Notes: a model not told the origin generated them from the letters alone. A DNA stretch of 44,095 bases from Patescibacteria group bacterium (GCA_028714455.1 JAQTMG010000005.1:19438-63532); one strand, 5' to 3'; shown: positions 1 through 44,095, counted from the first letter of the stretch. Made by a program: numbers and translations.

Positions 1-420
1 GCGCCTTACTCGGTGCCTCTTAGCACACTGGCTGAAGGGACCTATCTCTTGACGGTCGTTGCGACTGATAGCAACGGCGCCACGGGTAGCGCACAAGTCA
101 CCATCATCGTGGGCAATCCGCCCCCGGTGGTCAATCACCCGCCCAGCGTGGTGATTCTCTCGCCGGCCCAAGGCAGCTATGTCGCGCCATTTTCAGGCGA
201 CTTCACGGCTCTGCCTTCGGACAGCGACTTGGGAGACGCGATCAGCGGAGTCCAATTCTGGCTCAACGGAACCCTGCTCGGCAATGTGACAGCGGCGCCT
301 TACTCGGTGCCTCTTAGCACACTGGCTGAAGGGACCTATCTCTTGACGGTCGTTGCGACTGATAGCAACGGCGCCACGGGTAGCGCACAAGTCACCATCA
401 TCGTGGGCAATCCGCCCCCG
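1..420. repeat. Direct repeat: bases 1-126 and 295-420 are identical (period 294 bp, 98 codons)
   Basis: Read directly: both copies run gcgccttactcggtgcctcttagc...gtgggcaatccgcccccg. Confidence 0.95.
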
Positions 421-1575
421 GACATTAACAATGATCCCGTGGTGGATCTCATCATCCCACAGCCAGACACATTCTACCAAGAAGGCGATCCAATCACTAT
501 CACCGCCTTTGGATATGATCCTAATGGCGATGATTTTGTCATAGAACTCCTGCAAGAAGGCGTGGTTATCGAAACGTGTACGACATCACCCTGCAGCATC
601 ACGCTGCCAGGTGGTCTCCCCAAAAACACTTACGTCTTTTGGGCGAGAATCACCGATGCCCATGGAGGCGTCGGGACTTCTAGCTTTTCCGATGTGACCG
701 TCGGTACTGTCACACCAGGCGTTAACCATGTGCCTATCGTGATTATTACCTCGCCGGCAAACGGAACCGTCGAAGTCGCGCCTGCTGATTTCTTGTTAAC
801 TGCGATCGTCTATGATCCGGATGGCGACGCAATCGTATCGGTGGAATTCCTGGTCGATGGTGTCTCTATTGGAATCCTTTCGGCTCCACCTTACGAGGTG
901 CCGCTCAAATTCCGAGATCAAGGCTCGCACACTCTGCTAGTTAGAGCGGAGGATGCTCCCGGCGACGAGGGATATTCGTCTCCAATCGTGGTCAATATCA
1001 TTTTGCCCGAGCCCAATGCCTTGGTGGTCTGCTACAGTTCACTGCCGCCAAACACTTATGGGCAAGGGGCCACGCTTGACCCGAGTTCAGCCCCGGACAC
1101 CGGAGCCTGGATTCCTTATTCTGATTTGCCATTCGACATCAACGGATGTGCGACTATTCCCCACATCGATGGCAGGATTCCTTTCATCTGGTGGGACGCC
1201 ACAAACGGTGTTCGCGCGGCAGATCAGTGGTATGGAAACAGCTTGAATCCCAGCTCGGTCACGGTGAACGGCAACGCCTATCCCGTGCCGCTACCGTTCT
1301 TTGACTTTATCCCGGGAGTTGGAGCAGGACACTTTATCTGCTTAACCCCGGACTGCGGATTGGATTCCGGTTATGGTCACATTCTCCTCCAGCTATTTCC
1401 TGACGCGGATGGAGATGGCGTACTCAACGGCAGTGATAACTGCAAGATCTACGCCAATGACCAGACCGATTCCAACAGCGACGGCATCGGGGACGCCTGC
1501 GATGGGCGCGATAGCGATAACGACGGCTACCGCGACATCGATGATGCTTTCCCGCACGATCCGTCAAAACACTAG
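1..1575 (+). CDS. Secreted/surface protein with tandem Ig-like (Big/cadherin-like) repeats and C-terminal thrombospondin type 3-like DxDxDG calcium-binding repeats; 5' end outside the window
   Basis: Frame is open from base 1; repeated 'APYSVPLSTLAEGTYLLTVVATDSNGATGSAQVTIIVGNPPP' units; C-terminus 'DADGDGVLNGSDNC...DSNSDGIGDACDGRDSDNDGYRDIDDAFP'. Confidence 0.85.
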   Translation, partial: APYSVPLSTLAEGTYLLTVVATDSNGATGSAQVTIIVGNPPPVVNHPPSVVILSPAQGSYVAPFSGDFTALPSDSDLGDAISGVQFWLNGTLLGNVTAAPYSVPLSTLAEGTYLLTVVATDSNGATGSAQVTIIVGNPPPDINNDPVVDLIIPQPDTFYQEGDPITITAFGYDPNGDDFVIELLQEGVVIETCTTSPCSITLPGGLPKNTYVFWARITDAHGGVGTSSFSDVTVGTVTPGVNHVPIVIITSPANGTVEVAPADFLLTAIVYDPDGDAIVSVEFLVDGVSIGILSAPPYEVPLKFRDQGSHTLLVRAEDAPGDEGYSSPIVVNIILPEPNALVVCYSSLPPNTYGQGATLDPSSAPDTGAWIPYSDLPFDINGCATIPHIDGRIPFIWWDATNGVRAADQWYGNSLNPSSVTVNGNAYPVPLPFFDFIPGVGAGHFICLTPDCGLDSGYGHILLQLFPDADGDGVLNGSDNCKIYANDQTDSNSDGIGDACDGRDSDNDGYRDIDDAFPHDPSKH

Positions 1576-1591
1576 TTCTTTTCTCAACAAC

Positions 1592-1625
1592 AAGGGGCTT
1601 GCGCAACGCGCAAGCCCCTTTTCTT
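1592..1625 (+). terminator. Intrinsic terminator
   Basis: aaggggcttgcgc-aac-gcgcaagcccctt followed by ttcttttt. Confidence 0.9.
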
Positions 1626-1686
1626 TTTCAAAAAATTATAAAGATTAAGCTTTACATAAATTAAAATTGCCAGTAAAATAAAATAT

Positions 1687-2673
1687 ATGACAATAAAAAA
1701 ACAAATCGTCTTATCGGGAGTCCAGCCGACTGGAGAACTTCATCTCGGCAATTATTTAGGTTCGCTTAAAAATTTTGCTGAACTGCAGGATAAATATCAA
1801 TGTTATTTTTTTATCGCGACCTATCATTCAATTACTATAGATTATGAGCCAAAAAATAAACGCCAGCAGATTCTTGATCTGGCTGCGACTTTTTTAGCCG
1901 CCGGCTTGGATCCAAAAAAATGTATAATTTTTAATCAAGCGGACATTCCCGAGTGCACGGAACTCGCCTGGATTTTTAACACCATCACGCCAATTTCAGA
2001 ACTTTATCGCATGACTCAATTCAAAGATAAATCTGCCAAACATGCGAAAAATATTAATGCCGGCTTACTTGATTATCCAGTTCTGCAAGCCGCTGATATT
2101 TTGCTTTACAAGCCTGATTTTGTGCCAGTCGGTCATGATCAATTGCAACACCTGGAACTATCCAACGAAATCGTGCGCTGGTTTAATAATAAATTCGGAG
2201 CATATTTTCAGCCCATCAAACCACTTCTGACAAAAACACCAAGATTGATGTCGCTGCTAGAACCTGACAAAAAAATGTCTAAAAGTGGTGGACCAAACCA
2301 TTATATTGCCCTAAGTGACGAGCCAGAAGTTATTAGAGAAAAATTAAAACGCGCAGTTACTGGCACTGGCACAGAAGATGTAATTCCAGCCGGCGCTCAA
2401 AATTTACTGATGTTGCTTTCTGAATTTGGCACAACAAAACAAGTCGATTATTTTCAAGCGGCAATTCAAAATAAAACCATTAAGTATTCGGAACTCAAGG
2501 AAACGCTTTCAACCGCCATAGCTGAAAAATTAGCTCCTTTTAGGGCAGAAAGAAAAAAATTATTAAGCAATCCAAAGAAGATAGAATCCGTTCTTAAAAA
2601 TGGCGCCAAGGAAGCAGAAAAAATAGCCAAAAAAACCCTTAAAGAGGTCAAGGAATTGATTGGTGTGGCCTAA
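1687..2673 (+). CDS. trpS: Tryptophanyl-tRNA synthetase
   Basis: SGVQPTGELHLGNYLGS, VGHDQLQHLELSNEI, KKMSKSGG motifs. Confidence 0.96.
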   Translation: MTIKKQIVLSGVQPTGELHLGNYLGSLKNFAELQDKYQCYFFIATYHSITIDYEPKNKRQQILDLAATFLAAGLDPKKCIIFNQADIPECTELAWIFNTITPISELYRMTQFKDKSAKHAKNINAGLLDYPVLQAADILLYKPDFVPVGHDQLQHLELSNEIVRWFNNKFGAYFQPIKPLLTKTPRLMSLLEPDKKMSKSGGPNHYIALSDEPEVIREKLKRAVTGTGTEDVIPAGAQNLLMLLSEFGTTKQVDYFQAAIQNKTIKYSELKETLSTAIAEKLAPFRAERKKLLSNPKKIESVLKNGAKEAEKIAKKTLKEVKELIGVA

Positions 2674-2682
2674 AGTTGTACC

Positions 2683-2711
2683 TTGACAAAACTCAATAGA
2701 TGTAGTACAAT
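2683..2711 (+). promoter_or_regulatory. Sigma70-type promoter for rnpB
   Basis: TTGACA (2683-2688), 17 nt, TACAAT (2706-2711). Confidence 0.8.
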
Positions 2712-2724
2712 ATTAAGTATCTAA

Positions 2725-3170
2725 ATGCCAAATAAGCAGATGATCGCCCCGCACCTTTTATGGTTCTTATCATAAATGATCAAGCCAAAACTTAATTAAT
2801 GACCATAAAAGGTGCGGGGAGGAAAGTCCGGACACCCACCATTGCTTCGCAATGGATGGTAGTGGGTAACGCCCACCGGTTCAATAGCAATATTGAATCA
2901 GGACCAGTACCACAGAGACAATACTATCCCGCTTCGCGGGAGAAAGGTGAAAAGTGTTTTGAGGTTTTTGTTCTCGAGACAAAAGCGACAAAACTCGGGC
3001 TCTAGCAATAGAGCAACCGTGGCAAACTCTACCTGGTGCAAGGACAAATTTATTCCTTCGGGAATAAAGACAAGTAGTCCGCTCGAGCTCGTCAGCAATG
3101 TCGAGCCTAGATAGATGATCGTCACTCCCGCACCGCGGGAGCAACAAAATCCGGCTTACTTATTTGGCAT
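2725..3170 (+). ncRNA. rnpB: RNase P RNA, bacterial type A-like
   Basis: GAGGAAAGTCCGGAC near the 5' end, AGATAGATGATCGTC and ACAAAATCCGGCTTA near the 3' end; ends pair (atgccaaataag / cttatttggcat). Confidence 0.93.
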
Positions 3171-3177
3171 CTAGATG

Positions 3178-3211
3178 CAACCAAACGGGACATTCGTGTT
3201 CCGTTTAGTTG
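3178..3211 (+). other. Hairpin downstream of rnpB (possible terminator or processing signal)
   Basis: caaccaaacgggaca-ttcg-tgttccgtttagttg, 15-bp stem with wobbles; no clear T-tract. Confidence 0.6.
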
Positions 3212-3224
3212 TAAAAGGAATAAT

Positions 3225-4655
3225 ATGAAAAAAACATCTTTAATTTTTACCTTAATTTTAGTTCCACTTGATTTCATCATGCTTGTGCTGGCAGCTTTGT
3301 CAGCCTATTTTTTGCGCGTTGGTACAATCATTTCTGAAATCAAACCGGTTATTTATGCCCTGACCTTTGGCGAATACATGGGTTATGTTTTTGCCATCGC
3401 CATAATCTGGCTATTAATTTTTGCACTAGCTGGCTTATACATAGTTGGCCGTCAAAAACTTAACGTAGAAATCTCCAAAATTTTTCTGGCCTGTTCAACG
3501 GGCATACTTACCATAATTGTTGCTATCTTTTTAAAGAGAGAGTTATTCTCTTCGCGTTTTATCATTTTAGTCGCCTGGGCCTTGGCCATTATTTATGTCT
3601 CTATCGCCCGCATAATAATTAGAGAAATTCAAAAAGCTTTACTTAGAAAAGGAGTTGGAGTTACCAATGTTGTCTTGATAGGCAATGGCAAGAATTCTCA
3701 ATTTTTAATAAATGAAATAAATCAAAACAAAACCCTGGGCTATAGAATTCTCAAAACCTTTGATAATTTCGATGAGGCAACAAAAAACGCGTTATTAAAT
3801 TTAAAAAACAACGAAGAACTTGATGAAATAATCCAAACGGATCCCAATTTAGATAAAAAGACAGTCGCTGATTTGGTTGCTTTCACTGAAGAGAACCACA
3901 TCGTTTTTAAATTCATGGCCGATATTTACCAAACCATGACCAGCCGCTTGGCCATTGATACATTAGTCGGCTTGCCTATCTTTGAAATCAGAAAAACCAA
4001 ACTCGAAGGTTGGGGCAGAATTTATAAAAGAATTTTTGACGTCATCGGCTCAATTCTTTTGATTATTTTGACTTCCCCGATAATGATTACGGCTGCCATT
4101 GCCATAAAGCTTAATAGTTCGGGGCCAGCGCTTTATAAAAATAAAAGGGTCGGCGCTCGAGGCAAGGAATTTAATCTTTTTAAATTCCGCTCGATGCGTT
4201 ACGAATTAAGCACTGGCGTGGGTAGTGAAGAGCAGCAGAAGAAAGCTCTTGAATATGAGCAAAAATTAATTGCCGAAAAAAACACACGGCCAGGTGCTGT
4301 TTACAAGATCGGTGAAGATCCGCGTATTACCAGGGTTGGTAAATTTATCAGAAAATATTCAATCGATGAGCTCCCCCAATTTCTTAATGTTCTCTTCGGC
4401 CAAATGAGTTTAGTCGGCCCGCGACCCCACCAGCCCAGAGAAGTCGCCAATTATCAGCAACTCCAGCGCCATGTTTTGGATATCAAACCGGGAGTCACGG
4501 GTATGGCTCAAATTTCTGGCCGTTCTGACCTGCAATTTGACGAGGAAGCCCGCCTGGACACTTATTACATAGAAAACTGGTCTCTCTGGCTTGATCTTCG
4601 CATATTATTACAGACGCCAGTTGTCGTCTTATTGCCCAAAAGAAAAGCTTTATAA
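3225..4655 (+). CDS. Polyprenyl glycosylphosphotransferase / undecaprenyl-phosphate sugar transferase (WbaP/bacterial sugar transferase family)
   Basis: N-terminal TM segments, 'KRIFDVIGSILLIILTSPIMITAAIAIKL', 'GPRPHQPREV', 'KPGVTGMAQISGRSDL'. Confidence 0.93.
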   Translation: MKKTSLIFTLILVPLDFIMLVLAALSAYFLRVGTIISEIKPVIYALTFGEYMGYVFAIAIIWLLIFALAGLYIVGRQKLNVEISKIFLACSTGILTIIVAIFLKRELFSSRFIILVAWALAIIYVSIARIIIREIQKALLRKGVGVTNVVLIGNGKNSQFLINEINQNKTLGYRILKTFDNFDEATKNALLNLKNNEELDEIIQTDPNLDKKTVADLVAFTEENHIVFKFMADIYQTMTSRLAIDTLVGLPIFEIRKTKLEGWGRIYKRIFDVIGSILLIILTSPIMITAAIAIKLNSSGPALYKNKRVGARGKEFNLFKFRSMRYELSTGVGSEEQQKKALEYEQKLIAEKNTRPGAVYKIGEDPRITRVGKFIRKYSIDELPQFLNVLFGQMSLVGPRPHQPREVANYQQLQRHVLDIKPGVTGMAQISGRSDLQFDEEARLDTYYIENWSLWLDLRILLQTPVVVLLPKRKAL

Positions 4656-4660
4656 ATATC

Positions 4661-4695
4661 AAAAAACAGCCGTATAAAGTGGCTGTTTTTTGTTT
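4661..4695 (+). terminator. Intrinsic terminator
   Basis: aaaaaacagcc-gtataaagt-ggctgttttttgtttt. Confidence 0.85.
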
Positions 4696-4829
4696 TGGCA
4701 AAAAGCTTGAAATTTAAGCTTAAATAAGATAAAATGGTGATACTAGTTTAATAGTTTATTAGTTATTTGTCTAAACCTGTTTGATTATGACCCAATAACT
4801 AATAAACCAATCTCCCAATAAACTATTTT

Positions 4830-5930
4830 ATGAAAGTTGCCTTATTACATGATTACCTCAATCAAGCCGGCGGAGCCGAACGCGTCCTTTTAGCTTTGAC
4901 CGAGCTTTTTCCGGAAGCCCCTATTTATACGCTGATTTATGACAAAAAAAGATTGGCTGGCTTTGAGGATAAAAAAATAAATACCTCTTTTTTACAAAAA
5001 CTGCCGTTTGCCGCATCCAAAATTAAATACTATCTGCCAATCATGCCCGTCGCCGTTGAGCAAATGAACCTGGGCGGCTATGACTTGGTAATCTCCTCAA
5101 CTTCTGCGTTAATTAAAGGCGTGGTAACCCCTCCTAACACGCTCCATATTTGTTACTGCCACACGCCCACTCGCTATCTCTGGAGCGATACGCATTCCTA
5201 TCCCAAAGACATTAAAGTCGGTTCCGTGATAAAAAATATCTTGCCCTTTATGCTGACCAGTTTGCGACAATGGGACCACCAGGCCGCGCAAAGAGTCGAC
5301 CACTTCATCGCCAATTCAAATTTTATAGCCAAGCGCATAAAAAATTACTATCATCGCGACAGTGAAGTCATTTATCCCCCGGTTGATACGCAAAACTTTT
5401 ATATTTCCAATCAGATCGGCAATTATTATTTGTTAATCTCGCGGCTCCGACCGTACAAAAAAGTGGATATGGCTATCTCGGCTTTTAACAAACTCGGCCT
5501 GCCTTTAAAAATCATTGGCACCGGAGAAGAGGAAGAAAGATTGAAAAAAATGGCCAAATCAAATATAGAATTTTTGGGTTCGGTTTCCGAAGAAGAAAAA
5601 AGAAAATATCTTTCAAACTGCCTGGCGCTTTTACATCCGCAGGAAGAAGATTTCGGCCTGACGGTCATTGAGGCTATGGCCTCGGGCAGACCAGTCATCG
5701 CTTACGCCAGCGGCGGAGCCACTGAAACGATTATCGACGGCCAGACCGGAAAACTTTTTGACGAACAAAGCTGGGAAGCGCTCATCGATACCATTATTAA
5801 ATTCAAACCCCAGAATTATGACCCGAAGATAATAAAGGCTCACGCGGAAAAATTCAACACGCAAAATTTCTACGAGAAGATGAGGAATTTTATCAACAAT
5901 TCGTACGCTGAATTTAAAAATAAAAAATAG
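4830..5930 (+). CDS. Glycosyltransferase, GT4 family
   Basis: LLHDYLNQAGGAERVL; 'EDFGLTVIEAMASGRPVIAYASGGATETI'. Confidence 0.92.
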   Translation: MKVALLHDYLNQAGGAERVLLALTELFPEAPIYTLIYDKKRLAGFEDKKINTSFLQKLPFAASKIKYYLPIMPVAVEQMNLGGYDLVISSTSALIKGVVTPPNTLHICYCHTPTRYLWSDTHSYPKDIKVGSVIKNILPFMLTSLRQWDHQAAQRVDHFIANSNFIAKRIKNYYHRDSEVIYPPVDTQNFYISNQIGNYYLLISRLRPYKKVDMAISAFNKLGLPLKIIGTGEEEERLKKMAKSNIEFLGSVSEEEKRKYLSNCLALLHPQEEDFGLTVIEAMASGRPVIAYASGGATETIIDGQTGKLFDEQSWEALIDTIIKFKPQNYDPKIIKAHAEKFNTQNFYEKMRNFINNSYAEFKNKK

Positions 5931-5938
5931 CGACTCTT

Positions 5939-7084
5939 ATGAGAATCGCCCTAGACGTCCGTTGTCTCATGAACAGAAATTATTCCGGCGTGGCAGAATA
6001 TACTTATAATCTGCTGAATAATTTATTTGAACAAGACAAGGAAAATCAATACAAATTATTCTACAATTCAAAAAGTGATGTCTTGTCACAACTTCCCAAA
6101 TTTGATTTTCCCAACGTAAAATATTACGGCTTTAATTTCTCCAACAAACTGTTTAATCTTGGTCTGAAATTTCTTAAATATCCCAAAATCGATGAACTAA
6201 TCGGCGGCGCGGATATTTTTTTTATACCCAATTTAAATTTTTTTGCTTCGTCCAAAAAATGCAAATTAGTCATAACCATGCACGACCTTTCGTTCAAACT
6301 CTATCCGCATTTTTTTTCGCTCAAAAGACGGCTCTGGCATAAATTAATAAACGCTAAAAAGCTGGCCTCGTCGTGCGATAAAATAATATCTGATTCAAAA
6401 AATACCAAGAACGACTTAACCGGCCAATATGATATTTCGCCCAATAAAATAAAGGTTATCGGTCTTGGCGTGGACAACGAAATATATCACGTTATTGACA
6501 AAAATGATTCGAAACTTATCGAGGTTAAAAATAAATACGCTCTGCCGGAAAATTTCCTCTTATTTTTAGGCACCATTGAACCGCGCAAAAATATCGAAGG
6601 CATAATCGAGGCTTTCACTCTGGCCAAAAGAAAATACCCGGAATTAAAGACGCTCAACCTAATCGTCGCCGGCGAGCCGGGCTGGAAGAATAAAAACGTT
6701 TTTGCGGCGGTCAAAAAATCAATTTTCAAGGATCAGACCAAATTTATCGGCTACGTGTCGAGAGAAGATAAAGTTTATCTGTACAATTTGGCCAAGACTC
6801 TCATTTTCCCGTCCTTTTACGAAGGTTTTGGGCTGCCGATTATTGAAGCGCAGGCCTGCGGAATTCCCATTATAACATCAAGCGATTCTTCGCTCGTTGA
6901 GATAGCGCAAAACTCCGCTTTATTAGTTAACCCTGATGAGGTGGGCCAGCTGGCCAAAGCAATCAACGAAATAATCTCTAACGAAAATCTGCGGACCACG
7001 CTTATAACAAACGGGCGAAAAAATTGTGCTCGCTTTACTTGGCAAAAGTGCGCCAGGGAAACCCTGGAATATTTATTAAAATAA
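5939..7084 (+). CDS. Glycosyltransferase, GT4 family
   Basis: 'LFLGTIEPRKNIEGIIEAF', 'PSFYEGFGLPIIEAQACGIPIITS'. Confidence 0.92.
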   Translation: MRIALDVRCLMNRNYSGVAEYTYNLLNNLFEQDKENQYKLFYNSKSDVLSQLPKFDFPNVKYYGFNFSNKLFNLGLKFLKYPKIDELIGGADIFFIPNLNFFASSKKCKLVITMHDLSFKLYPHFFSLKRRLWHKLINAKKLASSCDKIISDSKNTKNDLTGQYDISPNKIKVIGLGVDNEIYHVIDKNDSKLIEVKNKYALPENFLLFLGTIEPRKNIEGIIEAFTLAKRKYPELKTLNLIVAGEPGWKNKNVFAAVKKSIFKDQTKFIGYVSREDKVYLYNLAKTLIFPSFYEGFGLPIIEAQACGIPIITSSDSSLVEIAQNSALLVNPDEVGQLAKAINEIISNENLRTTLITNGRKNCARFTWQKCARETLEYLLK

Positions 7085-7112
7085 TCTAATCCAAATTTTA
7101 TATTTCAACGCT

Positions 7113-8234
7113 ATGCGTATAGGGATTGATGCCAGAATGTATGGCAAGGCGCAGTCAGGCATCGGCAATTACATCAAACAAATATCAGACAGAATTTTTC
7201 AGCTGGATCATGAGAATGATTACTTTATTTTTTTAATGGAGCCGATTTATTCAGAATATAAAATCTCCCAGCCGAATGTTCACAAAATTAAAACTCAAGC
7301 CAGGTGGTATGGCTATGCCGAGCAAACGACGTTTTTGAAAGAGCTTTTGGATCAAAAGCTTGACCTGGTCCACTTTACGAATTTCAACGCGCCGATTTTT
7401 TATCCCAAAAAACGGATTACCACCATTCATGACATCACGCCGTTATTTTTCCCGGGGCATAAGCAAAAATTGTTTTGGCATAAGCTGGCCTATCGGTTGA
7501 CCACAAAATCAAGCGTCAAAAAATCCGATAAAATAGTAACTATTTCAAACTACACCAAGTCGGATCTGGTCAAATTTTACGGCGCCGAACCGCAAAAAAT
7601 CGACGTCACCTACCTCGGCGTCGAACCCCAGTTCAAAGTTATCGAAAATTATGCTAAAATTAAGGATATAAAAGATAAGTACGGCATCAGCAAACCCTAC
7701 CTGTTTTTTGTTGGCGTCTGGCGCAATCACAAAAATATCGAGGGACTAATAAGGGCCTTTGATCTTATAAAAAAGCAAGGGAAATTTGACATCCAACTCG
7801 TTATCTCCGGCCAAGAAGATCCAAATTATCCAAACATCAGAGCGGCCATCAATGCTTCTGCTTATAAAAAAGATGTCATCACTACCGGTTTTGTCTCGGA
7901 CGAAGACCTGCCGCTTCTTTACAACGGCGCCTCCTTATTTGTCCTGCCTTCTTTCTATGAAGGGTTTGGCTTAATAGGCTTGGAGGCCATGGCCTGCGGT
8001 ATTCCGGTGGTCTCATCAAACGCGACCTGCCTGCCAGAAATTTACGGTGAAGCCGCAATTTATTTCGACCCTAAAAATATTTCGGAAATAGCCGATTCTG
8101 TCAGCCAGGTACTTTCTGACAAACAATTACAGCTCGAACTAAAAAACCTGGGTCTGGCAAAAGTTAAAAAATATTCCTGGGACAAGACGGCCAGCCAAAC
8201 ACTGGCTATATATAAAGAAATCCTCTCAAAATAA
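7113..8234 (+). CDS. Glycosyltransferase, GT4 family
   Basis: 'GIDARMYGKAQSGIGNYI', 'LPSFYEGFGLIGLEAMACGIPVVSS'. Confidence 0.92.
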   Translation: MRIGIDARMYGKAQSGIGNYIKQISDRIFQLDHENDYFIFLMEPIYSEYKISQPNVHKIKTQARWYGYAEQTTFLKELLDQKLDLVHFTNFNAPIFYPKKRITTIHDITPLFFPGHKQKLFWHKLAYRLTTKSSVKKSDKIVTISNYTKSDLVKFYGAEPQKIDVTYLGVEPQFKVIENYAKIKDIKDKYGISKPYLFFVGVWRNHKNIEGLIRAFDLIKKQGKFDIQLVISGQEDPNYPNIRAAINASAYKKDVITTGFVSDEDLPLLYNGASLFVLPSFYEGFGLIGLEAMACGIPVVSSNATCLPEIYGEAAIYFDPKNISEIADSVSQVLSDKQLQLELKNLGLAKVKKYSWDKTASQTLAIYKEILSK

Positions 8235-8235
8235 A

Positions 8236-10782
8236 ATGACTAGGAAAAAAAATAGAAAAAAAATAATCAGAAAAACTCCGAAACTCAAAAAAAGCGTGAA
8301 GACAAAGAAAGTTACAAAAAAGAAACGACCGTCAAAAAAACGCGTCAGTTTTTTGCGCGTCCAAAAAGAAAAAATTGAAATATCAAAAATAGTGGCGCCA
8401 ATTTTGGAAAAGATTAGAGAAGAAGCGCCGATAATCCAAACTCCTGTCAAAAAAGAGATTCCGAGAAGATTAACCAATTCTTTTCCCTCGCGCCATGTTG
8501 TCGATTTGAGAAAAATTCAGGCCGAGAAATATCACGCGGGAAAAAACAGAGAAAAACACGCGGAAACCATAACGGAAGAAATAATAAACTTGCTGGGCAG
8601 AAAAAACGTAATGGTTTCAAAAAATGTCAAAAAAACACCGGCCAATATAAAAACGAGCGCCTCTGACGGAAAGTTGCGGGCCGGCGCGTTGAATCGACCC
8701 CCCGTCGGTCCTTCATTACCCAGATTAAGAAGCGCCGGCCCGAGTATCCATTTCCCCAAATCTTCCCTGGCCTGGCCAAAAGCGCTGGCTTTCGCTATCG
8801 TCTGCCTAATCGTAATCTCGCCTCTCTTTGCCTACGATCAGTATCAAAACCTGCTCGGCAAAAAAGACTCAATACTCCAGGAAACGGCCACTGCCCTCTC
8901 GCATCTTTCGCTTTCCGGACAGGCGGCCTCTGCTCACGATTTATATTACCTGCAAAAAGAGCTGTCCAGCGCGGGCGAGGGCTTTAATTCTGCCGAAAAA
9001 AGCGTCAACGACGTTAATCTTTTGGTTCAGCAATTAATCAAGATTACGCCCGAAATTGGCGATAAATACGCCGCCGCCAAAAAATTAATTTCCGCGGGCA
9101 AGGATCTCTCAAATAGCGCCGCTCTTCTAACCGCCGCTTTTGAAAAATTCACCGACCGTGACGACAATGCCGGCACCTTGACTGAAAAAATTTCTAGCCT
9201 GAAAGACAGCCTAAATATCGTATTGCCTGACTTAATTTCTGTTGACGAGAACCTGGCGGAGCTAAATATCTCCGATCTGCCGGCCGACTACCAGGAAAAA
9301 ATATCAACCCTGCAAAAGACATTGCCGATCCTGGAGAAAAGCATTTCCTATTTTACCAATTACACCAGCATGGCGCTTCAGATTCTGGGCCAAGACAATT
9401 TAAAAAGATACCTTATCTTATTCCAAAACAGCGATGAGATCCGGCCAACAGGCGGTTTCATCGGCAGTTACGCCCTGCTCGACCTGTATAAAGGCGAAAT
9501 AAAAAAAATCAGTATTCCCGGCGGCGGACCCTATGATCTGAAGTCCAGCTTAAAAATCAGCCTCTCGGCTCCCAGGCCTCTGCGCGTTCTCAATCAGCGC
9601 TGGGAGTTCCAGGATGCCAACTGGTTCGCGGATCTGCCAACCTCCGCCGACAAAATATCGTGGCTGTATGAAAAAAGCGGCGGACCCACGGTTGACGGCC
9701 TGATTTTCATTAATTCATATTTTGTCAAAAATCTTCTGCAGATAACCGGCCCGATTGAACTGCGGCAATACGGAAAAACAATCTCCTCTGATAATTTCAT
9801 CCAGGAAGTGCAATCAAGCGTTGAATTTGAATATGACAAAGATGAAAACAGACCAAAGCAGATAATCTCTGACTTGGCGCAGGAACTGATTAGTCGGCTT
9901 TCAAAGTTTGACGGGGAAAAAATCATTGACGCCGCTGATCTGCTCTATACCTCGCTGTATCAGAAAGACGTCCAGCTGTATTTTAAAGATTATTCTTTGG
10001 AAAAAAAAGTGCTGAATAATAATTGGGGTGGTCAGGTCAAAAAGACCGACGGCGATTATCTGCAAATTGTCAGCACCAATATCGCGGGGGAAAAAACCGA
10101 TGCGAGAATCAGCGAATCGGCGGATTTAAAAATAGCGATCGACAAAGACGGCTCGGTAACTAACACACTCACTCTGAAAAAAACTCATGCCGGCATTAAG
10201 GGAGAGCCGCTTTATGGAGTTGACAATCTGGATTATTTGCGTCTTTACGTGCCCAAAGGCAGCGGTTTCATCAGCGCGTCGGGCTTTGAATTAATGGAGC
10301 CGGAACTATTTGACAACCTTGATCCGGAAGTTTATGCGGCCGACCAGGATTTGGCCCAAATCGACGCCAGCCGCCAGATCGACCCGCAGACTCGAACCGA
10401 AGTTTATGATGAAGGAGACAAAACCGTGCTGGCTAACTGGATGAAAGTCGAACCGGGCGAGACAAAAACCGTTTCTCTCTCGTGGAAACTGCCTTTCAAG
10501 ATCAAGCCGGCGGACTCTAACGCGTTTCTTGGCGTAGTCGAGGCGCTCAAAAAAGGATTTAACATTTCCGAAGATGGAAACGGCGCCAATAACAACTACT
10601 CCCTGCTTTGGCAGAAACAGTCTGGCAAAAATATTAATGTAAATATTTCTCTGAATTTTCCGGATTCAGCCGGCTTCAAAACGGTCTATCCGGAAATTTT
10701 CTCTCTCCAGGATAATTCAATAAACTTTTCGGAAATTCTTAATTCTGACAAATTTTTTGCCGTAACATTTAATAAACCATAG
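8236..10782 (+). CDS. DUF4012 domain membrane protein with long Lys/Arg-rich N-terminal tail
   Basis: One TM after a basic N-terminus; 'YLILFQNSDEIRPTGGFIGSYALLDLYKGEIKKISI' is typical of DUF4012. Confidence 0.8.
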   Translation: MTRKKNRKKIIRKTPKLKKSVKTKKVTKKKRPSKKRVSFLRVQKEKIEISKIVAPILEKIREEAPIIQTPVKKEIPRRLTNSFPSRHVVDLRKIQAEKYHAGKNREKHAETITEEIINLLGRKNVMVSKNVKKTPANIKTSASDGKLRAGALNRPPVGPSLPRLRSAGPSIHFPKSSLAWPKALAFAIVCLIVISPLFAYDQYQNLLGKKDSILQETATALSHLSLSGQAASAHDLYYLQKELSSAGEGFNSAEKSVNDVNLLVQQLIKITPEIGDKYAAAKKLISAGKDLSNSAALLTAAFEKFTDRDDNAGTLTEKISSLKDSLNIVLPDLISVDENLAELNISDLPADYQEKISTLQKTLPILEKSISYFTNYTSMALQILGQDNLKRYLILFQNSDEIRPTGGFIGSYALLDLYKGEIKKISIPGGGPYDLKSSLKISLSAPRPLRVLNQRWEFQDANWFADLPTSADKISWLYEKSGGPTVDGLIFINSYFVKNLLQITGPIELRQYGKTISSDNFIQEVQSSVEFEYDKDENRPKQIISDLAQELISRLSKFDGEKIIDAADLLYTSLYQKDVQLYFKDYSLEKKVLNNNWGGQVKKTDGDYLQIVSTNIAGEKTDARISESADLKIAIDKDGSVTNTLTLKKTHAGIKGEPLYGVDNLDYLRLYVPKGSGFISASGFELMEPELFDNLDPEVYAADQDLAQIDASRQIDPQTRTEVYDEGDKTVLANWMKVEPGETKTVSLSWKLPFKIKPADSNAFLGVVEALKKGFNISEDGNGANNNYSLLWQKQSGKNINVNISLNFPDSAGFKTVYPEIFSLQDNSINFSEILNSDKFFAVTFNKP

Positions 10783-10783
10783 T

Positions 10784-12736
10784 ATGCCCGACTTTAAAGA
10801 TTCTAAAACGGAGCCAGCTTTGGTAAGGCGTTACCCAGTGAAAAACTCGAGGGATGGCAGAAAAAAAGAAATCGAGACGGAGCTAAAAAAGATTTACAAG
10901 ACAGAGGGCAAGCTGCCGGCACTCAACAAGCTTGAACACAAAAAAAAGAACGGGCTCAAGAGCCTGCTTATTTTAATTTTAGTGTTGTTTTTTTTATTCG
11001 CGGCCTCCGCGCTGGGTTTCTTTGTTTTTCAGCCAAAATCAAACTTTACGGAAAATAAAATTAACTTGGAAATAAAAGGACCTTTTAATATTTCATCCGG
11101 AGAAAGAATAACCTACGAAATCAAAATCTCTAACGGCGAAGGCGTAAGCTTAAAAAATGTTCAGCTTATCGCGCATATGCCCACCGGGTTTATTTTTGAA
11201 AATTCCACGCTGATGTCAAAAATGGTTCAGGGAGGAGAACAGTCTCCAAGCGTCAAAACTTGGAAGCTCAATGACATTTTCAGCAACGAATCAACAAGTG
11301 TAAGCGTCACCGGGAAATTAATCGGGCCAGTGGGTTCGAGCGAACAATTTTTGGCGAATCTCAATTACCAGCCGGTAAATTTCAGTTCGGAGTTCCAAAA
11401 AGAGACTTCACTGACTACGCAGATAGACGATTCGACTTTTTTTATAGAACCGACCTATCCAGCCGAGGTCGCGAATTCTGATCAATCGGAGTTCACTCTA
11501 AATGTAAAAAATAAATCAGAGGCTACCGAATTAGACTCGATGCGCGTGGAACTCAATTACCCGGCAGAATTCGCCCTGAATGAGAGCCAAATTACGATCG
11601 GAGAAAATAAATTACCCCTGATCAAAGAGAAAATCGTGAAGGGCACCGCGCAAAAAATATGGACAATCGAAAAATTATTGCCCCAGGCAGAAGCGAAAAT
11701 AAAATTTTCTGGAAAATTTAACGTTGACGCGAGCAAGAATCTGGAATTTGATTTAAAAACCGAACTAAAAGGATCAGGCGAGGCTTACATCAGCCAAGAT
11801 GAACAGAAATTTGACATAGATGTGGTAAAAGGCGATCTACTGACCACTCTGATAATAAATGGCTCCAGTCAGGATAAGCCGGCGAATTTTGGCGACTCTC
11901 TTAATATGCTTTTGACCGTCAAAAATAAAAGCAGCAAGCTGCTGGGCGATCTTAAAATAAGAGCCGTTATTGATTCCCCCCTTATCGACTGGACTTCGCT
12001 CCAGGATCAAAATAACGGCGTCAGGCAGGATAACCAGATTTTGTGGACCAAGGATCAGATTCCCCAGCTTTCTTTGCTCATACCCGAGGCTGAAATAGAG
12101 ATTCCGATTCAAATCAACATAAAAAACACCAAGCCCGAAAACATCTCTGTTAAAGATCTCCTGGTAAAAAGCTATTTTGAGGCGCAAATAAACAAAACCG
12201 AAACCAAGGACTCACAGGTTAAAATTTCCAGCAACACCATTACAAACGCGATAAATACGGATCTTGATTTAAGCTCTCAAATCCGATATTTTGCGGCGGA
12301 TAATACAACGATCGGTAGCGGTCCTCTTCCCCCGATAGTCGGCCAAAAAACTACCTACACCGTTTTCTTGAAACTTACCAATTCTTTGCACGAAATAACC
12401 GACATAGAAGTTGACGTAAAACTGCCCGGCTACGTGACTTTCGAAGGCAATGAAAAAATTTCCACTGGCACCCTAGCTAAAAATGATCAAAACCAGGTTG
12501 TCTGGAAAATTTCCAGGATTCCAACTTCAATTAAAGAGACGACTGCCGAATTTCAGATCTCAATCAACCCGATTCTGTCAGATATCAATAAAATTCTAAC
12601 TTTAATTTCAGAAATATCGCTTAAGGCCACTGACAGCCAGACCCAAAGCATAATTACAAAATCTCTTTCTGGTTTTACCACAAATTTGGATGCTGATAAT
12701 CTGGGAAAAAACAAAGGATTGATTTTAGCACAATAA
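10784..12736 (+). CDS. Large single-pass membrane protein with extracellular beta-rich (DUF11/CARDB-like) repeats
   Basis: Basic N-terminus plus one TM, then repeats with 'ITYEIKISNGEGVSLKNVQLIAHMPTGF' and 'TTYTVFLKLTNSLHEITDIEVDVKLPGY'. Confidence 0.65.
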   Translation: MPDFKDSKTEPALVRRYPVKNSRDGRKKEIETELKKIYKTEGKLPALNKLEHKKKNGLKSLLILILVLFFLFAASALGFFVFQPKSNFTENKINLEIKGPFNISSGERITYEIKISNGEGVSLKNVQLIAHMPTGFIFENSTLMSKMVQGGEQSPSVKTWKLNDIFSNESTSVSVTGKLIGPVGSSEQFLANLNYQPVNFSSEFQKETSLTTQIDDSTFFIEPTYPAEVANSDQSEFTLNVKNKSEATELDSMRVELNYPAEFALNESQITIGENKLPLIKEKIVKGTAQKIWTIEKLLPQAEAKIKFSGKFNVDASKNLEFDLKTELKGSGEAYISQDEQKFDIDVVKGDLLTTLIINGSSQDKPANFGDSLNMLLTVKNKSSKLLGDLKIRAVIDSPLIDWTSLQDQNNGVRQDNQILWTKDQIPQLSLLIPEAEIEIPIQINIKNTKPENISVKDLLVKSYFEAQINKTETKDSQVKISSNTITNAINTDLDLSSQIRYFAADNTTIGSGPLPPIVGQKTTYTVFLKLTNSLHEITDIEVDVKLPGYVTFEGNEKISTGTLAKNDQNQVVWKISRIPTSIKETTAEFQISINPILSDINKILTLISEISLKATDSQTQSIITKSLSGFTTNLDADNLGKNKGLILAQ

Positions 12737-12748
12737 CTATAAATAAAA

Positions 12749-12782
12749 AACCCCTCACCTTTTCAGAGAAAAGGTGAGGGGT
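12749..12782 (-). terminator. Intrinsic terminator / hairpin directly downstream of the variable-protein paralog A
   Basis: aacccctcaccttttc-aga-gaaaaggtgaggggtt, 16-bp stem; T-run on the - strand. Confidence 0.85.
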
Positions 12783-12802
12783 TAAGGTTACAAGGTACAA
12801 GG

Positions 12803-13522
12803 TTACAGAACTGCGGCCCGGGCACGGAGGCTGCCACTGCAATGGCCAGGATTGTACCAGCCGACGTCCAGCTCGCTGTCGAGCCAGCCGACGCCCGGCA
12901 CGTCGCCAGCGTCATAGCGCGAACCCGAACAGAGCGTCACATTGTTGATGTCCAGGTGCTTATTGGTCTCCAGGAAATATTTTTGCTCACAGAGCAATCT
13001 TTCCTCAAGGGTAATGCCGATGATGCCTCTTTTTTTCAGCGTGTTAGCCGAAAGGTTCTTCAGCTCTTTGTCGGCTTCGATACGGTCGCGGAACCAGACG
13101 GCGTAAGCGTTGGTTTGGGCTGTTCTGGCCGAAGTGACGATCTTATCCAGGGCTAAATCGGTCCATTTCTGGCAGGGAAACATTTCCTTGCATTTGTCGT
13201 ACAGGCGCTGGGGTGTCATGCCCGGCACCACGATGATCAGGCGGTCAAAGCCATTCTGGTGTTCAGGAATCAGCAGGGAAGAAAAATCGGCTTCAAGACC
13301 GTAGACGTCTTTGTAGAATTTTTGCCAGTCGGCGATGATTTTGAATAATTCACGGCCTGTCTCGCAGGGTTTTCCCTCGATGATTTTCTGAAGCTCCCTG
13401 GCGACCCATTCAGGATCCAAGGGGCTTCCGTTTTTTTGATCCAGTTCCCGTTTGATTTCCCGCATTTTACGGTCAATCATTCGGTACTGATCGCCTGCGA
13501 CAGTAAACAATTTTACCGCCAT
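12803..13522 (-). CDS. Hypothetical protein, putative DGR-type variable protein (paralog A)
   Basis: AGGAGG SD before ATG; strongly similar to 28212-28940 except at the N-terminus and last 36 codons. Confidence 0.75.
   Translation of the reverse strand: MAVKLFTVAGDQYRMIDRKMREIKRELDQKNGSPLDPEWVARELQKIIEGKPCETGRELFKIIADWQKFYKDVYGLEADFSSLLIPEHQNGFDRLIIVVPGMTPQRLYDKCKEMFPCQKWTDLALDKIVTSARTAQTNAYAVWFRDRIEADKELKNLSANTLKKRGIIGITLEERLLCEQKYFLETNKHLDINNVTLCSGSRYDAGDVPGVGWLDSELDVGWYNPGHCSGSLRARAAVL
12806..12913 (-). other. Candidate variable region (last 36 codons of paralog A)
   Basis: Codon alignment against 28215-28322: 20 amino-acid differences, 16 of them keep the same third base. Confidence 0.55.
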
Positions 13523-13629
13523 GACAATCCTCCTTTCCCGTCTAGGGAATGCTAGGGGTTTTGTTCTTGGTTAACCTATTGCCGCTTCTAGTAAATTACA
13601 ATAATTTTATTAAAAGAACTTGATGTTTG

Positions 13630-13658
13630 ATTATAGCATTTGATTACAAAAATGTCAA
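13630..13658 (-). promoter_or_regulatory. Consensus sigma70 promoter
   Basis: - strand TTGACA, 17 nt, TATAAT. Confidence 0.85.
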
Positions 13659-13691
13659 TGTCGAAATTGCAACATTTATCTCGTTCTAGAC

Positions 13692-13780
13692 AAAAAATCG
13701 CTCTGAATAAATCCAAATACTTGTAGAGACACGGCGCGCCGTGTCTCTACTTTTTTACCCAAATCCATAGAGCGATTTTT
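13692..13780 (-). terminator. Terminator-like inverted repeat with a 28-bp perfect palindrome in its loop
   Basis: Outer arms aaaaaatcgctct (13692-13704) / agagcgattttt (13769-13780); inner gtagagacacggcgcgccgtgtctctac (13723-13750). Confidence 0.8.
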
Positions 13781-14696
13781 ATTTCAACTTTTTTAAAATT
13801 TTATAGCCCAAATACCAGAGTTTATTAATCGGCAGGTCAAAGCCACCCGCATACTGAATTTCAAAACCGCCAAAACCGGTTTTAAAACGAGTTACGCCAG
13901 GCCATTTTTTTTCATCAATACCCCAAAAATCATAATATTTATAACCCTCGGCTTTAGCCATTTTTATTATTTCCCATTGCAAAAGATGAGGCGCCATAAT
14001 ATTTTTGTCCTCGCTGGACGAACCGCCGTGCAAATAAGTTACTGTATCGCCATAGCGCAAAATCAAATTAGCGCACAAAACTTTACCCTGCCACTGTGCC
14101 AGATAGATTTTTGAGCCCACAAATGTCTCCAGTATTTTTTGGTAGTAATTCTTATTATAAATATTCAAACCTTTGCGCGAAAAAGTATTGGAAATTAGAT
14201 TATAGAATGTATCCAGATCTTTTGAGCCGCCCTCGCTAATGCTAACTCCCTTTTTCGCGGCCAGATTAATATTGTAACGAGTTTTGGGGTGCATCTCGGC
14301 CAAGAGTTCATTCTCGCTTTTACTTAAATCCAGTATTAAGGTTTTGCCCGGCTGGACAGAGTTTGTTTTTTTAAAACCCAAACTGCCCAAATCTTGTTTA
14401 ACCGTTTCAATTTTAATAAAAATGCACCTTTCTTGTTTTGCCAATAAGCGCAAATTACTTAACGCCGCGCCACCAAGTTCAGATTTGATTCTGGGGATGT
14501 ACAAATAACTCTTACCCAAAGGCAAAAGCATTTTGATTGCCAAAATATAACTACCACCAAAATCTAAGCGCCAGATCTTGCGCCCCAAACTTTTCTGAAA
14601 TTCGCCCCAGGACCAAGATTGTAAAAATTGGGCCATGTCAGATGCCCCAATTTTCTTATCCCAATCATCTTTATTTGTGATTTCCTTGAAGTCCAT
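13779..14696 (-). CDS. FemAB/FemX-like peptidoglycan aminoacyltransferase (GNAT fold)
   Basis: 'FLQSWSWGEFQKSLG', 'LAEMHPKTRYNINLAAKKGV', 'LHGGSSSEDKNIMAPHLLQWEIIKMAKAEGYKYYDFWG'. Confidence 0.9.
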   Translation of the reverse strand: MDFKEITNKDDWDKKIGASDMAQFLQSWSWGEFQKSLGRKIWRLDFGGSYILAIKMLLPLGKSYLYIPRIKSELGGAALSNLRLLAKQERCIFIKIETVKQDLGSLGFKKTNSVQPGKTLILDLSKSENELLAEMHPKTRYNINLAAKKGVSISEGGSKDLDTFYNLISNTFSRKGLNIYNKNYYQKILETFVGSKIYLAQWQGKVLCANLILRYGDTVTYLHGGSSSEDKNIMAPHLLQWEIIKMAKAEGYKYYDFWGIDEKKWPGVTRFKTGFGGFEIQYAGGFDLPINKLWYLGYKILKKLK

Positions 14697-15274
14697 TAGT
14701 ACTTTTTGCTTAATAATTGCAGGGCGGCTTTAACTTTCTTTTCCGTGCCCTTGATATTTTTATCCAATCGTCTAAGCACATCTCTGGCCTGATCAACCGA
14801 ATAACCCAAGCCGACTAAGGCATCAATCACGTCCGCGTCTTCTGATCTCATTATTTTGCCGCCAACCTCGGAAACACTCTTATATTTATTTTTTAATTCT
14901 AAAACAATTCTTTCAGCTGTTTTCTTGCCAATGCCAGAAATCTTGGTCAAAACCGAGGCGTCGCCGGAAATAATAGCTGATTCAATCTCATCAATCTTAG
15001 CAACTGACAAAGCATTGAGGGCGGTCTTGGGTCCAATGCCCGAAACGGAAATTAGCTTTTCAAACATTTCCAATTCTTCGCGGCTGGCAAAGCCGAAAAG
15101 GTCGAGTGCCTCTTCCCTAACATTTTGGTAAGTAAATACCTCGGTCTCCTGGCCGACTCTCGCTTTATTTAAAATATTCGCAGCGACAAAAATCTTATAG
15201 CCAACGTCATTAACATTGAGTTCGATAAAGTTTGCGCCAACATATTGAATTTTTCCTTTTAGATAGGAAATCAT
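14696..15274 (-). CDS. ruvA: Holliday junction branch migration protein RuvA
   Basis: MISYLKGKI...; HhH motifs 'LISVSGIGPKTALNALS' and 'LTKISGIGKKTAERIVLELK'. Confidence 0.96.
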   Translation of the reverse strand: MISYLKGKIQYVGANFIELNVNDVGYKIFVAANILNKARVGQETEVFTYQNVREEALDLFGFASREELEMFEKLISVSGIGPKTALNALSVAKIDEIESAIISGDASVLTKISGIGKKTAERIVLELKNKYKSVSEVGGKIMRSEDADVIDALVGLGYSVDQARDVLRRLDKNIKGTEKKVKAALQLLSKKY

Positions 15275-16512
15275 ATTGATTTTCTTAAAATAGTCATAAC
15301 CGGTACCTCCTTATTAAGTTTAACTAAAATCGCCTTGTCTTGTCCACCGTGCACTTCATCAACCATCTTTTTCTTATCCAAATCATAAATTTCGGCAATT
15401 TTTATTGTAAAGTTATCTTTCAGTGGCAAAATAAATTCAATTTGCTCCCCGACCTTAATTACATTGTGAACTTTTATTTTTATTTGCCAGGTGTGCTTGT
15501 CTATTTTTTTACTGTCCAAAACTTCGCCGCAAAATTCAAATTTAGAGCGATGATGCGTGGTGTCATAATTTTGCATCTTTAATTTTTCAGTAGCAAAATA
15601 AAAACCAGTCGTAAAATCTCTATTAGAAATTTTCTGCAATTCTTTAAATAAATTATTTATCTTAACCATTCGTATATTCGTAGGCATTCGTAACTCGTAT
15701 AGATTTATCGCCTGTCTATAAATCTTTACTACATTAGCTAAATAGGCCACGCTCTTTGTCCTGCCCTCAATTTTCAAATGTTTAATGCCCGCTTTTTTCA
15801 TTTCATTCAGATATTTAACCATACAAACGTCCTTGGAGCTCAAAATATAAGTGCCGCACTGATCTTCTTCGATGGGCAGGAACTCGCCAGGACGTGTTTC
15901 ATCTTCCATGTGAAGCTTATACGACCAGCGACAAGGATGGGCGCAGTCGCCTAGGTTCGCGGAGCGATTTGCCAAATAATTTGAAAGTATACAGCGGCCA
16001 GAATAGGCCATACACATGGCGCCGTGGACAAAACTTTCCAATTCTAACCCCGGAACTTTTTTATGGATTTCGCTTATTTCTTCCAAGCTTAATTCGCGGG
16101 CTAAAATTATTCTTTTGATTCCCTGCCTTTGCCAAAATTTAGCCGCCGGCCAGTTAGTGCAATTAGCCTGCGTTGATAAATGCAAATCAATTTTCTTCAA
16201 ATATTTTTTGGCCAAAACAATTACGCCCGGGTCAGAAATAATCACGGCATCCGGTTTTAACTTATTGAGCAATTTTAAAGTTTGCTCAACTTGCTTGAGA
16301 TGAAAATTATGGGCGTAGATATTCACGGTCACGTAAATTTTATTTTTTCGATCATGACAATATTTAATCGCCTCTTTTAATCTAGCAGGGGTAAAATCAT
16401 TGATTCTAGCGCGCAAACTCAAAGAAGGCAGGCCCAGATAAACCGAGTCAGCCCCGTGCGCTAAAGCGTATTTCATTTTGCTAAAGTTGCCAGCCGGCGC
16501 CAATAATTCCAT
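15271..16512 (-). CDS. Peptidase U32 family protein
   Basis: 'ELLAPAGNFSKMKYALAHGADSVYLG', 'ESFVHGAMCMAYSGRCILSNYLANRSANLGDCAHPCRW'. Confidence 0.95.
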   Translation of the reverse strand: MELLAPAGNFSKMKYALAHGADSVYLGLPSLSLRARINDFTPARLKEAIKYCHDRKNKIYVTVNIYAHNFHLKQVEQTLKLLNKLKPDAVIISDPGVIVLAKKYLKKIDLHLSTQANCTNWPAAKFWQRQGIKRIILARELSLEEISEIHKKVPGLELESFVHGAMCMAYSGRCILSNYLANRSANLGDCAHPCRWSYKLHMEDETRPGEFLPIEEDQCGTYILSSKDVCMVKYLNEMKKAGIKHLKIEGRTKSVAYLANVVKIYRQAINLYELRMPTNIRMVKINNLFKELQKISNRDFTTGFYFATEKLKMQNYDTTHHRSKFEFCGEVLDSKKIDKHTWQIKIKVHNVIKVGEQIEFILPLKDNFTIKIAEIYDLDKKKMVDEVHGGQDKAILVKLNKEVPVMTILRKSI

Positions 16513-16516
16513 AAAA

Positions 16517-16545
16517 TTGACAAGAGCATTTTAAAACTTTAAAAT
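16517..16545 (+). promoter_or_regulatory. Sigma70-type promoter
   Basis: TTGACA, 17 nt, TAAAAT. Confidence 0.7.
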
Positions 16546-16571
16546 ATAATAAACAAGTCGTGGAGGTAAAA

Positions 16572-17093
16572 ATGAATAGATTAAAAGCTGTCGGGTACAA
16601 AACTATTACTGTCTATGGCATCTACCTTCGGCAAGACTCGAATGGTTCTTTACAAGTTCTTTTAGTCAAAGACTGTTCGAATAGAACGGGATTTCGACTT
16701 CCTGGAGGAAAAGTAATTATCTCAAGCCGTGGCAAACAGCTCAAGAAGGAGAAACACAATCTTAGAAAGTTTGTTTATATGCAAAGCGGCTATAATCTTG
16801 AGACAAAAAAGCCTTCCGGACTTCCGACTTGCATAGTCTATACTTGGTCAGATGAGATTTATAAAGTCTACGACTTTAAAAAAACAAAAAAGATCATCAG
16901 CGGATACTGGTCAAGAGACAAAAAATTCATGGGCCAGATGTTCGACCTACGGAAAATACTTCACGATGAAGAGGTCGAAGAAATCGAATATACAACCGAA
17001 CTGATTTTGAAAAACTTCCGCTCGCTCAAATGGCGTAAATACTTCAAATCACAAACACTCGTCCCAGTCAAACCATTAGCCGTAGCTTCATAG
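16572..17093 (+). CDS. Nudix-fold-like hypothetical protein with degenerate Nudix box
   Basis: GGAGG SD before ATG at 16572; 'GFRLPGGKV' but no REUXEE motif. Confidence 0.55.
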   Translation: MNRLKAVGYKTITVYGIYLRQDSNGSLQVLLVKDCSNRTGFRLPGGKVIISSRGKQLKKEKHNLRKFVYMQSGYNLETKKPSGLPTCIVYTWSDEIYKVYDFKKTKKIISGYWSRDKKFMGQMFDLRKILHDEEVEEIEYTTELILKNFRSLKWRKYFKSQTLVPVKPLAVAS

Positions 17094-17107
17094 CTACGGC
17101 TTTTTTA
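17078..17107 (+). terminator. Intrinsic terminator
   Basis: agccgtagct-tcat-agctacggcttttttatt. Confidence 0.85.
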
Positions 17108-20042
17108 TTCCGACCCAGATTTTTAATCCGTTCACATCCAATTCTTTTTGCGAGTCCTTATCTAGTTTAATTTTTTCATTAACAAAATTTTTAGACAGCG
17201 TGCTCTTGGCCAATTCCTCGCCCGATTCCTTAATAGTTTTTAAAAGTTCCTTTTCTTTCGTCTCGTAATAAACCTCAATCGTATCGCTAATTGTCAGATC
17301 TAAATCCCTTCTCAACGCGTTAATAAATCTGACTAGCTCGCGCACATAGCCCTCGCGCTTTAATTCAACGCTTAGCTTGATATCAAGGCAAACTTTGTAA
17401 TTTTCATCAGCATTTATTTTTAAATCTTTTCCTGCTGGCAATTTTTCAACAACCTCAAGTTCTTTGACGTTAACTTCATCTTTAATCAGTGCAAAAAATT
17501 CTTCGGGTAAAGATTTCTTTGTGATAAATAATTTAGCCAGAGGTTGTCTGATCTTCATACCAGCTTCGGCTCGAACTGCCAGGGCCTGCTCAATCAATTT
17601 TCTGGCCGTCTCCATTTGTTCGAGAAGCTCTGTCTGGGCTAAGTCGGCCGCAAAAATTGGCCAGTTCTCCAAATGCACGCTCTCAAACGGACCGTGTAAT
17701 TTTTGATAAATATCCTCGGAGACAAAAGGCAAAAATGGCGCGCAAATTTTGGCTAAATTTATCAGAATATAATGCATGGTGGCCAGGGCATGTGCCTTAT
17801 CTTTCTGATCAGAGCCCTTGAATCTATCGCGACTTCTTCTTAAATACCAAGTGGATAGTTCATTAATGAAATCCATAATCGGCCTTGAGGCCTTAGTCAG
17901 ATCGAATATGTCCATTTGCTCTGTCACTTCCTTAATCAACAAATTAAATTTCGCGACAATCCATCTGTCTAGAATATTAGACAAGTCTTTCGACTTTAAT
18001 TCCCTGTCAAAATTCAGGCTCTTTTCATAAAGCGCGTAAAAACTATAAATGTTATTAAACAGCATGACTGTCTTGCGCAGCATCTCTTCAACTAGACGAT
18101 TGGAAAAACGGTAATCCTCGCCCATGGGCGTAGAGGCGAGCAAAAAGTAACGGATTGCGTCAACGCCTGTTTTGTCAATTAAAATGCCAGGCTCCGTGTA
18201 ATTTCTTAACTTTTTGGAAAGTTTCTTGCCATCCTCGGCCAAAATCAAGCCGTTAGCAATCACATTTTTATAAGCTGGCTTATCAAAAAGCGCCGTGGCC
18301 AAAACATGAAGTGTGTAAAACCAGCCGCGCGTCTGGTCCAAGCCCTCGCCGATAAAATCGCAGGGAAAACCTTTTTCAAATTTTTCTTTATTCTCAAAGG
18401 GATAATGATATTGGGCATAAGGCATTGAACCGGATTCAAACCAGCAATCAAACACTTCTTCAACGCGACTCATTTCTCCGCCGCACTGGCATTTGAATTT
18501 AATCTCATCAATGTAAGGTCTATGCAAATCCTTAATCTCCTCATTTTCCAACTCTGCTTTACTGCCCACAACTTTATAAGTACCGCATTTTTCGCACTGC
18601 CAAACCGGCAGAGGCGCTCCCCAAAATCTGTTGCGCGAGATATTCCAATCCCTGGCGCCTTCCAGCCATTTACCAAAGCGGCCTTCTTTAATATGTTCGG
18701 GCACCCAGCGGATACCTTCGTGCTTGCTGCCATTTGGGTCTGTTAGTTTCACACTCTCATTATTTTTTACCAACTGATCTTTGAATTTTGTGACTGCCAC
18801 ATACCAGGCATCAAGCGCGTAATAAATCAAGGGGCTATCACAGCGCCAGCAAAAAGGATAATCGTGTTCTATTTTGTCTTCTAACCCCGAGATGAGTATT
18901 TTTTTATCTTGTAAGTATTGCATGATCTTTGGATCTGCTTCTTTTACAAAAGTACCGGCCCAATCCTTCACTTCGGGTTTAAATTTTCCTTCGAGATCTA
19001 CGGCCATCACGACAGGCAGGTCATATTTTTTGCCGACCTCCATGTCTTCAACTCCAAAAGCCGGAGCTATGTGAACGATGCCGGTACCGTCGGCGACCGT
19101 CACAAAATCACTTTCGATAACATAATAAGCTTTTTTTTCTAACTTGCCCTTATAATAATCAAAAACCGGCTCATATTCCCAATTGACCAGCTCGCTACCT
19201 TTGTACAGCTCAACGATTTCATAATGATCCAGATATTTTTCTATCGCTTCCATTCGCGGCTTGGCCAAAATATAATATTCACGGCCCACCTTAACCTTGG
19301 CGTAGTCGATATCTTTGTTGACCGCCAGCGCCACGTTAGAAGGCAATGTCCACGGCGTGGTTGTCCAGACCAAAAAATAAGTGTCGGACTGATCTTTAAT
19401 TTTAACTTTAAAATATATCGAAGGATCTTTGGTCTTCTGATAATTCAAATTAACTTCAAAGTTAGCCAAGGGAGTACCGCATCTTGGACAATATGGAGCC
19501 ACTCGATAATCTTTATAGATTAATCCCTTATTAAAAAGTTGTTTAAAAACCCACCAGACCGTTTCAGTATATTCTGAATCCATAGTTGAGTACTGATTCG
19601 AGTAGTCAGCCCAGCGCCCTATTCTTGTAAATGTATCCTTCCATTCCCCCACGCACTTGAAAACTGAAGCCTGACAGCTGTTATTAAATAATCTAATGCT
19701 GTCATATTCATTGTCGGCCAGATTCAAAATCTGCTTTTTGGATTTAATTTTCATTTCCCTTTCAATCAAATTTTCAACAGGCAAACCATGGCAATCCCAG
19801 CCCACGGTGCGCTCAACTTTAAAACCTTTCATGGTCCAATATCTTGTGACCGTGTCCTTGAGAGTTGAAGCCAGAATGTGGCCATAATGCGGTGAACCAG
19901 AGGCAAAGGGCGGTCCGTCATAAAATGAAAAAACCGGCGACTTTTCGCGCTGTTTGACTGATTTCTCAAAAATTTTATTTTTTTCCCAAAAAGCGATGAT
20001 TTCTTCTTCTTTTTTGGCAAAATTGCTTTTCTGCTCTGCCAT
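17094..20042 (-). CDS. ileS: Isoleucyl-tRNA synthetase (start likely at 20042, MAEQKSNF...)
   Basis: 'PPFASGSPHYGHILASTLKD', 'TVGWDCHGLPVE', 'GKKLSKKLRNYTEPG'. Confidence 0.95.
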   Translation of the reverse strand: MAEQKSNFAKKEEEIIAFWEKNKIFEKSVKQREKSPVFSFYDGPPFASGSPHYGHILASTLKDTVTRYWTMKGFKVERTVGWDCHGLPVENLIEREMKIKSKKQILNLADNEYDSIRLFNNSCQASVFKCVGEWKDTFTRIGRWADYSNQYSTMDSEYTETVWWVFKQLFNKGLIYKDYRVAPYCPRCGTPLANFEVNLNYQKTKDPSIYFKVKIKDQSDTYFLVWTTTPWTLPSNVALAVNKDIDYAKVKVGREYYILAKPRMEAIEKYLDHYEIVELYKGSELVNWEYEPVFDYYKGKLEKKAYYVIESDFVTVADGTGIVHIAPAFGVEDMEVGKKYDLPVVMAVDLEGKFKPEVKDWAGTFVKEADPKIMQYLQDKKILISGLEDKIEHDYPFCWRCDSPLIYYALDAWYVAVTKFKDQLVKNNESVKLTDPNGSKHEGIRWVPEHIKEGRFGKWLEGARDWNISRNRFWGAPLPVWQCEKCGTYKVVGSKAELENEEIKDLHRPYIDEIKFKCQCGGEMSRVEEVFDCWFESGSMPYAQYHYPFENKEKFEKGFPCDFIGEGLDQTRGWFYTLHVLATALFDKPAYKNVIANGLILAEDGKKLSKKLRNYTEPGILIDKTGVDAIRYFLLASTPMGEDYRFSNRLVEEMLRKTVMLFNNIYSFYALYEKSLNFDRELKSKDLSNILDRWIVAKFNLLIKEVTEQMDIFDLTKASRPIMDFINELSTWYLRRSRDRFKGSDQKDKAHALATMHYILINLAKICAPFLPFVSEDIYQKLHGPFESVHLENWPIFAADLAQTELLEQMETARKLIEQALAVRAEAGMKIRQPLAKLFITKKSLPEEFFALIKDEVNVKELEVVEKLPAGKDLKINADENYKVCLDIKLSVELKREGYVRELVRFINALRRDLDLTISDTIEVYYETKEKELLKTIKESGEELAKSTLSKNFVNEKIKLDKDSQKELDVNGLKIWVGIKKP

Positions 20043-20152
20043 ACAAAATAATTTATTTATCTTAATCAATACGAATATTTTAGCTAAAATTTGGCTAAAA
20101 GTCAAAAATAAAATGACGCCTAAGCGCCATTTTATTCTATAAATCCTGGTCT

Positions 20153-20599
20153 TTATTTTTGTGTATCAGCTGGAGCAGGATTAGTGGAATTTGTTGGAGC
20201 GCCTGGATTTGGCATGCTTGGCCTGATCTGAATTGATTGAGCAGTAACACTACCATCAGTGTTTGTTGTCCCAGTAGCCATAATTGTTTCTCCTACGGTT
20301 AAGTCAGCTTTTGTGCCGCTGGCCATCTTTGATATCGGAGTTGAATCAGTTAACAGAATAATTTTTGAACCATTATTCGGAATTTTAACTGTGATGCTGC
20401 TGCTATCAATGGAAAGAATCTGGCCATTTACAAAATTGTCGTTTCCTTTCGCACCCCTAGCATCAATGCCGTTAGTAAATCCAGGCATATTTCTATTACC
20501 AGATTTATTGCCATGAGCAAGCAAGGTGCCGGCATAAAACGAAGCTCCACCGATTACAATAACCGCCACCGCGAGGGCAATAATCTTTTGTGCTTTCAT
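20153..20599 (-). CDS. DUF5666-like exported protein
   Basis: N-terminal TM/signal; 'VNGQILSIDSSSITVKIPNNGSKIILLTDSTPISK...LTVGETIMATGTTNTDGSVTAQSIQI'. Confidence 0.65.
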   Translation of the reverse strand: MKAQKIIALAVAVIVIGGASFYAGTLLAHGNKSGNRNMPGFTNGIDARGAKGNDNFVNGQILSIDSSSITVKIPNNGSKIILLTDSTPISKMASGTKADLTVGETIMATGTTNTDGSVTAQSIQIRPSMPNPGAPTNSTNPAPADTQK

Positions 20600-20634
20600 A
20601 AATTTATTAATTATTATTTAATTTAGCAAATTAA

Positions 20635-21858
20635 TTATTCGTACCTCAAAGCTTCAATCGGATTAAGTTTAGCTGCTCTGGTTGCTGGATAATAACCAAA
20701 GATAATCCCTATCGCCGCTGAAACTCCGAAAGCCAACAAAATTGAGGACAAACTAACTGTAGTTTGTATTAAACCCAAAAGAGTAATCCCCCAGGAAGCT
20801 GAAAATCCGATGATTATTCCAAGCAAACCACCAATAAAAGTAAGCGCTACGGCTTCAATAAGAAATTGCGAGCTGATATCTTTTCGCTTGGCTCCTATGG
20901 CTTTGCGCAAACCTATCTCTCTAGTTCTTTCTGTAACAGTTGTCAGCATCATATTCATGATACCGATGCCGCCGACCACCAATGAAATGCCAGCCACCGC
21001 ACCTAAAAGTATTGTAAAGGTTGAGGCGACGCTCGAGGCGGCGTTAGCTATGTCTGCCTGATTCATGGTGTTAAAATCGGCCAGAGTTGGATCGGAAATA
21101 TGATGGCGATCAAGGAGAAGGTTTGTGATATCCTGTTGGACAACCGAAGTTGAATCGGCGTCCTGCGCCGAAACACTTATATTGGAAAGATAATCGTCAC
21201 CTGTAAAATATCTCGTGGCTGTATTTAAAGGAATATAGATGGCATCATCCTGGCTGCCAAAACCGCTGCCACCCTTTGATTCTGTAACACCGATGATTTT
21301 AAATTCCATTTTATTTATACGAACTGTCTGGCCGATAACATCAGCCCCCTCACCGAAAAGATCATCGCGAGTTGAGGGTCCTAAAACTGCCACCTTGGCC
21401 AAATTTTGATTATTCTGATCGGTTATAAAATTACCGCTATCAATTTCAATATTTCTGACCACAGCATAATCGCTCGCCACACCCGTAACTTGAGTATTGG
21501 TATTCTGACCCTTGGCCGTAACCTGATATCTGCCGCTGACCTCTGGAGATACAGCTTTTATATTATTTACTTGATCTGCAATCGCCTGAGCATCCGCTAG
21601 CGTCAGGGATTTAGCAGAACCCCTGCCAGTGCTGACAAACGTTCCCGGCCCTCGCTGCGCGCCGTTGGACACAGTTATCATATTCGAACCGATAGATTGA
21701 ATGCTAGATTGAATTGAGCTTTGAGCACCCTGTCCGATTGATAACATCGTTATGACGGAGCCGATGCCAATAACTATGCCCAAAATCGTTAGACTGGAAC
21801 GTGCCTTATTAGCCGAAAGTGCGGATTTTGTTTCTTCAAATATGTCAAAACTTTTCAT
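20635..21858 (-). CDS. ABC transporter permease, MacB/FtsX type
   Basis: 'ANKARSSLTILGIVIGIGSVITMLSIGQGAQ', 'GIGIMNMMLTTVTERTREIGLRKAIGAKR'. Confidence 0.95.
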   Translation of the reverse strand: MKSFDIFEETKSALSANKARSSLTILGIVIGIGSVITMLSIGQGAQSSIQSSIQSIGSNMITVSNGAQRGPGTFVSTGRGSAKSLTLADAQAIADQVNNIKAVSPEVSGRYQVTAKGQNTNTQVTGVASDYAVVRNIEIDSGNFITDQNNQNLAKVAVLGPSTRDDLFGEGADVIGQTVRINKMEFKIIGVTESKGGSGFGSQDDAIYIPLNTATRYFTGDDYLSNISVSAQDADSTSVVQQDITNLLLDRHHISDPTLADFNTMNQADIANAASSVASTFTILLGAVAGISLVVGGIGIMNMMLTTVTERTREIGLRKAIGAKRKDISSQFLIEAVALTFIGGLLGIIIGFSASWGITLLGLIQTTVSLSSILLAFGVSAAIGIIFGYYPATRAAKLNPIEALRYE

Positions 21859-21860
21859 AA

Positions 21861-22550
21861 TTATTTGTTGTTAGTTTTAGAATCGCTCACTAGTGAACCA
21901 TCTCGAATTAAAATGACGCGGTCTGCATGTTGGGCAACATCATTTTCATGAGTAATTAAAATTATTGTTCTGCCCTGTTCTTTATTAAGCTTTCTAAAGG
22001 TTTCTAAAACAACTTCACCGGTTTTAGTATCCAAGTTCCCCGTCGGTTCATCTGCCAATATCAACACCGGATTATTAACTAAAGCCCGGGCAATGGCTAC
22101 GCGCTGTATTTGTCCACCAGACAATTGATTAGATTTATGATTAAAAAATTCTTCATCAAGCCCTGATGCCTTAAGAACTTCGATCGCCTGTTTTTCTCGT
22201 GTCTCTCGCTCAACTCCAGCATAAACCAGAGGCAAAATTACATTGCGGAGAACTGTGGCCCTGGGCAATAAATTAAAGGATTGAAAAACAAAACCAATTT
22301 TTTTCTTTCTTATATTAGCAAGATCATCTTCGCTAAGCGTAGAAACATCCTTTCCGTCTAATAGATAAGTTCCGCCAGAGGGAACATCGAGTGCGCCCAA
22401 GATGTGCATCAAGGTTGATTTCCCCGAACCCGAAGGACCCATTATAGCAACGTATTCGCCGTCATTAATTTTGAAACTCACTTCCTTTAGGGCTTGAAAT
22501 TCGGAACTTCCTATTTTATAGGCTTTGCTGATATTTTTAACTTCTATCAT
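21861..22550 (-). CDS. ABC transporter ATP-binding protein, MacB/LolD type
   Basis: Walker [36 protein letters not shown]. Confidence 0.96.
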   Translation of the reverse strand: MIEVKNISKAYKIGSSEFQALKEVSFKINDGEYVAIMGPSGSGKSTLMHILGALDVPSGGTYLLDGKDVSTLSEDDLANIRKKKIGFVFQSFNLLPRATVLRNVILPLVYAGVERETREKQAIEVLKASGLDEEFFNHKSNQLSGGQIQRVAIARALVNNPVLILADEPTGNLDTKTGEVVLETFRKLNKEQGRTIILITHENDVAQHADRVILIRDGSLVSDSKTNNK

Positions 22551-22562
22551 ATGATAATAATC

Positions 22563-24341
22563 TTATCGACTGAAATCACTCTGACGATTTGATGAACCAA
22601 ATAAACTAGGCGCCGAACTTGTCGTGCTTTTTGCCGTTGCAGACGTAACTGTTCTAGAAACAATCTGGTCACCTTCGTTAAGGCCCGAGATTATTTCCGT
22701 ATTAGTATCGTCAGACAGACCCACCTCAACCGACTGTCGGCTGGGAATAGTTAGGGAAATCACGCCTTGGCTGCTCGTGTCAGAATATTTTTGATCCAGG
22801 ATGAGCACATAGTTTGCATCGTTTAACGTCTTTATGGCAGAACTGGGGACAACTAGCACATCCACTTTTGAATCTGTAATAATAGAAGCGGAAACGCTCA
22901 TGCCTGGCTTAATTCTTTCATCCTGCGTGTCAAAACTGATTTTTGCACTATAAGAGACCACGCCCTGACTAACGGTTCCAAGCGTATCAATATCCGCTAC
23001 CTGTCCCGTTATACTTAAACTTTCTATCGCATCAAAAGTCAGAGTCGCCTTCTGGCCCACTTTAACTTTTGCCGCATCAACTTCGTTGAGAGAAATCTCT
23101 GCAATTTTTTGTTTGGTAATTATAGTGGCCAGCGCGGTACCCGATGAAACGGAATCACCTTTTTTAACGTCGATACTCGCCATCACGCCGTCAAAAGGAG
23201 CATAAACGTAATATTTACTCAACGTCTCTCTAGCATCGGCCAGGGCATTCTGTCTTTGTTTCAGAGTCAACTCCTGTGACTGTAAGTCAAGTGGGTCCGT
23301 GCCAGCCTTTAGGTCTTCGAGTGATTGAGTTTTTTCATCAATACTTCTTTGAGCGTCAATGATTGCTTGTTTGCCGCTTTCAATTGAGTTCTTAACGGAA
23401 AGCAAATCGGACAGGTGGCCATTAGCGGTACCGGTGCAACCATTGAGTTCGGTTAAAAGGGTATCAGCTTCTGGCAGGGTCCGCATATTGTGCACGGTCA
23501 GTTGATCCTTATAAAATTGGATTAGATTGTAATTATTTTTAATTGATTCGGCGACATCTTTGGTCATGGTATATGTCTCATCTATTAACGCCCCGACAGT
23601 AGCGGTATCTGAAAGCCTGCTTGTAGATTTGTAGTCCGCATAGGCTTTGTCATACTCGGCTCTCGCCTTTTGGTATGATTTTAAGGTGGCATCGCGATAT
23701 TCAAAAATTTTGGCGTCATAATTTTCAACCGCGTTGGTAAAATAATCAAGATTCCATTGGCTACTTTCGCCGAGTGAACTGCTGAATAAAATATCATCCA
23801 GTCCAGACATGATATCCGGTAAATCTAAAAAGGCATTGGCAATGGAGTTGAAGCCATCCTCGTAGGTCTTTTGAAGATTATCTTCGGCTTTAGTTTTTGT
23901 GTCCTGCGCCGCAGCCAAACTATTTTCAGTTTGCATCAAAGAAAGTGAATCGATTGGCTTTTGTAATTTCTGTAAAGAAATTTTGGCCGAATCAAGATTG
24001 GCCTGTGCATCCCTGACCGATTTTTGGGCATCACTATTATCTAAACGAACCAGTAGAGTCCCCACCCCAACTTCCTGTCCGTTTTTTATACCGACAAACA
24101 TGACATCGCCGGAGGCCTTGGCCTTAATATCTATCTGGCTAGCCGCGCTCACCTGGCCGCTGCCAGAGATTGAGGAAATTATTGTCCCCTTTTCAACATT
24201 TGCCAAAACATAACGCGTCTGCGCATCGTTGCCGGCAAAAGTTTTAAACCCAAAATAAACGCTAATGACTATGGCTATAACCAAAGCTACGCCTGCCGCC
24301 ACTTTATGCCGTAAAACAAGTTTGGAAATTTTTGAAAACAT
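22563..24341 (-). CDS. Periplasmic-adaptor (HlyD/MacA-like) protein
   Basis: 'SISGSGQVSAASQIDIKAKASGDV...VRLDNSDAQ', long coiled coil, 'YAPFDGVMASIDVKKGDSVSSGTALATI'. Confidence 0.92.
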   Translation of the reverse strand: MFSKISKLVLRHKVAAGVALVIAIVISVYFGFKTFAGNDAQTRYVLANVEKGTIISSISGSGQVSAASQIDIKAKASGDVMFVGIKNGQEVGVGTLLVRLDNSDAQKSVRDAQANLDSAKISLQKLQKPIDSLSLMQTENSLAAAQDTKTKAEDNLQKTYEDGFNSIANAFLDLPDIMSGLDDILFSSSLGESSQWNLDYFTNAVENYDAKIFEYRDATLKSYQKARAEYDKAYADYKSTSRLSDTATVGALIDETYTMTKDVAESIKNNYNLIQFYKDQLTVHNMRTLPEADTLLTELNGCTGTANGHLSDLLSVKNSIESGKQAIIDAQRSIDEKTQSLEDLKAGTDPLDLQSQELTLKQRQNALADARETLSKYYVYAPFDGVMASIDVKKGDSVSSGTALATIITKQKIAEISLNEVDAAKVKVGQKATLTFDAIESLSITGQVADIDTLGTVSQGVVSYSAKISFDTQDERIKPGMSVSASIITDSKVDVLVVPSSAIKTLNDANYVLILDQKYSDTSSQGVISLTIPSRQSVEVGLSDDTNTEIISGLNEGDQIVSRTVTSATAKSTTSSAPSLFGSSNRQSDFSR

Positions 24342-24358
24342 AGAAATGTCTATATGGA

Positions 24359-24931
24359 TTAATGAAATATTTTAAACGGTACAAAATTCGCGGACGGAGT
24401 CGGAGGTGGTGGCGGAATTACCCTTATCAGTTTTGCCGCTATCTGACCAATGCTGTTGGGCTCGCCGATCACGACGACAAAATCACTGATTTTTAATTCT
24501 GATGGGCTTATGTCTCCCCTGAAATGGCGTACTATGGTATCTCTGCTAACCAAAATAATCCTTTCAGCTTTATCGTTTCCGCTTATCACTAACGATTGAC
24601 CTTCGTTTTTTAAAATCTGGCCAAACACGCCATGAGATTCTATAAAATCCTCGTTGCCAAATTCATTTAAAAACCCTCCCTTGGGTCCAGCAAAATTTTT
24701 GTGATAATTCTCTCCCCATTGGTAAGAAAAATTTGCTTTTCTCGTTCCGATATTCTGCCCTACTTTAAAAACCAGAAGAAGAATTATGAGGGCGGCGACG
24801 GCGAAAACAAAATATCTAAAAGTAACAGAATGGAAAAAAGCAATATCTCCGTTTTTCTTTTCGGATAAATTTTCAATTGGTTTTTTTTCAACTGATTCAC
24901 TGGGATTATTGTCCTGATTAATATTGTCCAT
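24359..24931 (-). CDS. Membrane-anchored DUF5666-like protein
   Basis: One TM; 'HGVFGQILKNEGQSLVISGNDKAERIILVSRDTIV'. Confidence 0.5.
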   Translation of the reverse strand: MDNINQDNNPSESVEKKPIENLSEKKNGDIAFFHSVTFRYFVFAVAALIILLLVFKVGQNIGTRKANFSYQWGENYHKNFAGPKGGFLNEFGNEDFIESHGVFGQILKNEGQSLVISGNDKAERIILVSRDTIVRHFRGDISPSELKISDFVVVIGEPNSIGQIAAKLIRVIPPPPPTPSANFVPFKIFH

Positions 24932-24936
24932 ATTTT

Positions 24937-25353
24937 TTATAAGTTAATAATTAATTTTTGACGAAAAGAGTTAAATTCACGAACCGAAAATTTGATTGAT
25001 TCAATAAAAATCAAAAATACCGTAAGAAAGATAAATATACTGAAAACCGGCAGTGATTCTAAAAGCGTAAGCAAAAAATTCTGCCAATAAATTACAACTG
25101 TTTCAAAATCAGAGAAAAGAAGATTGAGATATTGAGTAAAACCGGATTCTATCAGGCCATTGCGCATAAATTCAAAAGCCGGAATTAATTCAACCGCTGA
25201 ACCAATTAAAAATAATAAAAAAACAGCAAACTTCACGGCGCTTTTTATAATCATCAAACGGCGCTCTGCCTGTATCCTGCTTAAAATTTTCCCCAAAAGC
25301 ATATTTGATGGTTCAAATTTTTCGTAATTAAATTGTTTCTTTTTCCCTTGCAT
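24937..25353 (-). CDS. Hypothetical membrane protein downstream of the sigma factor
   Basis: Two predicted TM segments; near-contiguous with neighbours. Confidence 0.55.
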   Translation of the reverse strand: MQGKKKQFNYEKFEPSNMLLGKILSRIQAERRLMIIKSAVKFAVFLLFLIGSAVELIPAFEFMRNGLIESGFTQYLNLLFSDFETVVIYWQNFLLTLLESLPVFSIFIFLTVFLIFIESIKFSVREFNSFRQKLIINL

Positions 25354-25414
25354 GCTATTTAATACGAAAAAAAATACACCTTTGGTGCATTTTTTTTATA
25401 ATTATTGCCTCAAG

Positions 25415-25978
25415 TTAGCCAATATTAAACAACTTTCTGAGACGGAAAACTCCCCTTCTATATCTGCTTCTAACCGTATTAAGCGGTTCACCAAGAGCTA
25501 TGGCTATCTCATTGAATGAATATCCGAGATTAAGTCGCAGCTCAAAAATTTTGCGAGTTTTTATTGAAAGCCTAGCGATTACTGAACTCAAATTTTCCGC
25601 TTCCTCTTTTCGCTCCAATACTTCATCGGGAAGCAAAGAAACATCTTTAATATTTTCCAAAAATAAATTATCAGCTTCCTCGTTTTCAAATGTTGAAAAT
25701 GGAATTGTTTTTTTCTTTCTTGAAAAATCAATAACAGTATTTTTAGCTATGCAAAAAAGCCAGGTCTTAAATTTTCTATTCGTCTCATATTTATTTATAT
25801 TTTTCCACATTTTTACAAAAACTTCTTGAGTTAAATCTTCTGCCTCAACTGAATTTTTGGTTAAAACAAAAATAAAGCCGTAAATTGGCTTTAAATATCT
25901 TTTAATTAAAATCTCTAGCGATTTTTGATCGCCGGACAAATAATTGAGAACTAAATTTTCGTCATTTATTTTGTCCAT
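25415..25978 (-). CDS. RNA polymerase sigma factor, ECF subfamily
   Basis: 'YGFIFVLTKNSVEAEDLTQEVFVKMWKNI', 'LRLNLGYSFNEIAIALGEPLNTVRSRYRRG'. Confidence 0.94.
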   Translation of the reverse strand: MDKINDENLVLNYLSGDQKSLEILIKRYLKPIYGFIFVLTKNSVEAEDLTQEVFVKMWKNINKYETNRKFKTWLFCIAKNTVIDFSRKKKTIPFSTFENEEADNLFLENIKDVSLLPDEVLERKEEAENLSSVIARLSIKTRKIFELRLNLGYSFNEIAIALGEPLNTVRSRYRRGVFRLRKLFNIG

Positions 25979-26096
25979 ATTTGTGGACCGGACCCCTCAC
26001 CTTTTTGCGTATTTGCAAAAGGGTGAGGGGCGGGACGATATACTGATTAATTTTTTTCTAAATACTATCTTCGCACAATTGATTCGTAATTTTCTG

Positions 26097-26169
26097 TGGA
26101 CCGGACAGGACTTGAACCCGCTACCTCCTCGGTGCAAACGAGGCGCTCTACCAGGTGAGCTACCGGCCC
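26097..26169 (-). tRNA. tRNA-Ala(UGC)
   Basis: Acceptor GGGCCGG/CCGGTCC; anticodon arm CCTCG-TTTGCAC-CGAGG; T-loop GTTCAAG. Confidence 0.95.
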
Positions 26170-26267
26170 CGTTAGAAGTTCAGTGGTTTTTATTGTATAT
26201 ACAATGATCATACTACAAGCCGAATCAATGGCTTGTGATTGATTCCACTAAACTTCTAACGGGGCCG
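26164..26267. repeat. 23-bp inverted repeat overlapping the 5' end of tRNA-Ala
   Basis: cggccccgttagaagttcagtgg (26164-26186) / ccactaaacttctaacggggccg (26245-26267), one mismatch; inner palindrome attgtatatacaat at 26192-26205. Confidence 0.9.
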
Positions 26268-26500
26268 TCCCCCTCGACATTTTGGTCGGGGAGCACAGAT
26301 CTAAATAAAAAAAGTTCTTACGAACTAAAATTATTATATCAAAAATTTTTTTTCATGTCAATGGACGCTGGAAAAAAATAAATTTTAAAAAATCTATAAA
26401 GTTATCCACAGCCCCGGGTAAAAAATCATTCTTTTATCTGTAAAAAAGAACTATAATTAAGGTAGAAAAATAATATGCCTAAATAATTAATCTTAAAGAA

Positions 26501-26596
26501 ATGGCAAAGAAAAGAAAAGCTGCTAAAAAGAGAAAACCAGCTAAAAGACGCAAGGCTACAAAAAGAAAAAAAGCAGCTAAAAGACGAAGGAGATAA
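26501..26596 (+). CDS. 31-aa Lys/Arg/Ala-rich basic peptide (histone H1-tail-like)
   Basis: MAKKRKAAKKRKPAKRRKATKRKKAAKRRRR*, with TATAAT upstream and a strong terminator downstream; too short for the supplied ORF track. Confidence 0.65.
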   Translation: MAKKRKAAKKRKPAKRRKATKRKKAAKRRRR

Positions 26597-26616
26597 AATT
26601 TTCTTCGTATAAGCAA

Positions 26617-26658
26617 CAACCCCGCACCATTTAATTAAATGGTGCGGGGTTGTTTATG
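26617..26658. terminator. Bidirectional intrinsic terminator
   Basis: aacaaccccgcaccattt-aatt-aaatggtgcggggttgtt, 18-bp perfect stem. Confidence 0.85.
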
Positions 26659-26672
26659 GTAATTTCTTTGTC

Positions 26673-27968
26673 CTAAATCAAACTTGCCTGTTGGAATTTT
26701 TTTCTTTCCTTGCCGTTAAAAATTTGAACTTTACCAAAGATTCCGTCATAGCCTGGGTCAATAATTAACTTTCCCTCTCTGACTCTTTTAATGCCCTCGG
26801 CAATTTCGGGCACAGTTATCTTTTTTAATTCTTCCAAACTTAAATCCAATAAAATTTTAAATTCATTTCCTCCCTTTTTGATCATGTTAAAATATTCTTC
26901 CTGCACTCTTTTGGAATTTTTCCCCACCTCAAACGCTTCGGCAATAATTTCTTGAAGCGGCACCATGCTTTTGAAGGGAATATGGCCGTTCAACTCACCG
27001 ATCTCTCGATCGGCCAGATCATCAACTCTGTGGAGCACGCCAATGGTCAGTGGCTTTTTATCAATCGGACAGATATTTTTATTTTTCTTGGCCACCTGCG
27101 GCGTGACAGAATAATTATGGCTGGCATGTCCATCATAATGATATTTGCCTTCCTCGGGAAAAAATTCAACTGTATACAAAAATTTCTTCTTATCCTGATT
27201 TTTTAAAGTATTATAAATTTCATCGTAAGAACTCTGTTCAAAGTCAAAAACATTTGCTTCTCGGCCTAGATTGGGCAGAGAGTGCGCGTCAGAATTGGAA
27301 ACTAAAGTTATTTTATCCAGGGCAGAGAGCCGCCAGTTCATGGGCGGGTCAGAAGAAAGACCCGTTTCAATGGCAAAAATATTTTTAGCATATTCGCCAA
27401 AGCATTCTTCAATAGTATCGAATCCCGATTTGGAACCAAAAATGGAAAACCATGGCGTCCAAGCATGTGCCGGAATAATCAGCGCCTTCTTATTGATGTT
27501 CAAACTTATTTTTGTCAGCTCAATCGCTGACATGCCCAAAATCGGTCGTCCGTCTGATTTTAAATTATAACCGCCCCTTTCCAAGTACTCATTAAATTTC
27601 TCTACATCAGATATTTCTGGAAAAAAAATGTTAATGTGTATTCTGCGACATTTATCTCCTTGTTTATAAATACAAGAAATCTCTGTGCCCAAAATAAATT
27701 TGGTCCCAACTGCCGACGAGTCTGTCATGGTGAGCATAGCCGAACCATCAGACGAGGAGGCGAATTTTTTTAATTTATATAACCCATTCCCAAGCGGTTC
27801 TAATTTACTTTTTATTTCTTTAAACCAAGCTGGATGAGTAAAGTCGCCAGTCGCCACAATATCAATACCTTTTATTTGACACCATTTATCAATATTTTCC
27901 AATGTTAAATCCTGCGAGCAAGCCCGCGAGTATTTGGAGTGAATGTGTAGGTCTGCGATTTGACGCAT
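26673..27968 (-). CDS. PHP-domain protein, EndoQ-like (endonuclease Q family)
   Basis: 'ADLHIHSKYSRACSQDLTLENI', 'GTEISCIYKQGDKCRRIHINIFFP', 'LTIGVLHRVDDLADRE', 'GYDGIFGKVQIF'. Confidence 0.75.
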   Translation of the reverse strand: MRQIADLHIHSKYSRACSQDLTLENIDKWCQIKGIDIVATGDFTHPAWFKEIKSKLEPLGNGLYKLKKFASSSDGSAMLTMTDSSAVGTKFILGTEISCIYKQGDKCRRIHINIFFPEISDVEKFNEYLERGGYNLKSDGRPILGMSAIELTKISLNINKKALIIPAHAWTPWFSIFGSKSGFDTIEECFGEYAKNIFAIETGLSSDPPMNWRLSALDKITLVSNSDAHSLPNLGREANVFDFEQSSYDEIYNTLKNQDKKKFLYTVEFFPEEGKYHYDGHASHNYSVTPQVAKKNKNICPIDKKPLTIGVLHRVDDLADREIGELNGHIPFKSMVPLQEIIAEAFEVGKNSKRVQEEYFNMIKKGGNEFKILLDLSLEELKKITVPEIAEGIKRVREGKLIIDPGYDGIFGKVQIFNGKERKKFQQASLI

Positions 27969-28149
27969 AATATTAAATTCTAAGCACTGATATCTAAATA
28001 CTAAACAATATTAAATGTTCTAAATCCAAAACTTAAGTTAGAATATTTAGATTTATTTTTTGAATTTGTTTAGAGTTTAGGATTTAGCATTTAGTATTTT
28101 ATTGAAAGTATTCCAATTTTAGCATTTTTTTAATTTATTGTAAAAAGAA

Positions 28150-28185
28150 AAACCCCTCACCTTTTCTTTGAAAAGGTGAGGGGTT
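28150..28185 (-). terminator. Intrinsic terminator / hairpin directly downstream of paralog B
   Basis: aacccctcaccttttc-ttt-gaaaaggtgaggggtt; T-run on the - strand. Confidence 0.85.
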
Positions 28186-28211
28186 AAGGTTACAAGGTAC
28201 AAGTTACAAGG

Positions 28212-28940
28212 TTACAGAACTACGGAGCGAGAACGAAGGTTGTCATGGGAGTTGCCAGGGCTGCAGCCGCCGACGCGCATCCTGCCGTCGCCCCAGTACA
28301 CGTACGGCACATCGCCATCGGAATAGCGAGAACCCGAACAGAGCGTCACGTTATTGATGTCCGGGTGTTTGACGGTTTCCAGGAAATATTTTTGCTCATA
28401 GAGAAATCTTTCCTCAAGGGTGGTGCCGACGATGCCTCTTTTTTTCAGCGTATTGGCCGAAAGGCTCTCCATTTCTTCGTCGGCTTCAACACGGTCGCGG
28501 AACCAGACGGCATAGGCGCCGGTTTTGGCCGTTCTGTCCGAGGTGACGATTTTATCCAGGTCCGCCTCGGTCCATTTCCAGCAGGGAAACATTTCCTTGC
28601 ATTTGTCGTATAAGCGCTGGGGCGTCATACCCGGCACCACGATAATCAGGCGGTCAAAGCCCTTTTGGTGTTCGGGAATCCGCAGAGAGGAAAAATCGGC
28701 TTCGATTCCGTAGACCTGGCGGTAGAAGTCCTGCCATTCACGAACCAGGCTTGACACATCAACGGCAAGTTTCGGGATTTTTTTTGCTTCAAATATCTGT
28801 TTGCCCTCAATAAGCTGCTGAAGCCCATCCATTACTGGTTGGAACTCAACCGATCCCCTGGCAAAACGCGTCAGTAGTTCGTGTGTCCGTTTCGACACCC
28901 TGCCATACTGCTCGTCTGTGACAACTTGTTTAGTCGTCAT
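28212..28940 (-). CDS. Hypothetical protein, putative DGR-type variable protein (paralog B)
   Basis: Near-identical core to 12803-13522 (DFSSL.IPEHQ.GFDRLIIVVPGMTPQRLYDKCKEMFPC.KWT...); SD AGGAGG. Confidence 0.75.
   Translation of the reverse strand: MTTKQVVTDEQYGRVSKRTHELLTRFARGSVEFQPVMDGLQQLIEGKQIFEAKKIPKLAVDVSSLVREWQDFYRQVYGIEADFSSLRIPEHQKGFDRLIIVVPGMTPQRLYDKCKEMFPCWKWTEADLDKIVTSDRTAKTGAYAVWFRDRVEADEEMESLSANTLKKRGIVGTTLEERFLYEQKYFLETVKHPDINNVTLCSGSRYSDGDVPYVYWGDGRMRVGGCSPGNSHDNLRSRSVVL
28215..28322 (-). other. Candidate variable region (last 36 codons of paralog B)
   Basis: SDGDVPYVYWGDGRMRVGGCSPGNSHDNLRSRSVVL versus DAGDVPGVGWLDSELDVGWYNPGHCSGSLRARAAVL in A. Confidence 0.55.
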
Positions 28941-29077
28941 GACAAACCTCCTTTGCCCGCCAAAGGCGGACTTTCTAAATGTCCGAAATCCTGTTCAAAA
29001 TATTCAGACCATCTGAATATCCAAGATTCCTTAATGTTACAGCTTACCAAAAATTATCATTTTTGTCAAATATAAAA

Positions 29078-29107
29078 GAAGCCCCGAATTTACGGAGCTT
29101 CTTTTTT
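29078..29107. terminator. Terminator of the 23S-5S unit (bidirectional)
   Basis: aagaagccccg-aattta-cggagcttctttttt. Confidence 0.75.
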
Positions 29108-29110
29108 AGA

Positions 29111-29216
29111 CTGGCAATGACCTACTTTCCCCCCGAAGGAGTATCATCGGCGCTGACTGGCTTAACTTCCGAGTTCGGAATGGGATCGGGTGTGACCCAG
29201 TCGCTAAAATCACCAG
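29111..29216 (-). rRNA. rrf: 5S rRNA
   Basis: - strand ...GGGTCACACCCGATCCCATTCCGAACTCGGAAGTTAAG...GTAGGTCATTGCCAG. Confidence 0.93.
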
Positions 29217-29555
29217 ATAAAGTTAGAGAAATAGATTCTCTAACCGCAATCTATTGATTTTATTTTCTACATTTTTTGTGGTTAAACAATGGGCTATTAG
29301 TACAGCTCGGCTAAAAGTGTTACCACTCTTACACCTACTGCCTATCAACCTGGTAGTCTACCAGGGCCCTATGAAACCTAATCTTGGGGACAGTTTCACG
29401 CTTAGATGCTTTCAGCGTTTATCTAAACCAAACTTGGCTACCCAGCGATGCCCTTGGCAGGACAACTGGTACACCAGAGGTTTGTCCTTCTCGGTCCTCT
29501 CGTACTAGAGAAGGGACCCCTCAAGTTTCGACGCCCATAGCGGATAGGAGACCGA

Positions 29556-30327
29556 CAAATATGTTACATTCTTTTTTTGAATGGCGCATTTATTGCGCTC
29601 TGCATGTCGCCATGCAGTTCGGACTATATCTTATCCCAATTTTATTTGGGATTCTGACGTATAGTCTCTGAGGATTTCAAAGAGTATATAATCTCATCTT
29701 GACTCTTTTTTCGATACTTACCTTGCTGATTCATTTGATAAGCCATCTTAATAATTCTTATAATTCCAGCTTTTTCAGAATGGCCACCTTCATTCATCAG
29801 GGTAATTATCTCTTTAAAGAGTTGAAAACTCTTGGCTTTATTTGAAATCAAAGGAAATTTTTCAAAAAATGGAATAATTTTATTCATTAAATCTTCTCTA
29901 TTTCTCACTACATAGACCAAAGTGTCATCTTCAAAATTATTGGCATGATTGCGCTTTAAATAACCGCAACCAAAATATCTTTCTATTGCCAATAAAGTTT
30001 CTTTTCTAAGAAAACTTTGATTTATGTGAAATTCGGGAATTATCTTAATTCCGTATTTCATTCTTGGATCTTTATAGAGAGCGACATGAAATGTTCCTTC
30101 GCCTTCGGTAAAGCCAGTTATATACCATGGATTAATAATCTTTGATCTTTCCTGCTGATTGTCTGCGCTCATCACTTTTTCACTGGTTATTTTTCTCATA
30201 CATTTATATTATAACCTAGTAGTGTGAGATTCACAAGCCTCACTCCTAATGAGGCCTTTCAGATTTTCCAGCATATAGTCAGATTTATAGACAGCACGGT
30301 CTTTGACTAAAATTAGCCAAAATTTCT
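29556..30327 (-). other. Group I intron in 23S rRNA (between E. coli ~2604 and 2605)
   Basis: Exon junction ...GACAGT|TCGGTC... restores the conserved 23S sequence; 5' exon ends in U, intron ends in G; P7-type elements CAGAGACTATACG and AAGATATAGTCC. Confidence 0.92.
29642..30199 (-). CDS. LAGLIDADG homing endonuclease, I-CreI-like, encoded in the group I intron
   Basis: Single motif 'WYITGFTEGEGTFHVAL'; 'KETLLAIERYFGCGYLKRN...PFFEKFPLISNKAKSFQLFKEII'. Confidence 0.92.
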   Translation of the reverse strand: MRKITSEKVMSADNQQERSKIINPWYITGFTEGEGTFHVALYKDPRMKYGIKIIPEFHINQSFLRKETLLAIERYFGCGYLKRNHANNFEDDTLVYVVRNREDLMNKIIPFFEKFPLISNKAKSFQLFKEIITLMNEGGHSEKAGIIRIIKMAYQMNQQGKYRKKSQDEIIYSLKSSETIRQNPK

Positions 30328-30956
30328 ACTGTCTCACGACGTTCTGAACCCAGCTCACGTGCCGTTTTAATTGGCGAACAGCCAAACCCTTGGAACCTTG
30401 TTCAGCTCCAGGATACGACGAGCCGACATCGAGGTGCCGAACCTCCCCGTCGCTGTGGACGCTTGGGGGAGACTAGCCTGTTATCCCCGGAGTAGCTTTT
30501 ATCCGTTGAGCTTCCGCCGTCCTAAATCGTACGGTCGGATCACTTAGCCCAGCTTTCGCTACTGCTTTTCTTGTAGGAATCGCAGTTAAGCCAGCTTATG
30601 CCTATGCACTATCAGTTCCGTTTCCATCGGAACCTAGCTGACCTTTGTGGACGCCTCCGTTACATTTTGGGAGGCAACCGCCCCAGTTAAACTACCCGCC
30701 AGATACTGTCTCCTGATCCGGTTTACGGACCAAAATTAGAATTAAAACTAGACAAGGGTGGTATTTCAAGGGTGCCTAAGCTCCCACCTATGCTAAACAT
30801 GTCTAGCCCTAACTCAATATCAAGTTGTAGTAAAGCTTCACGGGGTCTTTTCGTCCAGCTATGGGTAATGAGCATCTTCACTCATCCTGCAATTTCGCCG
30901 AGTCCTTCGTCAAGACAGTTCTCAAGTCGTTATGCCATTCGTGCGCGTCGGAACTC

Positions 30957-31003
<47 letters not shown>

Positions 31004-31147
31004 GCGTTCATCCGCGCTTCGGTTCAGGGCTTGCACCCCTCCCCTTAACGTTCGGACACTGGCCAGGCATCAGCCCCTATACATAAGCTTGCGCTTTCGC
31101 AGGGACCTGTGTTTTTGGTAAACAGTCGCTTGAGATCTTTAGCTGCG

Positions 31148-31476
31148 TCCCGCACCTTTTTCACCTCAAATTTTCTAAACTGCCAATCAATCTTTTCTTT
31201 AATTCTTGAAATCCTTTTCCATGATTTTTTAATTTTAATTCTCTTTTTCTTGCGTCATGCTCTGACAAATATGCTTCATAATAAATTAATTTCCATGGAC
31301 CTTTATTGGTAGTTGATTTAACTTGATTGGAATTATGTTCTTTGATCCTATTTCTCAAATCAGATGTAAAACCGATATAAAACTTATTAATCTTTAAACT
31401 GAAGATTAAATACACGTAGTACATAATCAATATTTTAATTGGTTAATAAGCGATTTAAGATGAAAAAGGTGCGGGA
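31148..31476 (-). other. Insertion in a 23S hairpin (H63 region by flanking sequence) closed by a 16-bp helix and carrying an ORF
   Basis: tcccgcacctttttca (31148-31163) / tgaaaaaggtgcggga (31461-31476) are perfectly complementary. Confidence 0.85.
31161..31430 (-). CDS. GIY-YIG domain nuclease-like protein inside 23S rRNA
   Basis: 'YYVYLIFSLKINKFYIGFTSDLRNRIKEHN' with C-terminal basic helix. Confidence 0.88.
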   Translation of the reverse strand: MIMYYVYLIFSLKINKFYIGFTSDLRNRIKEHNSNQVKSTTNKGPWKLIYYEAYLSEHDARKRELKLKNHGKGFQELKKRLIGSLENLR

Positions 31477-32102
31477 AGGCCTTATCCCTAAGTTACGGCC
31501 GCTTTTTTGCCTAGTTCCTGAACGTAAGGTTATCTCGTACACCTTGGCACACTCATGCCCACCCACCTGTGTCGGTTTACGGTACGGTTACCGCTAGCAT
31601 AGCTCTAGAGATTTTTCTTGGTAATTTAATCATTCGAATCGGGTCAGCTAATGCCTTCCCTTTCGCCAAGTCACGAACTGATGACCGCGCATTTAACGCG
31701 GTCGTTCATTTCTCGGCGACATCTATAGCCAAAAAACGCTCGATGTCATAAATTACGTCATCCCATTGAAACTAGCGGTAGTGCTGGAATATTAACCAGC
31801 TCTTCCATCGGTTACGCCTTTCGGCCTCACCTTAGGATCGACTAACCCTGGGTCGATTTTCGTTGCCCAGGAAACCTTGGGTTTACGGTGTGTGGGGTTT
31901 TCACCCACATTTATGCTACTTATGCCAACATTCTCCCTTCTATACCCTCCACCTCGCCTCACGGCTGGGCTTCAGCGGTTATAGAATGCTCCCCTACCCC
32001 TTATATCTAAAAGATATAAAGCCGCATATTCGGTACTAGATTTAGCCCCGGTACATTTTCGGCGCAAATCGACTGGACCAGTGAGCTGTTACGCTATCTT
32101 TA

Positions 32103-32138
<36 letters not shown>

Positions 32139-33610
32139 AAAGTCGAATTACCACCTTTTACACTTAATCTAGATTTAGGGACCTTAAATGGCGGTCTGGG
32201 CTGTTCCCCTTTTGTCATATGGAGCTTTGCCCCCACAGACTGACTCCCTCTAAGTTACACTCTGGTATTCGGAGTTTGATTAGGAAAAGTAGGTTTCCCT
32301 CTTTTCCCATTCAGTGCTCTACCCCCAGAGATTATAGAGAGGCTAGCCCTTAAGCTATTTCGGGGAGAACCAGCTATTACCGAGTTCGATTGGAATTTCT
32401 CCTCCAGCCACGGCTCATCCCATCGTTTTGCACAGCGAACGGGTTCGGACCTTCACTAGTTGTTACACTAGTTTCATCCTGGCCATGGCTAGCTCACCCG
32501 GTTTCGGGTCTATCATACGCTGCTTAAAGATAATTAGCCGAAAGCCAAGAAAGCTGGCTTACAGCTAATTATCTAAATTCGGGCTATTAACCCTCGCTTT
32601 CACTCTGCCTGCGTCCTTTACGGACTTAGACAGCAACGCACAATAACTCGTTGGCTCATTCTTCAATAGGCACGCCGTCATTCCGCCGAAGCGGAACTCC
32701 GACTCTTTGTAAGCATATGGTTTCAGATACTATTTCATCTCCCTCACCGGGATGCTTTTCACCTTTCCCTCATGGTACTTGTTCACTATCGCTCATAGAT
32801 AAGTATTTAGCCTTTCCATATAGTCATGGAGGCTTCCCACAAAGTTTCTCGTGTTCTGTGGTACTCAAGAATGGTAACCACAAAGGTATAACCCATTTCG
32901 CGTACGGGACTATCACCCGCTCTGGTTCCTTTTTCCAAAGGATTCTGCTATGGAAGCTATAATTTTTTAACCTTTGTCTAATTGTTGTATGGAAATTAAT
33001 GTTACCACCTTACAACCCCTTGCCAGCAACGGCATACACCTTTAAGCGTTTAAATCCACGAGTATAAATACAAGCTTCATTAAACGCCACACTGGTAAGG
33101 TTTAGGCTCTTCCCTTTTCGCTCGCCACTACTTAGGGAATGTGCTCGGCTTACGCCGAAGCAATTTTTTCTTTTCCTCTGGGTACTGAGATGTTTCACTT
33201 CCCCAGGTTGTCTTCATACGCCTATGAATTCAGCGTATGATAACCCCGCTTCACGGGGTTGGGTTTCCCCATTCGGAGATCTCCGGATCACAGGTCGCTT
33301 GCCACCTTCCCGGAGCTTTTCGCAGGCTGCTACGTCCTTCGTCTGCTATCTATGTCGAGGCATCCACCATATGCACTTGTTTGTTTAACCACAAAAATTA
33401 TAGAAAATAATTTTTGTTTTTTGCAGTAAATATTTTTAAGCTAGTTGCTCATTACTTTTTCAGTTGTCAAGGTTCTGGATTCATTTTTGAATCCTTAATT
33501 CTATTGGTAATAGGTATTGGATATTTGATATTGGTTAATGGTTTTTAATAATATTTTTCCATTCACTAATACCTAATGTCTAATCTCTAATATCCCGCAG
33601 AGTTAAGAAT

Positions 33611-33635
33611 TAAAAAAACCGCTTTTCCAAGCGGC
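33611..33635 (-). terminator. Hairpin/terminator in the 23S leader region
   Basis: - strand ccgcttggaaaagcggttttttta. Confidence 0.6.
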
Positions 33636-33809
33636 CTTCACGACACAAAAATCACTCGGGGCTCATCCGCTTGGTTTGGTTAAAAATAATTTTTCGTTGG
33701 CCATAGGAAATAATTTTTTAGATATAACCTTTTCCACAGGTAACATCATTATATACACAACTAAAATTGCTGTCAAGTAAGTTAAATAAAGAAAGTTTGT
33801 CATGGCTAT

Positions 33810-33838
33810 ATTATACCCTTAAATATCAAAAATGTCAA
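33810..33838 (-). promoter_or_regulatory. Perfect consensus sigma70 promoter upstream of 23S-5S
   Basis: - strand TTGACA (33833-33838), 17 nt, TATAAT (33810-33815). Confidence 0.85.
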
Positions 33839-33961
33839 GATTTTTAGATTAAAAAATATAATTTGTGCCGCGGGAGAGAATTCCCGCCTCTATCAGTCCC
33901 GCGGTGCGATACTGGTTGTAGCAGCCATTTATATTTTATCAAAATTTATTCTAAAAAGAAA

Positions 33962-33997
33962 AACCCCTCATCTTTTCAAAGAAAAGGTGAGGGGTAA
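33962..33997 (-). terminator. Intrinsic terminator downstream of truncated paralog C
   Basis: aacccctcatcttttc-aaa-gaaaaggtgagggg. Confidence 0.8.
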
Positions 33998-34029
33998 GGG
34001 TACAAGCTGCTAAGCGGGAATACAGACGG

Positions 34030-34389
34030 TCAATGGCATCGTCGGGGCTGCATCATCACGCTCAATTTGCCGCCGCGCCAGTACGCGCGTGGCACATTAC
34101 CGGCTCCTGCAGGAATGACAACATTGTTGATGCCTAGCTGCCCGCCGGTTTTAACAACGTGCCGGAGTTCAAGTAACAGACGCTCTTCCAGGGTGCAGTA
34201 ATTGGCACTGGCGATCTCTCGGAAAATCTTGCGCAATTCGGCGCCCAGTTTGCCTTTTTGGCCAATGATCTTCTTGGCTTCGTCGGCTGTCAGGTTGGTG
34301 GGCATTGCCTGCACCAGCGCTGAAATAATGTCCTTGATTTGTCCCGTCGTGGCCGGCGGGACAGTTCCATGTTTTTCTTTTTCTGACAT
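34030..34389 (-). CDS. Hypothetical protein, shortened/frameshifted relative of the putative variable proteins (paralog C)
   Basis: Shares LEERLL.E...V.T...L.INNV.....G.VP..YW...L.V....P with A and B; same downstream hairpin. Confidence 0.5.
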   Translation of the reverse strand: MSEKEKHGTVPPATTGQIKDIISALVQAMPTNLTADEAKKIIGQKGKLGAELRKIFREIASANYCTLEERLLLELRHVVKTGGQLGINNVVIPAGAGNVPRAYWRGGKLSVMMQPRRCH

Positions 34390-34438
34390 GGACAGTTCCC
34401 TCCTTGCGTTTATAGTCCGCCGACTTTATTTTGTTCTA

Positions 34439-34467
34439 ATGATAGCATATTTTTAATATTTTGTCAA
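34439..34467 (-). promoter_or_regulatory. Sigma70-type promoter
   Basis: - strand TTGACA, 17 nt, TATCAT. Confidence 0.75.
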
Positions 34468-34535
34468 GAATAAACTCCATAAATTTGGCTAAATTTAAAT
34501 AAAAAAACAGAGTTTAATTTCTGTTTTTAAGTATC

Positions 34536-35234
34536 TTATTTTTTCTTTTTCGCCTTTTTAAATCTTATGGGCAGAAATACTTCAATATCATCCTTGTCAT
34601 AACCATACCTTTTGAAAAAATCTATCACCTTTATTTTCCTTGATTCTTCCCCTCGCAACTCTTCTCCAACCACTCGGTCAAAATTTTCTGATAATTCTGC
34701 GCCAAAGCCGGAGTTACCTTCCCCTATTTTATCCTCCAGTTTATTAATTGCCTTAAAAAGATCGGCGACAGTGGCGTCGGGTGAAATTTCAACTTCCTCG
34801 CCCTCTAATTCGTTTTCAATCCTTTCCGTCTCTTTTGCTGACTCAATCTTTACCTTGGCTAAAGATTTGACCGATAATTTATATTGCTCGCTATCTTTTC
34901 CGTATAATTTCCCTGCCAATTCCATGGCAGTGGCGTAATTTTTGTCTGCCAATGCTTTTTTAAACGCCAGATCTCCAATCTTTTTTATTTCTTCCTCTGT
35001 CCCCGATCCCGTGGCTTTCATAAAATTAAAAAGCCAAAAATAATCTTTGGCTTTTAAATGTTCATCAATTTTTTGTTTAATAAATTCATTGACAACCGAA
35101 TCTGGTACGCCATATTCCCTGCCTTTAACAACAGCGTTATATTCACGGCCATTTTTTAATATTTCCCATTTAGCCAAAACTTCGGGGCTCATGGCTTGTT
35201 CCTTTTTTGAAGGCAATCCTTCTGGTGAAAACAT
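34536..35234 (-). CDS. Hypothetical cytoplasmic protein
   Basis: Long ORF with acidic/helical composition; no family recognised. Confidence 0.6.
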   Translation of the reverse strand: MFSPEGLPSKKEQAMSPEVLAKWEILKNGREYNAVVKGREYGVPDSVVNEFIKQKIDEHLKAKDYFWLFNFMKATGSGTEEEIKKIGDLAFKKALADKNYATAMELAGKLYGKDSEQYKLSVKSLAKVKIESAKETERIENELEGEEVEISPDATVADLFKAINKLEDKIGEGNSGFGAELSENFDRVVGEELRGEESRKIKVIDFFKRYGYDKDDIEVFLPIRFKKAKKKK

Positions 35235-35343
35235 AAAATTATTTTGAAGATTTAAATTGTGCCGCGGGAGAGACTCTCGCCCCTGTCCCGCGGTGCGTGA
35301 CTTCGGCGGGCAGGCGAACTCTCAATGGCAAAATATTTTTGGT

Positions 35344-35583
35344 GGGGGACGGATAGACTCGAACTCTCATGCCTTACGACACCCCATACCAAAAAAGGGT
35401 ATTATGCTTTTGCCGGGAAGAGGACTCGAACCTCCAATGGGTTACCCCGCTTGGTCCTAAACCAAGTGCGTCTACCAGTTCCGCCATCCCGGCGTATTTT
35501 TTATTTTGGTACGGGGCATGTCTACCAGTCTGTGCTGACCGAAGCCAGCTACGGATGGCGTAGGCTAGTTCCACCACGTCCCC
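35344..35583 (-). pseudogene. Split tRNA-Leu-like gene 'Y' whose two halves flank tRNA-Leu(UAG)
   Basis: 5' part GGGGACG-TGGTGGAACT..GGTAGACATG-CCCCG; 3' part TGGGG-TGTCGTAAGGCAT-GAGAGTTCGAGTCTATC-CGTCCCC; acceptor halves complementary. Confidence 0.6.
35411..35493 (-). tRNA. tRNA-Leu(UAG)
   Basis: GCCGGGATGGCGGAACTGGTAGACGC ACTTGG TTTAGGA CCAAG ... TTCGAGTCCTCTTCCCGGCA. Confidence 0.95.
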
Positions 35584-35724
35584 AAAGTTAAATTTTAAAT
35601 CTTAAATAATTCAAACTATATTCTTCCAATCCCTAATTCCTAATATCAAATTTCTAATCCCTAAATTATGCCGAGAAGGAGATTTGAGCTCTTATGCCTT
35701 GCGGCGTCCCGCACCATAAATATC

Positions 35725-36045
35725 TGGTGGGGATAGAGAGATTCCCGCCTCCGCTAAAGCTCTGGCGGGCAGGCGAACTCTCATGATATTGCTATCACCT
35801 CGCTTAGCGGGGCGCGTCTACCAACCTTCGTAGGCCGTAGCCAATGCCGAGGAGGAGACTCGCCCGCCGAAGGCGGGTCCGCCCCTGGCGGAAACTCTTA
35901 GTGCCGAGGAGAGGATTTGAACCTCCATGTCTTGCGACGCTGGCTCCTGAAGCCAGTGTGTCTACCAATTCCACCACCTCGGCGAAAATCCTTTAATTAT
36001 TTATGGCCAACTTCGGTTGGCGAAGGCCAATTCCGCCATATCCCC
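35725..36045 (-). pseudogene. Split tRNA-Leu-like gene 'X' whose two parts flank tRNA-Leu(CAG)
   Basis: 5' part GGGGATA-TGGCGGAATTGG (36027-36045); 3' part GAGAGTTCG..AATCTCTC-TATCCCC-A-CCA with a 30-nt palindromic insert at 35744-35773. Confidence 0.55.
35902..35983 (-). tRNA. tRNA-Leu(CAG)
   Basis: GCCGAGGTGGTGGAATTGGTAGACACA CTGGC TTCAGGA GCCAG ... GTTCAAATCCTCTCCTCGGCA. Confidence 0.95.
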
Positions 36046-36119
36046 ATGATTATTGGTGCGAGATGCGCTTTAAATATCTAGATAATTGTCCAACTCGGCC
36101 GATGACAAAACTTGTAATT

Positions 36120-36148
36120 ATTTTATCAAAAAATAGCAAAAAAGTCAA
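36120..36148 (-). promoter_or_regulatory. Sigma70-type promoter of the tRNA-Leu cluster
   Basis: - strand TTGACT, 17 nt, TAAAAT. Confidence 0.7.
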
Positions 36149-36218
36149 TAAAGAGGTGCTAAAAATATCTAATTATATTATAATAAAACTAGGGTTTTAA
36201 TAAATTAATTAAAAAAAT

Positions 36219-36827
36219 ATGTTATCTTACCAAGCAAAGACCTTTAGTACTCTAAAAAATTTGAAAGGCATCACTGATTTGGAAATCGATGAGCATCTCA
36301 AGCTCTACACCGGCTACATCAACAACTCAAATAAATTGATTGAACTGCTTAATGATAAAATAGCCAAAAATGATTTTGAGGGGCCGCAATTTAGCGAGCT
36401 GGTGCGCCGAATCGGTTTTGAATTTAATGGTCTGCGCCTACACGAACTTTATTTTGAGAATCTAAACGGCCAAGGCGGCGACGAAAATAAGGCGCCCAAA
36501 TTAAAAAAGTTGATTGAAAAAAATTTCGGCCCGGCTTCGGCCGAGACGAGCAGTTTTGAGTCCTTCAAGGATTACTTTTTAAAAGTCGCTGCCATGCGAG
36601 GCACTGGCTGGACACTACTCTGCCAAAATTGCGATAATGAAAATTTGTCTGTTCACTGGGTTAACGATCATGAAAATGGACATGTTGCTGGTTTTGAACC
36701 AATAGTTGTTATGGATTGCTGGGAGCACGCCTGGACTGCCTATCTCAAACCAACCGAACGAGCAAAATATATTGAGGATTTTTGGAACAACATTGACTGG
36801 AAAGTTTGTGAGGAACGATTAGCTTAG
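36219..36827 (+). CDS. Fe/Mn superoxide dismutase family protein (divergent)
   Basis: 'EFNGLRLHELYFENL', 'PIVVMDCWEHAWTAYLKPTERAKYIEDFWNNIDW'. Confidence 0.75.
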   Translation: MLSYQAKTFSTLKNLKGITDLEIDEHLKLYTGYINNSNKLIELLNDKIAKNDFEGPQFSELVRRIGFEFNGLRLHELYFENLNGQGGDENKAPKLKKLIEKNFGPASAETSSFESFKDYFLKVAAMRGTGWTLLCQNCDNENLSVHWVNDHENGHVAGFEPIVVMDCWEHAWTAYLKPTERAKYIEDFWNNIDWKVCEERLA

Positions 36828-36954
36828 GATACTAATCTATGAATTTTTTACTAATATACGAATCATCCCCTCTTGCCTCCTTTACCCCCCCCTTACCCTT
36901 ATTGCTCTTTTTCCACTTACTCCTTTTAAATATTATGATTAAATAAACAGAGAT

Positions 36955-37245
36955 ATGAGCGAAATTAAATTTGTCTGCCCATTTTGCGGCTTTGAATCAA
37001 ACGGCGCCGGCGTCTGCCCCACTTGCGATGAAGTGCTGGAAAAACGCTGTCTTTGCCAGACAGGTGATTTTTCCAATAAATGTTGCGAGGAGGAAGCGGA
37101 GAACGGGGAAAAAAATAAAGAAAAATTAATGGAAGCCGAGCTCTCTTCTGAAAATCTTTCGGAGATCGTACAGCGGGCGAAGAAAAAAGCCGAAGAGGAG
37201 GCGGAGCTTGAAAATGTGAAACCCGTCGATGAAGACGAAGAGTAA
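36955..37245 (+). CDS. Small zinc-ribbon-like protein with acidic tail
   Basis: CPFCGFESNGAGVCPTC plus CLCQTGDFSNKCC. Confidence 0.6.
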   Translation: MSEIKFVCPFCGFESNGAGVCPTCDEVLEKRCLCQTGDFSNKCCEEEAENGEKNKEKLMEAELSSENLSEIVQRAKKKAEEEAELENVKPVDEDEE

Positions 37246-37281
37246 AAAATATTGTTGGATAGCAGGATAACCAACCAGCTC

Positions 37282-37310
37282 TTGACCAATATAAAAATCT
37301 GTGGTAACCT
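37282..37310 (+). promoter_or_regulatory. Sigma70-type promoter
   Basis: TTGACC, 17 nt, TAACCT. Confidence 0.6.
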
Positions 37311-37351
37311 GGAAAATTAAAGCGCACTTCAAAATCAAAAAGGAGGAAAAA

Positions 37352-37690
37352 ATGAAGAAGCCGCCTTTGACCAAAGGCCCGGACGGACCAAAAGTAAAAA
37401 CCAAGCACGTTCAGGTCCAGCGAGGACTGGCAATCAAGATCCTGGGGTCATATGTTCCGACCGAATACGACATCTGTGACGGAATCAAAGTTCCGGTTAT
37501 CTATGAAAGCGTGCTGGTCGAAACAATAAAGTCTCTCGGTTACGAGCCCAAGTCCATGATCGCTCAACTGCTGAAGAGCGGCTACCTGGTCGTGAAAGAT
37601 AAGGAGCCTGATGCGGTGTCTTTTTACATCGTCACAATCAAGGAAGCGGGCCGCGTTCTGCAAGGAAAAAAGAGCAAAAAAGCAGCCTAA
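37352..37690 (+). CDS. Hypothetical protein
   Basis: AGGAGG SD before ATG at 37352; own terminator. Confidence 0.6.
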   Translation: MKKPPLTKGPDGPKVKTKHVQVQRGLAIKILGSYVPTEYDICDGIKVPVIYESVLVETIKSLGYEPKSMIAQLLKSGYLVVKDKEPDAVSFYIVTIKEAGRVLQGKKSKKAA

Positions 37691-37693
37691 TTT

Positions 37694-37725
37694 AAAGCCC
37701 CGTCGCATCAACGACGGGGTTTTTC
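37694..37725 (+). terminator. Intrinsic terminator
   Basis: ccccgtcg-catcaa-cgacggggttttt. Confidence 0.85.
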
Positions 37726-37732
37726 ATTTAAT

Positions 37733-38083
37733 TCAGAGCGGCGCTCGGCCTCCGTAATGGGAGTTTAGATCGAGCTTGTAAAAATAATCAGCGCTGTAAG
37801 CATTTTTGTCAGTCAGCCACTGCTGGAGCTGGACCGCGGTGCAAGTGGCGGTTTTTCTGCTGTTTTTTCTCCTTTGAGCTCTCACTCCTTTCAATGGTGC
37901 TTTCCTGAATTTCAGAAACTGATGATGACCAATGCTGACGGCTAGAGTATCGGGGACTGTAATCGTATCTGTTACTACGAACGGTCCGCCTTTACAATCG
38001 ACCAGGCACTGCTTCTGGGCGTGCTCTGGTTTCACGTCAATGAGATCGCCTTTTCTAAAGACAGTTTCACCTGGGGTTTTCAT
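37733..38083 (-). CDS. Hypothetical protein
   Basis: AGGAGG SD; TTGACA-N17-TAGATT promoter at 38185-38213 on the - strand. Confidence 0.5.
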   Translation of the reverse strand: MKTPGETVFRKGDLIDVKPEHAQKQCLVDCKGGPFVVTDTITVPDTLAVSIGHHQFLKFRKAPLKGVRAQRRKNSRKTATCTAVQLQQWLTDKNAYSADYFYKLDLNSHYGGRAPL

Positions 38084-38209
38084 GCGGCCTTCCCTCCTTT
38101 GGGTTTATAAAGAACCTCTGGTTACTATTACTGCTTTTAATCGCCGAGCTATCTATAATAAAATCTTCTGGAGAGTAATGCACCAATCTACCATGTCAAA
38201 AAAACTCTG

Positions 38210-39790
38210 TCAAGACTTTATTCTCCTCAATTCTCTGTGATATTTAATTACAAAACGATGTACCTCATCGCGGCCGCGGATTAAAATTTTTAAGCCGGCC
38301 AGCTTTTTATCAAGTTTAAGTGGTGAAGCTTTATGAGCCAAATAAATTTCTTCTTCCCTTTTGGCCAGAGAACAAATTGGAATGTCAAGTTTAAGCTGGC
38401 CGAGTGCTTTGCGGCCAGAATTTAGTTGTCCGCGGCCGCCATCGATTACAATCAAATCGGGCAAAGAGGATTTTTCTTTTACCAACCCAAAGTATCTTCT
38501 ATAAACAATTTCAAAAATCATGGCAAAGTCATCCTGCGCCTCTGACCATTTTATTTTGAATTTGCGATATTCATTTTTATTAAATCTGCCATTTACCATT
38601 TGAATCATGGCGCCGGCATTAAATTTTCCTTGTAAAGTAGAAACGTCAAAAAATTCAATCACCTTTGGCAATTTATCTAATTCCAAAATATGTTGAAGCT
38701 CAACGACGCCCGGTTCCAGTCCTAAATTTATTTCCAAATTATTTTTAACCAGTTCAAGAAGTTTTTGTTTCTCTCCTTTTTGCGGAACAGTCAGATCAAC
38801 TTTGGGCAAATAAGAAATGGTAAACTTTTTGGCCTTGGTTTCCTGCAAATATTTTTCAATAACGCTCTGTTCTTCCAATTTTTCTGGAATAATTATTTCC
38901 CGTGGAATAAAATTAATTGAATAATATTGTTTAATAAAATCCTCAATCAAGCCATCATAATAATCAAAACCAAATTTGTGCCGGCTGGTGATTACACCTT
39001 TATTAACATTAAAAAGTTGCACATAAATTTTTTGGTCGACAATAATCCAGTTAATAATGTCCTGGTCAAAATTCTTGGGCACATCAATTTTCTGTCTTTC
39101 CTCAACCAGTTTCACGGCCGCAATCTGATCGCGGTAACTTTTAGCCAATTCATATTGCTGTTTAACTGATGCTTCTTTCATGCGCGAGATCAAATCTTTA
39201 ATAATTACTTTTGTTTCGCCCTTCAAAAGTCGTTCAGCGTTTTTTATATTAACTAAATAATCTTGTTCCGAAATATAACCCTGGCAGGGTCCAGTACAGC
39301 GGCCAATGTGATACTGCAAGCAAACTTTTTTGGGCATTTGATTGCAGGTTCTGATTTTAAATATCTCTCCCAGTGTTTTTAAAATTAATTTGCGCGACAT
39401 GCCTTCGGTATAGGGCCCATAATATCGTCCACCCTTGGTAATTTTTCTGGCCGTAATCAAGCGCGGAAATTGTTCATCTGTTACTTTAATATAGGCATAG
39501 CGCACATCACCGCGCAGATCAATATTATATTTTGGCTGGTATTGATGAATTAAACTTTGTTCCAATATCAAGGCCTCCACTTCATTATCAGTGGTAATAA
39601 ATTCCACGTCAGCGATTTTAGAGACAAGCAACTTAGTTTTGGGATCCAAATCTTTTTTCTGAAAATACTGGGCGATTCTTTTGGCCAAATCCTTGGCTTT
39701 GCCAACATAAATCACCTGGTTGCGCCTGTCTTTATAAAGATAACAGCCGGGTTTGTGGGGAAAATTTAGTTTTTTGATATTTTTATCCAT
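38210..39790 (-). CDS. uvrC: Excinuclease ABC subunit C, apparently lacking the C-terminal HhH2 domain
   Basis: GIY-YIG 'KPGCYLYKDRRNQVIYVGKAKDLAKRIAQYF', 'IEFFDVSTLQG', 'DLIVIDGGRGQL'; ends at 'DEVHRFVIKYHRELRRIKS'. Confidence 0.95.
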   Translation of the reverse strand: MDKNIKKLNFPHKPGCYLYKDRRNQVIYVGKAKDLAKRIAQYFQKKDLDPKTKLLVSKIADVEFITTDNEVEALILEQSLIHQYQPKYNIDLRGDVRYAYIKVTDEQFPRLITARKITKGGRYYGPYTEGMSRKLILKTLGEIFKIRTCNQMPKKVCLQYHIGRCTGPCQGYISEQDYLVNIKNAERLLKGETKVIIKDLISRMKEASVKQQYELAKSYRDQIAAVKLVEERQKIDVPKNFDQDIINWIIVDQKIYVQLFNVNKGVITSRHKFGFDYYDGLIEDFIKQYYSINFIPREIIIPEKLEEQSVIEKYLQETKAKKFTISYLPKVDLTVPQKGEKQKLLELVKNNLEINLGLEPGVVELQHILELDKLPKVIEFFDVSTLQGKFNAGAMIQMVNGRFNKNEYRKFKIKWSEAQDDFAMIFEIVYRRYFGLVKEKSSLPDLIVIDGGRGQLNSGRKALGQLKLDIPICSLAKREEEIYLAHKASPLKLDKKLAGLKILIRGRDEVHRFVIKYHRELRRIKS

Positions 39791-39811
39791 GTTATTATCA
39801 TATCCGATTGT

Positions 39812-39902
39812 AAAAAAATCAGCATTGTTTAAAATTTTTACCTATTTTCGCGTAGGGACAGGTCTAGACCTATCCCTACGGTTATATAATGCTGATTTTT
39901 TT
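39812..39902 (-). terminator. Terminator-like inverted repeat with a 30-bp palindrome in its loop
   Basis: Outer arms aaaaaaatcagcatt / aatgctgattttttt; inner cgtagggacaggtctagacctatccctacg (39851-39880), one mismatch pair. Confidence 0.8.
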
Positions 39903-42735
39903 ATTTCAAAATCTTTTTCAAAAATTGTCCAGTGTATGAGCCGGGAACTTTTGCCACATGTTCTGGCGTGCCCTCGGCAATTATTTTACCACCTTCATCA
40001 CCACCCTCTGGTCCCAAATCAATAATCCAGTCAGCAGTTTTAATCACATCCAAGTTGTGCTCAATTACAATCACCGAATTACCTTTATTAACCAGGCGAT
40101 TTAAAACTTCCAGTAATTTTTTAATATCATCAAAATGCAAACCGGTTGTCGGCTCATCTAAAATGTACAGTGTTTTGCCAGTAGCGCGCTTGGCCAGTTC
40201 AGATGCTAATTTAATTCTTTGCGCCTCGCCGCCAGACAAAGTCGTGGCTGGCTGGCCCATTTTAATATAACCCAAGCCCACATCATAAAGTAATTGCAAC
40301 TTGTCAGCTATCAGCGGAATTTCACTAAAAAATTTCAAGGCCTCTTCCACTGTCATATTTAACACATCGGAAATATTCTTGCCCTTGTAGTGGACTTCAA
40401 GAGTTTCGCGATTATATCTCTTGCCTTTGCATTTTTCGCATTCCACATAAACATCTGGCAAAAAGTGCATTTCAATTTTAATCATGCCATCACCTTCGCA
40501 ATTTTCGCATCTGCCACCCGGCACATTAAAACTAAACCTGCCCGGCCTGTAACCGCGATATTTGGCATCAGGAGTTTCAGCGTACAGATTTCTGATATCT
40601 TGAAAAACCTTAGTATAGGTGGCTGGATTTGAGCGCGGGGTTCTGCCAATTGGCGACTGGTCAATAATAATGGCTTTGTCAATAAAACCAGAATTATTTA
40701 ATTTTTCAAATTCACCTGCCAATTCTTTGGAACCATAAAGTCTTCTAGCTAAAGCTTTATATAAAGTTTCATTAATCAAAGTTGATTTGCCAGAACCAGA
40801 CACGCCAGTTATACAAGTCAAAACGCGCAAGGGAAACTTTACGCGCAGTTGTTTCAAGTTATTTTCCTTAGCGCCAATGATTTCCAAATAGTCAGACCAG
40901 CTTCGACGCTTTTTGGGTGTCTCAATTCGTTTGAAACCGTTTAGATATTGCGCGGTTAATGATTCTTTAACTTTTTTAACTTCAGCCAGAGTTCCTGCGG
41001 CCACAACCTTACCGCCATGAATACCGGCGCCCGGACCCAGATCAACCAGATACTCACAATTTTCCATTGTTTCCTTGTCATGTTCCACAACAATCACAGT
41101 ATTGCCCAAATCGCGCAACTGTTTTAGGGTGGCAATTAATTTTTTATTGTCGCGCTGATGCAAACCAATTGAGGGTTCATCCAAAATATACAAAACTCCG
41201 CGCAGTTCAGAGCCGATTTGCGTGGCTAAACGAATTCTTTGCGCTTCGCCGCCAGACAAAGTGCTGGCTCCCCTGCCTAAAGTTAAATAATCCAAGCCAA
41301 CATTGATCATGAAAGTTAAACGGCTTTTGATTTCTTTCAAAATTTGTCGCGCAATCTGTTCTCGCTTTTCATTGAGTTTCAAGCCATCAATAAATTGATG
41401 GCAATCGCGTATGGAAAGTTGAGTAATTTCAAAAATGTTAAAACCATCAATAGTCACGGCCAAACTTTCTGGTTTTAATCTCTGGCCATGACAAAGTGGG
41501 CATTCTTTAACGCGCATAAATTTAGCCATGTCCTGTCGCCTCTCTTCTGATTCTGTCTGTTTATATAATCTCTCGAGTTGCGGAATCACGCCCTCGAAAT
41601 ATCCTTCCCAGGCATATTCTGCACCAGAGCTTTTGGATTTGAATTCAAAATCAATGCGCTCACTTGAGCCGTGCAAAATCATTTCCACGATTTTTCTGGG
41701 CAATTTTTTTATGGGCGTCTCTGGATCAAATTTAAAATGTTTAGCCAGCGCGTCAACTTTTTGTCCAATAAAACCAAAAACCTGTGTTTTCCAGGGCGCG
41801 ATGCCACCTTCCATAATGGAAAGCTCTGGGTTAGGAATAATTAAGTCCTCGGCAAATTCTTGAATACCTCCCAAGCCATGGCATTCCACGCAAGCGCCAT
41901 AAGGAGAATTAAATGAAAACATTCTCGGCTGTAATTCTTCAAAATTGATGCCGCAATTAGCGCAAGCCAGTTTGGTATTAAATAAAATCTCTTTCTCATT
42001 TACTTTGACAATCAAAATCCCCTCCTGCGACAAATCAAAAGCGGTTTCCAGAGAATCAAAAAGTCGGGTTTTGTGATCTTTGGTTAGTTTAAACGAATCA
42101 ACCACAACTTCTATTTCATGCTTTTCGTATTTTCCCAAAGTAATTTTGGCTGGCAAAATATATTCTTTGCCGTTTACCCTGACTTTTGAATAACCTTGTT
42201 TAAAAAGATTTTCGAAAAGCCGTTCGTAAGTTCCTTTTCTGCCGCGCACCAAAGAAGCCAAAATTTCTACTGACTTGCCGTCATATTGTGGATAGATGTG
42301 GTCAAAAATGCTTTGAATATCTTGAGAGGAAATTTCTTTACCGCACTTTGGACAATGTGGCTGGCCGATTCTGGCAAAAAGCAAGCGTAAATAATCATAA
42401 ACCTCGGTCACCGTGCCCACGGTTGAGCGCGGATTTCTGGAAGTTGATTTTTGCTCAATGGAAATGGCCGGTGAAAGACCCTTGATTGAATCAACATCTG
42501 GCTTATTCATGATGCCCAAAAACTGCCTGGCATAAGATGACAGGCTTTCCACATAACGGCGCTGGCCTTCGGCATACAAAGTATCAAAAGCCAGAGATGA
42601 TTTGCCAGAGCCAGACACGCCAGTCATGACAATAAACTCATTGATGGGCAAATCTAGGCTAACATTCTTTAAATTATGCTGCCTCGCGCCGCGAATTTGA
42701 ATGAATTCCTTTGTGTTTTTTTCGTCTTTTTTCAT
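39901..42735 (-). CDS. uvrA: Excinuclease ABC subunit A
   Basis: '[19 protein letters not shown]', '[35 protein letters not shown]', two ABC signatures, Zn-finger CxxC pairs. Confidence 0.98.
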
Positions 42736-42968
42736 AATGGCAATTTGAAATATGAAATACGAAATATGAAATATGAGATTGGATAATTAATTATAATAAA
42801 AACCTCTTGCTTATTTCCTATTTCCTGTTTCTTATTTCTGTACAAACACCAAAAGTTCGGGTCTTTTTTCGCCACAAACCCTATTTAGAAAAAATTAGTA
42901 TTTAATTAACCATAGTATATTCCTCAAAAGCACCTTTGTCAATCATCAGAAGCATCAATTCTCCTCTA

Positions 42969-42997
42969 TTGACAATAATATCAAAATGTGATAAACT
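42969..42997 (+). promoter_or_regulatory. Sigma70-type promoter
   Basis: TTGACA, 17 nt, TAAACT. Confidence 0.7.
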
Positions 42998-43046
42998 TGA
43001 GAATAAAATAAATTGTACTTTCTATCTTATTTATAGGAGGTCTTTG

Positions 43047-43403
43047 ATGGAAATGAGAGAATCTCAAGCCATAGAAGTGAAGCCTGGAGAAATTTTTCAC
43101 GGGATTTTGGAGGATTGCTATCGAGGCGGGGACCGGCATCTGATAGTCAGCGCCGGCGACCTTGACGAGGCCAAGGAAAAAATCAGGAGGCATCCCGGTT
43201 TTTCGGGGGGTGATTTGACGATATTTTCCGAAGAGGAGCTGAAGGGAAAAAGATTAGTAATCTACGACTACATCGGAGTCAACGGAACAAAAACGGAAAG
43301 GCACGTCATTATCGTGGCGGCAAACGCCGATGAGGCCAGAAAGATACTGGGGGCACGGATAAAGAATTTCGAAATCAAAAAAATCGGACAAAAAAATTAT
43401 TAG
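43047..43403 (+). CDS. Hypothetical protein with internal duplicated motif
   Basis: AGGAGG SD before ATG at 43047; two 'ad.DEA.. ' type segments (RHLIVSAGDLDEAKEKI and RHVIIVAANADEARKIL). Confidence 0.65.
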   Translation: MEMRESQAIEVKPGEIFHGILEDCYRGGDRHLIVSAGDLDEAKEKIRRHPGFSGGDLTIFSEEELKGKRLVIYDYIGVNGTKTERHVIIVAANADEARKILGARIKNFEIKKIGQKNY

Positions 43404-43410
43404 CATTAAA

Positions 43411-43447
43411 AAGGGCATCACGCTTCGCGTGATGCCCTATTTTTTTA
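43411..43447. terminator. Intrinsic terminator
   Basis: gggcatcacgc-ttcg-cgtgatgccctattttttt. Confidence 0.85.
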
Positions 43448-44095
43448 TTCAGCGGAAAAAAGATGTTTTTGTTGCATGTGCCAGAGATCCTTATAAATGC
43501 CATGCTTGGCAATCAATTCGTTATGCGTTCCCTGTTGAGCAATCCTACCTTCTGACAAAACAATGATCTGGTCGGCCGATTGAGTAATGGCTGAAAAGTC
43601 GTGGGTCACGATAATGGCTGTCCTGCCCTCAATCAGTTTCTGCAAAGCGCCCAGCACTTCAAACTTGGTTTTCTGGTCAAGCGAACTGGTCGCCTCATCC
43701 AGAATCAAAATTTTTGGATCGCGTATGGCCGCTCGGGCAATAGCAATGCGCTGAACCTGGCCGCCGGATAACTTGACGCCTCGCTCGCCAACCTTTGATT
43801 CATATTTTTCTGGCAAGCTCTCAATGAATTCATGAATATTAGCAATCTTGGCTGCCCTGACAACATCTTTATGAGTCGCCTCGGGATTACCATATTTGAT
43901 ATTGTATTCAATGCTTTCATTAAACAAGGCAGGGTCCTGGGGCACGATAGCGATTTGTTTGCGCAATGATTCTTTGGTGATTTGTTTAGCGTCAATGCCG
44001 TCGAAAATGATTTTGCCGCTATCAACGTCAAAAAGTCTGGTGAAGAGATTGTGGAGCGTTGTTTTGCCTGAACCAGTTTCGCCGAAAATCGCCAG
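43445..44095 (-). CDS. ABC transporter (MsbA/exporter type) ATP-binding domain; 5' part outside the window
   Basis: 'LAIFGETGSGKTTLHNLF' at the edge, 'LSGGQVQRIAIARAAIRDPKILILDEATSSLD'. Confidence 0.95.
   Translation of the reverse strand: MAIFGETGSGKTTLHNLFTRLFDVDSGKIIFDGIDAKQITKESLRKQIAIVPQDPALFNESIEYNIKYGNPEATHKDVVRAAKIANIHEFIESLPEKYESKVGERGVKLSGGQVQRIAIARAAIRDPKILILDEATSSLDQKTKFEVLGALQKLIEGRTAIIVTHDFSAITQSADQIIVLSEGRIAQQGTHNELIAKHGIYKDLWHMQQKHLFSAE

Follow-up and report, generated by a model that had tools for sequence, protein, structure and literature searches.

Six variable genes of a Patescibacteria genome are probably targets left behind by a diversity-generating retroelement that was lost recently

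We propose that six genes of a Patescibacteria-type bacterium are targets left without their diversity-generating retroelement (DGR) by its recent loss, a reading to which we assign a probability of roughly 0.7. The host genome (G000) comprises 893,211 bases in 16 contigs with an estimated completeness of 100%, and the window analysed here is a 44,095-nucleotide stretch of its contig C5 (GCA_028714455.1 JAQTMG010000005.1:19438-63532). According to this model, an error-prone reverse transcriptase (RT) would have copied a non-coding template repeat (TR) while misreading adenines, and the mutated cDNA would have taken the place of the final ~115 bp of each target gene, so that AAY-type codons were randomised and the other positions stayed as they were. 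Several paralogs would have been served by one or more templates, at a time when they had already diverged and the sister species had already split off. The TR, Avd and RT would then have been lost, including from a site between trxB and leuS, leaving six genes under purifying selection.

Two of these genes lie in the window. Paralog A (12803-13522, minus strand, 239 aa) and paralog B (28212-28940, minus strand, 242 aa) are both real open reading frames. A is built from a variable N-terminal module, a conserved middle section (WxxFYxxVFG...RDRxEAD...TLEER...HLDxxNxTLCSGSR) and a C-terminal variable region (VR). The VR of A (12811-12928, minus strand) is co-extensive with the TR homology of the sister-genus cassettes described below (TCGGGTTCGCGC ... 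GCAG), and that of B occupies 28220-28337 (minus strand). An initial reading, made from the sequence without database searches (hereafter the sequence-only reading), had described the two genes as nearly identical from DFSSL to NVTLCSGSRY and sharply divergent thereafter. The first part was somewhat strong, as 103 of 123 amino acids (84%) and 86% of nucleotides are identical from DFSSL to SGS, and the N-termini show weak relatedness at most. The second part stands: the last 36 codons contain exactly 20 amino-acid differences, with the third base unchanged in 16 of them, and only the limits need adjusting, the TR-homologous VR starting slightly upstream of the coordinates first given, at the TCGGGTTCGCGC codons.

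The excess of first- and second-position change that the same reading had noticed is borne out by codon-position counts. Between A and B, 22 of 246 first and second positions differ upstream of the VR versus 26 of 70 within it (p = 1e-7), a contrast far beyond chance, while third positions change at an equal rate in the two sections (28/123 and 8/35). A and B are not the most informative pair. When A is compared with L003, a paralog on contig C4, 20 of 70 first and second positions differ in the VR and none of the 35 third positions do, and 19 of the 20 changes fall on template-adenine sites.

Searching the genome with protein B identified six full-length paralogs: A, B, L003, L005 (contig C2), L006 (C3) and L007 (C1). 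All six are intact open reading frames. The window also contains a seventh, truncated relative (34030-34389, minus strand, 119 aa), whose VR-like end is short and degenerate (NNVVIPAGAGNVPRAYWRGGKLSV...; profile match at C5:53485-53637, E 2e-6). The constant regions of the G000 paralogs show an omega of ~0.2, indicating that the target proteins are under purifying selection; the repertoire is constrained and probably frozen. The N-terminal ~60 residues have been swapped between members of the family: the N-terminus of L003 has 35 of 45 residues in common with L021 from the sister species G001, and its body resembles A and B. Neither Pfam, NCBIfam, PADLOC nor PHROGs provided a name for the family.

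An AlphaFold model of B residues 60-242, produced with a deeper alignment, reached a pLDDT of 97.1 and a pTM of 0.93, with the VR forming the last strands of the domain. An earlier model based on 10 sequences had a pLDDT of 76 and gave weak lectin-like matches only. With the better model, Foldseek returned no significant match in the PDB or among viral structures; the nearest matches include C-type lectins, weakly (best E 0.66, to human MCL lectin, TM ~0.25), and the predicted elements follow one another in an order that a C-type-lectin-like fold would allow. By analogy only, these proteins might recognise partner or phage surfaces. The frozen proteins would still be in use, probably in recognition.

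Downstream of the targets, further elements are conserved. The sequence CTTGTACCTTGTA follows the stop codon of A (12789-12801, minus strand) and is also found after B (28191-28203, minus strand); it is kept both in the G000 targets and in those of the sister genus. Beyond it lies a 13-bp hairpin followed by a T-run (12751-12781 for A and 28153-28183 for B, both minus strand), whose stem covaries, with five pairs showing double-sided change across eight targets and none of 500 shuffles scoring as high. The hairpin is a plausible terminator and may also, or instead, act in retrohoming. The downstream flanks of L006 and L007 are near-identical over ~130 bp, though the genes themselves are only 77% identical. 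A dispersed, REP-like palindrome (GTAGAGAC..GTCTCTAC) occurs at window positions 13723-13750, behind targets in L017 and L016, and behind a retron-like RT in L013.

The role of these genes becomes clear from complete cassettes in relatives. The closest relative of B is a target with 63% identity on L022, the best-matching GTDB contig, which belongs to a Ca. Parcubacteria genome (G004) of the same family as G000. Here, at a trxB-leuS locus orthologous to that of G000, the order is target-TR-Avd-RT-leuS. The TR measures 115 bp and is rich in AAC/AAT codons, the RT contains the motifs GLPLGNLTSQ and YTDD, and the putative Avd is a short opposite-strand ORF, read as such from its position and helical look. 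TR and VR differ at 17 positions, all of them adenine in the TR. A second genome of the family (G003, contig L036) has target, TR and RT in the same arrangement. TR and VR disagree 132 times across seven intact cassettes with this type of target: 124 mismatches lie on TR adenines (247 sites) and eight on the 572 non-adenine sites, which is the canonical pattern of adenine-specific mutagenesis. Further DGR cassettes with other target families occur in the same GTDB family (L033, L037, L038, L039, L040 and L042), some with in-frame stops in their RTs; the RT of G001 itself contains an in-frame TGA and adjoins a different target family. DGR turnover in this GTDB family looks fast.

The same mutagenic footprint is present in G000. 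As test sites we used 33 positions where both sister TRs have adenine and 64 where neither does, these sister TRs standing in for G000's own template. Between A and L003, changes affect 19 of the 33 TR-adenine sites and one of the 64 non-adenine sites (p = 2e-10), and L007 differs from L020, its ortholog at the same locus in G001, at 22 of 33 and 9 of 64, respectively (p = 4e-7). Sites that are adenine in the L036 TR are likewise more often variable (30/36) than non-adenine sites (31/69, p = 1.5e-4). The bias is not significant in every pair (for A/L006, for example, p = 0.4), a result to be anticipated had more than one template contributed and substitutions followed.

Silent sites show the complementary effect. 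Third-position changes are scarcer in the VR than upstream for A/L003 (0/35 vs 31/123), B/L006 (9/35 vs 76/120) and L006/L007 (4/35 vs 45/120), and dS falls from 0.47 upstream to 0.00 in the VR for A/L003 and from 0.81 to 0.16 for L006/L007. The homogenised tract runs from TCGGGTTCGCGC to GCAG, the very bounds of TR/VR homology in L022. The adenine-site bias, together with this homogenisation, leads us to conclude that a shared template overwrote the gene ends when the paralogs were already distinct. Timing can be narrowed further. The absence of silent change between the VRs of A and L003 (0/35) limits their silent divergence to at most ~9% (95%), compared to 42/120 for orthologs of G000 and G001, so that the split between these two species clearly predates one or more of the rewriting events.

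With VRs at the 3' ends of their ORFs, homologs in complete cassettes and silent-site transfer into the VRs, A and B are DGR targets, as the sequence-only reading had suggested: their sister-genus orthologs sit in complete cassettes (TR, Avd and an RT with GLPLGNLTSQ/YxDD), and their changes are concentrated on template adenines.

The machinery itself was a different matter. The sequence-only reading had supposed that an RT and TR might lie elsewhere in the genome, an idea not supported by whole-genome profile searches, which found neither in G000 yet recovered both in sister genomes, absence being defined throughout by E-value thresholds. No DGR RT was detected in the G000 assembly with the L022 RT or with a profile of seven RTs (A3), searches that found RT remnants down to 67 aa in length elsewhere. 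Nor did the whole assembly yield a TR when searched by pattern, at the DNA level and with a protein profile. The target profile (A1), which detects the TRs of G003, G004 and seven or more further genomes, matched only targets in G000. A guessed template core (GTGCCGAACGTGAACTGG, <=3 mismatches) matched only paralog B in G000, and BLAST with the L022 TR gave short chance-level or target matches, with one match on C2 lying inside an unrelated ORF. Avd was found neither at the leuS locus nor at the contig ends of G000.

At the leuS locus, both G000 and G001 have a target followed by leuS with ~270 bp between them, and G003 retains only a broken RT remnant. Since the target and leuS are this close inside continuous contigs, the whole cassette is missing from the leuS site in G000. 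The leuS gene of G000 also carries an in-frame, ~154-aa nucleotidyltransferase-like insertion (L017:8582-9043) that is absent from leuS of the sister species.

True loss of the cassette, as opposed to an assembly gap, is the likelier explanation for this pattern. The alternative is that the DGR is intact and active, its TR, Avd and RT having fallen into an assembly gap or been binned away, and that it diversifies six remote targets in trans; we regard this as unlikely, if by no means negligible. The absence of any silent difference between the VRs of A and L003 implies very recent activity, and this could reflect an RT that is present but missing from the assembly just as readily as a recent loss; the rewriting of the L007 and L020 orthologs after speciation is similarly in keeping with a hidden element. 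Nearly all DGR RTs in the GTDB family sit no more than ~2.4 kb from the end of their contig, so assemblies may tend to miss cassettes, and in several target-bearing genomes (e.g. G329, G208 and G362) the RT is far from the targets. Against this stand the completeness estimate of 100% and the state of the G000 assembly, in which 12 of 16 junctions close by contig-end overlaps of 127-580 bases, several with 1-8% mismatch, leaving about four open. The contig ends contain no fragment of RT, Avd or TR. Most of the contig breaks correspond to graph overlaps, either exact ones of 127 bp or longer ones with 1-8% mismatches, and the start of C1 is a 96% variant of window positions 43197-43446, pointing to strain variants in the sample.

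A wider survey argues in the same direction. The target family occurs in 43 of the 381 genomes sampled from the class. Ten of the 43 lack any match to the DGR-RT profile; one of the ten, G121, matches the target family only weakly. Nine of the ten contain no RVT_1 domain at all, and the tenth is G000 with its retron-like RVT_1. RT-less genomes are not rarer among the well-assembled ones: they make up 5 of the 12 genomes with <=20 contigs and 5 of the 31 more fragmented ones (contig counts rounded), and include the one-contig G175 and the two-contig G016. Fragmentation is therefore not the general cause of RT absence. Broken RTs, with in-frame stops or split into pieces, are frequent.

A further possibility, an improbable one, is that the cell encodes no DGR RT or template of its own and the G000 targets are still being rewritten by machinery provided in trans, whether by a virus, a partner cell or a different replicon. 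The sole hint of such supply, a weak one, is the viral contig L078 (IMG/VR 3300047994_000219, 60.9 kb), which encodes a target homolog without an RT.

More doubtful still is the idea that the only RT of G000 took over diversification of the targets. This gene, the single RVT_1 match in the genome (contig C3, L013:8866-10218, minus strand, 450 aa), was considered as the missing DGR RT and rejected: it has the motifs QGAPTSP/YADN, matches retron profiles (NCBIfam retron_St85, E 4e-32, below the cut-off of that profile) and has no VR-like sequence in its flanks. The same-genus genome G002 encodes an RT of this type, 60% identical, and has no target gene. Rfam at its gathering threshold found no retron RNA in L013; the non-coding stretch upstream of the gene appears hairpin-rich by eye. 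Ordinary paralog divergence through positive selection or recombination hot spots, with no retroelement involved, can be dismissed as the origin of the variation: fast-evolving C-termini are common in surface or recognition proteins, but here the changes avoid third positions and cluster on sites that are adenine in the templates of other genera (p = 2e-10), which selection does not predict, the VR silent sites are less diverged than those upstream, and the orthologs have an adjoining TR and RT.

Viewed against known systems, the left-over repertoire of G000 is a known type of system in an unusual state and not a new kind of system. DGRs are well known in CPR bacteria, where one RT clade is restricted to this group (Roux et al. 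2021, PMC8144416). The sister-genome cassettes resemble these in host kind, RT motifs (LPLGNLTSQ/YxDD), an Avd-like ORF beside the RT, a ~115-bp TR with AAY codons and a C-terminal VR ending in LRxR, a likeness at the level of these features. G000 differs in retaining targets only, with RT and TR not found. Target-only fragments, with VR and cis elements and adenine-directed changes but no adjoining RT, have been described in the DUSEL4 Nanoarchaeota, where they were read as fossils or as cases of remote diversification (Paul et al. 2015, PMC4372165). Four complete DGRs are present in that same genome, whereas G000 has six full targets and neither RT nor TR in its assembly, and the former cassette site of G000 can be identified by synteny. 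As in G000, dispersed paralogous variable proteins occur in cyanobacteria, where they share one TR (PMC7517822); unlike G000, those genomes keep a cassette. Retrons of the St85/type II-III RT group, near which the only RT of G000 belongs, show no relation that we could find to the variable genes. A literature search on DGR loss found nothing relevant. What is new here is the combination of six full targets without machinery in the assembly, a named site of excision or decay, and a count of RT-less genomes that applies to this sample.

DGRs are usually found via their RT. Targets cut off from their machinery are thus invisible to RT-anchored surveys, and the CPR survey itself states that targets remote from the RT were not detected (PMC8144416). 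A target-protein profile reveals them, in about a quarter of the sampled target-bearing genomes of the class (10/43). A long-standing question can thereby be tested: whether DGRs are lasting adaptive devices, or passing mutators that disappear once they have supplied a gene family with binding variants, in which case a fixed repertoire under selection would remain after their loss.

There are two further, minor observations. The homolog on L078 (positions 5794-6453) has a VR-like end, which suggests that targets move between Patescibacteria and their viruses. Within the window, a LAGLIDADG-homing-endonuclease-like ORF (29642-30199, minus strand) adjoins the 23S rRNA gene (30275-33390, minus strand), with the 5S rRNA nearby at 29109-29217.
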